From NCBI GenBank assembly GCA_020723665.1, contig DYIL01000001.1:186001-250000 (forward strand): a stretch of DNA of 64,000 nucleotides, given 5' to 3'. The notes beneath the pieces were generated by a model. The model did no database searches. It was given only the letters and a program-made list of their open reading frames with translations, and was not told the origin of the DNA. The DNA is from Methyloversatilis universalis. GTDB taxonomy: Bacteria; Pseudomonadota; Gammaproteobacteria; Methylococcales; Methylococcaceae. How positions within the stretch are numbered: the first letter of the stretch is position 1; every line of letters starts with the position of its first letter. Positions 1 through 64,000 of the stretch are shown here, in pieces. The translations under genes and the position numbers were made by a program.

Positions 1-1
1 C

Positions 2-1447
2 GGCGCGACGGTTTGTCCCGGCGATTTTGCCGGACAGGGCCAGATCGAAACGTGCAAGACGCTCGAACAGCAAGGCTGCGCGTTCATCCGCTCGGATTGC
101 GTGGATGGAACGACCGGCGACGCCACGGGCACCTGTTGGCTTTACAAGGATGTCTACGACTGCGGCACGACCACAACGATTCCGACCACGGAGGGTTCCA
201 CGAAACAGGAATGCGCGGGCCCCGTCCGTTGCATGGGCGAGGAGTGCGTCGCCATCGACCGCCGGCAGAGCAAGGACTTCACCCGTGCGGTCGCGGCGCT
301 CAACGCCGCTCAGCAGATGGCCATGGACACCGGCTGCGAGACCGTGACCAATTATCAGCAAGGTCAGGGTTTCGAGTTCACGACCTGCAGCGTCTTCAAG
401 GGTGAAGGCGGGACGTGCAAGACCGTGGGCGCCTTGGTGACCTCGGTGGATTGCTGCAACGCACCGACCAGTATCGGGCTGGGGGAGTACATCGACCTCA
501 TCACCAACATCAGCCAGATGAATAACGCCGTCATGCGATTGGATGCCACCAACGCGGTTCGCAGTGGCTGGGAAGTACTCAGCGGGCCGGTGACCGACGC
601 CTGGAGCAGTGTGACCGAGCTCTATGCCGGTGCGGTGGATTCCACCATTGGCCAGTTTTCCGAAACAGCGGCGGATTTTCTCAAGAGCTCCTTGATTGAG
701 GAGTTTTCCGCGCTGGCCATGGAAAAAGTCGCCACCTGGGTCGGCGAAACCTTCGGCGGTGCCGCCGGGAATCTGATCTTCAGCTCCGGCGGAGCCGCCG
801 CCTTCTCGGAGTCCGGCGCGCTGAATCCCGGCGTCACGGGGTCCACCCTGCAGGTGGGCGGCGGCGCGGCGATGATCGGTTCGATGCTGAACGTCATCAT
901 GATCGCCTACGCCGTTTATCAGATCCTGGTGATGATCGTGCAACTGATCTGGCAATGCGAGCAGAAGGAATACGAATTGGCGGCGAAGAAGAGTCTGAAA
1001 GCCTGCACCTATCTGGGTTCCTATTGCGCCACCAAGGTGCTTGGCATGTGCGTGGAAGAACGGGAAAGCTATTGCTGCTTCTCGTCCCCTCTGGCTCGCA
1101 TTCTTCAGGAGCAAGTCCGCCCTCAGCTCGGGTTATCCTTCGGCGACAAGAAAAGCCCGGATTGCAGCGGCATTCCCATCGAGAAACTGGCCGACATCGA
1201 CTGGAGCCGGGTCAATCTGGATGAATGGATCGCCATCCTCCAGTCCACTAACCACTTGCCTACAGCCGCGAATGCCGCCCAGAAGCTCAATCTGGACCAA
1301 CTGACCGGGCAGGGTAGCCGTTTCAATGTGGACGGCACCCGACTGAATACGCTGGATCGTAACGTCGAACGCATAAAAGGGTTGGACATTCCGGCCATTC
1401 GCGATCAAGCGGAAGGGGAAGGCTGGGGTATGGGGCCAAAGAACTAG
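2..1447 (+). CDS. traN: TraN-like conjugal transfer mating-pair stabilisation protein, 5'-truncated by window edge
   Basis: Frame stays open upstream of the listed GTG at 101 (GATVCPGDFAGQGQIETCK...). Cys-rich protein with C-terminal QKEYELAAKKSLKACTYLGSYCATKVLGMCVEERESYCCFSSPLARILQEQ, typical of TraN. Confidence 0.85.
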   Translation, partial: GATVCPGDFAGQGQIETCKTLEQQGCAFIRSDCVDGTTGDATGTCWLYKDVYDCGTTTTIPTTEGSTKQECAGPVRCMGEECVAIDRRQSKDFTRAVAALNAAQQMAMDTGCETVTNYQQGQGFEFTTCSVFKGEGGTCKTVGALVTSVDCCNAPTSIGLGEYIDLITNISQMNNAVMRLDATNAVRSGWEVLSGPVTDAWSSVTELYAGAVDSTIGQFSETAADFLKSSLIEEFSALAMEKVATWVGETFGGAAGNLIFSSGGAAAFSESGALNPGVTGSTLQVGGGAAMIGSMLNVIMIAYAVYQILVMIVQLIWQCEQKEYELAAKKSLKACTYLGSYCATKVLGMCVEERESYCCFSSPLARILQEQVRPQLGLSFGDKKSPDCSGIPIEKLADIDWSRVNLDEWIAILQSTNHLPTAANAAQKLNLDQLTGQGSRFNVDGTRLNTLDRNVERIKGLDIPAIRDQAEGEGWGMGPKN

Positions 1448-1552
1448 CGTGAATTGAGAGTCTTGCCAAAACAGGATTCCGTGCGAGCATTGAATGGGGC
1501 GGCAAGGGGTCGAGGCCCGACCGAATCATGAGAAATCAGAAAGAGGATTTTC

Positions 1553-2530
1553 ATGCGTAAGAGAATGGTGCCGATCGCAGTTCTGGCGATCAATCTGGTG
1601 AGTTGTGCATCGGTGAGCTCATCGATCGGCAAGGCTCTACACGGATATCGGGACCTGGACATCCCTGAGGCTCAGCGGCGGGAGCTATCGCGACAGGATG
1701 CCAGAAACGTGTCCTGGCTCATCAGGGAAATCATTCCGGCCAAAGTCCGCGTGGACATGGAGAAGGCCACGGGCGGCCGTGTCGATCAGGCCGAATCCGC
1801 CACACACGGTGCCGCACTGGCGGCGGGCACGATTGCGGCGGCCGCGACAGGGGCACCGCTTTCCACAACAGGAGGAACCGCCTTCGGCGCCGCGGGTCTA
1901 GGCATATCTGTTTTGGGGGCATCGAGTACCGGGAACTGGTATCACCAGTTGGGACGCCTATACCTGGGTGACGAGACCAGTTCGGCCTTTGACGCCAGGC
2001 TGCTGGCCAGGAAAGACATGTTGGTGCGATTCCAGAAAGGGCTTCTGGAAGCCGGCTTGAGCGCCGAGTGTCGGACGAACTGCCAGGGACCCGATGGTGA
2101 GTTGCCCTGGCGGGTCTATGAGTTGTCAGGGGCCCCGGAGCCCTTGTGGGCGATTATCCGATTCGGTGACATGGAAAGCGCGCCAATCGACCCGTTACGG
2201 GACCAAATACTCGGCTTCAAACCGCGATGGCAAAGCGCGGAAATCGGCCGCAACGCGGGCGTCAGCGCGCATGCCATCGTGATCACCCGAGAAGAGCCCA
2301 AGGGCGATGTTTTCAGTTACAGGGACCGCGCAGCTTACGCCTTTGACAACCCAAAGGCGCAGAAGCTTCTGAGGGCCATGAGCCAGGACGGGCACTGGGT
2401 GTTTGCATTGAGGGATGGCCCAGCGCAACACCTCGTCGCCTGGTCTGGAAGGCTTTTCAAGCATGCCTACAGCAAGCCTTTGTTGTTTGGCGACAAAGCC
2501 AACCTGATCGACTACGAAATCCTGGAGTAA
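1553..2530 (+). CDS. putative lipoprotein/membrane-associated protein downstream of traN
   Basis: 325 aa; N-terminal hydrophobic segment ending LVSCAS (lipobox-like); glycine/alanine-rich hydrophobic central segment. Confidence 0.6.
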   Translation: MRKRMVPIAVLAINLVSCASVSSSIGKALHGYRDLDIPEAQRRELSRQDARNVSWLIREIIPAKVRVDMEKATGGRVDQAESATHGAALAAGTIAAAATGAPLSTTGGTAFGAAGLGISVLGASSTGNWYHQLGRLYLGDETSSAFDARLLARKDMLVRFQKGLLEAGLSAECRTNCQGPDGELPWRVYELSGAPEPLWAIIRFGDMESAPIDPLRDQILGFKPRWQSAEIGRNAGVSAHAIVITREEPKGDVFSYRDRAAYAFDNPKAQKLLRAMSQDGHWVFALRDGPAQHLVAWSGRLFKHAYSKPLLFGDKANLIDYEILE

Positions 2531-2811
2531 TCCGTGTCCGCGCACGAATCATCTTCTGGAGCGGAGGGGAAAGTCCTTCTCTAGTTCTGATCGATGGATA
2601 AGGAGATCGCCGGCAAGTCATCGAGAAAGAATGAAGCTCGAGACTACTCTGGACTGCACCCCCATCCGAGGAGTTCATGACACAGCTATAGGAAAGTTAC
2701 AGACCTCGATATCCGCGCCGCTTGCCCGCTTGTTCCCTTATTCGCTCTAAATGTGAGACCGCCTGGAAAATAAAAATGTATTTGACAGGAGTCTTGTACC
2801 GTTGAACCGAA

Positions 2812-4212
2812 TTATGAACCAGACCGTGATAAGTTCGTCTTGGTAATAATGTCCAAGACCTTACCACCTGGCGTAATACTGATCGATGCATGACGGTGAG
2901 CAAGCGCAACCGGCACTATCGCACTCTGATAGAGATCCAGCTCAAAGTGACGGATCAGGTCACATGCCCGCTCAATTAGCGACCCATATCGTGAGGTATC
3001 GGCTTTAAGTTGGGCGAATCTGGCAGAGCTCCCCTGGACATTCTTTGAGATGAACGGGTACGGCACAGCGAAATTGAATATTCGTCCGCGCTCCGTCTTG
3101 AAGATAAAGTCCTGTCCATAATAGGTTTCATTTCCGAAGTTAGATGACGGTGCGTCGTTGCCCTTGATGTAGCGATTGCGATACTCATCGTCGAGTACTC
3201 GGATGACTCCGTTCGGCAGGAATCGCGAAATCAGGCTAACGTAATCCATGACTTCACCGGTCTTCTGCAAACCGACTATAAGCAACGGTTCCAGGCTAAG
3301 TTGTTGCAGTCGAGCATTGATCTCTCCAATCCGCGCCATCATGCGAGCATGGAGTTTGGCGGGTTGTCCGAAGATTGCTAACGGCCCGTCTATGATGAAG
3401 GCCATCTTGGCTAGTGCTCGCGGATTCGCATCAAAAACTTGCTGTATTAGCGCCGCAAGCAATAAATGCTCGACTGCATTCATCATGCGAGTCATCGCAC
3501 TTGTGTTGTTACCAAAATCGGAAACGTCTTCATGTAAACGCAACCAGTCGGTTACAAAAACCGGTTCACCGCAGGAGGGGCAACTTTTCTGCTGAACTTC
3601 AGGCATGAAGGTGAACTCATGCTCGGCGTTGCAGGAAGGACACAGCCCGTCATGTGCGCTGGATTTACCGAGACTGATCTGACCGCCGTTTAAAGCAAGT
3701 AGCGTGTCGGACAAAATAAGACGATTAGCCCCGCCGTTGGCCTTGTCCGCGCTGAGCTGCCGAAAAACCGCTCTGCGAAAGCCGTCCTTCACGCTCTTGG
3801 CGTTTTGAAATCTAACATTACTACCAGGCAGGGTGTAGGTGATGGGTGCCGCATTACGGTGTAGGTCGGCCGCCTTAAATGGGTCAACGAAACGTGTCTT
3901 TGGATCGATTAGTTCGGCATAATCGCTCATCGTGATGAGCACATGACTCACTTTGATGAATCCTATTTGTGTGCTTGGCAGTTTGTCGCTTATTGGGGTA
4001 TCGCTCTTGCTGGCGTCAGAAGCAACTACATATTCAGGAAGCCGAGGCGGGTTTCCAGCCGGTGCCGGTGTGAAGCTTGAAGCCATCTCTTGTGCCTCTG
4101 CCTCACTCGGCTGACGCAAGTAGTCACACTCCGCCAAGAAGTTCTGAACATCGGGATTACGTACGAAGTCAGAATGACCGCCCTTACCGGCGGTTTGGCC
4201 GTTGTAAGGCAT
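2812..4212 (-). CDS. NurA-like nuclease domain protein with zinc ribbon
   Basis: YVVASDASK (N-terminal acidic motif), CPSC..C..CPSCGEPV zinc ribbon, FIIDGPLAIFG and late KTGEVMDY motif; start codon overlaps the stop of the upstream HerA-like gene. Confidence 0.65.
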   Translation of the reverse strand: MPYNGQTAGKGGHSDFVRNPDVQNFLAECDYLRQPSEAEAQEMASSFTPAPAGNPPRLPEYVVASDASKSDTPISDKLPSTQIGFIKVSHVLITMSDYAELIDPKTRFVDPFKAADLHRNAAPITYTLPGSNVRFQNAKSVKDGFRRAVFRQLSADKANGGANRLILSDTLLALNGGQISLGKSSAHDGLCPSCNAEHEFTFMPEVQQKSCPSCGEPVFVTDWLRLHEDVSDFGNNTSAMTRMMNAVEHLLLAALIQQVFDANPRALAKMAFIIDGPLAIFGQPAKLHARMMARIGEINARLQQLSLEPLLIVGLQKTGEVMDYVSLISRFLPNGVIRVLDDEYRNRYIKGNDAPSSNFGNETYYGQDFIFKTERGRIFNFAVPYPFISKNVQGSSARFAQLKADTSRYGSLIERACDLIRHFELDLYQSAIVPVALAHRHASISITPGGKVLDIITKTNLSRSGS

Positions 4213-6389
4213 TACCGGTTCCTTGCTGCAGAAATCACAGCGATTTGCTGCTTAATTGCATCCGGGGAAAAACGGTTAATCTGGGTTGGGATAACGAACG
4301 GGGCAGAGAGCGTTTTGATTCGCGCGAAGCCCACGTCCTGAGCCGCTTTTAGCGAACCGATGAAGTCGGAGAAGTCGTAAAACTTACCGAGAGTCTTGAG
4401 TTCGTCATCGTTATTTAAGTGGGTAACGAACCAGTTTTCTGTGTTTGCCAGAATATTTGGGTGTACCGACGACGGCTCCTGAGTCGCGTAGACAAAGGCA
4501 ATACGCGCCTTTGCTCCTTCTTTGGCAATCCGTGGCCAAGTTTGGTCGAGATCGGCTTTCTTGCCGATTAGGTTGTGCGCTTCCTCCACGTATAGTACGA
4601 CGTTCTTCGGTGTTTCGCCTCGATGCATTGCGGCCATCTGACGTTCAAATATCTGTCGCGCGATTCGCTCGGACAAGACAGTACGAATTTCTACCGGTCC
4701 GGCCGAAAGATCGAGGATCACGATTTTACCGGCGTCGAGATGGCTGATGACCTCTTGCGTCACGTCAGAACTGCGCCTACTCGAATGGTAGACCTTGTAG
4801 TTCGTAATAGCTTTGTAACCTCCAAAGTCATTACCTCTACTGTTTTTGCGAGCTAGGATGTTTAGGTAGGATTCCAGTTCTGGGTCAACCCAAGGGTTAC
4901 CACGTGTGCTTGATTCAAGCCCGATCGCGGGTACCCTCTGCTCCTGTTGCTCGGCTCGTATCGCCAAGTTGACGGCACGTAATTGTTCGAACCATGCGCT
5001 AGCCTCATCGAGAGACACATACTCTGACGAGGGCACATTTATAGTTGCCGGAGGGGTTTGCGCTTGAGCCCAGCGTGAAATCTGGCTGACCAGTTTAGTC
5101 GCATTTGGCACCTTGACCGTCAATCGAGCTGGTGCCGGATAGCCAGCTTTGTGGAGTATGCACTGAAAAACGGCCTTTCGGCGTTCCCAGCGCACGTGGT
5201 CGGACCGATCACTGGCATCCGGTTCTTCAAGTGTCGACGACATGAATGTGTCTAGGTCTTGTCCAGAGTAAGGGGATTTGTCCACCTTGAACAAGGACTG
5301 GATGAGATTAAGTGCTTGGTCAACTTCACGATAGAAGTTAGTTCTCAGATCCTCGAACCCAGCCGCCTCTAATGCCCGGTAACGGACCGTTTGATCCGGG
5401 AATACATCCGCAATTGAGCTGCCATCGTCCTGATGGTTTGCGTTGGCATACTCACCGTTGATGTCAAAAATGAGCTGGCCGACAGAAATGTCGTCGGTCA
5501 TGGCAGCCAGCGCAACGGCCGACACGGTCGTCTTCACCGTGTTGGATTTGCCGGTTCGGGTCATGCCAAGTACCGCCGTGCGCCGTGCGAGGAAATCGGT
5601 GGGCTGAATCAGGACATCAACCTTTGGCTCATCCTTGCCGCGATGTAGTCGTGCCGTCGACGTGTAGCGGACGCTGCCGATATGAATCGGCGAAGGCATC
5701 TTCTTGAAACCGGCCTTATTGGCTTCATCCGCAGCCTTTGCAAGCACCTCAGGATTAACATGATTCACAATGGCGGCAAGCGCATCAGCGCGCGGCTTGA
5801 AGGCTCGTAGACGCGATAGACTCATAAAGTTCTCGATGTCGCTACCCAAGCGTAGCTGGCCGTTATCGTCGACGAAGAAGGTGCCCAGAACGCTGCAGCG
5901 CAGACCACCGGCCTGCAGTTCGACGGCAGTGATAGGATCAAGTCCGTCGTTTGCATCTGATGGGTACTTCTCGTTCACCTTACGTCTCTGATGGTGTTCA
6001 ATGCGAGTACGCACAAAGTCGTTATCCTGTGGCAATGGCACTGGTTCGAGCACGCGCAGCAGTACGACTTCGCGGTCAATCACATGGGCATCGCTATAGC
6101 GCTCGGGGTGGAACCCCGCCGCTACGAGAAAAGAGTTATGGGGAATGCCATTGACTTTCTGCTTGAAAGCATCGTTGGTCAGTACAAGCGCCTCATCGAA
6201 CCGCATACCGTAAACGTAGCCAACAAACGATGAATCGAAGTCGCCTAGTAGTTTCACGAGCGCTGATTCGTTGGTGACTACAGTGTTGATAATGTCGATT
6301 GCGGCCATGCCGTTTTCTCTGTGTTGGTTGTTGATGCTTGCGAGCATTGACGGGTGATGCATTTGCTCGGACAGATCCTGTGAATTCAA
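4212..6389 (-). CDS. HerA/FtsK-like ATPase
   Basis: Walker A TAVLGMTRTGKSNTVKT, Walker B NVVLYVEEAHNL, late ATQEPSSVHPNILANTENWFVTHLNN typical of HerA-type ATPases. Confidence 0.85.
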   Translation of the reverse strand: MNSQDLSEQMHHPSMLASINNQHRENGMAAIDIINTVVTNESALVKLLGDFDSSFVGYVYGMRFDEALVLTNDAFKQKVNGIPHNSFLVAAGFHPERYSDAHVIDREVVLLRVLEPVPLPQDNDFVRTRIEHHQRRKVNEKYPSDANDGLDPITAVELQAGGLRCSVLGTFFVDDNGQLRLGSDIENFMSLSRLRAFKPRADALAAIVNHVNPEVLAKAADEANKAGFKKMPSPIHIGSVRYTSTARLHRGKDEPKVDVLIQPTDFLARRTAVLGMTRTGKSNTVKTTVSAVALAAMTDDISVGQLIFDINGEYANANHQDDGSSIADVFPDQTVRYRALEAAGFEDLRTNFYREVDQALNLIQSLFKVDKSPYSGQDLDTFMSSTLEEPDASDRSDHVRWERRKAVFQCILHKAGYPAPARLTVKVPNATKLVSQISRWAQAQTPPATINVPSSEYVSLDEASAWFEQLRAVNLAIRAEQQEQRVPAIGLESSTRGNPWVDPELESYLNILARKNSRGNDFGGYKAITNYKVYHSSRRSSDVTQEVISHLDAGKIVILDLSAGPVEIRTVLSERIARQIFERQMAAMHRGETPKNVVLYVEEAHNLIGKKADLDQTWPRIAKEGAKARIAFVYATQEPSSVHPNILANTENWFVTHLNNDDELKTLGKFYDFSDFIGSLKAAQDVGFARIKTLSAPFVIPTQINRFSPDAIKQQIAVISAARNR

Positions 6390-6616
6390 CCGAGACAGCC
6401 CCGATGATCAATATCCTATGTTCGTACTCCTGTCGCTTGTTTTTTCGGACAGGCTAAGGTTATTGAAAGGGAACATCGACTCACGAAACCCGATTTTCCC
6501 ATCTGACGCGCCCAATCAGCCGAATGCTGGAATGACACTATACAACTATGGCTTTCAGCGAAGCGCCGTAGCACGCAAAAGGGATCGGGCAGATCAATCC
6601 TTTATTTTCATCGACA

Positions 6617-6632
6617 CGATTGTATACAATCG
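6617..6632. promoter_or_regulatory. perfect 16-bp palindrome CGATTGTATACAATCG (candidate operator) in the divergent intergenic region
   Basis: Direct reading of the sequence; lies between the herA-like gene (minus) and the small ORF at 6664 (plus). Confidence 0.5.
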
Positions 6633-6663
6633 CAATGTTAGCACAACGACGTAAATTCCGCTG

Positions 6664-6924
6664 ATGGAGACCGTAGACACGAAAACGTTGAGGGAGCTTG
6701 TCCGCGCGGGTAGCGTAACCCACGTTCGTGCGGTTGCCTCAGACGGTGGATTTGAAATAGCACTTGGTTACGGCTGCGAGAAACGTCTGTTGGAGGCCGC
6801 GAAAGGTCACGTCAGACGATTTTCGGCGCTCGACAGCGTCGCTTCTTATCTAAAGAGTATCGGAATAGCGAATTTCGAGGTGGATACCACCCGCTGGGTG
6901 CCGAAGAGGCGAAAATTGAATTGA
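6664..6924 (+). CDS. small protein (86 aa), resembles ParC-type partition-associated/regulatory proteins of mobile elements
   Basis: METVDTKTLRELVRAGSV...FSALDSVASYLKSIGIANFEVDTTRWVP; follows the palindrome. Family assignment from memory only. Confidence 0.45.
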   Translation: METVDTKTLRELVRAGSVTHVRAVASDGGFEIALGYGCEKRLLEAAKGHVRRFSALDSVASYLKSIGIANFEVDTTRWVPKRRKLN

Positions 6925-6977
6925 TGGGTGGGACCATAAATTGGACGTAATTAAGAATTAACCACGGTGTCGCAGTA

Positions 6978-8132
6978 ATGACTACAGCCGACCAAACCAT
7001 AGAGACGTTGATTCCCCTTCGGGAGACTCGCAAAATCCCAGTCGATAAGCTCGTTTTAGATCGTGATAATCCACGCTTGGTCGGTATTGATCGAAAACTG
7101 TCCGATGAAAGCATCATTGCACAGCTTTACCGGGGTGAAGAATTGGGGGAGTTGTTGCAGTCGATCGCTGCGAATGGATACCTGGACATTGAACCGCTGA
7201 TCGTGACGGTCGACGAGCAATTGAATCGACTAATCATTTTGGAGGGCAATCGACGTTTTGCAGCGATCCGTCTCTACCGTGAACCCGATTTAGTCGAGCG
7301 GATTTTTTCAACAGAACGTTTGCGCATCTCATTGCCAGATATCTCTCGGGAACACCGTGACACTTTGGAGGAGGTCTCCGTCTATCGGGTGCCGGATCGT
7401 GAAGCGGCGCGTTCTTTCATCGGGTTCAAACACATAAACGGCGCCGCAAAATGGGATTCTTACGCCAAAGCACGATTCGCCGCAGATTGGTTCCGCACGG
7501 GCAATGTCACCCTTGAAGAAATCTCCGAGAAAATCGGCGACAAGCATGACACAATCAAGCGGATGGTGACGGCTATTTATGTACTGGAACAGGCTGACAG
7601 AACCAACCAGTTCTCACTGAATGACCGCAAGAGCCCGAAATTCAACTTCTCGCACTTGTACACCGCGCTGTCACGAACACCCTACATGAATTTCTTGGGG
7701 CTGGAAACAGCCTGGTCACGATATGATCCGCAACCGGATCCAATTCCTGTAGACAAGCTGGATCATCTGGGTGAAGTGCTGGTGTGGATTTATGGGTCGA
7801 AGGAAGACGATAAAGAGCCTGTTGTACAGTCACAGAATCCGGACATCAAAAGACTTGGCGAAGCCCTCGCTAATGCTGAAGGGCTACATATCCTTCGCGC
7901 AGGCCGCACACTAGACGAAGCGCACGCCAGCACTCACTCGGCCGACGAGAAACTGTCGTCATCTCTGATCAAGGCACGCGGCATGCTGCGTGAAGCCGGG
8001 AATAGCCTGCGAGGCTATGATGGACGCGACCAATCGCTCCTGAATATTGCGGAAGATATTTCCGAAACGGCGCAAACTATCCACAGCCGTATGAAGAAAA
8101 AATATAACGATGCGATGGGGAAAGACGAATGA
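6978..8132 (+). CDS. ParB/Srx-like N-terminal domain protein
   Basis: IPVDKLVLDRDNPRL...LIILEGNRRFAAIRLY (ParB-like motif); HTH-like ISEKIGDKHDTIKRMV; ATGA overlap with next gene. Confidence 0.75.
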   Translation: MTTADQTIETLIPLRETRKIPVDKLVLDRDNPRLVGIDRKLSDESIIAQLYRGEELGELLQSIAANGYLDIEPLIVTVDEQLNRLIILEGNRRFAAIRLYREPDLVERIFSTERLRISLPDISREHRDTLEEVSVYRVPDREAARSFIGFKHINGAAKWDSYAKARFAADWFRTGNVTLEEISEKIGDKHDTIKRMVTAIYVLEQADRTNQFSLNDRKSPKFNFSHLYTALSRTPYMNFLGLETAWSRYDPQPDPIPVDKLDHLGEVLVWIYGSKEDDKEPVVQSQNPDIKRLGEALANAEGLHILRAGRTLDEAHASTHSADEKLSSSLIKARGMLREAGNSLRGYDGRDQSLLNIAEDISETAQTIHSRMKKKYNDAMGKDE

Positions 8133-9130
8133 GCGTTGCCCTGTACTTTCCACGAGATGAATTCGACTCAGGGCGTGCAAATTTTGATCTTTCTGCTGAC
8201 TATCTGGAATTAACGGCGTTCTTTGCGACGGATAATCTTGCGCTTACCAAAGACCTGGTTAATGCCTCGGAGATTGGTGCAGAAGAGGATTACGCGGATG
8301 TTGATGAAGAAATGACAACCCGCGAAGAGATCGTTTCCGGGACCGTCACTAGAATCAGTCATCGAATCCAGGCTCTGGGTTCGTCTTATCCCTTTTCGCT
8401 CGACGAAAATGGAGACGTTCTGATCTTTTCCGGCCAAGCGTTAACTTATGGTCAAGCAGCCTATCTGCTCTGCTTAGTTTTGTCTCACTTGAAAGCTGTT
8501 TCGCCAGTGTTAGATGGGACACCAGTTTATCCGACAGCTGCCGAAGAACGTTCTATGCGCCTGTACTTCCAGTATTTCGCGACCGCAGCACTGGCCGCTG
8601 AGGTACGAGGGCGAGCCTGGTCATTCGGGCATCCGCGTCCGGACCGTTCCAACTTCAAGGCAAAGTTGGAGGAGATTTGGCGCATCTTTAAGGACGGACA
8701 GGTAGAGCCAGGAGAGGATGCGCCGAAATCTCCGCAAGACGACCAAGTCGACGTCTTTGCCGCAAGACTCCATCCCGACGGATTACCTGGATTTCTGTTA
8801 GCAGCCGCGCAAGTCGCGACGGGCGACAACTGGGATAAGAAGTCGATTCGTGGTCATCTGAATCACGTCTTTTGTCAGCGTTGGTTCGGTCGGCAGCCCG
8901 CAACGCCGATGGTGTGCTACCACATCATTCCGTTTTCAAGACCAGATAATACGTTTTCCGATGACGTTCGCCAGTTCGGGAACGTATTGCACCGGCTACG
9001 GGTGCCCTACCGTGTTCAAGAAGCTACCGAACTAGCTGCCCAAGGGATCGCGATCGAAGCGTTTGATCGTTTGCCGGAAGCTATCGAATGGCTCAAGGCT
9101 TACGGGCAACGTGCTCAGGAGGTGGCATGA
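8129..9130 (+). CDS. hypothetical protein, possible PD-(D/E)xK-type endonuclease
   Basis: DDQVDVFAARLHPDGLPGFLLAAAQVATGDNWDKKS resembles the D-x(n)-(E/Q)xK-like core of restriction endonuclease-fold proteins; ATGA overlaps on both sides. Confidence 0.5.
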   Translation: MSVALYFPRDEFDSGRANFDLSADYLELTAFFATDNLALTKDLVNASEIGAEEDYADVDEEMTTREEIVSGTVTRISHRIQALGSSYPFSLDENGDVLIFSGQALTYGQAAYLLCLVLSHLKAVSPVLDGTPVYPTAAEERSMRLYFQYFATAALAAEVRGRAWSFGHPRPDRSNFKAKLEEIWRIFKDGQVEPGEDAPKSPQDDQVDVFAARLHPDGLPGFLLAAAQVATGDNWDKKSIRGHLNHVFCQRWFGRQPATPMVCYHIIPFSRPDNTFSDDVRQFGNVLHRLRVPYRVQEATELAAQGIAIEAFDRLPEAIEWLKAYGQRAQEVA

Positions 9131-10221
9131 GGCACCGTTTCCACGCGATTTGCCCTTATTTCGCCATGTTTCCCGAATCCTTTGTTGAGAAACACCTGGC
9201 GGCGAGTAAATATGAGGGGGTCGTGTTTGACCCTTTCTGTGGGCGTGGAACGACGATTTTCGAGTCTCTGCTGCGTGGCCGGGCTGCCGCCGGGTGCGAT
9301 ATAAATGCTGTCGCCATCTGTATCACTGGAGCCAAATGCGATCCCCCTACCGCAGGAGAGGTACTAACGCGGCTTGATGAGCTGGAAAGAGAGTTCGTCG
9401 GTTCAAGCCCTTCTGAACCGATGACTGAAGATATGGAAGAATTCTTCGGACTATGTTTCCACGCCGACACCTATGATCAGGTCCGGTATCTTCGGCAGCA
9501 GCTAATGTGGCAAACCAACAAGGTCGATAGGTTCATCGCTGCGCTATGCCTAGGCGCATTGCATGGGGAGTCACACCGCAGCCCTAATTACTTCAGCAAC
9601 CGAATGCCTCGGACGATCAGTACCAAACCAGCGTACTCAGTTCGGTGGTGGCGCAGCGGGGGTTACGTTCCTCCCTATAGGGACACTTTTGGAATTCTCC
9701 GCGGATTGGTGGCGTATCGTTATCGGACGCCTCCACCACAGCAACGTGGCGTAATTGTACTCACCGATGCGCGATTTGCGGCAAAACATTTCACCGACAT
9801 GAACGGAAAAGTGACAGACGTCATTACATCACCGCCATATCTAGACACAACAAATTATCGAGAAGATCAGTGGTTGCGCCTGTGGTTTCTCGGCGGTGAG
9901 GCTACCAGTAATTACCGGCGTGCTGATGCTAGGCATTACAATAAAGAGTTCTATTGGCGCTTTCTGGAAGAGGCTTGGTCTGGTATTGCGCCACTGGTGG
10001 CGAACAAGGCGCGATTTGTAGTTCGGATTGGTGGGCGTCGATTGGAGAAGGCCGAAGCTCTATCATCGTTATGTAACACATTAACGTCTGGCCTCGGACG
10101 GGCGGTTCGTCCCGCAGATAACGGAGTTACGTCCTCTGTCAAGAGCTCTCAAGCCAACAGCTTCCGTGGCGCGAAAGCATCCCCAACAGTGGAACACGAT
10201 TTCTGCTTCATCGTTAGCTGA
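9127..10221 (+). CDS. DNA (amino-)methyltransferase-like protein
   Basis: VVFDPFCGRGTTIFESLLRGRAAAGCDIN (SAM motif I region) and VITSPPYLDTTNY (catalytic SPPY). ATG at 9127 overlaps the stop of the previous gene. Confidence 0.85.
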   Translation: MRHRFHAICPYFAMFPESFVEKHLAASKYEGVVFDPFCGRGTTIFESLLRGRAAAGCDINAVAICITGAKCDPPTAGEVLTRLDELEREFVGSSPSEPMTEDMEEFFGLCFHADTYDQVRYLRQQLMWQTNKVDRFIAALCLGALHGESHRSPNYFSNRMPRTISTKPAYSVRWWRSGGYVPPYRDTFGILRGLVAYRYRTPPPQQRGVIVLTDARFAAKHFTDMNGKVTDVITSPPYLDTTNYREDQWLRLWFLGGEATSNYRRADARHYNKEFYWRFLEEAWSGIAPLVANKARFVVRIGGRRLEKAEALSSLCNTLTSGLGRAVRPADNGVTSSVKSSQANSFRGAKASPTVEHDFCFIVS

Positions 10222-10296
10222 GGTCAGTGAACCTCCATGGTTGGACTTCGATATATTCATTTCTGGGCCACCAGAGAGGATCTGACAGCGGCTACG

Positions 10297-10962
10297 TCAA
10301 TCCATTATGGCAGCACGAGCCGGAATGGCATCGGAATCGTCGGAACCATCATCGGCGATGACCGCCTCCGCTTCCGAACCCTCTACATTCGTACCCTCCG
10401 GGGTGTCACCGGTAGCCTCGCGAACCTCCGCCTCCTTTCCTCGCTTTCCCGCTGACGCCCGGGCCCGGCGTTCGATCGCCACGATGCGACGGCCGAGGCG
10501 CAGAAGCCGTTGCTGCCATTGATAGACTCCATCCGATCGCTGCTTATTGCTCAACACCCCGCACAACCACAGCGCATCCAGGGAGATCATCAACTCATCC
10601 ATCTTCTGCAGCAGGGCCACGAATTGCGCCACCTGCGGAGACACGATGCGGACCTCCACCTGCTCCGGGTGGGTATACCGCGGCAGCGAGGTAATGCCGT
10701 TGTCCTCACGGACTTTATCGATTCGGGCTTTTTCGTTCTGAAGATCCTTGGCGCAATCCCCGATCATGGCGCCGACCACGCTCTCGATCTCGTCGATCTC
10801 GTGGTCGTCACCGATGATGCGCAGAATGACATCGATCGCATAAAGAGCGCTGACGACCCTTGGGAATTCGCGCTCGAAGACCCGTTGGGCCTGTTCGCTC
10901 TGGATGATGATGCGACGGTCGAAAGCGGGGCGACTATACGCGCGGTTTCTTGCTTCTGCCAT
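10297..10962 (-). CDS. AcaB/DUF1845-family regulator-like protein
   Basis: MAEARNRAYSRPAFDRRIIIQSEQAQRVFEREFPRVVSALYAIDVILRIIGDDHE; product start taken at internal Met (10962). Confidence 0.6.
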   Translation of the reverse strand: MAEARNRAYSRPAFDRRIIIQSEQAQRVFEREFPRVVSALYAIDVILRIIGDDHEIDEIESVVGAMIGDCAKDLQNEKARIDKVREDNGITSLPRYTHPEQVEVRIVSPQVAQFVALLQKMDELMISLDALWLCGVLSNKQRSDGVYQWQQRLLRLGRRIVAIERRARASAGKRGKEAEVREATGDTPEGTNVEGSEAEAVIADDGSDDSDAIPARAAIMD

Positions 10963-11201
10963 GGTATAAGCCTCGAAGTGAGTGTTGGGGTCGCCCGCGA
11001 TACTATCCCAAGCCAACGGGATACGAACTCGAAAAAGATGCCGGAAAAACAGCATCTTTCAAACCTTGCAGAACAAAGAAATATGGTACATATGGAGGCG
11101 ATTTTGATGGCCTGAGATTCTCCGGCGATCAGAACTCCCAAGGTATCCATACAGATGCCAGGGAGCGCAAGCTGGGCGCTCATAGAAAAACAGCCTTTTT
11201 C

Positions 11202-11325
11202 CAACAACCCTTTCCAGGGGATGCACACATCCCCGAAAGGGTTCATGCATGCTCCCCGGAAAACCAGCGAACCGCACGCGCTGGTGGCTTCAGTCCATTT
11301 TCCCGAGTGCGGCGGGGGGAGCATG
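11202..11325 (+). promoter_or_regulatory. structured leader L1 (ssb)
   Basis: A GGGGATGCA (11217-11225); B CATGCTCCCC (11248-11257) perfectly complementary (10 bp) to C GGGGAGCATG (11316-11325) covering SD and AUG. Also hairpin AACCCTTTccaGGGGATGcacaCATCCCCgAAAGGGTT. Confidence 0.75.
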
Positions 11326-11826
11326 AGCATGTTGAACAAAGCCCACATCATCGGCCGCCTGGGCCGCGATCCTGAGGTTCGGTACACCCAGGACGGGACT
11401 TGTATCGCCAATCTCGCGATCGCCACGTCCGAGTCTCACAAGGACAGGAACACGGGCGAGCGCAAGGAATCCACCGAATGGCACCGGGTCGTCCTGTTTG
11501 GACGACTGGGTGAAATTGCCGGCGAATATCTCAAGAAAGGTTCGCTCGTCTACCTGGAAGGTCGACTGCGGACCCGGAAATGGCAGAACAAGGATGGGCA
11601 AGACCAGTACACGATGGAAATCGTCGGTTCCGAAATGAAAATGCTCGGTAGCCGCTCGGATTCCAAGGAGGCTGTCCAGTCCGCAAGTTCCGGCCGGAAC
11701 GGGGGCGGCGGTTTTACGCCGATGCCGACGGACGAAGGTTCCGACTTCGAAGACGACGATATTCCCTTCATCGCCGCTTTTGCCGTGAAACGCAACCCAT
11801 TCGGCCGTTCCACACCGGCCCTCTGA
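11323..11826 (+). CDS. ssb: single-stranded DNA-binding protein
   Basis: [72 protein letters not shown]-terminal tip is non-canonical. Confidence 0.93.
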
Positions 11827-11889
11827 AACCGATCACGCCGTTGACCTGACTGGCCGAGGGGTCAGTGGAATCAACGACCGCTCCATTAG

Positions 11890-11953
11890 CCCAAACCGGG
11901 GACATCACCGCCCCGCTGGGGCCATGGTGTCCCCTCACCGGAGGTACACCATG
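11890..11953 (+). promoter_or_regulatory. structured leader L2 (bet)
   Basis: A GGGGACA (11898-11904) / B TGTCCCC (11928-11934); B ATGGTGT (11924-11930) / C ACACCAT (11946-11952). Confidence 0.75.
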
Positions 11954-12853
11954 AACAACAAGCTGATCCAGAAATTCGCCGAGCGCTTTTCCGTCGACCA
12001 GACCAAGGTCGTGGAAATCCTCAAGGCGACCGCGTTCAAGCAGAAAGCCGGCTCCGCGCCGGTCACCGACGAACAGATGATGGCCTTGCTGATCGTCGCC
12101 GATCAATATGGGCTGAACCCGTTCACCCGCGAAATCTACGCCTTCCCGGACAAGCAGAACGGGATCGTGCCGGTGGTCGGGGTGGATGGGTGGTCCAGGA
12201 TCATCAACCAGCATCCGGACTTCGACGGCATGGAATTCCGGCCGTCGGACAACATCGTCGAAATTGCAGGCGCAAAGCCCTGTCCCGAATGGATGGAGTG
12301 CCTCATGTACCGCAAGGACCGAGCCCACCCCACGGCGATTCGCGAGTACCTCGATGAAGTCTACCGCGAACCCTTCACGGGCACCAAGGACGGCCGCAGC
12401 TACACCGTCCCCGGTCCCTGGCAAACGCATACCAAGCGATTCCTGCGCCACAAGACGATGATCCAGGCCGCGCGCCTGGTGTTCGGCTTCGTCGGCATTT
12501 ACGACCAGGACGAAGCCGAGCGCATCCTCGAAGGCCAATCCGAGGTCGTAGCGTCGGGAACGGAGCTCGCGCCCTATCCGAGCGGCGAGCCGAGCCAGGA
12601 AGCCCAGCGCAAGACTCGGCAATTGATTGCGAGGGCCGAAAAGGCCGGCGCCTGGCAAGCCGCCTTGGACTATGCCGCCGAGCACTTCTCTGGTCTAGAT
12701 CTGGCCTATGTGACCCACGAAATCACAAAGGCCAGAAAGGCGCGGCAAGCCGGCGATCCCAGGCCGGCCCAGGCGGACCCGCCCGTCCTACCTGGAAAGG
12801 AAGCGCCGGCCGAAGCCAAAGAAGCGCTTCGCGGCGAACCCGTCGAAGCCTGA
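11951..12853 (+). CDS. bet: Bet/RecT-superfamily single-strand annealing protein
   Basis: MNNKLIQKFAERFSVDQTKVVEILKATAFKQ...DEQMMALLIVADQYGLNPFTREIYAFPDK...VVGVDGWSRIINQHPDFDGMEF. Confidence 0.92.
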   Translation: MNNKLIQKFAERFSVDQTKVVEILKATAFKQKAGSAPVTDEQMMALLIVADQYGLNPFTREIYAFPDKQNGIVPVVGVDGWSRIINQHPDFDGMEFRPSDNIVEIAGAKPCPEWMECLMYRKDRAHPTAIREYLDEVYREPFTGTKDGRSYTVPGPWQTHTKRFLRHKTMIQAARLVFGFVGIYDQDEAERILEGQSEVVASGTELAPYPSGEPSQEAQRKTRQLIARAEKAGAWQAALDYAAEHFSGLDLAYVTHEITKARKARQAGDPRPAQADPPVLPGKEAPAEAKEALRGEPVEA

Positions 12854-12865
12854 GCCGAATAATCT

Positions 12866-12941
12866 CAACGCCACCGGGGCGCCAGGAATCGCCCCAGGGG
12901 AGATCCATCATGGCGCCCCTTCATTTCAGGAGGACGCCATG
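12866..12941 (+). promoter_or_regulatory. structured leader L3
   Basis: A GGGGCGCCA (12876-12884) / B TGGCGCCCC (12911-12919); CATGGCG (12909-12915) / CGCCATG (12935-12941, includes AUG). Confidence 0.78.
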
Positions 12942-13262
12942 CACCCTGACACCCTTACGAAATCGCCCAACCAGGTGCCGCTCCACACGGACTGGGCGCG
13001 CTACGAAACGCCCGCCGTGGTGCGCAAGCACGGACGGCAATTCCTGGAGCGCTTCTGGGCACCCCAGGAAGGCGAGCCCCACGCGCTCAGCTTCGAGCGG
13101 ATCGCCGAATCCTACGGCGCTCGCATCGAGGAGTCCGAAGACGTGACGCTCCTGTTCTTCGAAGACGCCGACCAGGCGGCGGCCTGCGCCCGCAAGCTTC
13201 GTGAGTCGGGAGAAGCCCTGTCCATTGCCGCACAACTCCGCGTGCAAAGGAGGGCGGCATGA
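12939..13262 (+). CDS. hypothetical protein (107 aa), coupled to downstream exonuclease
   Basis: Starts after a structured leader with SD; stop overlaps the exonuclease start. Confidence 0.7.
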   Translation: MHPDTLTKSPNQVPLHTDWARYETPAVVRKHGRQFLERFWAPQEGEPHALSFERIAESYGARIEESEDVTLLFFEDADQAAACARKLRESGEALSIAAQLRVQRRAA

Positions 13263-14257
13263 AAATCGTGGATCTGAAGCAACGCACTCCGGAATGGCAC
13301 GTCTGGCGTAACGCGGGCGTGACGGCATCCGAAACGCCGATCCTGATGGGTTCGCCCTACAAAACGCCGTGGAGACTCTGGGCGGAAAAGCGCGGCCTGG
13401 TGCTCGCGGAAGATCTCTCGGGCAATCCCCACGTCCAGCGGGGTATCCGGGAAGAACCGGAAGCGCGCCGGCGTTTCGAGGATCGCCACGGCGTCCTGCT
13501 GCTGCCGATCTGTGCCGAATCGACGGATGAACCGATCCTTCGGGCCAGCTTCGACGGTCTGACCGACGACGGCCGGCCGGTCGAACTCAAGGCCCCCACG
13601 GCTGCGAAATTCCGGGACGCGGTGGAGAACGGTCAAGGGTCGGAGCTGTACCAGCGCTATTACGCGCAGCTCCAGACCCAGATCTACGTGTCCGAATCCG
13701 ACCTGGGGTATTTCGCCCTGCATTGCGGCGAGGCGTTTCTGGATCTCGAGGTCCCCCGGGACGACGACTACATCGCCCGCCTGGTGGAGACCGCCCGAAC
13801 CTTTTGGGCGTACGTCAAAACCGGGAAGGAGCCTCCCTTGGATCCGGAGCGCGACCTGTACGTCCCGAGTGGAAGCGACCTGGACACCTGGTTTCGTCTG
13901 GCCGCCGAATATCGGCAGTTCGACGAGAAGCGGGCCGGCTATACGGCGGAGGCCAAGGCCCTCGAGAAAAAGCTGGCCGAACTGGAGGCGCAGTTCCTGA
14001 AGATGATGGGCGAGTTCACGCTCGCGGAATCCTCGGGCATCCGGATCAGCCGCTATCTCCAGCAGGGCTCGGTCGATTACAAGTCCGCCCTCCAGGCATT
14101 TCAGCCGGAGGTGACCGAGAGCGAACTGGAGCGATTCCGGAAGAAACCCTCGGAACGGGTCCGCATCACCATCCGAGCGGAAGAAGACCGCCGAACCGAA
14201 GTCCCGTTCGAGCCCGAAGCCTTGAAAAAGGCGGCCGGGATCGACGCTTGGTTCTGA
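13259..14257 (+). CDS. YqaJ/lambda-type exonuclease
   Basis: MKIVDLKQRTPEWHVWRNAGVTASETPILMGSPYKTPWRLWAEKRGL; DGRPVELKAPT catalytic region. Confidence 0.9.
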   Translation: MKIVDLKQRTPEWHVWRNAGVTASETPILMGSPYKTPWRLWAEKRGLVLAEDLSGNPHVQRGIREEPEARRRFEDRHGVLLLPICAESTDEPILRASFDGLTDDGRPVELKAPTAAKFRDAVENGQGSELYQRYYAQLQTQIYVSESDLGYFALHCGEAFLDLEVPRDDDYIARLVETARTFWAYVKTGKEPPLDPERDLYVPSGSDLDTWFRLAAEYRQFDEKRAGYTAEAKALEKKLAELEAQFLKMMGEFTLAESSGIRISRYLQQGSVDYKSALQAFQPEVTESELERFRKKPSERVRITIRAEEDRRTEVPFEPEALKKAAGIDAWF

Positions 14258-14271
14258 CGTTCAACCTCACT

Positions 14272-14342
14272 CAACCCGGAAGGGGCGCCGTCATCGCCCC
14301 CGGGCCGTGATGCGCCTCTCCTTATTTGGAAGGTGCCTCATG
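14272..14342 (+). promoter_or_regulatory. structured leader L4
   Basis: CAACCCGGAAGGGGCGCC...GCCCCCGGGC...GATGCGCCTCTCCTT...GGAAGGTGCCTCATG; A/B GGGGCGC/GCGCCTC (one G-U). Confidence 0.65.
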
Positions 14343-14903
14343 AACTATCAAGACTATCAATCGGCGCGGCGGGGCGGTCTGATCCCGGCCCAGGTCGCCC
14401 TGAACAGGGCTCGCCGGAGCCAACAACTGGACGAGCTCACCGAACGGCTGCAATTCGCATGGCTCCTGAAATACGGCCAGTGCGACGAAGCCGCTTGGGA
14501 ACAGGATGGATTCGACCTACGCGCGAAAGTCGTCGACGACGAGGACGGATGGTTGAGGGTCGGAATCGACGTGTACGGCAGGTTCAGCGACCGATGGCGA
14601 GCCAGCGCCGTTCGTCACTGGATGGGTGACCGCCGGTCCTACCAGTGGTTCGTACCCGCCCATCCCGAGCATCGCCACGAGCGCTACCGCAGGGCGTGCG
14701 ATTACGGCCACGGCTGGAGTTATGTCGGCATCCGAGTCATTGCCTCCAAGGCCGGTGTGCCCCTGGGCGAGACGACCCTCTGGGGCATCGAGTCCGATTC
14801 GGACATCGAATTCTTTACCGAGACCGTCCTGGATTTCGGCGAAGACGCGATCGCGAAGGCACAAGCCAAGCTACGCGGGCTGTGCGGAGGAAACTGCCAA
14901 TGA
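14340..14903 (+). CDS. hypothetical ICE protein
   Basis: MNYQDYQSARRGGLIPAQVALNRARR...; preceded by leader and SD (GGAAGG). Confidence 0.65.
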   Translation: MNYQDYQSARRGGLIPAQVALNRARRSQQLDELTERLQFAWLLKYGQCDEAAWEQDGFDLRAKVVDDEDGWLRVGIDVYGRFSDRWRASAVRHWMGDRRSYQWFVPAHPEHRHERYRRACDYGHGWSYVGIRVIASKAGVPLGETTLWGIESDSDIEFFTETVLDFGEDAIAKAQAKLRGLCGGNCQ

Positions 14904-15115
14904 GTAAGCGGGGCAACCGTGAAACGGAAGGACGCACGGGTTCACCTGCGCATCCGATCGACGGTTATCACGGCGGCCGTAAGGCCTTCACCAGACTGCT
15001 GGCGGAAAACCGGGTTTCCCGCACGGCCGCCAACGAGGACTGGATATCGGGCAGAAAAGCCCGAGAGAACGGCGTGGGTTGTACTTGCCATCCATGCAGA
15101 GGCCCCACCTCCTGA
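14900..15115 (+). CDS. small hypothetical protein (71 aa)
   Basis: ATGA overlap with upstream ORF; C-terminal CTCHPC. Confidence 0.4.
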   Translation: MSKRGNRETEGRTGSPAHPIDGYHGGRKAFTRLLAENRVSRTAANEDWISGRKARENGVGCTCHPCRGPTS

Positions 15116-15123
15116 CGAAATTC

Positions 15124-15147
15124 GCCCCAACTTCGGTTGGGGCTTTT
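15124..15147 (+). terminator. Rho-independent terminator-like hairpin
   Basis: GCCCCAAcTTCGgTTGGGGCTTTT. Confidence 0.7.
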
Positions 15148-15320
15148 CCACTGGCCTTGCCGAATGCGAGACCAATGGAAAAGCCAGTTATTTCGGTGCC
15201 TTCGATGTTGAAGCGCTGAAATCCTGCCTCGTGCAGGCGTTCCGTCTACGGGCGGCGGGGAAGTCACCCTTCTTCGTGCCGGGTGCGTCAAACCCGGAGT
15301 TCGCGGCCGCAAGGCTCTGT

Positions 15321-15399
15321 CAGCAACCCATCCAGGGGAGATACATCCCCGAGTGGGGAACGTATCTCCCCTGTTTTTTTCAGAGGAGATACGACCATG
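15321..15399 (+). promoter_or_regulatory. structured leader L5 (terminator-like attenuator + RBS sequesterer)
   Basis: A CAGGGGAGATAC (15333-15344) / B GTATCTCCCCTG (15362-15373) perfect 12 bp followed by T7; B GTATCTCC / C GGAGATAC (15385-15392). Confidence 0.82.
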
Positions 15400-15684
15400 A
15401 AACGAAGCGACACCCTCTTTTCCAGAAGAGCTGCCCGCGTGGCCGCCGAGGATCAGATCCTCGAGATGGCCTCGCTCAAACCCGCCACGGTCGCGGGCGC
15501 GCTGGTTCAGCATCCGGATATTTTCCGGGAGTTGAATGACGACATGGCCAGGACCCTCGTCCTGTCCCTGATCGACCGAGGTCAAGCGGAAATACTCCGC
15601 CAAATCCTGGGGCTGAAGACCATCGGCCGACGCAAGGCCGCCCTGCTCGCCGAGTTACTCCTGCGGAATGCGTTCCGCGAGTAG
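15397..15684 (+). CDS. hypothetical protein (95 aa)
   Basis: MKRSDTLFSRRAARVAAEDQILEMASLKP...; leader plus SD AGGAG. Confidence 0.65.
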   Translation: MKRSDTLFSRRAARVAAEDQILEMASLKPATVAGALVQHPDIFRELNDDMARTLVLSLIDRGQAEILRQILGLKTIGRRKAALLAELLLRNAFRE

Positions 15685-15864
15685 AACGGCTTGCAGCAAG
15701 CGGGAAGCGGGACCCTCGTCCTCTTCCCGCCAGGCCGATGCCGCCTTCTCCAGGGCGGCATTGTGCTCCCCGATCGTGCGGGGCGGCTTCAGGACGCCGG
15801 TCATGGCCCGAAAGGCCTTGAGTTCGTCTGGCGTCAATCTGAGGTGATTTCCCATTTTGATCAT
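15655..15864 (-). CDS. small hypothetical protein (69 aa)
   Basis: MIKMGNHLRLTPDELKAFRAMTGVLKPPRTIGEHNAALEKAASAW...; overlaps 3' end of the convergent gene. Confidence 0.45.
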   Translation of the reverse strand: MIKMGNHLRLTPDELKAFRAMTGVLKPPRTIGEHNAALEKAASAWREEDEGPASRLLQAVLLAERIPQE

Positions 15865-15920
15865 CGATGGCTCCTGATGCGGTGTCCGATAGTCACATCG
15901 TACCGCGGAGTCTTTGTTTA

Positions 15921-16001
15921 GCAACCCCGACGGGGAGGTTCACGCCCCCGGGGAGTCGTGCGCCTTCTCTTTGGGTGAAACCCTGAATAGGAGGCGTTAT
16001 G
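15921..16001 (+). promoter_or_regulatory. structured leader L6 (CobS-like gene)
   Basis: GCAACCCCGACGGGGAGGTTCACGCCCCCGGGGAGTCGTGCGCCTTCTC...AGGAGGCGTTATG; B CGCCTTCT nearly complementary to AGGAGGCG. Confidence 0.6.
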
Positions 16002-16943
16002 TACCAAGCCTTTTCCATCGCTCAAGTGTTCGGCATTCCGGCACCGGCCAGGATGACCGTCGAAGGCTTCGCCGACGACACCCATCCCCGGATTCCGGTC
16101 CGACGGGACTACGTGTTCCGCAAGGAGCCTCTGCGGGATGTCCTGGCATTCCTCGGCAATCCCCACGGCGATGGTCTGTACGTCACCGGCCCGACCGGAT
16201 CCGGCAAGACCTCGCTGATCGCGCAGATCGCGGCACGGCTGAACTGGCCGGTGCACGCGGTGACCTGCCACGGCAGGCTGGAACTAAACGATCTGATCGG
16301 CCAGTTCACCCTGATCAACGGGAGCATGCAGTTCGTGCACGGCCCCTTGTCCCAGTCCGTTCGGGACGGGCATGTCCTGATCCTGAACGAGATCGATCTC
16401 ATGGACCCGTCCGAACTGGCGGGGCTCAACGACATCCTCGAGGGGCAACCCTTGGTGATCCCGCAGAACGGCGGCGAAGTGATTCGTCCGCACCCGAAGT
16501 TCCGCCTGGTCGCCACCGGCAACAGCGCCGGTGCAGGCGATCCCAGCGGGTTGTATCAGGGCGTGCTGCGGCAGAACCTGGCCTTCCTGGACCGGTTCCG
16601 GCTGATCGAAATCGGCTATCCGGAACCGGAATTGGAAGACGCTGTGCTGGCGAAGACCGTTCCGGCCATACCAACGGCCATCCGGGAGAAGATGATTCGT
16701 GTCGCCAACGAGGTGCGCAAGCTCTTCGTCGGCGGCGATGAGGGGCCCGGGATGCTCAGCGTCACGATGTCCACCCGCGGACTCCTCCGCTGGGCTTCGC
16801 TGACGGTGGCGTTCAAGGGCGCTCCCAATGCCCTGGAATATGCCCTGGACAGGGCCCTGACCTTGCGGGCCGAGCCTGAACAACGGCTGGCGATCCACCG
16901 GATTGCCGCCGACGTGTTCGGCGACGACTGGAGAGGTGCGTGA
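15999..16943 (+). CDS. CobS/MoxR-like AAA+ ATPase
   Basis: LYVTGPTGSGKTSLIAQIAARLNWPVHAVTCHGRLELNDLIGQF...VLILNEIDLMDPSELAGLNDILEGQ...RLVATGNSAGAGD. Confidence 0.88.
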   Translation: MYQAFSIAQVFGIPAPARMTVEGFADDTHPRIPVRRDYVFRKEPLRDVLAFLGNPHGDGLYVTGPTGSGKTSLIAQIAARLNWPVHAVTCHGRLELNDLIGQFTLINGSMQFVHGPLSQSVRDGHVLILNEIDLMDPSELAGLNDILEGQPLVIPQNGGEVIRPHPKFRLVATGNSAGAGDPSGLYQGVLRQNLAFLDRFRLIEIGYPEPELEDAVLAKTVPAIPTAIREKMIRVANEVRKLFVGGDEGPGMLSVTMSTRGLLRWASLTVAFKGAPNALEYALDRALTLRAEPEQRLAIHRIAADVFGDDWRGA

Positions 16944-17686
16944 TGGAGGAGTATGACCTCTACCGCTTCACCCATCCGGACGGTTCCAGCAAGGATTGGG
17001 CAATCCGGCGCAATGCCGATGGCCGCATCACGACACGCTGGGGACGCACCGGTCCAACACTTCCACAAGTCGGTACCCGCCATCAGGACAAGACCGCCCT
17101 GGAAAACGCCAAGCGGCGGAAGGGGTACATCCATGTCGGCAAGGTGCTGATCGATGACCATGGCAGAATCCAGTCCTTCGGGAACGACGTCCAGGACGAG
17201 CCTGCGCCAAGCCAACCTGCGGCGCGGAAAGAAGCGCTCTACTGGCGCATCAAGATCGGAGGATCGGCCACGCGAGAACAGTTGCTCGAATGGGGCAAAG
17301 CGGTAACCGGTGCGGCGAACCGGCTGGGTACGGCGTTCGGACTCGATTGCAGCGAGCGCGCCAATTTCGAGCCAGGTGCCATCGCCCACTGGCGCATTCC
17401 GGGGACCGGAGCATCCGGGGCGGGCCAAATCGGGCTTGACCAAGGGGTTATCCCGCTCCTAATCCTGATGACGATGAAGAGGTTGGCACCCGATGACGTA
17501 AGTGTCTCGCTTGCCACCGAGGACGGCGTCGAAATCGGGACCGATCTCAGAAAGGAAATCCAGGTGCTGGAAGGGTTCGGCACTGATCTCGAAAGCGTCA
17601 GGCCCATGGCCGAAGCGCTCGGGTTGCTTCCGCCGCGCATCAATCTGGCGGAAGCGATTCAGACGAATCAGGACTGCTGGTTCTGA
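16940..17686 (+). CDS. WGR-domain protein
   Basis: DLYRFTHPDGSSKDWAIRRNADGRITTRWGRTGPTLPQVGTRHQDKTALENAKRRKGYIHVG; overlaps upstream AAA+ stop. Confidence 0.8.
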   Translation: MMEEYDLYRFTHPDGSSKDWAIRRNADGRITTRWGRTGPTLPQVGTRHQDKTALENAKRRKGYIHVGKVLIDDHGRIQSFGNDVQDEPAPSQPAARKEALYWRIKIGGSATREQLLEWGKAVTGAANRLGTAFGLDCSERANFEPGAIAHWRIPGTGASGAGQIGLDQGVIPLLILMTMKRLAPDDVSVSLATEDGVEIGTDLRKEIQVLEGFGTDLESVRPMAEALGLLPPRINLAEAIQTNQDCWF

Positions 17687-17698
17687 ATTCTTTTTTTC

Positions 17699-17766
17699 AC
17701 CCCGAAGGGGCGCATCATTCGCCCTCGGGGCAGAGTGCGCCCCTCTCTTTTGGAGGACGCACCATG
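17699..17766 (+). promoter_or_regulatory. structured leader L7 (DUF3150 gene)
   Basis: A GGGGCGCA (17707-17714) / B TGCGCCCC (17736-17743); B GTGCG / C CGCAC next to GGAGGA. Confidence 0.75.
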
Positions 17767-18825
17767 AAAGAAACCACAATGATTCTCGACCGCCTGCGGG
17801 TGGTCAAAATCGACGCCCATATCTGGGGCGGTCGCAAGAAGCTCCGCAAGGAGGATCTGATCCTCGCTGACGGCAGCGTGCTACCGCCCGAAGATCTGGC
17901 TTCGCTGGGTTCGAAGAAGATCGCCGATCCCCAAGAGCTCTCGGTCTTCAATCGCCTCAAGAAGGAGGCCGAACGGATCTGTCTCAAGGTAGGCACGCGC
18001 TTTCTGGGCGGCTTTGCCGTTCCGGAAGGCTCGATCGACTCGATCTGGTCCGAACTGGAGCGGATCGCCCTGAGCTTCCGTGCGGCCCGGGACGACTTCC
18101 TGTCCCGTTACGACGAGGCCGTCGAAGGCTGGGTGGCCAAACACCCCGAATTCGCCATGGCCATCCGCAAGGCGGTCGATCCTGTCGAGGTCGTCGCCGC
18201 GGGCCTCAGGTTCGATTACGTCATCTTCAGGGTTTCGCACCCGGAGAAGACGGAAACCGGAGATACGGCGGATTCGTCTTCTCCGCTCGACCGCAAGGTC
18301 GGCTCGCTGAGCGAAAACCTGTTTCGGGAAATCGCCCAAGAGGCCAACGATCTGGTCGAAAGCTCCCTGTTGGGACGCCAGGCCGTGACCCGTAAGGCGC
18401 TGAGTCCCCTCAAAAGGATGCGCGACAAGCTGGATGGGCTGGCGTTTTTGGACCACCGCGTCCAGCCGGTTGTGGCGACCCTTGATGAGTTGTTGTCACG
18501 CGCGCCGAAAACTGGCGCGCTGGACGGCCGGTATCTCAACGAGATGATCGCGACCGCCCTGTTGCTGTCCGATCCCGACAAGATCAAGCGGCACGGGGAA
18601 GGGCTGTTACAGATAGAAGGTCTGATACTACCGCAGATCGGAGATGGCTCGGCCTTTGAGGAGGCGGTGGAATCCCTGAACGACGAGGTTGCCGTTGACC
18701 CATCCGAAGACGACTGGCTCGACGAACCCGATGTCTTCGGGGAGCTCCCCCTTGGAGATCCGGAACACGCGGACGCCTCCGAAGATCAGGCGGTTTTGAC
18801 GGACGATCTCGGAGCCTGGTTCTGA
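17764..18825 (+). CDS. DUF3150-like protein
   Basis: ILDRLRVVKIDAHIWGGRKKLRKEDLIL...LGSKKIADPQELSVFNRLKKEAERICLKVGTRFLGGFAVPE; sits between CobS-like and CobT-like genes. Confidence 0.75.
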   Translation: MKETTMILDRLRVVKIDAHIWGGRKKLRKEDLILADGSVLPPEDLASLGSKKIADPQELSVFNRLKKEAERICLKVGTRFLGGFAVPEGSIDSIWSELERIALSFRAARDDFLSRYDEAVEGWVAKHPEFAMAIRKAVDPVEVVAAGLRFDYVIFRVSHPEKTETGDTADSSSPLDRKVGSLSENLFREIAQEANDLVESSLLGRQAVTRKALSPLKRMRDKLDGLAFLDHRVQPVVATLDELLSRAPKTGALDGRYLNEMIATALLLSDPDKIKRHGEGLLQIEGLILPQIGDGSAFEEAVESLNDEVAVDPSEDDWLDEPDVFGELPLGDPEHADASEDQAVLTDDLGAWF

Positions 18826-18831
18826 ATGTAT

Positions 18832-18908
18832 CAACCCTGGCGGGGTGGCCATCCTACCCCGGTCGGGACTGGACCGCGCCCCGCCTGCCATGTTTGGAGG
18901 CAACTATG
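18832..18908 (+). promoter_or_regulatory. structured leader L8
   Basis: CAACCCTGGCGGGG...; A GGCGGGG (18839-18845) / B CCCCGCC (18879-18885). Confidence 0.6.
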
Positions 18909-19721
18909 GCAAACAATTACGAACAAGCGACGGTGGAACCGGTATTGCCGGCGTCCGCCGTCTCGGATTTCGAGCGGGAACTCCTGCGCGGCTTCGGCTT
19001 CGCGAGCGAACCCGGCACCCTAGAGGCTGGCGCCAAGGCGCTGTATTTCTTCGCCGAAGACTCGGTGAATTCGTCCTATTTCGGCGCCTTGACCGTTGGC
19101 GATGTGATGGAAGCGGCAAGCCGAGGCGACAATCTCGCTGCCGCCCTGCTGGGGGATCTGGGCTCCCCAGAGGCCGACCTCACGATCGACACGTTCGACA
19201 AGGGGATTCCCTCCTGGGAGGACATCCTCCAGCACATCCTGCGGAAACCGGAGTGCGAAGGCATCGACGAAATCGTCGTCATGGCGGCGTACACCTGCTC
19301 CAAGATGCGGCCGGGAGAATTCGGCGGCTGGGTGACGCGCATTACGCGCGACTGCATTCAGTCCGAAGGAACCCGCTCCGTGCTGGACCGGATGCGGAAG
19401 GAAGATGCCCTTCACGAGGCGTCTGCTACCCTTCCTGAGGTATCTGACCACCACGAACACCTCCAACCGATATCAGCTTTTCAGGAAGATACCGGCGCCT
19501 TTGGCCCGCCGAGTGTAGACGTCCATATCGTCGCCAACGAAGAGCAAGTCGTCATTGATCTGGCGACCCCGGATCGCGCCTGGAAGGAGGGTCCGCGCCT
19601 TTATCTGGAACGGCGGAACGACCAGTGGCGTTGCTACATTCACAGGGACTCGGATGATGCCAAGGCGTTGCTCTCTATCCACGACGACCGGACGGTCGGC
19701 TTTGAGAGCTTTGACGCCTAG
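18906..19721 (+). CDS. hypothetical protein in CobS/CobT-like cluster
   Basis: MANNYEQATVEPVLPASAVSDFERELLRGFGFASEP...; leader and SD TTTGGAGG upstream. Confidence 0.65.
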   Translation: MANNYEQATVEPVLPASAVSDFERELLRGFGFASEPGTLEAGAKALYFFAEDSVNSSYFGALTVGDVMEAASRGDNLAAALLGDLGSPEADLTIDTFDKGIPSWEDILQHILRKPECEGIDEIVVMAAYTCSKMRPGEFGGWVTRITRDCIQSEGTRSVLDRMRKEDALHEASATLPEVSDHHEHLQPISAFQEDTGAFGPPSVDVHIVANEEQVVIDLATPDRAWKEGPRLYLERRNDQWRCYIHRDSDDAKALLSIHDDRTVGFESFDA

Positions 19722-19816
19722 CGTCGGAAAGTAGCGCTGGTACACGATGACCTCGTGAATGACCCGAATCGCGAGGCCCATGGGCTGACCTGCGATAGCG
19801 CAGCCGGCCTTACCAG

Positions 19817-19888
19817 TAAACCCGAAAGGGGCAAGTCCGCCCCGAAGGGGATCGGGTTTGCCCCTTATTTCTTAAGGAGCAAACCATG
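19817..19888 (+). promoter_or_regulatory. structured leader L9 (CobT-like gene)
   Basis: A AAGGGGCAA (19826-19834) / B TTGCCCCTT (19858-19866); B GGTTTGCCCCTT pairs 11/12 with C AAGGAGCAAACC (19874-19885). Confidence 0.82.
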
Positions 19889-21685
19889 AACAGAAATCTC
19901 AACAACGCATTCCCCATCGTCGCTGCGGCGCTGGGCGACAAGCTGGGCGTGAAAGTTCGCGTCGGTGGACAGGAGGCCAGGACCGACGGGGACATCATCC
20001 AGATCCCGGCCTATGACGGCGAGGATCCCGATTATCGGGATGTGGCCTGGGGCTACCTGGCTCATGAAGCCGCTCATGTTCGATACACGGAGATGAGCTA
20101 CTTCAACCAGGCGGCCGCATCACCAATCCGCAAAGCCCTCCTCAACATTCTCGAGGACGTCCGGATCGAAAAGCGTCTGGCCGACATTTACCCGGGCACG
20201 CGCCTGACCATCGAAAAGACGGTGAGAAAGCTCATCAACAACGGCGACTTTGCCGCCCCCACGCCGGACGATCATCCGGCCGCGGTGCTGCAGGCCTTCC
20301 TGCTGTTCGGGCTGAGGAGACGGGAACTGAGGCAGACGGCCCTGTCGGACCTCGCCGATTCGGCGGAACGAATGCTTGAGGACCGCTTCCCGGCCGGCGC
20401 GGTGACCCGGCTGTTCGGTCTACTTTCCGAGGTTCCGGATTTGATCGGGACGCGGGACTGTCTGAGCCTGACGGATCGGATCCTGCGCATGATTCAGGAA
20501 GAACTGGAGAAGGCGAACGAAGAGAATTCGTCCGGTCCGGACGAACCAGGCGGGCAGGACCGGCAAACCGGACAAAGCCGGCCCGCCCCCCGGGATGGCG
20601 GTTCGGACGATAGTCCTCACTCCGCAATGGATGAGAGTAACGACTTGGGAGCCCTGCTGGATGGCGGGAAAACCGAAAACGATAGTGGGATCGTCGCCCA
20701 TGCGCCGGAGGATGTTCGGAAGGCAGCGGCCGACGGCGAGACGCCATTGCCATCCTCTTCCGGTCAAGACACGAAGGACGATGCGGGGATCGGCGCTCTG
20801 CGGGCGGTCTTGTCCGCCGGCGACGGCGATATCGGTCAGGACCTCTTTGAACAGGCACGGGACGCCATGAGACTGACTGCGTCGCAGAGCACGGACATTT
20901 CGCTACCGACTGTGGATGAGCCGCCGAGGAACCTCCAAGGCGGTCTTGCCCTGCTCGACAAATCGGCGAGGGAATCGGGCCGAATCCGGGCCACCTTGCA
21001 GGGTCTGGTCCAATCCAGTCGCCTGCGGAGGCCGGTGCACAAACGCGCGGGCCACCGCGTGGATGGCAACCGGCTGTACCGGATCGCGACCGGCGATGCG
21101 CGCGTCTTTGACCGGCGCTCGCCGCAGTCCGCGCCCAATACGGCGGTGCATGTGCTGGTCGACCGTTCGCCCTCGATGAAAGCCATGGTCATCCACGACC
21201 AGAAAGTCATAGGCCTGCGAATCGACCTGGCCTGGGAAGCTTCGATGGCTCTGGCCCTGGCGCTGGAAGGCATCCCCGGGGTCAATCCCGCGGTCACGGC
21301 CTTTCCGGGACTCTTCGGGGCCGACGACCGCGTCTATCGCGTGATGGATCATGGCCAACGGGTCCGGCAACGCGCGTCCTGTTACGGTTTCGGAACCGAG
21401 GGCGGAACGCCGCTGGCCCAGGGACTGTGGTATGCGGCCAGCCGATTACTGGCCTGCCGCGAGCCGCGCAAGGTCATTCTGGCGTTGACGGACGGCGAGC
21501 CCGACAATCTGGACGCCACGCAGGACATTCTCGCCCGCTGTGCCGCGACCGGCATCGAAGTGGTGGGGATCGGCCTGGGGCTGGATATCGGACAGGTGTT
21601 CGAACGTTCCGTATCGATCCTGCACATCCACGAGCTTCGAGCCCGGTTGTTCGAGCTGTCTCGGAATCTGCTGATCGCCGCATGA
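19886..21685 (+). CDS. CobT-like vWA-domain protein with HExxH-like motif
   Basis: AHEAAHVRYTE and HVLVDRSPSMKAMVIHDQKVIGLRIDLAWEASMALALALEGIPGV (MIDAS-like DxSxS). Confidence 0.85.
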   Translation: MNRNLNNAFPIVAAALGDKLGVKVRVGGQEARTDGDIIQIPAYDGEDPDYRDVAWGYLAHEAAHVRYTEMSYFNQAAASPIRKALLNILEDVRIEKRLADIYPGTRLTIEKTVRKLINNGDFAAPTPDDHPAAVLQAFLLFGLRRRELRQTALSDLADSAERMLEDRFPAGAVTRLFGLLSEVPDLIGTRDCLSLTDRILRMIQEELEKANEENSSGPDEPGGQDRQTGQSRPAPRDGGSDDSPHSAMDESNDLGALLDGGKTENDSGIVAHAPEDVRKAAADGETPLPSSSGQDTKDDAGIGALRAVLSAGDGDIGQDLFEQARDAMRLTASQSTDISLPTVDEPPRNLQGGLALLDKSARESGRIRATLQGLVQSSRLRRPVHKRAGHRVDGNRLYRIATGDARVFDRRSPQSAPNTAVHVLVDRSPSMKAMVIHDQKVIGLRIDLAWEASMALALALEGIPGVNPAVTAFPGLFGADDRVYRVMDHGQRVRQRASCYGFGTEGGTPLAQGLWYAASRLLACREPRKVILALTDGEPDNLDATQDILARCAATGIEVVGIGLGLDIGQVFERSVSILHIHELRARLFELSRNLLIAA

Positions 21686-21692
21686 AACGAGC

Positions 21693-21718
21693 GCGCCGGC
21701 TTAACGCCGGCGCCTTTT
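21693..21718 (+). terminator. Rho-independent terminator
   Basis: GCGCCGGC-TTAAC-GCCGGCGC-CTTTT directly after the CobT-like gene. Confidence 0.8.
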
Positions 21719-21867
21719 CAGTGCCTGCCGGCCGGGTGGGCACCGGAAAGGCGACTTCTTGTGCGCGTCCATGACGGACCAGCACTCGATGATCCCAGCT
21801 GAGGATCTCAAACAAGCAGCCACACGACGGTCGTACGGGAGCCTGCCTCTCGTCATGATACTTAATC

Positions 21868-21942
21868 TACCCACCTGGGAGCAAACGATCCCCCTGGGAG
21901 GGCGTTTCTCCTTGTACTTTTACCATAGGAGAAACGAGCATG
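21868..21942 (+). promoter_or_regulatory. structured leader L10
   Basis: A GGGAGCAAACG (21877-21887); B CGTTTCTCCT (21903-21912) perfectly complementary to C AGGAGAAACG (21927-21936). Confidence 0.75.
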
Positions 21943-22563
21943 TACTTTATCCTTGGACTTTGCATGATCGCGGCCGTCATCGTCGCGGCCAACATCGTGC
22001 TCACCACGATAGTGAGGCTGGCTTCTTTCGCATTCGCAGCGGCAAAAGCCGGTTATGAAGCGATCCGCGCCCGGCGCGCGCATAGCGAACGTATCTATCA
22101 CTACCCATCATCCGTAATGGCCACCCCCATTCGGCCCAAGCGGGACTGGGAAAAGGAATCGACGTTGGTGCGCCAGCAGGTCCTTCTCGAAGGCCCGCGC
22201 ATCTGGCGTAACCCCAGCCCTGTTCTCCAGCAGATCGATTGGGACATCGCCATCGAACTGAAAAAACAGGAACTGGTCCGCCTCAAGACCGAAACGGCAC
22301 AGATTGTCCAGCAGCAGACCAAGGCAGAAGCCCGGGTCATGCGAAGGAAAAGCAGGTCAGCCAAACCGCTGACGGCTACCCGACAGGATGATCTGTTTTC
22401 GGTGACCTCAGCGACAAGTCAGCCGGCTTCGCTGGCCGAAGCCGGCATAACTCTGCCGCTTGCCGCGCAATTCGGCGAATCTCCGGGTCATCCGGTTCGC
22501 CGCGAAGGACTGCATCCGTCAGTTCGGCAACCCGCTGCCCGAAGCGGTTGTTTCCGCCATTGA
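21940..22563 (+). CDS. hypothetical membrane-anchored protein
   Basis: N-terminal TM MYFILGLCMIAAVIVAANIVLTTIV; leader with 10-bp RBS-sequestering segment upstream. Confidence 0.6.
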   Translation: MYFILGLCMIAAVIVAANIVLTTIVRLASFAFAAAKAGYEAIRARRAHSERIYHYPSSVMATPIRPKRDWEKESTLVRQQVLLEGPRIWRNPSPVLQQIDWDIAIELKKQELVRLKTETAQIVQQQTKAEARVMRRKSRSAKPLTATRQDDLFSVTSATSQPASLAEAGITLPLAAQFGESPGHPVRREGLHPSVRQPAARSGCFRH

Positions 22564-22885
22564 AAACCTGAAGTGTCCGGCCATTGGCGTATACCGTTCT
22601 GACCGGACCGCGGTCCACCCCGTCCTCCAGCAGGAGGAGGTTAAGAGCGGCCTGCGCCTTCGCTCTGGCCATCTCCGGCCGAAGGCGTAGCAACCAAAGG
22701 ACGCGCTCGCCAAGTTCGCGATCCTTCGGATCATCATCGTCGAAATGGCGATCTCTAACGAGATCGGCCAACTCAGCCATCTCATTGAAATAGCGGTTGC
22801 ATTCCTCAAGCACCTGCCTGGAATCGTCCAGGATCTCCTCGGGTGGAGGCGACGGTTTGAGGAGCTGTTTCAGCTTTTGCAGCAT
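22376..22885 (-). CDS. hypothetical protein, convergent with the preceding ORF
   Basis: MLQKLKQLLKPSPPPEEILDDSRQVLEECNRYFNEMAELADLVRDRHFDDDD... Confidence 0.5.
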   Translation of the reverse strand: MLQKLKQLLKPSPPPEEILDDSRQVLEECNRYFNEMAELADLVRDRHFDDDDPKDRELGERVLWLLRLRPEMARAKAQAALNLLLLEDGVDRGPVRTVYANGRTLQVFNGGNNRFGQRVAELTDAVLRGEPDDPEIRRIARQAAELCRLRPAKPADLSLRSPKTDHPVG

Positions 22886-22990
22886 CGGGATTTCCTCGAG
22901 GATTCTGTTCTATGACCAGAAGATAACCGAGAAAACCCGATAGGCAATACCCAACCACGGCCCGGCATCCAGAGAGATGTCGTGGCGATC

Positions 22991-23061
22991 CAGCAACCCT
23001 CGAGGGGCGGACATTCCTTTTGGGGAACCTGGTCTGCCCTCATACCAAGAGAAAGATCATG
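22991..23061 (+). promoter_or_regulatory. structured leader L11
   Basis: CAGCAACCCTCGAGGGGCGGAC...; A GAGGGGCGGAC (23002-23012) / B GTCTGCCCTC (23032-23041). B/C pairing weak. Confidence 0.6.
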
Positions 23062-23487
23062 AAAAAATTCGTTGTCAGCTACGAGTTGGACTACGTCCAC
23101 ACGGTCCGAGTCGGAGTTACCGCACCGGATGCTGAAGCCGCGAAGAAAACCGCGGAGGAAGCGTTCGATACCGGGACAATTTGGGACAACACGGCAGACA
23201 TGCCGTTGTTGTACGACGACTTCGAGGAAATGGATCGCGGTCACGTGCTCGAGTTCGAGGCCCAGGAGGTCGAGGAATTCCCGGAGCCCGAGGCCTGCGT
23301 GAGGGAGATCATCCAGCGTGACAAAGCATTCGCTGCGTGCAAGGCGCTGATCGCTGCTTACCAGAGGGGAGAGGAGTGCGAATCCATTGACTGGGAAGAT
23401 GTGGATCAAGCCCATCAACTCGCGTTGAAGGCCATGCCACACCTGGCGAGGGAGCAAGATGTCCTTTCCGGTGACGTCGTCAACTGA
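23059..23487 (+). CDS. hypothetical ICE protein
   Basis: MKKFVVSYELDYVHTVRVGVTAPDAEAAKKTAEEAF...; leader upstream. Confidence 0.65.
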   Translation: MKKFVVSYELDYVHTVRVGVTAPDAEAAKKTAEEAFDTGTIWDNTADMPLLYDDFEEMDRGHVLEFEAQEVEEFPEPEACVREIIQRDKAFAACKALIAAYQRGEECESIDWEDVDQAHQLALKAMPHLAREQDVLSGDVVN

Positions 23488-23497
23488 GGGAGGAGTC

Positions 23498-23773
23498 ATG
23501 CCTTACCAGACCATCTGGGTCGAACCCGAAATCCTGTATCAAGGAACGGAGGTGACCATCCTTGCCAGTTATCACGAAGACGAGTGGGAGGAACCGCAAT
23601 TCTACTGGGTTCGTCCCATTCCAGCAGGCTACGATCTCTCGGCTGAAATGGAATTCGAATCCGTCGATCTTCGGGAAATTGGATTCCGTGGCGACTTTCA
23701 GGATGAGCCAGAACGCTTGGCCTTCATCCAGAAAGCGGTTGCGGACGGCCACCTCAAGCCTGTGAGTCGATAG
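23498..23773 (+). CDS. hypothetical protein (91 aa)
   Basis: MPYQTIWVEPEILYQGTEVTILASYHEDEWEEPQFYWVRP; SD GGGAGGAG. Confidence 0.6.
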   Translation: MPYQTIWVEPEILYQGTEVTILASYHEDEWEEPQFYWVRPIPAGYDLSAEMEFESVDLREIGFRGDFQDEPERLAFIQKAVADGHLKPVSR

Positions 23774-23787
23774 AAGGAGCATCCATC

Positions 23788-23851
23788 AACAACCCAGCCG
23801 GGGAAAATACCCCGGAGGGGTCGTTTCCCCGGCCAATGGAGAAACGATATG
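23788..23851 (+). promoter_or_regulatory. structured leader L12
   Basis: A GCCGGGGAAA (23797-23806) / B TTTCCCCGGC (23824-23833) perfect 10 bp; B TCGTTTCCCC vs C GGAGAAACGA (23838-23847) 9/10. Confidence 0.8.
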
Positions 23852-24349
23852 ACAAAAGTACAAAGCCTCTCTGAAGGTGGCCGCGAGCCCGAATGCGGCG
23901 ATCTAGTCAACGCACTGAAGGAGTGCCTCGCCGCGATGGAGTCCATGCGGACCCAGATCGAACAGATGAGAGGCTTGTTCGATGACGCCGATGGCGCCAT
24001 TGCCGGTGCGTGTCGGGATCACGAGGCGGCCGATTCCTTTGCAAGATCCGTGTTGGCATCGGAAGGAGGCGGTCATGGCAAATCCTGCATGGACAGGCTT
24101 TACATCGCCACCGCCGCTTTGCGCGATCTTCAAGTGGGCTTCCCACATGACGAGATTGCCGCCGTGCATGGCACCGGTCTGCGCAACCTAGTTCGCGAAC
24201 TCGCTAATTACCTCCGTGAAAACGGGATCGATGATGAGGGGGCGCTGGATTGCGTTGCAATGGATGAAATCGAGCCACAGCAAGCCGAGAACATCGTCGC
24301 GGAAACACCCGATGCGCTCTCTCCAGTACGCAGGGAGCATACGAAATGA
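23849..24349 (+). CDS. hypothetical ICE protein
   Basis: MTKVQSLSEGGREPECGDLVNALKECLAAMESMRTQIEQM...; leader upstream. Confidence 0.6.
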   Translation: MTKVQSLSEGGREPECGDLVNALKECLAAMESMRTQIEQMRGLFDDADGAIAGACRDHEAADSFARSVLASEGGGHGKSCMDRLYIATAALRDLQVGFPHDEIAAVHGTGLRNLVRELANYLRENGIDDEGALDCVAMDEIEPQQAENIVAETPDALSPVRREHTK

Positions 24350-24588
24350 AAGGGTACGACCAAACGGATTTCGAGAGGAATCCAAGCAAGTACCGTCTGT
24401 TCAAGACGGCACGGATTGCTGAGGCGCCTCTGGCGGAAGACGGCTACCACGTCGGCAGAATGGTCAGCATCGAATACCTCGATACGCGGACCAACGCCGC
24501 CGTCGCCGGTTATCCCGTCATGCCGCTGTATGCCGTGGACGGTAAGTTCTACCTGTTCGCCAGGGCGCTTGCGGATTTCGCGCTGTAA
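24346..24588 (+). CDS. hypothetical protein (80 aa)
   Basis: ATGA overlap with upstream ORF; MKGYDQTDFERNPSKYRLFKTARIAEAPLAEDGYHVGRMVSIEYLD. Confidence 0.55.
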   Translation: MKGYDQTDFERNPSKYRLFKTARIAEAPLAEDGYHVGRMVSIEYLDTRTNAAVAGYPVMPLYAVDGKFYLFARALADFAL

Positions 24589-24733
24589 TACGCGCTGTAA
24601 TGACCGATCCCCATCGGGATAACCGTCCCGATGAGGCGGTCCTCGATGGTTTTTTTGGCTATTAGGGGGAGGGATAAATTCTCTCCCCCTTTCGCAACTT
24701 ACGTGAGCGCTGCGGAATATCGCAGCGATTCTG

Positions 24734-24811
24734 CCAACCGCCCCTGCGGGATGTTTCGTCCCGCACGGGCCGAAGTGTCTCCGGGGGTTTTTTACTCCGG
24801 AGATCCCCATG
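24734..24811 (+). promoter_or_regulatory. structured leader L13, divergent (DUF4942 gene)
   Basis: CCAACCGCCCCTGCGGGATGTTTCGTCCCGC...GTGTCTCCGGGGGTTTTTTACTCCGGAGATCCCCATG; TCTCCGG / CCGGAGA. Confidence 0.55.
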
Positions 24812-26530
24812 AACGACGATTTTCAATACTACCCGACACCTCGCGCGCTGAGCGCCCGCGCCTGGACCAAGTTCAAAAACCGGAACTTCATCCGGGTACT
24901 GGAACCCTCGGCCGGCGAAGGACACCTGCTCGAGTGCCGTCCCGGTGACCGGTCGCGCATTCCCGTCGACTGCATAGAGATCGACATCGCCAAACACCTG
25001 TCCCTGCGCGAGCAAGGCTTCGACGTGGTGGGCCTCGATTTCATGCAGTTCAATTCCGGGGCCGTGTACTCGCACATCCTCATGAATCCTCCCTTCGCCG
25101 AAGGCGCGAAACACGTGCTCAAGGCATGGGAGATACTGGCGGATGGCGAGATCGTCGTCATTCTGAACGCCGAAACGGTCAGAAACCCGTTTTCGAAGGA
25201 ACGCCAACTTCTCGTGCGACTCATCGAGCAACACGGGGAGGTGGAGTACCTCCGGGACGCGTTCAGCGGACCGGACTCGGCGCGCAGGACCGACGTGGAA
25301 ATCGCGTTGGTCTGGCTCAAGAAAGAATCGGATTTCCGCTCAGAAATCGTCGGATCCATTCTCGACGATCTTCGCCAGGATAGGACAACCGGCGAAGAGC
25401 TGGCTTATGGCTACCACGACATGAACGACGTCGCCCTACCCAACTCGTTCATTGAAAACGCGGTGCTGATGTTCAATGCCGCGGTTAAGGCCACGCGCCA
25501 AGCCGTGCTGGCCGACGCCCGTGCCCGCAAATATTGCCGGATGCTCGGACACACGCTGGAACGCTTGAACGGCGATGCTCTCGAGGACGATCTCGAATCC
25601 TCCCGAGAGCAGGTCAAAAGAGAGCTGTACGAGCGTTACAAGGACATCAAAAACCGGGCCTGGACAGACATCCTGCGTTCCACGGAGGTCACATCGAGGC
25701 TGTCGTCTTCAGCGCAAAAACGCGTCGAGGCAGAGTTCGAGACGATCAAGCCCTTCGAATTCACAGTCTCGAACGTTTATGGGTTTCTCCAGGGCATCAT
25801 CGAGAAGCAGGGAGAAATCCAGATCGGCATGGCCTGTGATGTGTTCGACCTGATTACCCGGTATCACACCGACAACACGGTGTACTACATGGGCTGGAAG
25901 TCGAACGACAAGCATCGCACCTGCGGGATGCGCATCAAGACGACGCGCTTCGTCATTCCCGGGCATGCCACCGAGGCATGGCGAAGCGGCTTGTCATGGG
26001 ATTCTCAACAGATGTTGCGGGATCTCGATAAGGTGTTCGCCATGCTCGACGGCCAGGTCGAATCCGAGGTAAGTCTTGAATGCGTTTTCCGTTACAAGTT
26101 CCGCGAACTTCGAGACGGTCAGCGCGTGAGCGCCTCCTATTTCGATGTCCGCTACTACCCCGGAGTCGGCACGATCCATTTCTTTCCAAAAGACAAGACG
26201 CTGGTCGACCGTCTCAACCGGCTTGTCGGACGCCATCGGCAATGGCTGCCGCCGGAAGACGTGCGCGTGAGCGACGCGTTCTGGTTGCAGTACGAGCAGG
26301 CCGAGAAGTTCGACAAGACATTCCGACAGGAAATAGGGAAGGCGCAGGGAAACCTGCGTGGGACCTGTAGGGACCTGTCTTGGACCGCACAATACGGATA
26401 CGACGAGGAGAAGACTCGAGCTCAGGAACTCCTTGCTGATGCAATGTCTGCAACGCTCGAACAGCACGGCATCGATCCCGAGGGATTGCTAGAAGATAGT
26501 CAGCAAATGCCGCGGCTTCTCGCATCCTGA
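24809..26530 (+). CDS. DUF4942-type class I SAM-dependent DNA methyltransferase-like protein
   Basis: YYPTPRALSARAW...FIRVLEPSAGEGHLLE (motif I) and SHILMNPPFAEG (catalytic NPPF); C-terminal region DUF4942-like. Confidence 0.8.
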   Translation: MNDDFQYYPTPRALSARAWTKFKNRNFIRVLEPSAGEGHLLECRPGDRSRIPVDCIEIDIAKHLSLREQGFDVVGLDFMQFNSGAVYSHILMNPPFAEGAKHVLKAWEILADGEIVVILNAETVRNPFSKERQLLVRLIEQHGEVEYLRDAFSGPDSARRTDVEIALVWLKKESDFRSEIVGSILDDLRQDRTTGEELAYGYHDMNDVALPNSFIENAVLMFNAAVKATRQAVLADARARKYCRMLGHTLERLNGDALEDDLESSREQVKRELYERYKDIKNRAWTDILRSTEVTSRLSSSAQKRVEAEFETIKPFEFTVSNVYGFLQGIIEKQGEIQIGMACDVFDLITRYHTDNTVYYMGWKSNDKHRTCGMRIKTTRFVIPGHATEAWRSGLSWDSQQMLRDLDKVFAMLDGQVESEVSLECVFRYKFRELRDGQRVSASYFDVRYYPGVGTIHFFPKDKTLVDRLNRLVGRHRQWLPPEDVRVSDAFWLQYEQAEKFDKTFRQEIGKAQGNLRGTCRDLSWTAQYGYDEEKTRAQELLADAMSATLEQHGIDPEGLLEDSQQMPRLLAS

Positions 26531-26533
26531 CCT

Positions 26534-26583
26534 CACCCGTCCAAGGGGAACGCTTTCCGGAAGGACTGCGTTCCTCTTTGGGC
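26534..26583 (+). promoter_or_regulatory. leader-like element L14, no obvious downstream ORF
   Basis: A AAGGGGAACGC (26543-26553) / B GCGTTCCTCTT (26568-26578), one G-U; inner TTCCGGAA. Confidence 0.5.
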
Positions 26584-26600
26584 TCTCAAATTTTTTGTCG

Positions 26601-26686
26601 CCCACCCCGCCGGGATTCCCAAGGCCTCCCGTGCGGGAGGTTTTGAGAATCCCGGTCGGTGACCAATCTCGAAACCAAGGAGACAA
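26601..26686 (+). promoter_or_regulatory. leader-like element L15, upstream of the ribonucleotide reductase remnant
   Basis: CACCCCGCCGGGATTC; A CCGGGATTC (26610-26618) / B GAATCCCGG (26647-26655) perfect 9 bp; inner CCTCCCGTGCGGGAGG; downstream AAGGAG. Confidence 0.55.
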
Positions 26687-27030
26687 CGAGAAAGCACAGC
26701 CAATATCACAAGACGTTCTGATAGAGAAATACGCCAAAAAATGGCGAAACCTTGCAGAAAGAAATGTTTCGTCGAGTAAGCCTTGCAGATGGGATTCGTC
26801 CCCGCCGGACGGATCATGTCTGCGGTTGGAACAGACATCAGCGTCACGCTGATCAACTGTTTCTTGCAGCCAGTGGATGACTCGCTGCCCGAATGCAGAG
26901 GACGGCAAGCCCAGCATTTACACCGCCTTGTCCGAATCCGCGGAAGCCATACGCCGCGACAGTGGAGTCGACTATAACTTCTCCGCCATCCGCCTAAAAG
27001 ACACCAAGGTCAAGGGCACTGCCAGCAGCG
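26680..27030 (+). pseudogene. degraded 5' fragment of a class II (B12-dependent) ribonucleotide reductase
   Basis: Across shifted frames: AQPISQDVLIEKYAK / NGETLQKEMFRRVSLA / LQMGFVPAGRIMSAVGTDISVTLINCFLQPVDDSLPE / NAEDGKPSIYTALSESAEAIRRDSGVDYNFSAIRLKDTKVKGTASS. Frameshifted and truncated. Confidence 0.7.
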
Positions 27031-27287
27031 CAATTCGATCGGCGCTTTTCCAATCCTCTCGGCATCGTCCGAGGCGATCGGAAAAGCGAAACAAAATGGT
27101 CTGACATCTCTATGCTGGAGTAAGGGCAAAGGGGGAGAAACTGGGGCGAAGGTCGGAATTGATTACTCATTTAGCGAATCTTTCGCGCCTCCATACGGTT
27201 CGAGATGCGCTTATTATCAGATTAAACAGATTTGGGTTCTGATGGAGCTCATGCGTGAAGTGCTAGACGAAACTCGGATATCGGACT

Positions 27288-27506
27288 ATGCAGACTCCCA
27301 AAGGGCAACACTTACTCAACGAAGAAGATCTAAAGAACTGGTTTGGTTTCAATAGGAGGCTCGATCTCGAGCGGCATCTACAAAGCATCCGAATCCCCTA
27401 TTTCTATGGGCGGGGCGGCAGGATATGTACGACAACCGCGGCAATTGACAAAGTCCTAATTGGCGGCCGAGAATCTAGCCCCATTGAAGAAATCGAGTTC
27501 TTGTGA
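27288..27506 (+). CDS. DUF4224-like small protein (excisionase-like position)
   Basis: LLNEEDLKNWFGFNRRLDLERHLQSIRIPYFYGRGGRICTT; immediately upstream of integrase. Confidence 0.65.
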   Translation: MQTPKGQHLLNEEDLKNWFGFNRRLDLERHLQSIRIPYFYGRGGRICTTTAAIDKVLIGGRESSPIEEIEFL

Positions 27507-27507
27507 T

Positions 27508-28509
27508 ATGGGTCGTCGTCGCAAATCACAACAGCCGCTCCCAAAGTACGTTTATTTAGCCAAGGGGCGTTATGTCTACAGGCCTTGGCAGGATGGGCGC
27601 TTACAAAAAGAAGTTGTTCTCTGCCCTGAGGACTCCGCCATCTCCGAAGTGTGGAAAGCCTATGAAGCGCTGACGGCTGAAAAAGCAACGCCACGAACGC
27701 TGGCCTGGCTGATCGAACAATTCCTCTCAAGCGCTCAGTTCAGACAGCTTTCAGCCAACACGCAACACGACTATCGGAAGTACGCTCGTCATATCACTGA
27801 GACTTCGACCAAATCTGGGCCGTTTGGAACAATCTTGATTGAACGAATCACCCCTGGCGTCATCCGCCGGTACGTGGACAAGCGATCCGAAGCCGCACCG
27901 GTGCAGGCCAACCGTGAGCTCAGCCTCCTGAAACGGGTATTTGGTTGGGCCAGCGAAAGGGATCTGGTCACAACAAACCCTGCCCAACCCGTTAGACGCA
28001 ACGCCGAGAAGGCTCGAGACGCTTACATTACGGACAGCCAGTACGCCTATGTCTATGAGCGTGCGGAAAAGCCTTGGTATCTTCGGCCGGCAATGGAGTT
28101 CGCCTTTCTTTGCCGGGCAAGAAAATCGGAAGTGCTCGATCTTCGGGTGGATGACATCCTTGAAGAGGGACTTCGAATTCGTCGGCGCAAGGGAAGCCGA
28201 ACCACCGTCGTACGTTGGTCCCAGCGCCTTAGAGCTGCCGTCAACGTTTGTATCAACAGACCAAGCAAAATCAAGTCGGTCTACCTGATTCATGATGCCA
28301 ACGGACAACGCATTCTCGAGACCACGTTCGATACATCCTGGCAACGGTTCAACCAAACCCTAGGGGAGCATCGCATCCGTTTCCACGACCTGAAAGCCAA
28401 GGGTGTTACGGATGACCAAAGCGATAAACAGCGGGGGGCGGGGCACAAATCAGCCGCCATGACGGGGATCTATGATCGTAAACCCCACTTGGTCGACCCG
28501 ATTGAATAA
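27508..28509 (+). CDS. int: tyrosine recombinase/integrase
   Basis: ANRELSLLKRVFGWASERDLVTTNPA; FLCRARKSEVLDLRVDDI; IRFHDLKAKGVTD; GHKSAAMTGIYDR (catalytic R/H/R/Y pattern). Confidence 0.88.
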   Translation: MGRRRKSQQPLPKYVYLAKGRYVYRPWQDGRLQKEVVLCPEDSAISEVWKAYEALTAEKATPRTLAWLIEQFLSSAQFRQLSANTQHDYRKYARHITETSTKSGPFGTILIERITPGVIRRYVDKRSEAAPVQANRELSLLKRVFGWASERDLVTTNPAQPVRRNAEKARDAYITDSQYAYVYERAEKPWYLRPAMEFAFLCRARKSEVLDLRVDDILEEGLRIRRRKGSRTTVVRWSQRLRAAVNVCINRPSKIKSVYLIHDANGQRILETTFDTSWQRFNQTLGEHRIRFHDLKAKGVTDDQSDKQRGAGHKSAAMTGIYDRKPHLVDPIE

Positions 28510-28539
28510 ATTTTTTTCGGAAAAATTTTCGGAAAACAA

Positions 28540-28573
28540 AAGGCTTGCAGGCATAAGACACCTGTAAGCCTTT
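28540..28573 (-). terminator. inverted repeat/terminator-like hairpin downstream of tRNA
   Basis: On minus: AAAGGCTTACAGG-TGTCTTATG-CCTGCAAGCCTTTTG. Confidence 0.6.
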
Positions 28574-28581
28574 GATTTACT

Positions 28582-28658
<77 letters not shown>

Positions 28659-28670
28659 GGAAACTGAGTA

Positions 28671-30464
28671 CTAATCCATGTCAAGGAAACTCCGCAGCTG
28701 TTCGGAGCGTGAGGGATGGCGAAGTTTTCGCAGTGCCTTGGCTTCGATCTGACGAATACGCTCGCGAGTTACGTCGAACTGCTTGCCGACTTCCTCTAAC
28801 GTGTGGTCGGTATTCATATCAATTCCGAAACGCATTCGCAAGACTTTCGCTTCCCGGGCGGTCAGCCCGGCCAGCACTTGCTGGGTCGTCTCGCGCAAGC
28901 TCGCGACGGTTGCGTGCTCGATCGGGGACATTACCCGAGAGTCTTCGATGAAATCCCCCAAATGAGAGTCCTCATCGTCGCCGATGGGGGTTTCCATGGA
29001 GATGGGTTCTTTAGCTATTTTCAGAACTTTCCGGACTTTGTCCTCGGGCATGTCCATGCGTACCGCCAATTCTTCCGGCGTCGCTTCCCGTCCCATTTCC
29101 TGTAACATTTGGCGCGAAATGCGGTTCAGTTTATTGATCGTCTCGATCATGTGGACCGGAATTCGGATGGTGCGCGCCTGATCGGCAATCGAACGGGTAA
29201 TCGCCTGACGGATCCACCAGGTCGCATAGGTCGAGAACTTGTAGCCGCGTCGATATTCGAATTTATCGACCGCCTTCATAAGGCCGATATTTCCTTCCTG
29301 GATCAGATCAAGAAATTGCAGACCGCGATTCGTATATTTCTTTGCAATGGAAATCACCAACCGCAGATTGGCTTCGATCATCTCTTTCTTGGCCAGACGT
29401 GCTTGATCTTCTCCGATGGAGACACGCCGATTGATTTCTTTAATGTCAGCAATCGACAGCTGATTGTCTTTCTCTATCTGGGCCAGTTTGCTTTGTGCTC
29501 GCCTCGCCTCGTCGGCAAAGGGAGCCAGTGCCTCTCCATAGCTCGACTCGAGCAGTTTCTGAAACCAATCAGGATTGGCTTCGTTACCGGAAAACGAATC
29601 CACGAATTCTGCGCGCGGCATTTTTGCCTTGACGACACAGATATCCTGGATGATTCGTTCCTGCTCACGGATCTTTTCAACCGTACCGTGTAACAAATCG
29701 GTCAACTCTTTGAAAAACTGAGGCGTTTTCTTGAACTCCATGAAGCTCTCTGCAAGAGCGTCGAACGCCTTTTGCGTACGTTCATGGTGATAACCGTACT
29801 TGTGATGGGCGCTGACGGCAGCTTTGTGCTGTTTATTGAAAAGCTCGAGCTTCTCTCTTACGAGTTCCGGATCCGGCCCACTCTCGGCGTCGTCAAGAAT
29901 ATCGGTGTCTGCGTCTTCATCCAGCACGACTTCTTCCGACGATGCCGCCGGATCAAAAAAGTCGGATATCAGATCCGACAACCTAACCTCTCCTTTTTCG
30001 ACACCCTCGAAAGCCTTGATGAAATGGTCCATGGCAGCCGGAAAACGAACCAATTCATTCGCCGCTTGGTTCAATCCTTCTTCGATGCGCTTGGCAATGC
30101 TCAGCTCGCCCTCGCGAGTCAGCAACTCGACGGTCCCCATTTCGCGCATGTACATGCGCACGGGATCGGTGGTCCTGCCTAGTTCGGCGTCAACGGAGGA
30201 AGCAAGTGCCGCCGCAACCTCAGCCGCCTCTTCCTCGTCTTCCTCGGTAACGACTGCGGGTTCCGGAATTAGATCCACATCCGGTACATCCTCGTGTACC
30301 TCGATTCCCATATCATTGATCATGCAGATGATGTCTTCCATCTGCTCGGGATCGACGATATCGCTGGGCAAGTGGTCGTTTACCTCGGAAAACGTGAGGT
30401 AACCTTGCATCTTACCCTTGGCGATAAGCTCTTTAAGCTGAGATTGCTGTTGTTCCAGATTCAT
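28671..30464 (-). CDS. rpoD: RNA polymerase sigma factor RpoD
   Basis: [48 protein letters not shown]; start at [17 protein letters not shown]. Confidence 0.98.
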
Positions 30465-30548
30465 CAACTGACCCGCAACTGCTGTATGCCCGCAAAACAA
30501 TACAGTATATTCGAAGTTTGAGAAAAGAGAAAACTTAGAGTACCGACT

Positions 30549-32273
30549 TCATAAGCTCATGAGCACTCGCATTTCCTCCCGCTCTGCCGGACTGAGCTGA
30601 AATTTCTTCGATTTTTTAATGAGCTCATCCAACCGCTCCTGTTTGAGTTGCTTTTCGAAACGCATTAAAGCATCCGAAAACTCAATTCGTATACCATCCT
30701 GGGGCAACAAAATATCCCATTGCATGAGGGTGGCAATAAGTTTCCCTTCCGGCGTGCCCCGAAAATGCTCCAAAATTCCGCCACTGGTCAATCCAGGATT
30801 TTCATCCAGAATCCGGAGCACCTTTTGAAGTAGACGACCGTTCTTGCTGGCGCCTGGGTTGACCCGAAGATCATCCCCAACTATGGCCGCAAGTTCCGGG
30901 TTTTTGACCAGAAGCGCCAAAAGGAGCCGCGATGTAGAGGGCCGCATTCCACTGCTTGCGGATGCAGCCCTTGATTCCGATGGCACTACAAGCTTAGCCG
31001 ATTTGTCGGATGGTTCGACTACCCCATGTCCCGCAAGTTCCACCAGACGCCTCTCGATCATCTCGCGAAAAACGCCGGCAGGTAATCTGCCAATCAAGGG
31101 CCTGGCCTCATTAACCAAGGCCGCTCGCCCTTCTAGGGTATCCAAATCAAGCTTTTGCACCAAGCTTCTGAAGAAATAATCGGAGAAAGGCAGCGCGGCG
31201 TCGAGACGGTCAAGAAATGCATCGGCCCCCTCCGTTCGCACCAAAGAATCAGGATCATGCCCTTCCGGCAAAAGAAGAAACCGGATTTGTCGCCCGTCCC
31301 GCAATGACGGAAGGCTGGCTTCGAGCGCCTTCCAGGCGGCCTTTTGTCCTGCGGAATCGCCATCGAAACAGAAAACCAGTTCGTCCGTATAACGGAACAA
31401 CAACTCGACGTGATCGGCGGACGTAGAGGTTCCGAGCGTTGCGACCGCATTGTAAATGCCGTTTTGTGCCAAGGCGATCACATCCATATAGCCCTCGACC
31501 ACCACGATGCGTCCCGGTCTCGCAGACTGTTTCAATAACTCGTACACGCCGTATACTTCCTTGTGCTTTTTGAAAACGACGGTTTCCGGCGAATTGAGAT
31601 ATTTCGGCGTCCCATCGCCCATAACCCGTCCGCCGAAACCCACGACCCGGCCGCGGCGATCGCGAATGGGAAAGATGATGCGATCCCGGAAACTGTCATA
31701 GACCTTGTCGCCTTTCGCGACCCTGAGACCTGCCGCCTGGAGAAGTTCCTGCGAAAACTCCGACGGCAAATTTTGCCACCCTGGGGGCGCATAACCCAAG
31801 CGATATCGTTGCGCAAGCTCGCCACTAACCCCTCGGTCTTTCAGATAGGCGACCGCTCGCGGAGCTTCGGGGTGGACTTTGAGCTGGTGCGCATAAAACC
31901 GAGAAACGGCATCCTGCAACTCGTATATGGCATTTGCCATCTTAGCGCCGGATTCTGCCGCGGCACTTTGAGCCTCTTCCGGAATTTTCAGTCCCGCCAG
32001 CGCTGCGAGACTTTCCACCGCCTCGACAAAATTCAGATGGTCGTAGCCCATCAGAAAGTCAATGGCATTGCCGTGTGCGCCACAACCGAAGCAATGGTAA
32101 AACTGCTTGTCGCGACTTACGGTAAAGCTGGGGGTCTTTTCGTTATGGAAAGGGCAACGGGCAGTAAAATTACTGCCGCTCTGCCTGAGAGGCACGCGCG
32201 CATCGACCAGATCGACCAGATCGATACGAGCGATCAGTTCCTGAATGAATTGACGGGGAATTTTGCCGGCCAT
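30549..32273 (-). CDS. dnaG: DNA primase
   Basis: MAGKIPRQFIQELIARIDLVDLVDARVPLRQSGSNFTARCPFHNEKTPSFTVSRDKQFYHCFGCGAHGNAIDFLM. Confidence 0.98.
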   Translation of the reverse strand: MAGKIPRQFIQELIARIDLVDLVDARVPLRQSGSNFTARCPFHNEKTPSFTVSRDKQFYHCFGCGAHGNAIDFLMGYDHLNFVEAVESLAALAGLKIPEEAQSAAAESGAKMANAIYELQDAVSRFYAHQLKVHPEAPRAVAYLKDRGVSGELAQRYRLGYAPPGWQNLPSEFSQELLQAAGLRVAKGDKVYDSFRDRIIFPIRDRRGRVVGFGGRVMGDGTPKYLNSPETVVFKKHKEVYGVYELLKQSARPGRIVVVEGYMDVIALAQNGIYNAVATLGTSTSADHVELLFRYTDELVFCFDGDSAGQKAAWKALEASLPSLRDGRQIRFLLLPEGHDPDSLVRTEGADAFLDRLDAALPFSDYFFRSLVQKLDLDTLEGRAALVNEARPLIGRLPAGVFREMIERRLVELAGHGVVEPSDKSAKLVVPSESRAASASSGMRPSTSRLLLALLVKNPELAAIVGDDLRVNPGASKNGRLLQKVLRILDENPGLTSGGILEHFRGTPEGKLIATLMQWDILLPQDGIRIEFSDALMRFEKQLKQERLDELIKKSKKFQLSPAEREEMRVLMSL

Positions 32274-32338
32274 CGTTTATACCGGCAGCTCAGTTCACGC
32301 TTCGCCGTTCCTAAATAAAAACAGTAAACCTCCGTGCT

Positions 32339-32788
32339 TCAGCGGCTCAACAGCCCTTTGACCCGCGCACTTACCGCCGCCATGTCGGCTCGCCCTTGCA
32401 TTTTCGGCTTCAGTATGGCCATCACCTTGCCCATATCGCCCATGCCGGAAGCACCTGATTCCGCCAAAGCCTCGTTAATCAGAGACTCCACTTCCGTTTC
32501 GCTCAAGGCTTGAGGCAGATAATCCTGAATAACGCCGAGTTCCGCCTGTTCCGCGGCCACCAAATCGTCGCGCCCAGCGGACTGGAACTGCGCGATGGAT
32601 TCGCGTCGCTGCTTGACCATCTTATCCAGAACGGCAAGGACCTGCGCATCATCCAGCTGAATACGCTCGTCGACCTCGCGCTGCTTGATGGCGGCCATTA
32701 TAAGCCGGATGACGCCTAGCCTGTCCTTTTCCCCGGCCTTCATGGCGGCTTTCATATCCGCCTGGAGACGGTCTTTCAATACGCTCAT
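32339..32788 (-). CDS. yqeY: GatB/YqeY domain protein
   Basis: MSVLKDRLQADMKAAMKAGEKDRLGVIRLIMAAIKQREVDERIQ; macromolecular-synthesis operon context. Confidence 0.93.
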   Translation of the reverse strand: MSVLKDRLQADMKAAMKAGEKDRLGVIRLIMAAIKQREVDERIQLDDAQVLAVLDKMVKQRRESIAQFQSAGRDDLVAAEQAELGVIQDYLPQALSETEVESLINEALAESGASGMGDMGKVMAILKPKMQGRADMAAVSARVKGLLSR

Positions 32789-32801
32789 CAAAAAGCGACT
32801 A

Positions 32802-33035
32802 TCAGGTCTGCGGACGCCCTTTACGCAAATTCTGCAGGGCAAAACGTTCACGGGAAAGCTTCTTGAGATGCCGCTTCACTGCCGCAGCCGCTTTACGCTT
32901 ACGTTCCTCGGTCGGTTTCTCGTAGAATTCGCGACGGCGAACTTCAGAAAGAATACCGGCTTTCTCACAGGCACGTTTAAAACGACGGATAGCAATTTCA
33001 AAGGGCTCGTTTTCTCTAAGCTTGATCGACGGCAT
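32802..33035 (-). CDS. rpsU: 30S ribosomal protein S21
   Basis: [59 protein letters not shown]. Confidence 0.97.
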
Positions 33036-33157
33036 GTAGCTTCCCAAAAAAAATTGAAGACCAAAATGACAAAATTCCCGGGGGCGGAATTACTCCGCTA
33101 ACTTAAAAGTTCTAATTATACTTACTAGAGAGCTCAAGGTAAAAGCCAATTTGTAGT

Positions 33158-34195
33158 ATGCACGTACTCGGCATTGAAACGTCCTGCGACGAAACGGGCG
33201 TAGCGATCTATCACGCTCAAAAAGGACTCTTGGCCCATCGTCTGTACAGTCAGGTAAAAACCCATGCGGAATACGGCGGCGTAGTACCCGAACTGGCGTC
33301 CCGCGATCATATCAAGAAACTGGTGCCGCTGATTCGGCAAGTGATCGCAGGCGCAAACATCTCCAAACGCCAAATCGACGGCGTCGCTTACACGGCCGGC
33401 CCAGGGTTGATTGGCGCGCTACTGGTCGGGGCTGCCGTCGCTCGCAGTTTGGCGTGGACCTTAGGAGTCCCGTCCATCGGCGTCCATCACATGGAAGGTC
33501 ATTTGCTTGCGCCCTTGATGGAGCCCGAGCCGCCCGAATTTCCCTTCATCGCCCTCCTCGTTTCCGGTGGCCATACCCAGTTGGTCGACGTAGAGGGCAT
33601 AGGTCGTTATCGCATTCTGGGAGAATCCCTGGACGATGCCGCCGGGGAAGCCTTTGACAAAACCGCCAAGATGCTCGAACTCGGCTATCCGGGCGGCCCC
33701 GCCATCGCGGAATTGGCAGAGGAAGGCGACATCCAACGGTTCGAGTTCCCTCGCCCCATGACCGACCGACCAGGCCTCGATTTCAGCTTCAGCGGCCTGA
33801 AAACGCATACGTTGCTAATGTTTGCTTCTACCGCCAAAACGCGACAGGACAAGGCGGACATTGCCAAGGCATTCCAAGAAGCGGTCGTCGATACGTTGGT
33901 GATCAAATGCCGGCGGGCACTCAAGGAAATCGGCCGCACCCGCTTGGTGGCCGCGGGCGGTGTCAGCGCCAATCGATCCATGCGCGACAAGCTTCGACAC
34001 ATGGCTCGGGAAGAAAACTTCCGGGTTTATTTCCCGCGACTTGAATTTTGCGGCGACAACGGCGCCATGATCGCATTTGCGGGTTGCCAAAGACTGCTCG
34101 CGGGACAAACCGAATCGCCCGAAATCAATGCGTTTCCGCGATGGCCCTTGAGCACATTGCCGCCACTCGCGCCAGCACAAGAATCGACGGCCTAA
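33158..34195 (+). CDS. tsaD: tRNA N6-adenosine threonylcarbamoyltransferase
   Basis: [18 protein letters not shown]...[15 protein letters not shown]. Confidence 0.97.
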
Positions 34196-34217
34196 CTCGG
34201 CGCAACGCCTGAAATCA

Positions 34218-34808
34218 TCAGGCTTTACGCCCGATCCGGGCTTCCTGCCCCTGGAGTAAACGCTCGATATTCCCGCGATGGCGCCAAATGAGAAACAGGG
34301 CCATCAAGGCCGACGCCCCGATCAACTGTTCGGAACCGGTTACGAACCAAACGTAGAAGGGCGTCAGAACGGCTGCCACCAAAGCCGCAAGCGACGAGAT
34401 GCGCGAGACGAAAGCAACTGCAATCCAAGTCGCTAAAGCAGCCAGCCCTATCGTCCACGAGAAGCCCGAGAGCACCCCCAACGCGGTGGCAACACCTTTG
34501 CCGCCCTTGAACTGGAAAAACACCGGATATAGATGCCCGAAAAACGCGGCCAACCCGACCAAAGCCACGAGGAACGCATCAGCGTCAAAAGCCTTGGCCA
34601 ACAAAACCGGAACCAATCCCTTGACGGTATCCCCTAACAAGGTAACCGCGGCCGCTTTCTTACCGCCCAGCCGCAACACGTTGGTCGCGCCCGGATTTTT
34701 CGAGCCCTGCTCGCGCGGGTCTGGAAGATGGAACAATCGGCTCACGATCACCGCACTGGACAGAGAGCCCATGAAATATGCCAAAGGAACTAAGAACCAC
34801 ACCGCCAT
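34218..34808 (-). CDS. plsY: glycerol-3-phosphate acyltransferase PlsY
   Basis: YFMGSLSSAVIVSRLFHLPDPREQGSKNPGATNVLRLGGKKAAAVTLLGDTVKG...FKGGKGVATALG. Confidence 0.95.
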   Translation of the reverse strand: MAVWFLVPLAYFMGSLSSAVIVSRLFHLPDPREQGSKNPGATNVLRLGGKKAAAVTLLGDTVKGLVPVLLAKAFDADAFLVALVGLAAFFGHLYPVFFQFKGGKGVATALGVLSGFSWTIGLAALATWIAVAFVSRISSLAALVAAVLTPFYVWFVTGSEQLIGASALMALFLIWRHRGNIERLLQGQEARIGRKA

Positions 34809-34890
34809 GCGTTTAAATGTATTCTGATTGCCAGTTTTGTAATTTTTATGTTACCAATTCGCAACATTGCGAAAACCGGTCGGATTGATG

Positions 34891-35256
34891 ATGGACATTA
34901 TATTTCTACGCGGTCTAGAGATCGAGACGGTGATCGGCATCTACGATTGGGAAAGAAAAATCAAGCAGACTGTCTTGATCGATTTGGAAATGGGTACCGA
35001 TATCCGTAAGGCGGCGGCGTCGGACGACATCGAACACACGCTGGATTACAAAGCGGTGTCCAAACGCATCATTTCCTTCGTAGAGGAAAGCGACTTTTTC
35101 CTTGTGGAAACTCTAGCCGAGAAGATCGCTCAAATCGTTATCGACGAGTTCAACGTGCCCTGGCTCAGGTTGACGCTCAACAAGAAAGGGGCCATCCGCA
35201 AAGCCAGCGATGTCGGAATCATTATCGAACGAGGTGAAAAATTAAAATATGCCTGA
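34891..35256 (+). CDS. folB: dihydroneopterin aldolase
   Basis: MDIIFLRGLEIETVIGIYDWERKIKQTVLIDLEM. Confidence 0.93.
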   Translation: MDIIFLRGLEIETVIGIYDWERKIKQTVLIDLEMGTDIRKAAASDDIEHTLDYKAVSKRIISFVEESDFFLVETLAEKIAQIVIDEFNVPWLRLTLNKKGAIRKASDVGIIIERGEKLKYA

Positions 35257-35746
35257 TGTTTTCCTGAGCATCGGCAGCAACATCGACAGAGAAAAGCACA
35301 TTCCTTCCGCCTTGAAAGAGCTGGAAGACCGGGTGGGCCCATTGACTGTCTCGGGCGTTTACGAAAGCGAAGCGGTTGGCTTCGAAGGGGCTAGTTTTTA
35401 CAACTTGGTGGCGGCCTTCTCCACCGAACTCCCGGTATCCGAGATCGTGAAGATGCTGAGCGAGATCGAAAACCATCATGGGCGTACACGGGACTGCAAA
35501 AAATTCTCTTCACGTACGCTCGACCTCGATTTGATTCTATATGGCGACGAGGTTCTCCAAGAAGGAAAGCTTGCACTGCCACGCGACGATATCACCCGGT
35601 ATGCCTTCGTTTTGGAACCGCTTGCCGAAATCGCGCCCAATCGAAAACATCCGGTACTTGGCGAGAGTTACGCCGAACTGTGGGCGAAATTCGATAGAAC
35701 GGGCGTAAAACAGCGGCGGCTCGGCTCGGTTTCGGATATCAGATGA
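35249..35746 (+). CDS. folK: 2-amino-4-hydroxy-6-hydroxymethyldihydropteridine diphosphokinase
   Basis: VFLSIGSNIDREKHIPSALKEL...NHHGRTRDCKKFSSRTLDLDLILYGDEV. Confidence 0.93.
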   Translation: MPDVFLSIGSNIDREKHIPSALKELEDRVGPLTVSGVYESEAVGFEGASFYNLVAAFSTELPVSEIVKMLSEIENHHGRTRDCKKFSSRTLDLDLILYGDEVLQEGKLALPRDDITRYAFVLEPLAEIAPNRKHPVLGESYAELWAKFDRTGVKQRRLGSVSDIR

Positions 35747-36470
35747 ACAGACTCCTACCGCCATCCACAACCAGTATCTGCCCCGTTACATAAGGCGCAT
35801 TCGCGACTAGGAACAATGCCGCTTTCGCGATATCGGAAGCCTCTCCGGCCCGCTTCATGGGTATGCGCGTCAGAATTTCGGCTTTTTTCGCGTAGTCCGT
35901 ATCGTGCTCGGGCCACAGAATAGCCCCCGGCGCGACGCCGTTCACACGGATGTCCGGTGCCAACTCTTTCGCGAGAGCGCGGGTCATCGCCGCAAGACCG
36001 GCTTTTGCGACGCAGTAAACGATATAATTCTCGAGCGGACGATCGGCATAGATGTCGCCGATATTGACGATACAACCCTTACGTTCGCTTAAGTAGGGAA
36101 CCGATGCCTGGGCCAGAAAAAAAGGCGCTTTGAGATTGCTGTCCAGGAGGTCGTTCCATTGCCCCTCGGTCACCGTCCCCAACGGCGTAGGATAGAAGGC
36201 AGACGCGTTATTCACCAAGACATCCAGGCCGCCCCAAGCGGCGGCCGCCTGCTGGACGAATTCATTCAGCCTGCCCGTTTTCCGCAAATCGGCTTGCAGC
36301 AAACGAACCGAATCCTCGCGCACAGCGTTAAGCTCGCTGCACAAAGCCTCGGCGTCGGCCGCGGACCGGTGATAATGCAGCACGATATGGTATCCAGCCG
36401 CATGCAGCCGACGTACGATTTCCGCACCGATACGGCGTGCCGCGCCGGTGACGAGCGCCGATTTCGTCAT
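35739..36470 (-). CDS. SDR-family pteridine reductase-like protein
   Basis: SALVTGAARRIGAEIVRRLHAAGYHIVLHYHRSAADAEAL; adjacent to folB/folK. Confidence 0.8.
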   Translation of the reverse strand: MTKSALVTGAARRIGAEIVRRLHAAGYHIVLHYHRSAADAEALCSELNAVREDSVRLLQADLRKTGRLNEFVQQAAAAWGGLDVLVNNASAFYPTPLGTVTEGQWNDLLDSNLKAPFFLAQASVPYLSERKGCIVNIGDIYADRPLENYIVYCVAKAGLAAMTRALAKELAPDIRVNGVAPGAILWPEHDTDYAKKAEILTRIPMKRAGEASDIAKAALFLVANAPYVTGQILVVDGGRSLFI

Positions 36471-36495
36471 AGACTCCTCGCGATTCCATAAGCCT

Positions 36496-37398
36496 CTACG
36501 TGTGATTGCTCTCGAATTGCGCGAACCACTGCCCCGCCCCCAGCGGCGAGGTCGGATCGTAATACAAGGACAGCAGTTTCAGATGCCCGAACGGCCCCAA
36601 TTCCGGCCCCGGCAGCAACGTACGGAAGACCTCTCCGCCCATTAGTTGATGGGTGATGGTCTGAAACAGACGCGCAAGACGACCTTCACGGACCATCGTG
36701 TCCAACATATGAGGCCCCGCGATCAGGTAAATGGTTCGATAACCCAGTTCACCCAGCCGTCGCGTCAGCACGTCGCCCTCCACCATTCTCCCCTTCCCCG
36801 CGAGAATCACGTCGAACCCCAGTCCGCGCCAGTAGTCCAGCTTTGCGGGATCCGCCTGTTCTCCCGTGGCGATGTAACAGGCCTGACCGTGTTCTCTGAT
36901 AGACGGCGGCATCGGGAAGTCCAGACTGGCGCTCGCGACGACGATCGCCGGCTGAGGAGCCAGTCCGTGCGCCTCGCGCCATTCTGCAAGGTCGCGCGTC
37001 GTATCGGTCAGACCGACTTGAAGAATGTTTCCCAGACGTTTCTGCGCCAGCGAACGGAGATAGCCGCCGTGCGTGATCAGGCAATCCGCTTGGCACTCCA
37101 GCTCCAGAAACAACCGAAAATCATCAGGCGTGGTCAGGCTTTTCGGAAGATAGGTCTGTCCGCTCGAATCCTCCAGCGCAATTCGCCCGTCCAGGCTGGT
37201 GAGGAAATTGGCATACACGAACGGCGCTTCGGGCGTACCCAGCCGGTGCAGATTCAGCCGGAGATAAAGTCCTTTTAAGACCACTTCCTCATAAGGCGGA
37301 GGAAACAAACGAAATATTTTCTTGGCCATTCGAAAAGAGGTGCCGTTTGAGAAAACGATTTTCGCATGTTCAATATCGAACAGGGTGATTTTCCTCAT
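36496..37398 (-). CDS. RibD C-terminal-type (pyrimidine/dihydrofolate) reductase-like protein
   Basis: PFVYANFLTSLDGRIALED...ADCLITHGGYLRSLAQ...DVILAGKGRMVEGDVLTRRLGELGYRTIYLIAGPHML. Confidence 0.75.
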   Translation of the reverse strand: MRKITLFDIEHAKIVFSNGTSFRMAKKIFRLFPPPYEEVVLKGLYLRLNLHRLGTPEAPFVYANFLTSLDGRIALEDSSGQTYLPKSLTTPDDFRLFLELECQADCLITHGGYLRSLAQKRLGNILQVGLTDTTRDLAEWREAHGLAPQPAIVVASASLDFPMPPSIREHGQACYIATGEQADPAKLDYWRGLGFDVILAGKGRMVEGDVLTRRLGELGYRTIYLIAGPHMLDTMVREGRLARLFQTITHQLMGGEVFRTLLPGPELGPFGHLKLLSLYYDPTSPLGAGQWFAQFESNHT

Positions 37399-37722
37399 GT
37401 TGAACCCGAGATGACGGTAAGCGGCGCTCCTTTTTCGAAAGGACACGGCCAACCGGACGTGCTCGGGGATACTGCATGGTTGCGGCGGCGCCCACTTGGA
37501 TGCGAGATCCTACGCCCCCGATTTTGCTGGCCGAGGAGGATTGATATGCTAAAATGGCGCAAAATTTATCACAGCCAGTATCATTCGAGCCGGTATTTCG
37601 CGGCTTTTGTTTTTTGAAGGGGGCTCCCGAACTACCGGGAGGCTTGGGCGATAAACACAACTCCCAACGATCCGGCCCGGACAAAAGATTTTTAGCTTGA
37701 GCTTGGGAAGGAAAAAATACGC

Positions 37723-38058
37723 ATGAAAATCGATCTTATCTTGGCGAAGACGTTCAAGTTCGTCGTATTCGTACTGTTCACATTCATGACCCTCGTCTAC
37801 TTCGGGGTCATGCTGCTGTTGCCGTTGGACGTGCTGACTCAAATCATCCGCATTTTCCACGGCATCGGCCTACCGACCGTGCTCGCCGCCGGTCTCGGCA
37901 TCGGTGCCCTGGGTTACCTTGGCTATCTCATCTCTCGGATGCCTGAGCTTTACAAACTGGTCGTCGATATCGGTGTGCAGTTGATCTCGTTCGGATACAG
38001 CCAAATTCAGCGCTTCGATCCGCTTATCGGTTCCGGCAAACAGACGGAAACCGCTTAG
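37723..38058 (+). CDS. hypothetical membrane protein
   Basis: 111 aa with hydrophobic segments; followed by terminator at 38130. Confidence 0.6.
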   Translation: MKIDLILAKTFKFVVFVLFTFMTLVYFGVMLLLPLDVLTQIIRIFHGIGLPTVLAAGLGIGALGYLGYLISRMPELYKLVVDIGVQLISFGYSQIQRFDPLIGSGKQTETA

Positions 38059-38129
38059 GAACTTCCCGATCGCAAGATCATCTCCATACATTTCTTAAGA
38101 AAGCGATCGGCCGGCAAGCGAAGCTGATC

Positions 38130-38153
38130 AAAACCCCGCAATGCGGGGTTTTT
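38130..38153 (+). terminator. Rho-independent terminator
   Basis: AAAACCCCGCAATGCGGGGTTTTT. Confidence 0.75.
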
Positions 38154-38233
38154 ACTTTATGGCTTCCGATGCTGTAACCTACCGTGTTGCCTGCTGTACA
38201 TCTCTTTCATACCATACCACCCGTTTCTGCCCT

Positions 38234-39262
38234 ATGTCCCGATACGACAAAGACTCCTTGCTCTCCGACTGGCGGCGGCGCGCCTTAAGCTTTGAGCAGG
38301 AAATCGGAAACGCCGTGATCGGTCTCGATCATGCCATCCATCAGATCACTCTGGCGGTGTTCTCCCGCGGCCATGTCATGCTGGAAGGCGATGTCGGCGT
38401 CGGCAAGACCACCTTGCTGCGAGCGGTCGCACGCGGATTGGGCGGTGCCTACGAGCGTATCGAGGGCACCATCGACCTGATGCCGAACGATCTCGTCTAT
38501 CACACCTATATTAACGAGGTCGGCAAACCGCAGGTCGATCCCGGCCCTATTCTCAAACACGGCGAACAGCTTTCCGTTTTCTTTTTTAACGAGGTGAACC
38601 GCGCCCGTCCCCAGGTCCACTCGTTGCTGTTGCGGGTCATGGCGGAGCGCAGCATCACGGCCTTCAATCGGGAGTATTTTTTCCCGCATCTCCAAGTGTT
38701 CGCCGACCGCAACCGCGTCGAAAAGGAAGAGACCTTCGAAATTCCCTCCGCGGCGCGCGACCGGTTCCTGATGGAATTGCACATCGAAACGCCGCGAGAC
38801 CCCGCTTTACGACGCGCCTTGATGTTCGATCCCCGCTTTCACGATACCGATAGACTCATCGAGGGCGTACAGCCAGGCGTTCTATCCTATCGGGATATCG
38901 CGGATATTGCCCGGATCATTCAAGTCGAAATCAAAGCAAGCGACGCGCTGCAGCAATATGCGCTCGATCTCTGGCAGGCGACCCGGAGACCCCAGGATTA
39001 CGGCATCAAGATAGACGGCGTAGACATGAGGCAATTGATTTTGGCCGGTGCCAGCCCCAGAGGAATGAGCATGATGCTGCGGGCGGCACGTGTCTCGGCC
39101 TGGCTCAATGATCGAACTGCTCTGATTCCGGAGGACATCCGTCAAGTCTTCGTGGATACTACCGCCCATCGGGTCTTCTTCAACCCGGTCTATGAGCTTC
39201 GCCGCAGCGACCTGGTCGGTGAATTGATGAACGGTATTTTGCAACGCGTCGCAGCACCTTGA
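38234..39262 (+). CDS. mxaR: MoxR-family AAA+ ATPase, MxaR-like
   Basis: GHVMLEGDVGVGKTTLLRAVARGLGGAYERIEGTIDLMPNDLVYHTYINEVGKPQVDPGPILKHGEQLSVFFFNEVNRARPQVHSLLLRVMAERSIT; heads an RSACKL-like gene order. Confidence 0.8.
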   Translation: MSRYDKDSLLSDWRRRALSFEQEIGNAVIGLDHAIHQITLAVFSRGHVMLEGDVGVGKTTLLRAVARGLGGAYERIEGTIDLMPNDLVYHTYINEVGKPQVDPGPILKHGEQLSVFFFNEVNRARPQVHSLLLRVMAERSITAFNREYFFPHLQVFADRNRVEKEETFEIPSAARDRFLMELHIETPRDPALRRALMFDPRFHDTDRLIEGVQPGVLSYRDIADIARIIQVEIKASDALQQYALDLWQATRRPQDYGIKIDGVDMRQLILAGASPRGMSMMLRAARVSAWLNDRTALIPEDIRQVFVDTTAHRVFFNPVYELRRSDLVGELMNGILQRVAAP

Positions 39263-40101
39263 TTCCCGAGTTTCATTACCAAGTCAGTTGGCGTTCGCCC
39301 GGCCTACACCCGGGCCACCACCGCGGTGCGCAGCACGGCGCCAGCCACGAATTCGCCGGTTACGCATTCTTGACGGCCAATCCGGACCCTCGAAACCTGG
39401 ATATCCGCGCCACGCTCCACGACCCCTTCGGCCAGCTCATAGTTCGAACCTTTCGCCAAAGAAGCGCGATTCCCGTTTATGTTATCGCCGACCTTTCGGC
39501 GTCCATGGGCTTTCGGGGTACCACATCGAAAACCCGACTGTTGGCCGAATTGACCGCGTCGGTGGCCTATTCCGCTTACCGCACCGGCGACCTTTTCGGC
39601 TTTATCGCTTGCGACAGCGCAATACGGCGAGACTTGTTCCTGCCGCTGCGTTGGCACAAAGGAGCGGCCGCCGAATTGCTGAAGAACCTCGAAAATTTCC
39701 GTCCGCGGGGCCGATCTTCCGATGGACTGAGTGAAGTCGCATCGCATCTTGGGAAACAAAAAGCCTTGGTCTTTCTTGTTTCGGATTTTCATTTCTCATT
39801 CGACCGTCTCGACACCGTGCTCAAGACCCTGGTCCGTCACGACGTGGTTCCGGTGGTTTTATGGGACAGCGCCGAATTCGATCGGCTCCCTTTATGGGGG
39901 CTGATTCATTTGAAAGATCCCGAAACCGGCATCCGGCGACGATTATTCATGCGCCCGGCGCTGCGCGAAAAGATCCGGGCGTCATTCGCACAACGCCGCG
40001 AGGATCTGGAACGGATGTGCACGCTCCACGGCCGAGAACCGTTCTTCTTGAAAGACCGTTTCGACCCGGATGACCTCACCCGTTATTTTTATCGAGCCTA
40101 A
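39259..40101 (+). CDS. mxaS: DUF58-type protein, MxaS-like
   Basis: PEFHYQVSWRSPGLHPGHHRGAQHGASHEFAGYAFLTANPDPRNLDIRATLHDPFGQLIVRTFRQRSAIPVYVIADLSASMGF. Confidence 0.78.
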   Translation: MIPEFHYQVSWRSPGLHPGHHRGAQHGASHEFAGYAFLTANPDPRNLDIRATLHDPFGQLIVRTFRQRSAIPVYVIADLSASMGFRGTTSKTRLLAELTASVAYSAYRTGDLFGFIACDSAIRRDLFLPLRWHKGAAAELLKNLENFRPRGRSSDGLSEVASHLGKQKALVFLVSDFHFSFDRLDTVLKTLVRHDVVPVVLWDSAEFDRLPLWGLIHLKDPETGIRRRLFMRPALREKIRASFAQRREDLERMCTLHGREPFFLKDRFDPDDLTRYFYRA

Positions 40102-40104
40102 GCG

Positions 40105-41025
40105 ATGCGGCCGCTGTTTAAACTGATTTTCGGCTTGAGTCCGGTGCTTCTGTGGGCACCGATCCTCGCCTGCGCCGCCGGATCGACGCCTCACGTCGAA
40201 TCGACGGTGCTGCGGAATTTCGGTTACGTCATAGGGGACCTGGTGGGCTACGACGTTCTCGTCACCGTGCCCGACGGCTATGCCTTGGAAACCGAGCATC
40301 TACCCGTGCCGGGGCCACTCAACGAGTGGCTGGATATCCGCACCGTCAATTGGACCAAGGCCGACACGCAAGGCGGGACACAATATCGGCTACGGCTGAC
40401 ATATCAAATATTCAAAGGCGTGCGGCAACCGGAGAAACTGACCATCCCTGCGCTGCCGATCCGCTTTCGAGGCCAAACCCAGATGGAAGTGCAGACCCAG
40501 CCCTGGAATATTGCTATCGCGCCGATCATTCCCTCCGATATCTCGGACGAGAACATCAAGATCCCAGAGTCCGTCGGTCCCGAACCGCTTCCGATCGGTC
40601 CCCATCCCCTGAGATTTACCAGTTATCTCGCCGGAGCCCTAGCCGTGCTCGCCATCCTCGCCCTCCGCTACGGCTGGCTGCCGTTCTTTGCGAAGACGAC
40701 GCCGCCGTTCGCACGTGCCTTGCGAGAGCTCAGGAAACTCAACCGTAAACGAGGCGACGTTGAAGCCTACCGAGCCGCCGTCAGGCTCTTGCACCGAGCC
40801 CTGGACGATACTGCGGGATTTCGTCTGTTCGCAGGGGAATTGGAACTCTTCCTCGCGGCACATCCCGCCTTCGCCGAGCTTCGAGACGAGTTGAATCATT
40901 TCTTCGCCCTATCCCGGCGTGTCTTTTACACCGCCCCGGATGCACCTATCCCGGCGGATTCGCCGCTGGAGCGGCTTGAAACGCTGTGCCGTCGCTGCAT
41001 CGCTGCCGAACGGAGGAGCACGTGA
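40105..41025 (+). CDS. mxaA: MxaA-like protein
   Basis: Signal peptide; VLRNFGYVIGDLVGYDVLVTVPDGYALETEHLPVPGPLNEWLDIR; gene-order context. Confidence 0.75.
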   Translation: MRPLFKLIFGLSPVLLWAPILACAAGSTPHVESTVLRNFGYVIGDLVGYDVLVTVPDGYALETEHLPVPGPLNEWLDIRTVNWTKADTQGGTQYRLRLTYQIFKGVRQPEKLTIPALPIRFRGQTQMEVQTQPWNIAIAPIIPSDISDENIKIPESVGPEPLPIGPHPLRFTSYLAGALAVLAILALRYGWLPFFAKTTPPFARALRELRKLNRKRGDVEAYRAAVRLLHRALDDTAGFRLFAGELELFLAAHPAFAELRDELNHFFALSRRVFYTAPDAPIPADSPLERLETLCRRCIAAERRST

Positions 41026-42005
41026 ACATCGGGTTCTCGGCACCATGGGCCTTGCTGCTCGGCTTCGCCGCTCTCATTCCTTTGCTTGGACGCGGACAAC
41101 CGGCGATTTTGTACTCGTCTATATCGATACTCCCAAGCGATCCGCTGTCGACCCTACTCGATCGCGTGCTGCGTTTCGGCGCCGCGGCGGCGGCTCTCTG
41201 TCTCAGTCTGGGCATCGCCGGCCCCTATCTGAGCGAGCGTTGGGTGGAAAGAATCGGGACCGGAGCACATATCGTATTGCTGTTAGATCGGAGTAGCAGC
41301 ATGAACGAGGATTTTTCCGGCCAATATTTGGGCGGCCGTGCACAGGAAACCAAGGGCGCCGTAGCCCGTAAGCTGCTGGCCGAATTCGTCACCCGGCGGG
41401 AACATGATCTGTTCGCCATGATCGATTTTTCGGCCGCACCGATTTACGTCATGCCTTTCACCCAAGATAAGCAGGCCGTATTGGCCGCCATCGAAGCGAC
41501 CAGCGGCCGCGGCCACGGAGCAACCAACATCGCTCCGGCACTGGCGATGGCACTCGACTTCTACAGCGGAAAACCATTTTCGGGTTCTCGGATCATATTG
41601 CTGGTTTCGGACGGAGCCGCGCAGATAGAAGAGGAAACCCGTGACCAGCTCAGGCAGTGGTTTCAGGAAACGCAAGCAACTCTTTACTGGATTTATCTCC
41701 GTAATCCAAGGAGCGGACGCCTTTCGGAGAAACCGGCCAATCCCAACGAAAGCACGACGCCCGAATATCTTCTCCATGAATATTTCCAGAGTCTCGGCGT
41801 ACCGTATCGGGCTTTCGAGGCGGACAACCCGGATGCGCTACAGCATGCGATCGCAGAGGTTGAACGATTGGAAAATCTTCCTTTGCACTATCTCGAAAAG
41901 CTACCGCGCCAGGATGTCTCCAACTACTGCTACGGGGCAGCCCTGGCGTTTTTGGCGCTACTTCTTGGCGCCAAGTTCCTAGAGGTGAAATCATGGCCAG
42001 CCTGA
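41022..42005 (+). CDS. mxaC: vWA-domain protein, MxaC-like
   Basis: HIVLLLDRSSSMNEDFSGQYLGGRAQETKGAVARKLLAEFVTRREHDLFAMIDFSAAPIYVMPFT (MIDAS). Confidence 0.78.
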   Translation: MNIGFSAPWALLLGFAALIPLLGRGQPAILYSSISILPSDPLSTLLDRVLRFGAAAAALCLSLGIAGPYLSERWVERIGTGAHIVLLLDRSSSMNEDFSGQYLGGRAQETKGAVARKLLAEFVTRREHDLFAMIDFSAAPIYVMPFTQDKQAVLAAIEATSGRGHGATNIAPALAMALDFYSGKPFSGSRIILLVSDGAAQIEEETRDQLRQWFQETQATLYWIYLRNPRSGRLSEKPANPNESTTPEYLLHEYFQSLGVPYRAFEADNPDALQHAIAEVERLENLPLHYLEKLPRQDVSNYCYGAALAFLALLLGAKFLEVKSWPA

Positions 42006-42553
42006 TACGAGTTTGGCGTTCGCCAGCGACGATCTGGAGCTTTCTGGCAATACTGCTAGCCGGAATCGTTTACGAAGGCGACGCCATTTTCCGTATTGCC
42101 CGCCACAACGGCCTGATCGCACGACCGGAACGGATAAAAGTCGACGACAAGACACCGCCGGTCCTGGTATTCGCCAAAGCCCATCAACTCGAACGGTCGG
42201 GTGAACCCCTGGAAGCCATGCGGCTTTACACCGGCATTCTGGACCGCGGCGACAAACACCTTCGCGAGCAGGTTCATTACAACCTTGGAACGCTTTATCT
42301 TCGAGAAGCGGCCGAGCTGTGGAACGCCAAGGGCGTTCTGGAGTACGTCCGCGTCAACACGCTGGTCGCTCTGGCCAAGGAACAGTTGCACAAGGCTCTT
42401 CGGCTGAACCCGGACAACTGGAACGCCCGCATCAATCTCGAATACGCTCATCGAATTACGCCGCCGGCCAAGGAGCGGGAAAAGGCGGATTGGCACGGCG
42501 CGAAATCCAGCGTGTTTGCAACCGTTCCCACTATCCCGGGCGGCGCGCCGTGA
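41993..42553 (+). CDS. mxaK: MxaK-like protein
   Basis: Single TM then TPR-like region; overlaps mxaC and mxaL. Confidence 0.7.
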   Translation: MASLIRVWRSPATIWSFLAILLAGIVYEGDAIFRIARHNGLIARPERIKVDDKTPPVLVFAKAHQLERSGEPLEAMRLYTGILDRGDKHLREQVHYNLGTLYLREAAELWNAKGVLEYVRVNTLVALAKEQLHKALRLNPDNWNARINLEYAHRITPPAKEREKADWHGAKSSVFATVPTIPGGAP

Positions 42554-43476
42554 GGAAGCTGTTGTTTCTCCGGGACTGGCGCGCGGCGGCACTGCTCGTG
42601 GCCGCTGTACTCGCGGTCTTGACCTTTGCTGATCCGAAACTCTCGCTGCCGCTGCGGGTTTACCGCTACGCGTTCGTGGTCGACATAACCCAAAGCATGA
42701 ACGCGCGCGATTATCATATCGATAACATGCCGGCGGACCGACTCAATTTCGTCAAGGAATCGATCCGTCAGGCGGTGCACGCGCTGCCTTGCGGATCGGA
42801 AGTCGCCCTCGGACTCTTCACGACCCGGAGCGTTCAACTGCTGTTCGAACCCATAGAGGTATGCGAACACCTGCCCGTAATCGACGATGTGCTCGCCCAT
42901 ATCGATTGGCGCATGGCCTGGGCGGCCAACAGCTTTATAGAGCAAGGGGTTTATGCCGCAATCCGGGACATCAAGAAACGCGATCCCGGCGTTCGGCTGG
43001 CGTTCTTCACCGACGGCCAGGAAGCACCGCCGCAAACCATACGCCCGATCTTTTTCGAAAAGCCCGGAGAAATCGCGGGTCTCATCGTTGGCGTGGGCGG
43101 CCTGCACCCTATTACCGTCCCGAAATACGATCGCGAAAATCGGCTCGTCGGTTATTGGGAAAATACCGATATCGCGCAAATTCCGGAATCCACCACCGCC
43201 TACCAAACGACCGAGACGGCACCCCGCCCTTCGCACGGTGGCTATTACCTTTCCTGGCTGGACGAAAACCATCTGCGTGAACTGAGCGCAACGACCGGAC
43301 TCCGCTACCATCGCCTGGAAACGCCGCGAGCTCTCGTGGACGCATTACGCGCGCCGGAATTCGCCGAACGTCGGACTAGCCGTACCGACATCCGATGGCT
43401 TTTAGGACTTGCGGCACTCTTGCTGTTCGCTTCGGTCTATCTAGTGGCTGGCGATGAAAGTTCGAAGAGGGTTTGA
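42550..43476 (+). CDS. mxaL: vWA-domain protein, MxaL-like
   Basis: YRYAFVVDITQSMNARDYHIDNMPADRLNFVKESIRQAVHALPCGSEVALGLFTTRSVQLLFEPIEVCEHL. Confidence 0.78.
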   Translation: MRKLLFLRDWRAAALLVAAVLAVLTFADPKLSLPLRVYRYAFVVDITQSMNARDYHIDNMPADRLNFVKESIRQAVHALPCGSEVALGLFTTRSVQLLFEPIEVCEHLPVIDDVLAHIDWRMAWAANSFIEQGVYAAIRDIKKRDPGVRLAFFTDGQEAPPQTIRPIFFEKPGEIAGLIVGVGGLHPITVPKYDRENRLVGYWENTDIAQIPESTTAYQTTETAPRPSHGGYYLSWLDENHLRELSATTGLRYHRLETPRALVDALRAPEFAERRTSRTDIRWLLGLAALLLFASVYLVAGDESSKRV

Positions 43477-43479
43477 ACG

Positions 43480-43695
43480 ATGTCCTTCGGAAAAATTCTT
43501 ATCTTCATCGGTATTGGCTTGTTTCTGCTCGGGCTGATCCTGTCGTACGCTCCGGGAATGTTCGGCTGGTTCGGGAAACTCCCCGGAGATATCCGGATTC
43601 AGGACGAAAACCGGTACATCTTCGTTCCCATCACCTCCATGATCATCATCAGCCTCGTGCTGACACTGCTGATCAATCTGTTCTTTCGTCGCTAA
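43480..43695 (+). CDS. DUF2905-like small membrane protein
   Basis: GKILIFIGIGLFLLGLILSYAPGMFGWFGKLPGDIRIQDENRYIFVPITSMIIISLVLTLLINLFFRR. Confidence 0.85.
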   Translation: MSFGKILIFIGIGLFLLGLILSYAPGMFGWFGKLPGDIRIQDENRYIFVPITSMIIISLVLTLLINLFFRR

Positions 43696-43884
43696 ATCGC
43701 CGGGACCTAGAAAGATTCCGGACTATCGTCACCGTCATATTCATCCATTCGAATATATTCCCGAGCTTGGTACCTGCGATAGCAACATTTTGTTCTCTTG
43801 CATGCTCTGTAAAGTTCTCGCCGGCCTTGCTTGCGTCCGAAATCGAGCCCCTCCTACCGTAATCAAAATTTCATATTGCGCCAC

Positions 43885-43912
43885 TTGAAAACTGAATCGG
43901 CGTCGCTATATT
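43885..43912 (+). promoter_or_regulatory. sigma70-like promoter of groESL
   Basis: TTGAAA-N16-TATATT immediately upstream of the CIRCE-like repeat. Confidence 0.55.
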
Positions 43913-43913
43913 G

Positions 43914-43940
43914 TTAGCAGCCCTCGGTAGCGAGTGCTAA
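43914..43940. promoter_or_regulatory. CIRCE (HrcA operator)-like element with degenerate left arm
   Basis: TTAGCAGCC-N9-GAGTGCTAA versus TTAGCACTC-N9-GAGTGCTAA. Confidence 0.75.
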
Positions 43941-43997
43941 CACAGCTATCGCGGCTTTTTTCGAGATTCAACCTTCTTCAAGGAGAAAACAGTCATC

Positions 43998-44288
43998 ATG
44001 AAAATTCGTCCCTTGCATGACCGTATCGTCGTAAAACGCTGGGAAGAAGAAAAAACGTCTCCAGGCGGAATCGTCATTCCCGACACTGCAAAGGAAAAGC
44101 CGATCAAAGGCGAAGTGGTTGCAGTAGGAAACGGAAAAATCCTGGATAACGGTCAAGTGCGCGCACTGGATGTAAAAGTCGGTGACAAAGTCTTGTTCGG
44201 CAAGTATGCCGGTACCGAAGTGAAAATCGACGGCACCGAATATTTGATGCTGCGCGAAGACGACATCATGGGCGTATTCGAAGCCTAA
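43998..44288 (+). CDS. groES: co-chaperonin GroES
   Basis: [44 protein letters not shown]. Confidence 0.98.
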
Positions 44289-44329
44289 TCCGCGACCTTA
44301 ACGTTCAGACCAATTTTTGGAGGAATTAA

Positions 44330-45961
<1,632 letters not shown>

Positions 45962-45989
45962 TCGGTCGATTTCACGCACCGGGGACATC

Positions 45990-46020
45990 AAAGCCCTGCC
46001 GGAAACGGCAGGGCTTTTTC
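45990..46020 (+). terminator. Rho-independent terminator after groEL
   Basis: AAAGCCCTGCCGGAAACGGCAGGGCTTTTTC. Confidence 0.88.
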
Positions 46021-46123
46021 ATCAGTCTTATCCCGTTTTTCTATATGAAAAGTAATTTTTAGAATTTTTGGGATTGAATATCGTGTGTTACTTTAGGTCT
46101 TACGGCTTTTACCCTAATACGAC

Positions 46124-46861
46124 ATGAGCACTCAATTCTTCGATCTCGATCAGCTAAAAGGCGAATTGGCCGGAAAGAATCCCCGCGTCGTTCTCAAAGC
46201 GGCGCTGACCTGGTTCGACAATATCGCTATCTCCTTCAGCGGTGCCGAGGACGTGATGTTGATCGACCTGGCCAGCAAGCTGAAGCCGGGCGTTCAGGTC
46301 TTCACCTTGGATACCGGTCGCTTGCATCCCGAAACTTACAGACTGATCGAGACGGTCCGGGAGCGATATCCCGTTCGGCTGGAGGTTCTTTCGCCGGATC
46401 GCACGCAATTGGAAGCTTTGGTCAGAGAAAAGGGCCTATTCAGCTTCTACAAAGACGGCCATCACGAATGCTGCAGCATCCGTAAGGTCGAGCCGTTGCG
46501 GCGTAAGCTTTGTCAGCTGGACGCCTGGATCACCGGCCAACGCCGCGACCAAAACCCAACTCGGCAACATCTGACAGAGGTCGAGTTGGATGAAGCCTTT
46601 TCCACGCCCGACCATCACCTGATCAAATTCAATCCGCTTGCGAACTGGTCGTCGGCGCAGGTGTGGGATTACATCGAAGCCTATGACGTGCCCTTCAACG
46701 AACTGCATCGCAAAGGTTTCGTCAGTATAGGCTGCGAACCTTGCACCCGGGCGATTCTGCCCAATCAGCACGAACGCGAAGGTCGCTGGTGGTGGGAGGA
46801 TGCCGCCAAGAAAGAATGCGGTCTACACGCCGGGAACCTCAAAACGGTCGCCAAGGTTTAA
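46124..46861 (+). CDS. cysH: phosphoadenylyl-sulfate/adenylyl-sulfate reductase
   Basis: [41 protein letters not shown]...[14 protein letters not shown]...[11 protein letters not shown]. Confidence 0.93.
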
Positions 46862-46904
46862 GACCAGACACGGCCTTCCGGATGAGACATCGGATACCCG
46901 CAAG

Positions 46905-47879
46905 CTAGCGCACCGGCAGCTCACTATTCGCGAACAAGGCATCGACCTCTTTTTGGTCCCGCTGAGCCATGGCTTGTTCCACCAACTCCCGTGTCAGATG
47001 CGGCGCGAATAGACGGATGAATTCATAGATGAATCCGCGGATGAACATATCCCGCCTAAGCCCGATCTTGGTCGTGCTCGAACCGAACAGATGGCTGGCG
47101 TCTAGCGGAATCAGATCGGCGTCCGTGACCGGATCGTAAGCCATTCTGGCGACGATTCCGACCCCCAAGCCGAGCCTCACATAGGTCTTGATCACATCGG
47201 CATCCACGGCGGTCAACGCCAACTGGGGATGCAGGTTGGCCTTCTCGAAAGCCTGATCCAGCTGCGAGCGTCCGGTGAAACCGAAGACGTACGTCACGAT
47301 GGGATATTCGGCGACATCCTGTAGGGTCAGTTCCTTCTTCTCCGTCAGCGGATGCCCTTGCTGTACCAAAACACAGCGATTCCACCGATAACACGGCAGC
47401 ATGACGAGATTCTCGAAGAGTTCCATGGCCTCCGTGGCGATCGCCATATCGACCACGCCACGCGACGCCAGTTCCGAAATCTGCATCGGAGTACCCTGAT
47501 TGATATTGAGCTTGATCCCGGGATAGCGGTTCATGAACTCCTTTATGACGGGAGGAAGCGCATAACGCGCTTGCGTGTGTGTAGTGGCGATGGACAGCGA
47601 GCCGACCTTGTTATCCCGATATTCCTGCGCGATATTCTTTATATCCTGAACCTTGCCCAGGATTTCTCCGGCAATCGCGACGATTTGCTTGCCGGCTGCT
47701 GTGATTTCCGTCAGATGTTTGCCGTTCCGTGCGAAAATCGGAAGCCCGAGTTCGTCCTCCAGCAGACGGACTTGTTTGCTAATTCCGGGCTGCGATGTAT
47801 AAAGGCTGTCCGCCGTTGCGGAAACGTTCAATTCGTGCTGCGCAACTTCCCAGATATAGCGTAACTGCTGCAGTTTCAT
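46905..47879 (-). CDS. cysB: LysR-family regulator CysB
   Basis: MKLQQLRYIWEVAQHELNVSATADSLYTSQPGISKQVRLLEDELGLPIFARNGKHLTEITAAG. Confidence 0.95.
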   Translation of the reverse strand: MKLQQLRYIWEVAQHELNVSATADSLYTSQPGISKQVRLLEDELGLPIFARNGKHLTEITAAGKQIVAIAGEILGKVQDIKNIAQEYRDNKVGSLSIATTHTQARYALPPVIKEFMNRYPGIKLNINQGTPMQISELASRGVVDMAIATEAMELFENLVMLPCYRWNRCVLVQQGHPLTEKKELTLQDVAEYPIVTYVFGFTGRSQLDQAFEKANLHPQLALTAVDADVIKTYVRLGLGVGIVARMAYDPVTDADLIPLDASHLFGSSTTKIGLRRDMFIRGFIYEFIRLFAPHLTRELVEQAMAQRDQKEVDALFANSELPVR

Positions 47880-48168
47880 GGTCTTTTCAGCAACATCCCG
47901 AATAAACGAGGACAACGAAAATTATACTCTCTTCAATGGGACCGTTTCTCGAAGCTAGGCTTTTGGCCAAAATGGTCTTCGAAAGGGAGCCCGTTCCGTC
48001 GTCGCCGAAATTCTGTCATGACGTCCGTCGGGGTAAGATCAACCGCGAGAGCAAAGCACCTTCGGTGGATTCTTCAAGCGTAAATTACGAGGCTTTAGCC
48101 ATGAATGTTGAACCTAGAAACGGTAGTCGGACGTGCTCGAGTGTCAGGCGGGCTGGACGGCCGGCGAG

Positions 48169-48216
48169 CCTGTCCTGAGCGGAGTCGAAGGGCCTGTCCT
48201 GAGCCTGGTCGAAGGA
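48169..48216. repeat. two tandem 24-bp REP-like units CCTGTCCTGAGCnnnGTCGAAGGr
   Basis: CCTGTCCTGAGCGGAGTCGAAGGG then CCTGTCCTGAGCCTGGTCGAAGGA, directly adjacent. Confidence 0.8.
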
Positions 48217-48340
48217 GCGCGACGGCGCCGCGGGGTAGTCTCCTGCAAGAAGGCGCAACGCCGCCGGGGGCATCGCCCGCCGTTAAATCGGGTAGGTAGC
48301 GTCTCCACCCGAAAGATGAGATCGATGCAAGTCATTTTTG

Positions 48341-48415
48341 TAAGGTGCGGTGAGGAACGAACCGCACCGATCGCGCCCACGGACGATGCGGTTCGCTTCG
48401 CTCACCCATGCTACT
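48341..48415. repeat. palindromic dispersed-repeat-like element
   Basis: AAGGTGCGGTGAGGAACGAACCGCACC ... GATGCGGTTCGCTTCGCTCACCCATGCTAC. Confidence 0.5.
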
Positions 48416-48449
48416 TTCCCGGTGCATCGAAGCGGTCAACTGCCGTTTC

Positions 48450-48620
48450 TAGGATCATTTACCGGGGTCCTTATAGCGAAGTTCGTGACGAGAAAGGGCG
48501 TATCTTCCCGCGCGGCGAACGGATTGCGGTGTACGAACGTACTTTTCCCATGATCACCGAAGGACCTCACAAAGACGATTTCATCGGCATCGAACCGTAT
48601 GTCTCGCAAGGAACCCGTAG
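48450..48620 (+). pseudogene. C-terminal fragment of a SAM-methyltransferase-like protein
   Basis: IIYRGPYSEVRDEKGRIFPRGERIAVYERTFPMITEGPHKDDFIGIEP reads like the tail of such a protein; no upstream catalytic domain, flanked by repeats. Confidence 0.45.
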
Positions 48621-48878
48621 CCTGGTGCGCAGCCCCGGGCACGCGCCGCCCGGTTCAGGTTTCCAAGGGCGGACGACAGCTCGTCAGCGATTGCGAAGAC
48701 GGCAGCCGTTGTTGATACACTTTCGATTCAATGCCGATTGAAAGAGAAAAAGGCGCTGTTGTTCTCAACAGCGTCCTCGAACAGTGGGGAAAAATTCATC
48801 GATCGGCAGCGACCCAAAGCAAAATATCGCCAAATCCGATCGAGCGCTCGCCGGATACGCCGACGCCGGACTTTCCGG

Positions 48879-49202
48879 CTATTTCTCGAGATATTGCAGC
48901 TTGTTCGGCTTGCCGTTCCATTCATCTGCATCTTCCAAAGCCGGCTTGACTTCCGTAATACTCGGCCACACTTTCGAAAGTTCGGCGTTCAATTGGATGA
49001 ATTGCTCTTGGCCCTCCGGCACCTCATCCTCGGAATAAATGGCATTCGCGGGGCATTCGGGCTCGCACAACGTGCAATCGATGCACTCATCGGGATCAAT
49101 GACCAGAAAATTCGGCCCCTCGTGAAAGCAGTCGACCGGGCAAACATCGACGCAATCGGTAAATTTGCACTTGATGCAGTTTTCGGTTACTACGAAAGTC
49201 AT
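48879..49202 (-). CDS. fdxA: 7Fe ferredoxin
   Basis: [65 protein letters not shown]. Confidence 0.96.
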
Positions 49203-49446
49203 TTTGAATTTTCCTGTAAGCTGTATGGGTTACCGAGTAACAGTAACAGCCTGTTTCGCTCGTTATCGGACGCGACGGTACGCATGCGGTTTCGCCGCGC
49301 GAACCGTTCCGATCGTATCTTGCGACCAGCAGCGACGGGCAGCGTCTCTTAATAGTCAAGAGACTCATTTTACATGCACCCAAGTCATTTCCCAAACAAG
49401 TGACCACTGATTCGGCGAATACCGGTGGTTTCTCGCCCCAGCCGGT

Positions 49447-49944
49447 TCAGGGCAAACTGATCGGTCCGGTGAATACCCAATCCGTCTGTTGTACGGTCGT
49501 GTGGCAACCGACGCATTCCTGAACGAAACTCGCATCCTTACCATAAGGTTCCTGTTTCTCCCCTAGCCAGCGGGCGAAGCCCCAGCCTCCCGTCGAAACG
49601 TACTTGGCCGAGTCCTTAATCATGAACTCGGCATGGACGAACTCGCCCGGCACCTGGGCCGTCGGGTATCTGGGATGGTCCTTTTGCTTGACCACCAGCT
49701 TCGCGAGTACCGTTCCGTTCGGCCAGGGATTGGTATTTCCGGCTCTGGCTGCTGCTATCGCCACGTCATTGCCCAAAACGGCACGGAGCGTACCCGTTTC
49801 CGGACGCTGAGAAACGGAGATTAACCTCCAATCTTTATAGTTTTCCGGAATCGTAATCCCGTTCGGTGCCGGAGCCACTGTGGGCTGCTCCGCCCAAGCT
49901 AATGTCGCAACCATCGTAGCCACGATCATCGAAATTCTTTTCAC
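49447..49944 (-). CDS. cytochrome P460-family protein
   Basis: Signal peptide; VLGNDVAIAAARAGNTNPWPNGTVLAKLVVKQ...FVQECVGCHTTVQQTDWVFT (CxxCH). Confidence 0.88.
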   Translation of the reverse strand: MKRISMIVATMVATLAWAEQPTVAPAPNGITIPENYKDWRLISVSQRPETGTLRAVLGNDVAIAAARAGNTNPWPNGTVLAKLVVKQKDHPRYPTAQVPGEFVHAEFMIKDSAKYVSTGGWGFARWLGEKQEPYGKDASFVQECVGCHTTVQQTDWVFTGPISLP

Positions 49945-50491
49945 TACAAAGAGCTCCTCTGAGAGTCATTGGAACAACTACCCCTAGCGGACACGACTAT
50001 CTGACGCCGTCGCAACTCTAGTATTCGATCGAACCTCGCTCCGCTCCGCCGGAATAAAATGGGACGTTGCGCCCGTACTGCCCGTTAGGGACCCGGCGAA
50101 AATCGCTGGCTCCCGATTTTCAGCCTTTTTGCCGGGTCATGCAACGCGGAGACACCGGCAAAATCACAAAGCGGCCGCTCGCCATGACATGCCCGAAGAC
50201 AGATCTCTTGGGAGGAACGCGCCGCTAAGGAGCACTTGGAAGTCTACGAAAGAGAAAACCTTTCTAAAGCCGGAGCCATCCTATCCGGCTGGTTGATCGG
50301 AGCCCCTCGCCAACATAGACGAAAACTGAACACAAGATATGCAGCACGACCGTCATCCGACCCGAATTGAATTGCAAGCTTGCAAGCGGCAGCCGCCCCA
50401 AGCTCACGCCCACTGGCGGCAGTCGTAAGGAGCGAGACCAACATCGACCCGAACTTAGATCGGTTGTTGGATTGAATTATGGTCCGTGGAA

Positions 50492-50535
50492 GCGGGCTTT
50501 ACCAGCGATCAAACCACTCCCCAGGTAAAGCCCGC
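50492..50535. repeat. perfect 12-bp inverted repeat, 20-nt spacer
   Basis: GCGGGCTTTACC ... GGTAAAGCCCGC. Confidence 0.75.
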
Positions 50536-50605
50536 TCTCCCATGATAAAGCCTTTTTCAATCAACCGTTACGCGCGAACGGAAACCGCCGTAGGAAATGC
50601 ATCCC

Positions 50606-51088
50606 TCAACCATCATATTCCTCGACAGTCACTTGAGTTCCGTCCGCCGAAATAAAGACCTCGATATTCTCGTTAGCTTCGTCCCGCCCCTCGAATTCAT
50701 ATCCTGAGGAACCAACTCCCTTGCTGACCGATTCGATCTTTTCTGGTTTGAAGTTGGGTAATCTCGCTTTCAGAGCTTCCCGGACCACAATGGGAACCTC
50801 TTCCAGTGGAATTTCGGTTTCGGCTTCCAGCAGCCTCGCCTCGGGAGTCACCTCGACCTCCACTTCGCGATTCGTTGAGTCACGCCCCTTCAGCTCGTAT
50901 ACGGCCTGGCTATTTTCGGTTTTTGTCTTGGCCGTTTTCCATTGGACTCCAGGCAATGCCTTGTCAGCCGTGGCCCTTACCGCGGGTGGAACCTGATCCA
51001 ACGGAACATCCTTCTCGGTTGAACCTCCAGAGCCGTCACAGCCGGCAAGAGCGGCAAGACACAATGAACCATAGATGAAAAACCTCAT
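50606..51088 (-). CDS. PepSY-like lipoprotein
   Basis: MRFFIYGSLCLAALAGCDGSGGS lipobox; two repeated PepSY-like units (VRATADKALPGVQW / VREALKARLPNFKPEKIESV). Confidence 0.7.
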   Translation of the reverse strand: MRFFIYGSLCLAALAGCDGSGGSTEKDVPLDQVPPAVRATADKALPGVQWKTAKTKTENSQAVYELKGRDSTNREVEVEVTPEARLLEAETEIPLEEVPIVVREALKARLPNFKPEKIESVSKGVGSSGYEFEGRDEANENIEVFISADGTQVTVEEYDG

Positions 51089-51281
51089 GATCTGAATCCT
51101 CCTGTCCTTAGGGAAGCTCTGAATAAACCTTCTCCCGCTGGGGCAAACCTGTGCTGAGCCTGCCGAAGGGCCGTGCTTCGCACGTTGGCGTTCGCTCCCG
51201 GCGAACGGGGGCACGCGCAAGCGCCGCTTGCGGCTCCCAACAGGGACAGTGCGGCGTGATTGGGTTGGGTGAGGGCCTTTT

Positions 51282-51376
51282 AGAGCCCATCCCAATAGAC
51301 CGTTCGCCCTGAGCCCTTCGACTTATCTCAGGACAGGCTTGTCGAAGGGTTTCTTAAGCCTATTGGGATGGGCTCT
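51282..51376. repeat. 95-bp MITE-like nested inverted repeat
   Basis: Perfect 17-bp termini AGAGCCCATCCCAATAG/CTATTGGGATGGGCTCT; inner 9-bp CCCTTCGAC (51314-51322)/GTCGAAGGG (51341-51349). Confidence 0.75.
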
Positions 51377-51701
51377 TAGATCCAATAGTTGCACTGTTCG
51401 CTTTTCCCACTGGAAACTTAATCAGAGCTTCCTTAGGATACGTGCGGCCCATCGGTTTGCCGTTTTGGGCGCCATCCAACTAGAGTTCGACTGTATCCGC
51501 ACCCGCGAAGCGATATAAGCAGCAGGTGAAAGTTTGGTCAATTGGGACAAATCCCTATCGCCGACAAGTTGACCTCCCATCCGAAGACCGCGCCAGACTC
51601 AAACCGGCATCTCGCCTGAATCCCTTGGACTGTCCGGAATCTCGCCTTAAGCTACGCCGCACCTTAGTTAACCAGTTGATCGCTCCCTTTGTTTAGCAGA
51701 G

Positions 51702-53003
51702 GTGACCATGACTATAAAACGATGGCCGTTGTCCTTACGCGTACTGATGGCCGTCGCATTGGGTGCATTGCTCGGCGTTATCGGAGGCAATGAGGCCTAT
51801 CTTTGGGGACTTCGGAACGAGCACCTCGGGCAAATCGGAATGCTCGCGATCCGGTTGCTGAAAGCGTTGGCCGTGCCCCTCATTCTTTTCGCGATTCTCG
51901 AAGCCTTTGTTCGGACTCCGATTTCCGCGAGAAGCGGAGGACGGCTGGTCACGATTTGTCTTATCAATGTGTCGATGGCTTGCGCCATCGGACTGCTGCT
52001 GATGAATACGATCGAACCGGGGTTGGCCTGGCGGGACCGAATCGGGCAACTTACCGATCGAGTCTCAGAAAACCCCACGCTCGCGAGCCCGAGATCGGCA
52101 CCGGCTGCGTCTCTCAACCCGCTGCAGAACCTCGGCGCCTATATCCCTCAAAGCCTGATCGAACCGCTCGCAAGCAATAACGTGATCTCGGTCGTCCTGC
52201 TCGCCTTGCTGTTCGGCGCCGCCCTGCGGTGGTTTAAAGATCGCCAGGGCGAGGATGATGTAGCAGACATCCGGCCGTTGGAAGGTTTTGTGTCGTCGGC
52301 CTATCAGGTCTTAACCAAGGTGCTTACTTGGGTCGTCGAAGTCGTTCCGTTCGCGGTATTCGGTCTCGTGGCGCAGGTCGTCGGAAAAACGGGGCTAGAA
52401 ATTTTTGCCGATCTGGGCGGGTTTCTCGGCGTCATAACGCTCGGCCTCGGCCTTCATGGTCTCGTTTATTACCCACTGGCGGCGTGGCTGGGAGGCGGAA
52501 AATCGCCGCGCGTTTATCTGAAACAAGGGGCAGATGCCATTATGACCGGCTTGTCCGCGAACAGCAGTTTGGCGGCCATGCCGGTTACCTTGCGCTGTCT
52601 GCGAAACATCGGCGTCTCGGATTCGTCCGCACGTATCGCTGTCTGTGCCGGTACGAATCTCAACAACGACGGCATCACGCTGTATGAGGCCATGGCCGCT
52701 CTGTTCCTGGCACAGGCTTTGGGCTATGAACTCGGGGCCGGCCAGCAAGCCATCATCGTACTTTCCGCGCTCATGGCCGGTATCGGCGTCGCTGGGATTC
52801 CTGAAGCGGGATTGATCATTTTGCCGCTGGTACTGAGCGCGTCCGGCTTGCCGGAAGTTGTGGTAGCCGCCGCGATACCACTCATCGCGCCGGTCGATTG
52901 GATTCTTGCGCGCATGCGATCCGGCGTGAACGTGCTCGCCGATATGCTTGTCGCGATCTTGCTCGATGCTTGGGAGAGGCGCGGATCGAGTGGCAAGGCG
53001 TAG
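51702..53003 (+). CDS. dicarboxylate/amino acid:cation symporter
   Basis: GLSANSSLAAMPVTLRCLRNIGVSDSSARIAVCAGTNLNNDGITLYEAMAALFLAQ. Confidence 0.88.
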   Translation: MTMTIKRWPLSLRVLMAVALGALLGVIGGNEAYLWGLRNEHLGQIGMLAIRLLKALAVPLILFAILEAFVRTPISARSGGRLVTICLINVSMACAIGLLLMNTIEPGLAWRDRIGQLTDRVSENPTLASPRSAPAASLNPLQNLGAYIPQSLIEPLASNNVISVVLLALLFGAALRWFKDRQGEDDVADIRPLEGFVSSAYQVLTKVLTWVVEVVPFAVFGLVAQVVGKTGLEIFADLGGFLGVITLGLGLHGLVYYPLAAWLGGGKSPRVYLKQGADAIMTGLSANSSLAAMPVTLRCLRNIGVSDSSARIAVCAGTNLNNDGITLYEAMAALFLAQALGYELGAGQQAIIVLSALMAGIGVAGIPEAGLIILPLVLSASGLPEVVVAAAIPLIAPVDWILARMRSGVNVLADMLVAILLDAWERRGSSGKA

Positions 53004-53049
53004 CCTAAGGTCGACGGCCACGCCTTGGCTTAAGCAGGTTGGAGCGGCG

Positions 53050-54468
53050 TCAGCCGTTGATCCAGTAGTGGGTTAAAATGCTCGCGGCATAACCGGCGAT
53101 AATGGCCGGCGTCCAACGAAGATGACTGAAAAAGGTGTACATTCCGCGCGATGTCCCCATGAGAGCCACGCCCGCCGCCGAACCGATGGACAGCATGGTC
53201 CCGCCTACGCCGGCCGTCAGAGTCACCAGCATCCACTGATAGACATCCATGTCCGGATTCATGTTCAGCACCGCAAACATGACCGGAATATTGTCGACGA
53301 TAGCCGAAAGTATGCCGATCAGAATATTGGCCGTCGTCGCGCCTAGCCCTTCGTACATCGCTTCGGAAACCAGTTCCAGATAGCCGATATAACCCAAACC
53401 GCCGACTGCAAAGACCACGCCGAAGAAGAACAGCAGGGTATCCCACTCCGCATCGCGGACATTGGCGAATACGTCGAACCGCCCGTTGTCGGCGCTGTAC
53501 AGCAGCTTCAAGCGGTAGCCGTAGAACATCAAAAAGGAAAGGCCCACCATCATCCCCAGGAACGGCGGAAGATGCAGAAACTGCTTGAAGCTGACGGCGG
53601 TCATGATCGTGAGTGCGAACAAGCCGCAAATGACCAATGCGCCCTCCTTCATCTTGACCCGCTCTTCCTCGGGGAAACTCGGCGCCTCGTCCGGAATGGC
53701 GAAATGCATGGCCGCGGCCGGCACAGCGAAGTTCACCACCGACGGAATGAACAGCATGAAAAAGTCGAAAAACTCGGCCTTCCCTGCCTGCCAGACCATC
53801 AGGGTAGTAATATCGCCGAATGGACTGAATGCACCTCCCGCGTTGGCAGCGCTTACCAGGTTTATGAATCCCAAGGCCACGAAACGCGGACTGTTGGCGC
53901 CGACGGCCATCACCACGGCCCCGACCAGTAGGGCCGACGTCAGGTTATCGGCCACCGAAGAGAGGAAGAAGGTGATCACGCCGGTTATCCAAAAGAGTTT
54001 TCGGTAACCGAATTTGCGGCTCACCAGCCAGGAACGGAGGGCCTCGAATACATTTCGCTCGGCCATGGCATTGATGTAGGTCATGGCGACCAGCAGGAAC
54101 AGAAACAGCTCGGCGTACTCGCGTAAATCATGCTCGAACGCCTTGTGCACCTTCTCCACCGGAACGCCATTGTCGGCGGCCATATAAGCCACGTGCGCCC
54201 AAATGATCCCGGCGGCGAGGATGACTGGTTTCGACTTGCGCAAGTGAGTGAACTCTTCGGTCATTACGAAAGCGTACGCAATGATGAAGACCAAAACGCA
54301 ATAAAGACCCCGATGCGTACCGGTCAGTCCCAAAACTTCCGATTCCTCGGCTGATGCCATGCCGGGTAACAGAAATAGCAACGAGAGTAAAACGAATGCC
54401 CGTAACAAAGGTAAGCCCTCTTCTGTGTTTTTTCGAAAAACGTTTGCGCCGCTGCTGTCAAGCAGCAC
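53050..54468 (-). CDS. nhaD: Na+/H+ antiporter NhaD-like
   Basis: SSVADNLTSALLVGAVVMAVGANSPRFVALGFINLVSAANAGGAFSPFGDITTLMVWQAGK. Confidence 0.88.
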   Translation of the reverse strand: MLLDSSGANVFRKNTEEGLPLLRAFVLLSLLFLLPGMASAEESEVLGLTGTHRGLYCVLVFIIAYAFVMTEEFTHLRKSKPVILAAGIIWAHVAYMAADNGVPVEKVHKAFEHDLREYAELFLFLLVAMTYINAMAERNVFEALRSWLVSRKFGYRKLFWITGVITFFLSSVADNLTSALLVGAVVMAVGANSPRFVALGFINLVSAANAGGAFSPFGDITTLMVWQAGKAEFFDFFMLFIPSVVNFAVPAAAMHFAIPDEAPSFPEEERVKMKEGALVICGLFALTIMTAVSFKQFLHLPPFLGMMVGLSFLMFYGYRLKLLYSADNGRFDVFANVRDAEWDTLLFFFGVVFAVGGLGYIGYLELVSEAMYEGLGATTANILIGILSAIVDNIPVMFAVLNMNPDMDVYQWMLVTLTAGVGGTMLSIGSAAGVALMGTSRGMYTFFSHLRWTPAIIAGYAASILTHYWING

Positions 54469-54718
54469 GACCCCCAGTCAAAAATGCCGATCATTATATA
54501 TAAGGACGGGTTGACGAATGAATAAAAAAGTTCTTACGTGCCTCGTCACCGGCCGCTCGCGACACGAGCCCGGCGTTTACATGCCATGTCGATATGCAGT
54601 AAAGTCATAGATATATCCGGTTTTATTATTTTTTCCTATTAATCGCCCTATGCTATAGTTTTGCCCCACTGAATCACTCAGGCTTTTCTCTCCCCAGGCG
54701 GACGGATTTCTTCCATAT

Positions 54719-56368
54719 ATGTACCAATACGACGATTACGACCAGACTCTAGTGAATGAGCGTGCCGCTCAATTCAAGAGTCAGACGGAACGGTTCTTGA
54801 AGGGAGAACTCAGCGAAGACCAGTTTCGACCTCTTCGCTTGATGAATGGCTTGTACATCCAAAGACATGCGCCGATGTTGCGCATCGCCGTTCCGTACGG
54901 CCTGCTCTCGTCGCGCCAACTCCGTATGCTGGCTCATATCGCGCGGACTTACGACAAGGGATACGGTCATTTCACTACGCGACAGAACATCCAGTTCAAT
55001 TGGCCGAAACTCGAAGATGTACCGACTATTCTCAGCGAACTTGCGACGGTACAGATGCATGCCATTCAAACTAGCGGTAACTGCATCCGTAACGTTACCA
55101 GCGATCACCTTGCGGGAGTCTCCGGGGACGAACTCGAAGACCCTCGTCCTTATTGCGAAATCATCCGGCAGTGGTCCACGCTGCACCCAGAATTCAGTTA
55201 TCTGCCGCGCAAGTTCAAGATCGCCGTGAACGGCGCGTCCAACGATCGGGCCGCGATCCGGTTTCACGATATCGGTTTGCAACTTGTCAGAAACGACCAC
55301 GGCGAGATCGGTTTCGAAGTGTTGGTCGGCGGCGGTCTCGGGCGGACGCCGATCATCGGCGTGACGATCCGCCCCTTTCTTGAAAAAATCCACCTGCTCT
55401 CTTATTTGGAAGCGATTCTCCGCGTTTACAACCGGTTCGGCCGACGCGACAACAAGTTCAAGGCACGCATCAAGATTCTCGTCAAAGAACTGGGAAAGGA
55501 AAAATTTACCGAAATGGTCGAGACCGAGTGGGCCGCGATCAAGGACCACTTGCTCCTGGATCTCGAGGAAATCGCGCGAATCAAGACGTTCTTCCAACCG
55601 CCTGCCTACGAGACTTTGGCCGACGATCCACTGTTGGCGGAAAAAACGGCTCAGGAGAGCCAGTTCGGCGCTTGGTTCCGCCATAACACTCATCCTCATA
55701 AAATGCCTGGCTATCGGGTTGTGTTCCTCTCTTTGAAAACACCCGGAAAACCGCCGGGAGACCTCAACGAAAGCCAAATGGATGCAATAGCGAATCTAGC
55801 CGACCGATACAGTTTCGGCGAAATACGTGTGACGCATACTCAGAATCTCGTTCTGGCCGACGTCAAACAGGCGGACTTATACGAACTATGGCAGCGGCTC
55901 AAGTCGTTGGAGCTGGCAGCACCGAATATCGGAACGGCGAGTGACATCATCTGCTGTCCCGGTCTCGACTTCTGCTCGCTCGCAAACGCAACGTCCATCC
56001 CTATTGCCAACGGAATTCAGCAGATTTTCGACAATTTGGATTATCTCTACGATCTCGGCGATATTCGGATCAATATCTCGGGTTGCATGAACGGCTGCGG
56101 ACACCATACCGTGGGCCATATCGGTATCTTGGGCGTCGATAAGAAAGGGGAAGAATGGTATCAGATCACCCTGGGCGGCTCGTCCGGCAAAGACGGCGCT
56201 CTCGGCGAACGTCTCGGCCCATCGGTAGCCAAGGACGAAATTTGCCATGCCGTGGAAGCCATTTTTCAAACGTATCGAGAGCAGCGCTTAGAAGACGAGG
56301 CGTTTCTCGAAACGGTTCGCCGTATCGGCATACGACCATTCCAGGAGCGAGTTTATGGAGATAATTAA
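54719..56368 (+). CDS. nitrite/sulfite reductase hemoprotein
   Basis: HFTTRQNIQFNWPKLEDVPTILSELATVQMHAIQTSGNCIRNVTSD...CCPGLDFCSLANA...NISGCMNGCGHHTVGHIG. Confidence 0.93.
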   Translation: MYQYDDYDQTLVNERAAQFKSQTERFLKGELSEDQFRPLRLMNGLYIQRHAPMLRIAVPYGLLSSRQLRMLAHIARTYDKGYGHFTTRQNIQFNWPKLEDVPTILSELATVQMHAIQTSGNCIRNVTSDHLAGVSGDELEDPRPYCEIIRQWSTLHPEFSYLPRKFKIAVNGASNDRAAIRFHDIGLQLVRNDHGEIGFEVLVGGGLGRTPIIGVTIRPFLEKIHLLSYLEAILRVYNRFGRRDNKFKARIKILVKELGKEKFTEMVETEWAAIKDHLLLDLEEIARIKTFFQPPAYETLADDPLLAEKTAQESQFGAWFRHNTHPHKMPGYRVVFLSLKTPGKPPGDLNESQMDAIANLADRYSFGEIRVTHTQNLVLADVKQADLYELWQRLKSLELAAPNIGTASDIICCPGLDFCSLANATSIPIANGIQQIFDNLDYLYDLGDIRINISGCMNGCGHHTVGHIGILGVDKKGEEWYQITLGGSSGKDGALGERLGPSVAKDEICHAVEAIFQTYREQRLEDEAFLETVRRIGIRPFQERVYGDN

Positions 56369-56837
56369 AGACGGCCAGATCGTCGCGAACGACTGGCGGC
56401 ATTTAGGCGACGATGAAGCGTTGCCGGAACAGGCTATCACGATTTCGCTCCCGCGCTGGAAGAATGAGAAGGATCGGCTACTTTCCTTAGGCGTTCCCTT
56501 GGGATTACGTCTTAACAGCGACGACCCGATCGAGGAAATCGTAGACGACCTTAAGTATTTCTCGATGATCGTCCTGGAATTTCGCCAGTTCACCGATGGC
56601 CGAAGCTTCTCTCTGGCTCGGCTCTTACGTGAACGTTACGGTTTTGATGGCGAAATCCGCGCTCGCGGAGACTTCATCAGAGACCAGGTGTTTTTTCTGA
56701 GTCGTGTAGGCGTAAACGCTTTCGAGCCGAAAGGCCCCCAGAATTTGCAGGAAATGCTGCCGGCACTGCAGGAGTTCACGGTGAAATATCAAGCCGCCGC
56801 AGACGTCAAAGAACCGCTTTATCGGCGGCGCAAGTAA
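56355..56837 (+). CDS. DUF934 family protein
   Basis: LRLNSDDPIEEIVDDLKYFSMIVLEFRQFTDGRSFSLARLLRERYGFDGEIRARGDFIRDQVFFLSRVGVNAFE; overlaps sulfite reductase. Confidence 0.9.
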   Translation: MEIIKDGQIVANDWRHLGDDEALPEQAITISLPRWKNEKDRLLSLGVPLGLRLNSDDPIEEIVDDLKYFSMIVLEFRQFTDGRSFSLARLLRERYGFDGEIRARGDFIRDQVFFLSRVGVNAFEPKGPQNLQEMLPALQEFTVKYQAAADVKEPLYRRRK

Positions 56838-56839
56838 CG

Positions 56840-57310
56840 CGAGGATGCCTTGGACTACGCGTGGTTCCATAACCACCGACACGCGGAAGCGATGGTGTCG
56901 GAAACAGTGGCTTGCGGTTCGGCATACCAGGCCGTGCGGCGCATACACACCGGCCCGGTCGAGAACAGATGTTGCGCCAGCAAGGCCACGATGAGCTTAC
57001 AGTCCCAACACCAAGGCGTGGTCCGGGCAGTGGCTTGGTCCGACCATGGGCGCTGGGTTTCCAGGCCGAGGTAGGCACGAGCTTTTTCGAAAGTGACTCC
57101 CCGCTGCCAGCGCTGCACGAAACCCTCGAAAATGAACGGCGGCGTGGCACGCCCCTCCGTGCATAGCCGGGCCTAAGTTTCGAATTGCCTCAGCGGATCG
57201 TGAATCAAGACCCAGCGCAGGGCGATCACCGGCCTGCCGGCGAGGTACCACACAGCCGTGGCGCTGGCGAGTTCGGCTTGGCGGTTGGGTTCGCCGTATC
57301 AGAAGGGAAT
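56840..57310 (-). pseudogene. degraded DDE-type transposase remnant
   Basis: Minus strand: YGEPNRQAELASATAVWYLAGRPVIALRWVLIHDPLRQFET*ARLCTEGRATPPFIFEGFVQRWQRGVTFEKARAYLGLETQRPWSDQATARTTP; in-frame stop, truncated. Confidence 0.7.
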
Positions 57311-57460
57311 GGCCCAATGCCCCTCTCGTCCCCGAGCAGTCGTCAATAGACGGCGTCGAAAAGAGATCTCACCTGCACGGAGCGCCCCGCCTCCATTTTG
57401 CGCTTTGATACCTTTGTAACCTCCTGTCAAGAACGTGGTGCGGGCTTCAGCCCCGAAGCA

Positions 57461-58180
57461 TTACTGATCTCTAATATGTTCTCTGAGACGCCGAAATTCG
57501 TATGAATCCTGGACTCCAGGCGCGTTGGGGCGAAAATGTCTCAAGCGATTTTGGAGAGCAAACACGCGCTCGTTCTCCGGCCGTCCCAAGCCGGAACCGG
57601 AATGGGCCGGGAGGCGCTTGGCGACTTCGAGCATGGCGCGCGGATCGAGTCCGGCATCCCGCAAAATATCGACCGCGTACTGGTCGGCCTCCAGTTCTTT
57701 TCTAGGGTCGATGACCTGTACCAATGTCCCTACCTCGTCTCGGCGTACGGCCGAGGAATCGTAGCGCCCATGGCTCGGCGGATCCGGCTCGCAAAAATGA
57801 CCGGCGAGTTGATGACCGATTTCATGGGCCAGGATCGCGGCCAGTTCGGATTCGTTTCGGGCGAAGCGGAGCGCACCGTCGGCGATGTAAACGAAACCGG
57901 AGCCGATGGAAAAGGCATACGGCGAACGGTCACGCAGTACGGTAAATCGCCAGGGAATGGCGCGCCCCGTCAGCGAAGTGCGACCGAGGCGCTCGCCCAG
58001 GGACTGGATATAGCGGGAAAGTTCGTCGTTGCTCGGGCGCTGCGGCCATTCACGATCGATGCGCCGAGCCGTTTCCCGAGACCGAGATTGCTCGCTCTGG
58101 CACGGCCCATAGGCTTGTGCGGCGCTGGCACAGGCGAACAGCACCGCAGCGATAGCCGCGCTTTGCCGTCGATTACTCAT
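57461..58180 (-). CDS. M48-family metalloprotease
   Basis: LAAILAHEIGHQLAGHF (HExxH) and ELEADQYAVDILRDAGLDP. Confidence 0.88.
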   Translation of the reverse strand: MSNRRQSAAIAAVLFACASAAQAYGPCQSEQSRSRETARRIDREWPQRPSNDELSRYIQSLGERLGRTSLTGRAIPWRFTVLRDRSPYAFSIGSGFVYIADGALRFARNESELAAILAHEIGHQLAGHFCEPDPPSHGRYDSSAVRRDEVGTLVQVIDPRKELEADQYAVDILRDAGLDPRAMLEVAKRLPAHSGSGLGRPENERVFALQNRLRHFRPNAPGVQDSYEFRRLREHIRDQ

Positions 58181-58198
58181 ACACGCCCGAAGCGCGGG

Positions 58199-58816
58199 TC
58201 AGCTCGGAGTGATGATGAAAACGGACTCGTCGGTGTCGTAGCTGCTGCCGGTTTGCACCTTGTGCTCCACCACGTAGGTGCCCGGCTGGGCATTGCTCGG
58301 GATGGCGATGCTGGCGGTGGCTTCCCAGCCTCCGCCGTTCCGCTTGACGTTTTGCGGCGGGATTTCCGAAAGCACCTTGCCGTCTTTCTTGAGTACCCAG
58401 CTTTCGCTGACGTCCGCCTGCGTCATACCCTGGGGCAGCATGACCGAATAATCGGTAACCACGCGAACCTGCTCACCTGCTCTGATCTGAGCGGGTGAAC
58501 TGGAGCCCTTCCGCACCTTGACCAGAGGACTCGCAACCCTTTCGGAGATACCATAAATCTCGCGCTCGTCAGCCTCCGAACGCACCTGAGTGGAATTGTA
58601 TTCCACGAGTTTCGCGGTGGCCCACCCCAAAGCCGCGCCCGCGGCAGCGCCCACCAAGGCGCCTTTCCAATCGCCCCCGATCGCCGCGCCGGTGGCCGCT
58701 CCAACCACAGCACCGGCAAGCGATCCCAGGAGTTGGCCGTTCCCGCCCTGGTTGGCGCAGCCGGCCGCGAGAGCGGCGCAGACCGTGATACTCAGTGTTT
58801 TCGATCTCGTATTCAT
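58199..58816 (-). CDS. glycine-zipper outer-membrane-like lipoprotein
   Basis: CAALAAGCANQGGNGQLLGSLAGAVVGAATGAAIGGDWKGALVGAAAGAALGWATAKLVEY. Confidence 0.8.
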   Translation of the reverse strand: MNTRSKTLSITVCAALAAGCANQGGNGQLLGSLAGAVVGAATGAAIGGDWKGALVGAAAGAALGWATAKLVEYNSTQVRSEADEREIYGISERVASPLVKVRKGSSSPAQIRAGEQVRVVTDYSVMLPQGMTQADVSESWVLKKDGKVLSEIPPQNVKRNGGGWEATASIAIPSNAQPGTYVVEHKVQTGSSYDTDESVFIITPS

Positions 58817-59087
58817 GTTTTTTCCTTATTCTTATGCGTCAGTAATCATAGACCCGAATGCCCACGAAGGAATTGAATCGCCCCCTCCACACGGCGGCCG
58901 ACACCCTTCGATCGAAAGTGTCGGTCAAAAGCCCATTCCCTTTGAACTTTCGACGACCTTAGATCGGGTCGAGGCGAATGCCCTATCGGAGTACCCCTTG
59001 GCGGACAAGCCTGGGTGAGGACCTATCCCGGCCGGTCCCGAAAACCCTTCGACCGCGCTCGGAGCGAACGGCGCATCGAGATAGCCT

Positions 59088-60752
59088 CTAAGGCGTCGTC
59101 TGGCGGGCACCCTCGTATTTCATGGCGCCGCTCCAATCCGGTTCGGACGCCGGAGCCTTGGGTTTCTCGGCGGGTCGCCGGGGTGTCTCCTGGGGCGGCT
59201 TGATGCTAGCCGATTTCGATTTCGGTTTCACGGGGGATTTGGGCGATACCGGCTTGGGCCGCTCGCGCGCAGGCGGCAGCATCTCGCGGCCCGGGATTTC
59301 TTTCGCTGCCGGAACGACCTCCTCGCTGGTGTGATCGACTTCCGACTTCGGTACGACAGCATCCGCCGCATCGGGCCGCGCCGCGGAAGTTTCGTCCGGG
59401 CGTGCGCGTTCCTGAGTTTTTGCGGTCGGCGGCGTCGTGATCGGAGGAGCCTGATGCTCCGGCGTCGGCGGAACCGTTACCGGAGTTTCGTCGAGGCGTT
59501 CGGCTTCTGGGGTCGTCGAAACCGGCGGAGCTTGCACTTCCGAAACTGGCGGCGTTACCGCAGGAGTCCGATCCTTCGACACATCCGGCGCGGCCGGCGC
59601 CTCGGTTGTCTGCGATAGCGGCTCCGGCTCGGGAACCGGTTCCTCAAGCCAAAGAAAAATCGCAGCGCCGCCGAGCAGCGCCATTACCAACAGAATCGCG
59701 GCGAGCGCTACCAGGTTCCGTTTCAGAAAATTCTGCTGACCGGCACCGGATGAGGCGCTGCGCCTGGGAACGGTCCTTTCCAGCTCTTCGAATACTCGGG
59801 CGAATTCGGCGACCGATTGCTGACGACGTTCCGGGTTGAGCTCCAGTGCGCGCAGGACGGCTTTATCCAGGACCGGCGGCACCTCTGGCAGAAACTTGGA
59901 CAAAGGTTCGAGTTTCTTGCCGGCCAACTGCGCATTGATGGCCGGCGGATGAACGCCGGTGAGCAGGAAATAAATCGTGGCGCCCAGCGAGTAAATGTCG
60001 GAGCGCTGGTTGGTCCCGGCGCCCGTGATTTGCTCCGGCGCGCTGAAACCGAAGGATACTGCTCGCCCCAATGTGCGTGTCGCCTCATCGGGGTTATCGA
60101 GCTTGGCGATGCCGAAGTCGATCAGCATCACGTGGTCCTGATCGTCCAGCAGAATATTGTCCGGTTTCAGATCGCGATGAATGATCGGCGGGTTCTGAGC
60201 GTGGAGAAAGCTCAATACCTTGCACAGCTGATGCGCCAGCGGAATCAGCGTCGGCAGAGGAATGCGCCCGCCCAAGCGCTTGCGTTCCGAACCCAAGGTG
60301 CGCGCGCCGCCGAACTCGAGCACCAGGTAAACCATGCCGTCCCGCACGGCGCGGTCGATGATATCGGGGATGGAGGGATGATCCAGGCGACTGAGCAGCG
60401 CGGCTTCCGCCTCGTCGAACAAAGGGAGGGGAATTTCCTTGAGCGCCCGCCGTTTACCGCTAAGCAGCAAGTCCTGCACCAGATAAGTCGTACCGAAGCC
60501 GCCCCTGCCCAGAACCGAGGCGATCCGATAGCGGTCCTGAACGACTTCGCCTTCGCGCCTCACCCAGCCCAAAACGCCGCGGACGCTGCCGCTGACGGTG
60601 ACGTCCAGATAAGCCATTTCGAAGCTACAAGCCGGGCAGCGATAACCGGTGCGGACCAGCTCATCCAACCGGGCCGGGTGACCGCATTTCGGGCAGAGGC
60701 GCACCGCCACCGTCTTATCGTCTTCGCTGCGGTCGCTAACCGGGGAACTCAT
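59088..60752 (-). CDS. Ser/Thr protein kinase with N-terminal zinc ribbon and TM/proline-rich C-terminus
   Basis: LCPKCGHPARLDELVRTGYRCPAC; YRIASVLGRGGFGTTYLV; IIHRDLKPDNILLDDQDHVMLIDFGIAK. Confidence 0.92.
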   Translation of the reverse strand: MSSPVSDRSEDDKTVAVRLCPKCGHPARLDELVRTGYRCPACSFEMAYLDVTVSGSVRGVLGWVRREGEVVQDRYRIASVLGRGGFGTTYLVQDLLLSGKRRALKEIPLPLFDEAEAALLSRLDHPSIPDIIDRAVRDGMVYLVLEFGGARTLGSERKRLGGRIPLPTLIPLAHQLCKVLSFLHAQNPPIIHRDLKPDNILLDDQDHVMLIDFGIAKLDNPDEATRTLGRAVSFGFSAPEQITGAGTNQRSDIYSLGATIYFLLTGVHPPAINAQLAGKKLEPLSKFLPEVPPVLDKAVLRALELNPERRQQSVAEFARVFEELERTVPRRSASSGAGQQNFLKRNLVALAAILLVMALLGGAAIFLWLEEPVPEPEPLSQTTEAPAAPDVSKDRTPAVTPPVSEVQAPPVSTTPEAERLDETPVTVPPTPEHQAPPITTPPTAKTQERARPDETSAARPDAADAVVPKSEVDHTSEEVVPAAKEIPGREMLPPARERPKPVSPKSPVKPKSKSASIKPPQETPRRPAEKPKAPASEPDWSGAMKYEGARQTTP

Positions 60753-61004
60753 GCGAAACCTGTGGACTTCATCGTTCGGGTCCGGTTTTATTGAAAAAGC
60801 CCGAGGTGTCAGGCCTGGTCGGATTTGCCGCAGTCACCTTTCACGCTTTGCACGCAGGAACCGCCGGTGCGGCTCTAGCCGGTTCGCTGCATCGTGTTCT
60901 TAATCCGCGAAGATCGAACGCGCACGAAGAATACACGCCGATAAAGGTCATCGTTCCTCGCGGACCGGTCCTTCTAAGATAGAAGGAAATTCAACATCCT
61001 GCCA

Positions 61005-61406
61005 TCAAGGAAGATTCACCAAGGACGGCGGCTCCCAGGCGCGATCGCGATGTTCGGCCACAACCGTGGTGTAGATTCCGCCACGGACGTTGAAACGGGC
61101 GGTCACGCGCATGAAGTTGGGGGCGCAGGCCCTGACCAGGTCATCGAGAATCCGGTTGGTCACCGCTTCGTGGAAAGCGCCCTCGTCGCGGAAAGACCAG
61201 ATGTACAGCTTGAGCGATTTGAGTTCCACGCACGACCGGTTCGGCACATACTCGATCACAATGGTAGCGAAATCCGGCTGTCCGGTCTTGGGACACAAGC
61301 AGGTGAATTCCGGAATTTCGATGCGGATCGTGTAATCGCGGCCGGGCTGCGGATTATCGAAGATTTCGAGTTCTTTGCTGGGTGCGGATGGCATAGGAAC
61401 GGTCAA
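61005..61406 (-). CDS. queF: NADPH-dependent 7-cyano-7-deazaguanine reductase
   Basis: [60 protein letters not shown]. Confidence 0.95.
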
Positions 61407-61595
61407 GGAGTTTGGGGATGTGCGTTGCAGAGGAGCGGCGGGACGTAAGCCAGTCCGAAATCACGCCGACAAACTTAGTCCGTTATAATACCGCCCGGTT
61501 CCATTACAAACCAGACTAACGGACTTGCCCGCCATCGCGCCGATCACCTTTTTTCCGCTGCCGTCCCGAACAGCGCAACACGTCTGCACCCTCTG

Positions 61596-64000
61596 ATGCG
61601 GCTGGACAAGATCAAACTCGCGGGCTTCAAGTCCTTCGTCGATCCCACGTCGATTCCGCTCCCCGGCAATCTGGTGGGCATCGTCGGACCGAACGGCTGC
61701 GGCAAATCCAACATCATCGACGCCGTGCGCTGGGTGATGGGCGAATCCTCGGCCAAGCATCTTCGCGGCGACACCATGGCCGACGTGATCTTCAACGGCT
61801 CCAGCACACGCAAGCCGGTAGGGCTCGCCTCGGTGGAACTGATCTTCGACAACAGCGAAGGCAAGGCTCCGGGCGAGTTCGCCAAATACCGCGAAATCTC
61901 CATCAGGCGCCAGGTCACACGGGACGGTCAGTCGACTTATCTTTTGAACGGCACCCGCTGCCGCCGCAAGGACATCACCGACCTTTTTCTCGGCACCGGA
62001 CTCGGCTCGCGCAGCTACGCCATCATCGAGCAAGGCACCATCTCCCGGCTGATCGAAGCCAAGCCTGACGAACTGCGCGAGATCATCGAAGAAGCCGCGG
62101 GCATCTCGAAGTACAAGGAAAGACGCCACGAAACCGAACTCCGCATGGGCCACACCCAAGAAAACCTCGACCGGCTGCAGGATTTGCGCGACGAGGTGGC
62201 GAAGCAATTGGAAAATCTCCGGCGTCAGGCGAAAAAAGCTGAAAAATATTCGGCCCTCAAGCAGGAGGAGCGGCGCTACAAGGAGCAACTGCTCGCGATC
62301 CGCTGGCGCATTTACGACGAGCGCCTGAACGATCATCGTAAGTCCCTGGCCGCAGCCGAACAATTGTTCAAGCAGTTGGTCAGCGAAGGCAACAGCCTGA
62401 ACGAGACCCTGGACCAGCACCGGGAGCGGCACGAAGCGCTGCACCATCAGCTTGCCGAATGCCAAGGCCGCTATTACGAACTCGGCGCTGAAATCAGCCG
62501 GCTCGACCAGACGATCAAACACGCCGAAAAGACGCGCGAAACCCTGCGTCTGGAACAAACGCGGCTCCACGACGAGAAAGAACAGGCCCTGCACGACCTG
62601 GAAAACGATAGACATCAGCTCGATACCATACGGGAAGAGCTCGCGGCGGTCGAGATCGAGCTCCGACAGGCCTTGTCTGCCGAAAACGAAGCGATCCAAT
62701 ACCGGGACGAAGCGGATAGAGCGCTCAAAAACCTGCGCCAGGCCTTCGAATCGCTGAGCGGCGAGATCAACCGCTGCAAAGGTCAAGCCGAGATCCAGAA
62801 ATCGCGGCTCAAACAGTTGGAACAGCAGGCGCGCCAGTTCCAGTCCCGGCGGGAGCGGCTGGAAAGCGAGCGCAATGAACTCGAAGACACGCAGCAAGCC
62901 GAGGGACTCGAAGCGCTGCAACAGGAGCTTGCGGAACTCGAAGCGGAACGTGTGGCGCTGCACGAGCAGTTCCAAAACCTCTCCGATCGAATCCGTCACG
63001 AACGCCAGCGGGCCAAGGCCTGCCACGACGAACTGAACGCCAACCGTGCGCAAGTGCACGCCATACAGGGCAAGATCAGCTCGCTCGAAACGCTGCAGCA
63101 GCACGCGATGGGCAAGGACCGCGCCGCGCTGAAAGCATGGCTGGCCGAGCGCGGCCTGGACCGAGCCGGGCGCCTGGCCGAATACCTGGACGTTCGCCCC
63201 GGCTGGGAAACGGCGGTGGAAAGCGTCCTCGGCAGCTATCTCGAAGCCCTCTGTGTCGAGAGTTCGGCGGTTTATTGGCCGCACTTGAACGAGTTGCCCG
63301 GCGAATCACTGAGTTTTTTCGAAACCCGATCCCCGCATGCGAGCGGCACGCCGCCCGCGGAAAAACTCATCGGCCGGGTGCAATCGCCGTGGGACCTCGC
63401 TCCGCTGCTCGGTACCGTGTACTGCGCCGAAGATCCGGCGGCCGCCAAAACGCTGAGCGAGCGGCTGGCGGACCACGAATCGGTAGTGACGCCGGACGGA
63501 GTCCGCCTGGGCCGGGGCTGGCTGGCGGTGCAAAACCCCGAGGACGGCAAGGCCGGCATGATCAAGCGGGAGCGCGATTTGCGCGAACTCAAGGCGCAGC
63601 GCGATAGCCTGCTGGAAAGAAGCCGGGTGCTGGAACAAGAGCTGGCACAGGCCGACCAGGCGGTAAAGGACGCGGAATACGAGCGCGAGCGACTGCAAAC
63701 CGAGGAGCGTTCCTTGGGCGCCGAACAGACTCGTCTCAAGGCTGAATTGAGCGCCGCCACGGCGCGCTGCGAGCAGGCCGCGAAGCGTCTCCGACAGCTC
63801 GAATACGAGTTGGACGATCTGGAAGAGCATCAGTCCCAAACCGTCGAAGAAACCGCCGAAGCCAAGACCGCATTGATCGAGGCTGAAGAGCGGCTTGCCG
63901 AGTTGGAGCCGAAAGTGGCCGACTATGCCGCACGAAGGGACGAGTTGGAAGCCATTCTCGGCCATGCCGATGCCTCCCTGAGATCGGCGCGCGACCGGGG
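61596..64000 (+). CDS. smc: chromosome segregation protein SMC, 3'-truncated by window edge
   Basis: MRLDKIKLAGFKSFVDPTSIPLPGNLVGIVGPNGCGKSNIIDAVRWVMGESSAKHLRGDTMADVIFNGS...; no stop before window end, hence missing from ORF track. Confidence 0.97.
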   Translation, partial: MRLDKIKLAGFKSFVDPTSIPLPGNLVGIVGPNGCGKSNIIDAVRWVMGESSAKHLRGDTMADVIFNGSSTRKPVGLASVELIFDNSEGKAPGEFAKYREISIRRQVTRDGQSTYLLNGTRCRRKDITDLFLGTGLGSRSYAIIEQGTISRLIEAKPDELREIIEEAAGISKYKERRHETELRMGHTQENLDRLQDLRDEVAKQLENLRRQAKKAEKYSALKQEERRYKEQLLAIRWRIYDERLNDHRKSLAAAEQLFKQLVSEGNSLNETLDQHRERHEALHHQLAECQGRYYELGAEISRLDQTIKHAEKTRETLRLEQTRLHDEKEQALHDLENDRHQLDTIREELAAVEIELRQALSAENEAIQYRDEADRALKNLRQAFESLSGEINRCKGQAEIQKSRLKQLEQQARQFQSRRERLESERNELEDTQQAEGLEALQQELAELEAERVALHEQFQNLSDRIRHERQRAKACHDELNANRAQVHAIQGKISSLETLQQHAMGKDRAALKAWLAERGLDRAGRLAEYLDVRPGWETAVESVLGSYLEALCVESSAVYWPHLNELPGESLSFFETRSPHASGTPPAEKLIGRVQSPWDLAPLLGTVYCAEDPAAAKTLSERLADHESVVTPDGVRLGRGWLAVQNPEDGKAGMIKRERDLRELKAQRDSLLERSRVLEQELAQADQAVKDAEYERERLQTEERSLGAEQTRLKAELSAATARCEQAAKRLRQLEYELDDLEEHQSQTVEETAEAKTALIEAEERLAELEPKVADYAARRDELEAILGHADASLRSARDR

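Follow-up and report, generated by a model that had tools for sequence, protein, structure and literature searches.

The window analysed here, a 64,000-nucleotide stretch of the Methyloversatilis universalis contig DYIL01000001.1, contains a plus-strand gene module (11.2-26.6 kb) that is followed by a tyrosine integrase and in which one gene start after another is preceded by a similar leader. The locus raises the question of whether these leaders form a single RNA family, and of how such a family might govern the genes that lie behind it.

Leaders at the gene starts of the module

The SSB, RecT/Bet, YqaJ exonuclease, CobS-like AAA, DUF3150, and DUF4942 genes of the module were assigned via Pfam or NCBIfam, and the CobT-like VWA gene owes its name to its position and relatives. 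The nearest relatives of the DUF3150 gene are found in Methylococcaceae (e.g., Methylocaldum sp. 14B, 93%). Thirteen gene-linked leaders of ~65-80 nt lie between 11.2 and 24.8 kb. The module's plus-strand starts that lack a leader (13259, 14900, 16940, 23498, and 24346) all overlap or almost touch the stop codon of the preceding gene, so that in practice each independent initiation site in the module has a leader.

The leaders consist of alternating C and G segments (CCC-GGGG/A-CCCC-GGG-B-RBS, where RBS is the ribosome-binding site), of which there are six: S1 (CCC), S2/A (GGGG plus a gene-specific tail), S3 (CCCC), S4 (GGG), B (gene-specific bases plus CCCC), and C (the RBS). Segment A comprises the GGGG and the loop that follows it, and is complementary also to B. 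The features are given below by coordinates in the window, with E-values for the model R1 that are rough because its calibration was short; the two orphan hairpins were recognised from the sequence.

11202..11331, plus strand: ssb leader (ATG 11329), hairpin I; B GCATGCTCCCC, C GGGGAGCATG; insert with an extra hairpin between B and C; fold z -5.1; B:C run of 10; partial R1 match, E 0.1
11885..11953, plus strand: bet/RecT leader (ATG 11951); R1 E 4e-7; A:B -18.8, B:C -17.1
12866..12941, plus strand: leader of gene 12939-13262; R1 E 0.0012; A:B -23.5, B:C -18.3
14271..14342, plus strand: leader of gene 14340-14903; R1 E 3.2e-8 (seed of the model)
15323..15399, plus strand: leader of gene 15397-15684, the clearest member; R1 E 9.1e-16 (seed of the model); fold z -4.6; A 15335-15344 GGGGAGATAC, B 15362-15371 GTATCTCCCC, C 15385-15393 GGAGATACG; T-run after B
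15921..16001, plus strand: CobS-like AAA leader (ATG 15999); R1 E 2.7e-4
17696..17766, plus strand: DUF3150 leader (ATG 17764); R1 E 5.2e-7; A:B -19.9, B:C -15.0
18831..18908, plus strand: leader of gene 18906-19721; R1 E 8.5e-7
19817..19888, plus strand: CobT-like VWA leader (ATG 19886); R1 E 5.6e-8; fold z -4.1
21866..21942, plus strand: leader of gene 21940-22563; R1 E 6.1e-9
22993..23061, plus strand: leader of gene 23059-23487; fold z -0.4; A:B strong (-17.1), B:C weak (-9.5)
23790..23851, plus strand: leader of gene 23849-24349; R1 E 6.9e-6 (seed of the model)
24736..24811, plus strand: DUF4942 leader (ATG 24809); no R1 match; fold z -4.2; highly stable RBS hairpin with a T-run in the loop
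26531..26585, plus strand: orphan hairpin, A GGGGAACGC, B GCGTTCCTC, without RBS or start codon; no R1 match
26590..26670, plus strand: second orphan hairpin, A:B-type, CCGGGATTC / GAATCCCGG, without start codon; no R1 match

The original prediction of about 15 leaders thus resolves into 13 that are linked to genes and two further A:B-type hairpins (26.53-26.67 kb) that have no gene start. Two members are weak: B:C pairing is poor at 23059, and the RBS at 18906 is sequestered only in part. The 24809 leader fails the composite test described below, and more than 50 nt are inserted between B and C in the ssb leader.

Support for the pairings and spread of the family

Support for the pairings comes chiefly from an alignment-free own-versus-other test, which asks whether the B segment of a leader is a better match to the A and C of that same leader than to the A and C of the others. 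For 12 window leaders, the z-scores were -5.5 for A:B and -5.8 for B:C, and none of 20,000 permutations was as good. Separately significant signals were obtained from the IncA plasmid (A:B -6.1, B:C -5.3), the P. veronii plasmid pPVG21 (-2.9 and -3.9), and the Methylomonas plasmid pUP202 (-3.7 and -4.9), and pooling of 45 leaders gave -12.3 and -12.7; the L116 cluster taken by itself gave no own-versus-other signal. Among 79 non-redundant leaders from genomes outside the model seeds, the scores were -13.8 for A:B, a result that is not built in since R1 lacks the A:B pairs, and -15.0 for B:C, which was helped by selection since R1 includes those pairs.

Of 12 module leaders, 11 passed a composite test that combines the nested hairpin (S1:S4 around S2:S3) with A:B and B:C. 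Among the controls, it was passed by a single one of the 78 ORF starts in the rest of the window, by none of the module's 28 minus-strand starts, and by 33 of 1200 shuffled leaders. RNAalifold on a MAFFT alignment of the leaders returned no structure because the register had slipped, and a fixed-register alignment padded with N (A3) was used instead, together with the own-versus-other test. In A3, 94.2% of cells are paired (75.0% when shuffled), both sides have changed in 10 of 16 pairs, and covariation reaches 0.533 as against 0.155 in shuffles (0/500 reach it) and at most 0.150 when the alignment is slid; these pair and covariation counts lean towards structure, as the B:C register was picked by pairing. 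Taken together, the three tests rule out chance or base composition as the source of the pairings.

Orthologous leaders (bet, exo, cobS, DUF3150, and yfaE) likewise keep both pairings while their sequences change. For example, the DUF3150 leader has GTGCGCC with GGACGCAC in the window versus GTGCGTCC with GGATGCAC in SXT, and the yfaE leader has GGTCGCGCTC with GAGCGTGACC in IncA versus GGTCACGTTC with GAACATGACC in pAsa4b. The repetition of one architecture across the gene starts of the module, as originally proposed, is therefore borne out beyond chance by the own-versus-other and composite tests, and the proposal that A:B and B:C are mutually exclusive and covary among paralogues holds by the window z-scores and the covariation test on A3, and extends to orthologues.

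In the window, R1 recovers 10 leaders at E up to 0.0012, three of which are model seeds, all on the plus strand between 11.9 and 23.9 kb. The weaker matches on the minus strand reflect the leader palindromes read in reverse complement. The motif CAACCC-N4-GGGG has three matches in the genome outside the module, and these were set aside as unrelated sequence without the architecture.

Beyond the window, 272 R1 matches (E up to 1) were found in 28 related loci, and of 274 genomes searched in the class, 21 have matches at E up to 0.001, as do 9 of 249 searched in the phylum; the matches usually lie in clusters. Such clusters are carried by SXT/R391 ICEs (L064 and L080), the IncA plasmid (L096), Methylomonas elements, and the Pseudomonas plasmid pPVG21, as well as by the L114-L121 elements, where they stand in front of DUF3577, DUF6094, and helicase genes. 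A leader also precedes the ArdC genes of L120 and L126, and orthologous leaders are present in IncC (L132), pAsa4b, and pC1579. The bet leader of the IncA plasmid recurs in 771 plasmid records (770 conjugative), and in SXT/R391 (L080) an R1 match at 5777-5843 ends at the Bet start. The family is thus not specific to this ICE, as the first description of a regulon in one ICE module had it, since the same leaders are found in plasmids and other elements. Plasmids L098 and L099, from Polaromonas and Providencia, have homologues of the module genes but gave no significant R1 match, which indicates that the leader is not bound to these genes.

Predicted folds and the proposed switch

In most leaders, two hairpins make up the minimum-energy fold: one is nested, CCC-(GGGG-loop-CCCC)-GGG, and the other pairs B with C over the RBS. 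The alternative fold pairs A with B, encloses a CCCC:GGGG hairpin, and leaves the RBS free. The two pairings A:B and B:C had been foreseen, but not the nested hairpin of the closed form, in which CCC:GGG pairs on the outside and GGGG:CCCC inside. According to the energy model, the RBS is hidden in the minimum-energy fold of 11 of the 12 window leaders, A:B is present in the best RBS-open fold of all 12, and RNA that extends to B, with C not yet made, adopts the A:B fold in all 12. Across 112 other leaders, A:B appears in 77% of RBS-open folds versus only 11% of ground states. The predicted cost of opening the RBS in the window leaders ranges from 1 to 12.5 kcal/mol, with the highest value at 24809, and fold z-scores lie between -1.9 and -5.1 with the exception of 23059. 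The predicted ground state of the 18906 leader is A:B, and both this leader and that of 23059 are a poor fit to the switch proposed below. A simple promoter scan yielded nothing informative.

Taken with the sequence patterns, these folding predictions make it quite likely that the leaders belong to a single family of translational attenuators that act in cis, with a copy before each independently initiated gene of the module and translation off by default. At rest, S1:S4 and S2:S3 would form the nested hairpin, B would pair with C, and the RBS would be hidden; pairing of A with B, with S3:S4 inside, would release C and allow ribosomes to load. Segment A, originally taken for a decoy of the RBS, is more plausibly the strand by which the anti-RBS segment B is captured. 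The off state would be the ground state, with the RBS-open A:B fold presumably forming before C is made. The recombination and DNA-processing proteins would consequently stay silent against leaky transcription and be released jointly upon induction of the element. A precedent exists in SXT, where bet and exo are highly transcribed while a strong translational attenuator located ahead of bet restrains them (PMC4542580, citing Garriss 2013); the review notes this attenuator in IncA/C too (PMC4542580). The SXT bet gene (L080) carries a family leader at the place where the attenuator was reported, which supports default-off translational control for the whole family and agrees with the shared translational control of the original prediction, as do the competing pairings and the predicted hidden RBS.

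Leaders such as those of 24809 and 21940 are predicted to need more than 12 kcal/mol to open, which makes a purely thermodynamic switch unlikely there, and the prediction of the RBS-open fold before C is transcribed favours a co-transcriptional or factor-assisted switch. With a kinetic signal, a new transcript would be open briefly, so that ribosomes would load only during active transcription of the operon, before the leader closes. This is the least certain part of the proposal and is put forward tentatively; a factor that acts in trans to hold A:B has a similar likelihood. Such a factor, which could be a protein or a small RNA and could come from the element or from the host, might bind the invariant parts of the leaders (the upstream AACCC and the CCC/GGG stems), stabilise A:B, and turn the genes on together, which would make an RNA-level regulon with a dedicated regulator out of the same two folds, the trigger being different. 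This possibility draws on the invariance of the stems and the very high opening cost in some leaders, and two further features with no clear use in the proposed cis switch also hint at it: an A precedes the CCC in 97 of 113 leaders, with G almost absent from the flank, and in one group (L113-L131) the RBS-hairpin loop is enriched in TTCAACC. However, the loop to which such a factor would be expected to bind is rarely the same in two leaders (101 distinct loops among 113), and no regulator was identified; a shared neighbouring regulator was rejected, as the window and pUP202 have unrelated divergent genes beside the module. The lack of a conserved core makes a metabolite trigger seem unlikely.

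Other explanations dispense with the switch or place it elsewhere. The hairpins could be static, hiding the RBS only so as to set a low level of translation or to block read-through between genes, and this would suit both an off state that is the predicted ground state nearly everywhere and the SXT precedent, an attenuator reported without a stated inducer (PMC4542580). It is nevertheless improbable given that A:B, which has no role in a static hairpin, is conserved in its own right. Slightly less probable still is coupling to an upstream ribosome or leader peptide, in the manner of erm/cat, whereby a ribosome over S1 would break the nested hairpin and A would take B. A start within 25 nt of the upstream stop codon in 26 of 51 leaders would allow this, but 20 of the 51 start more than 60 nt past that stop, so that coupling cannot be general, and no conserved small ORF was noticed, although the search for one was not systematic. 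Transcription attenuation, in which A:B followed by U would act as an intrinsic terminator, is very improbable: A:B followed by a T-run is seen at 15397 and in several pUP202 leaders, yet such a run is present in only 2 of 10 scored window leaders and in none of 14 IncA leaders, and placing a terminator between each gene and the next would be incompatible with a long operon. The leaders do not in general terminate transcription, and the transcriptional control that had been suggested for some of them would apply at most to the minority with a T-run after B.

Significance and relation to known systems

Whether this uncatalogued multi-copy family amounts to an element-wide post-transcriptional regulon of ICEs and conjugative plasmids, with a custom switch for each gene and a single signal read by all of them, be it transcription dynamics or a dedicated RNA-binding factor, is judged an even call. 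If it does, whole blocks of DNA-processing and anti-restriction genes would be released together. The leaders precede most module genes in IncA/C plasmids and SXT/R391 ICEs, both major carriers of resistance genes, and in other elements, where they would supplement a regulation described until now mainly in terms of transcription factors with a general layer of RNA control, and would explain why bet and exo are transcribed yet poorly translated. Additionally, dozens of gene-tuned versions of one switch would offer a natural series for studying how competing hairpins set translation, and the leader could serve as a marker by which such modules are recognised.

In erm/cat translational attenuators, a downstream hairpin hides the RBS and an alternative pairing of earlier segments frees it. 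The leader family differs in its many copies per operon, and neither a leader peptide nor a drug-stalled ribosome was seen. The expression platforms of translational riboswitches rely on mutually exclusive anti-RBS and anti-anti-RBS segments, and the leaders share this mutually exclusive anti-RBS pairing; unlike riboswitches, they have no conserved ligand-binding core, given that the loops are almost all distinct and conservation is confined to the GC stems and a short A-rich flank. Searches of Rfam 15 at gathering and relaxed thresholds gave no match on a leader in the window, L064, L095-L097, L114-L119, L121, or L125. The radC RNA (RF01754), also a cis-regulatory family, has one match just upstream of a leader in L125; it is a different model, does not overlap the leader, and has no match in the window. 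Novelty is thus not refuted by Rfam, from which the family is absent, but the word undescribed was too strong, as the SXT bet leader sits at the reported attenuator (PMC4542580). In the open-access literature searched, only that SXT review bears on the family, and an earlier description elsewhere is possible. The SXT/R391 bet attenuator shares with the leaders its position, a homologous gene, and a reported strong block on the translation of transcribed mRNA (PMC4542580). The review describes the attenuator for bet only, whereas here there are many gene-specific copies and a second competing pairing in several classes of element. Translational attenuators as a kind are therefore already known, and one member of the family has a precedent; what appears to be new is the family as such, which is absent from Rfam 15 and in which each element has many individually matched copies, a second pairing competes with the first, and the host range is broad.

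Near-identical leaders and a motif in the hairpin loop

One IncA plasmid (L096) carries three almost identical leaders, each preceding a different gene, as if leaders were copied as cassettes:

L096:9596-9664, near-identical leader, copy 1
L096:13918-13985, near-identical leader, copy 2
L096:23161-23230, near-identical leader, copy 3

Among the leaders of loci L113-L131, the motif TTCAACC occurs in the spacer between segments B and C, which forms the RBS-hairpin loop; the 4-mers TCAA and CAAC are ~5-fold enriched in this spacer. The motif, which is similar to the A-rich flank 5' of the first CCC, is possibly a protein site.

Hairpins without genes and the probable attachment end of the element

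Where the module ends (window:26531-26670), two hairpins of the A:B type have no start codon and are perhaps remnants of lost genes. A leader-like hairpin at window:24600-24660 (CCCCATCGGGATAACCGTCCCGATGAGG, then a T-run) lacks both an RBS and a gene. The integrase gene lies next to a tRNA, and this is probably the attachment end of the element:

window:27460-28658, integrase gene and adjoining tRNA
window:28585-28658, minus strand, tRNA adjoining the integrase gene

A radC RNA beside a leader

At L125:719-861, a radC RNA (RF01754) lies immediately 5' of a leader-family member, forming a tandem pair of cis-regulatory RNAs with a DUF3577-like gene downstream of both.

Follow-up and report, generated by a model that had tools for sequence, protein, structure and literature searches.

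The leader named L5, which ends at the start codon of a 95-aa ORF, raises the question of whether one RNA strand can both terminate transcription and hide an RBS, as the initial annotation of the window (the whole stretch of 64,000 nucleotides that was analysed) had proposed. The elements on which the proposal was built were found to be exact to the base. The perfect 12-bp stem was formed by strand A (CAGGGGAGATAC, 15333–15344) and strand B (GTATCTCCCCTG, 15362–15373) around a 17-nt loop, the TTTTTTT run (15374–15380) was present immediately 3' of B, and strand C (GGAGATAC, 15385–15392) was followed by the ATG at 15397–15399. Just three places in the 64-kb window had a perfect 12-bp inverted repeat within 40 nt, and six windows simulated to match its trinucleotide statistics had none. 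The helix energies of L5 were −21.5 kcal/mol for A:B and −16.3 kcal/mol for B:C, and CTG/CAG pairing around the T7 loop added an upper stem to B:C. A second hairpin, absent from the initial annotation, was also found. In this hairpin 1, ACCCA (15326–15330) pairs with TGGGG and encloses GGGGA (15335–15339) paired with TCCCC (15346–15350); A thus has a further partner, A', and would normally be tied up in hairpin 1.

Our reading is that L5 is probably a cis-acting two-state RNA leader and a member of a large family found before most genes in the DNA-processing and establishment clusters of conjugative elements. In state 1, ACCC would pair with GGG on the outside and A with A' on the inside, which would tie up A, while B:C would hide the Shine-Dalgarno sequence and keep translation off. 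In state 2, B would pair with A, which mimics C, A' would pair with the downstream G-run, and the RBS would be free. The parts of L5 are as follows.

15320–15399, + strand: L5 leader, the whole putative RNA switch up to the start codon (covariance-model match, E 7.9e-21 in its own genome; sequence; orthologs)
15326–15330, + strand: P1a, the ACCC(A) element, pairing with P1b in state 1; CCC is nearly invariant in the family
15333–15344, + strand: A strand CAGGGGAGATAC, pairing with A' (hairpin 1) or B (state 2) and resembling C
15346–15350, + strand: A' (TCCCC), pairing with A in state 1 and with P1b in state 2
15354–15358, + strand: P1b (TGGGG), pairing with P1a in state 1; its GGGG pairs with A' in state 2
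15362–15373, + strand: B strand GTATCTCCCCTG, the anti-RBS, pairing with C or A
15374–15380, + strand: T7, which forms the B:C hairpin loop and might serve an A:B terminator as its U-tract
15385–15392, + strand: C strand GGAGATAC with the Shine-Dalgarno sequence GGAG
15397–15684, + strand: putatively controlled ORF, 95 aa

The 95-aa ORF had no Pfam or NCBIfam match, and its orthologs were found before cobS in seven other loci. A terminator-like hairpin (GCCCCAACTTCGGTTGGGGC-TTTT) was present at 15124–15143 of the window, just 3' of the stop codon of the preceding ORF; the transcript of L5 may therefore be a separate one, or the terminator ahead of L5 may be leaky.

Alignment of 29 paralogous leaders with MAFFT and RNAalifold gave no consensus structure, since the paralogs do not align by sequence, and this was solved by starting from the L5 orthologs. 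A first covariance model, built from eight L5 orthologs only, was run over 758 kb and gave 276 matches (E≤1) in 39 loci. The top 195 of these were all on the gene strand, and the ones inspected ended at start codons. A second model was built from 150 of the 276 matches. A hand-written finder for hairpin 1 was too strict, and the energy of hairpin 1 alone was useless as a criterion, being passed by 196 of 279 internal ATGs. The family contained 13 clear copies in the window, located before most genes of the ssb-recT-exo-cobS-DUF3150-VWA block. The copies other than L5 are given below; genes and ORFs were called by simple rules, and the E-values of covariance-model (CM) matches are rough owing to a shortened calibration.

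11201–11331, + strand: leader before ssb (CM; SSB domain)
11883–11953, + strand: leader before recT/bet (CM; RecT domain)
12862–12941, + strand: leader before a small ORF at 12939 (CM)
14268–14342, + strand: leader before ORF 14340–14903 (CM)
15918–16001, + strand: leader before the cobS-like AAA ATPase gene (CM; Pfam)
17693–17766, + strand: leader before the DUF3150 gene (CM; Pfam)
18828–18908, + strand: weak leader before ORF 18906–19721 (CM, E 0.027; fold)
19813–19888, + strand: leader before the VWA gene (CM)
21863–21942, + strand: leader before ORF 21940–22563 (CM)
22990–23061, + strand: leader with poor B:C before ORF 23059–23487 (CM, E 0.0077)
23786–23851, + strand: leader before ORF 23849–24349 (CM)
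24730–24811, + strand: leader before the DUF4942 gene (CM; Pfam)

The leaders g23059, g23849 and L064_o9222 were poor family members with weak B:C. The end of cobS is overlapped by wgr, a gene before which no leader was visible in the sequences inspected. An additional weak leader-like match (E 0.18) was present at 26598–26679 of the window, with no obvious long ORF downstream. At 27508–28658, a phage-type integrase gene adjoins a tRNA-Met(cat) gene, which is likely the end of an integrated element; a second copy of the tRNA-Met(cat) end was not found within the window.

The claim that a single B strand has two mutually exclusive partners, A and C, was borne out by covariation among the L5 orthologs, by 145 distinct family members and by strand swaps; the same covariation and strand-swap tests backed the occlusion of the RBS by B:C. 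In the L5 orthologs, both the A:B and the B:C folds covaried. When strands were swapped among 36 leaders, which had been chosen by eye, z was −12.4 for A:B and −12.0 for B:C; the resemblance of A to C gave z +7.7 and the control A:C pairing, at z −1.2, was no better than chance. Swaps within single genomes gave z between −4.4 and −6.8 for both helices, and swaps among 95 non-redundant upstream regions of block genes, unselected by eye, gave z −13.8 and −11.5. Among 34 independent leaders from other genomes, A:B had z −7.6 (−3.6 without GGGG) and the resemblance of A to C had z 4.1. Strand swapping destroyed B:C pairing too, including in the independent set from other genomes. In the 150-sequence alignment, which was fitted to state 1 only, A:B had 107 two-sided compensatory changes against 56 expected from shuffles; pair counts from covariance-model alignments are biased towards state 1, the state to which such alignments are fitted. 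Compared with shuffled sequence, both states were more stable (mean z −4.1 and −2.9). The difference between own and swapped strands was 3.9 and 3.0 kcal/mol in the leaders, against 0.7 and 1.1 kcal/mol in internal-ATG controls, where G- and C-runs account for generic pairing and hence for the small effect. The sequences thus show that the family exists, that its members stand at start codons and that both helices are real.

State 1 was the more stable in most leaders, by a median of 6.5 kcal/mol, which would also suit a static RBS hairpin, in which B:C merely keeps translation low and neither hairpin 1 nor the A-like strand takes part in any switching. A review (PMC4542580) likewise mentions only a strong translational attenuator. 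However, the A:B complementarity was leader-specific, covaried and recurred in independent genomes, and the loop of hairpin 1, taken by itself, fitted its own B (z −5.2) and not C; a static hairpin is thus unlikely as the whole explanation, and a two-state leader is the reading that we prefer.

The energies for this two-state leader are those of single leaders folded in isolation at 37 °C, calculated with standard parameters. State 1 of L5 (hairpin 1 and B:C) was found at −35.4 kcal/mol and state 2 (A:B enclosing A':GGGG, with the RBS free) at −31.8 kcal/mol. As state 1 is usually the more stable, the predicted default is translation off. At the predicted equilibrium the RBS of L5 was hidden (probability of an unpaired Shine-Dalgarno sequence 0.006), and the cost of opening it was 4.1 kcal/mol. 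Before the RBS is made, A:B was the best fold in 33 of the 36 leaders, with C competing for B later; during synthesis, the leader would thus pass from hairpin 1 to A:B and, once C is out, to hairpin 1 with B:C. Freeing of the RBS would require the opening of hairpin 1. Blocking of ACCC lowered the median cost of opening the RBS from 7.1 to 3.0 kcal/mol, whereas blocking of A raised it to 10.5 kcal/mol. Anything that occupies ACCC would shift the leader to state 2 and turn translation on, and anything that occupies A would lock it off. ACCC was nearly invariant and its pyrimidine-rich 5' flank was not explained by pairing; from these features and the modelled energies, we infer that ACCC is the likely control point and state 1 the default. 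The candidate agents at ACCC would be a protein or an RNA, or else a ribosome at the end of the preceding gene.

The last of these agents would couple the genes of an operon, the ribosome that ends the upstream gene covering ACCC and A and thereby opening the next gene, which is compatible with two states and names a candidate trigger for them. Upstream stop codons were mostly found 0–60 nt before ACCC, some IncC stop codons touch it (TAA-CCC), and blocking of ACCC made release of the RBS cheaper in 28 of the 36 leaders. But the distances from stop codon to ACCC were broad, a good part exceeding 90 nt; L5 itself lies about 210 nt past the previous stop codon and behind the hairpin at 15124–15143, and the first gene, ssb, has a leader too. 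We consider such a relay doubtful and have rejected it as the general trigger, since the stop-to-leader distance is too variable and L5 does not fit. Alternatively, one trans-acting factor of the conjugative elements might bind the pyrimidine-ACCC flank and hairpin 1 of all leaders and so switch the set of establishment genes translationally, for example on entering a new cell. This proposal is speculative and rather improbable as it stands; no trans-acting factor for the leaders was found.

Of the dual role that had been proposed for L5, occlusion of the RBS by B:C was supported by covariation and swaps, and transcription attenuation was not established. Of 88 non-redundant leaders, only 11 had a T-run of at least five (9 of the 34 independent ones), and T7 is the loop of B:C. 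L5 might mainly be a transcription attenuator, with A:B followed by U7 ending transcription. In favour of this, T7 directly follows a GC-rich 12-bp stem (15333–15373), the pattern of an intrinsic terminator; with RNA polymerase located over the T-run, no fold was predicted to be better than A:B (−31.8 kcal/mol); and seven of the eight L5 orthologs kept at least five Ts after B. Against this, the extended B:C hairpin of L5 orthologs has the T-run as its loop (in L007, as a part of its stem, paired with A7), and a terminator scan of the region gave 28 sites against 18.5 expected by chance. Moreover, an A:B helix that both terminates transcription and frees the RBS would have conflicting outputs. 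Attenuation as the main function is therefore quite unlikely; termination by A:B and U7 as an added function in L5 alone is possible, if the less probable outcome.

Beyond the window, the second model gave 12 matches in the 3.9-Mb genome to which the window belongs, that of a Methylocaldum relative, all on a single contig, ten in the ssb-recT-cobS block and two near the contig end. A second leader cluster is located there (locus L072, G000:C5:2448–4256, − strand), about 190 kb away; it had up to four leader matches, two of them at E≤0.1 in the own-genome search. In a survey of the class, matches at E≤1e-4 were found in 37 of 369 sampled genomes, mostly several per locus. In a survey of the phylum, 14 of 399 genomes had matches, two of these genomes lying outside the class. 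Nearly all ORFs behind the 70 matches at E≤1e-4 were at least 30 aa long, and 68 of the matches finished at the ORF start codon. Relatives of cobS (E≤1e-60) were present in only 6 of the 369 class genomes, against leaders in 37, so the leaders are not tied to the cobS block; no cobS relatives were found in viral contigs. In homologous blocks of an IncC plasmid and a Methylobacter plasmid, leaders were present before most genes, and they were also found in the blocks of purple sulfur bacteria and Vibrio. The genes behind leaders in the surveyed genomes included those of the DUF3577, DUF932, ArdC and DUF6094 families, which we take to be typical of ICE clusters. The leaders occur in ICE-type gene clusters of conjugative mobile elements, including antibiotic-resistance plasmids.

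Given that these genes belong to the DNA-processing and early-establishment classes and that hairpin 1 is near-palindromic, the hairpins might instead act in DNA or RNA processing, as single-strand promoters in the transferred strand or as RNase III sites. However, B is tied by covariation specifically to its own gene's Shine-Dalgarno region, the motif stops at start codons, and a search of the leaders for sigma-70-like promoters gave none, which makes a processing role very improbable.

A few observations were made on individual loci. In the IncC-type plasmids, the leader matches at L063 9311–9380 and L071 5339–5408 precede an unannotated ORF start, which suggests a missed small gene. In L063, three IncC leaders, those of the genes at 9992, 14827 and 18647, each have the sequence GATAGCTGGTCGCCAAAAACAAACAGC ahead of them; the cobS and DUF3150 leaders of L063 that lie behind it have a nearly identical hairpin 1.

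Conjugative elements spread resistance genes, and how they time the genes for DNA processing is known only in part; a single RNA design may determine when these genes are translated. Its repetition gene by gene in IncC plasmids and ICE-type clusters (about one-tenth of the sampled class genomes) implies a coordinated layer of translational control. The family is widespread and apparently uncatalogued; as far as could be found, such control has been described for one gene only. It offers simple targets for mutation (ACCC, A, B and C) and a covariance model for finding further members.

Among known systems, L5 shares with intrinsic terminators and transcription attenuators the A:B stem and U7; the family differs from them in that most members are without the U-tract and the RBS, C, acts as the competing partner. 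Leader-peptide translational attenuators of the erm and cat type likewise have mutually exclusive helices and an RBS hidden by default. However, no ATG, and hence no start codon of a leader peptide, was present within 15318–15396, and the control point of the leaders appears to be ACCC with hairpin 1 rather than a stalled leader ribosome. In Rfam 15, the window had no match above the gathering threshold except one tRNA, and the leader region at E≤10 had sub-threshold matches to unrelated families only. In the IncC and other loci, no Rfam family matched the leaders; radC RNA was found beside three of them in L098. The radC RNA (RF01754) is also a cis-regulatory RNA; it differs in being a separate 149-nt structure with no match to the leader in the window. 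The three radC RNAs of L098 (5981–6226, 7555–7738 and 9241–9476, − strand) are located directly 5' of family leaders or overlap them, and the two RNAs may act together in this locus.

Garriss et al. in 2013 reportedly described the translational attenuator of the SXT bet gene. In the literature covered, which included few subscription papers, no description of the leader family was found beyond SXT bet. According to the review (PMC4542580), bet of the ICE SXT has a strong translational attenuator upstream of it. This attenuator is like the leaders in its gene block (ssb-bet-exo, of the IncA/C and SXT type), its place before bet and the proposed hindrance of translation. E. coli genomes searched for an SXT copy of bet gave essentially IncC-like plasmids only, and the comparison was made with the IncC bet leader; this leader contained hairpin 1 and an RBS-sequestering hairpin. 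A recT/bet leader was present in the window, in IncC and in the diverged plasmid L071. L5 precedes a different gene of the same block, and its RBS is paired in the predicted ground state. The SXT attenuator was described for one gene, whereas the leaders found here stand before most genes of the block and in other ICE clusters, with an A strand that imitates the RBS. As the review describes it, the SXT bet attenuator is very probably a member of this leader family.
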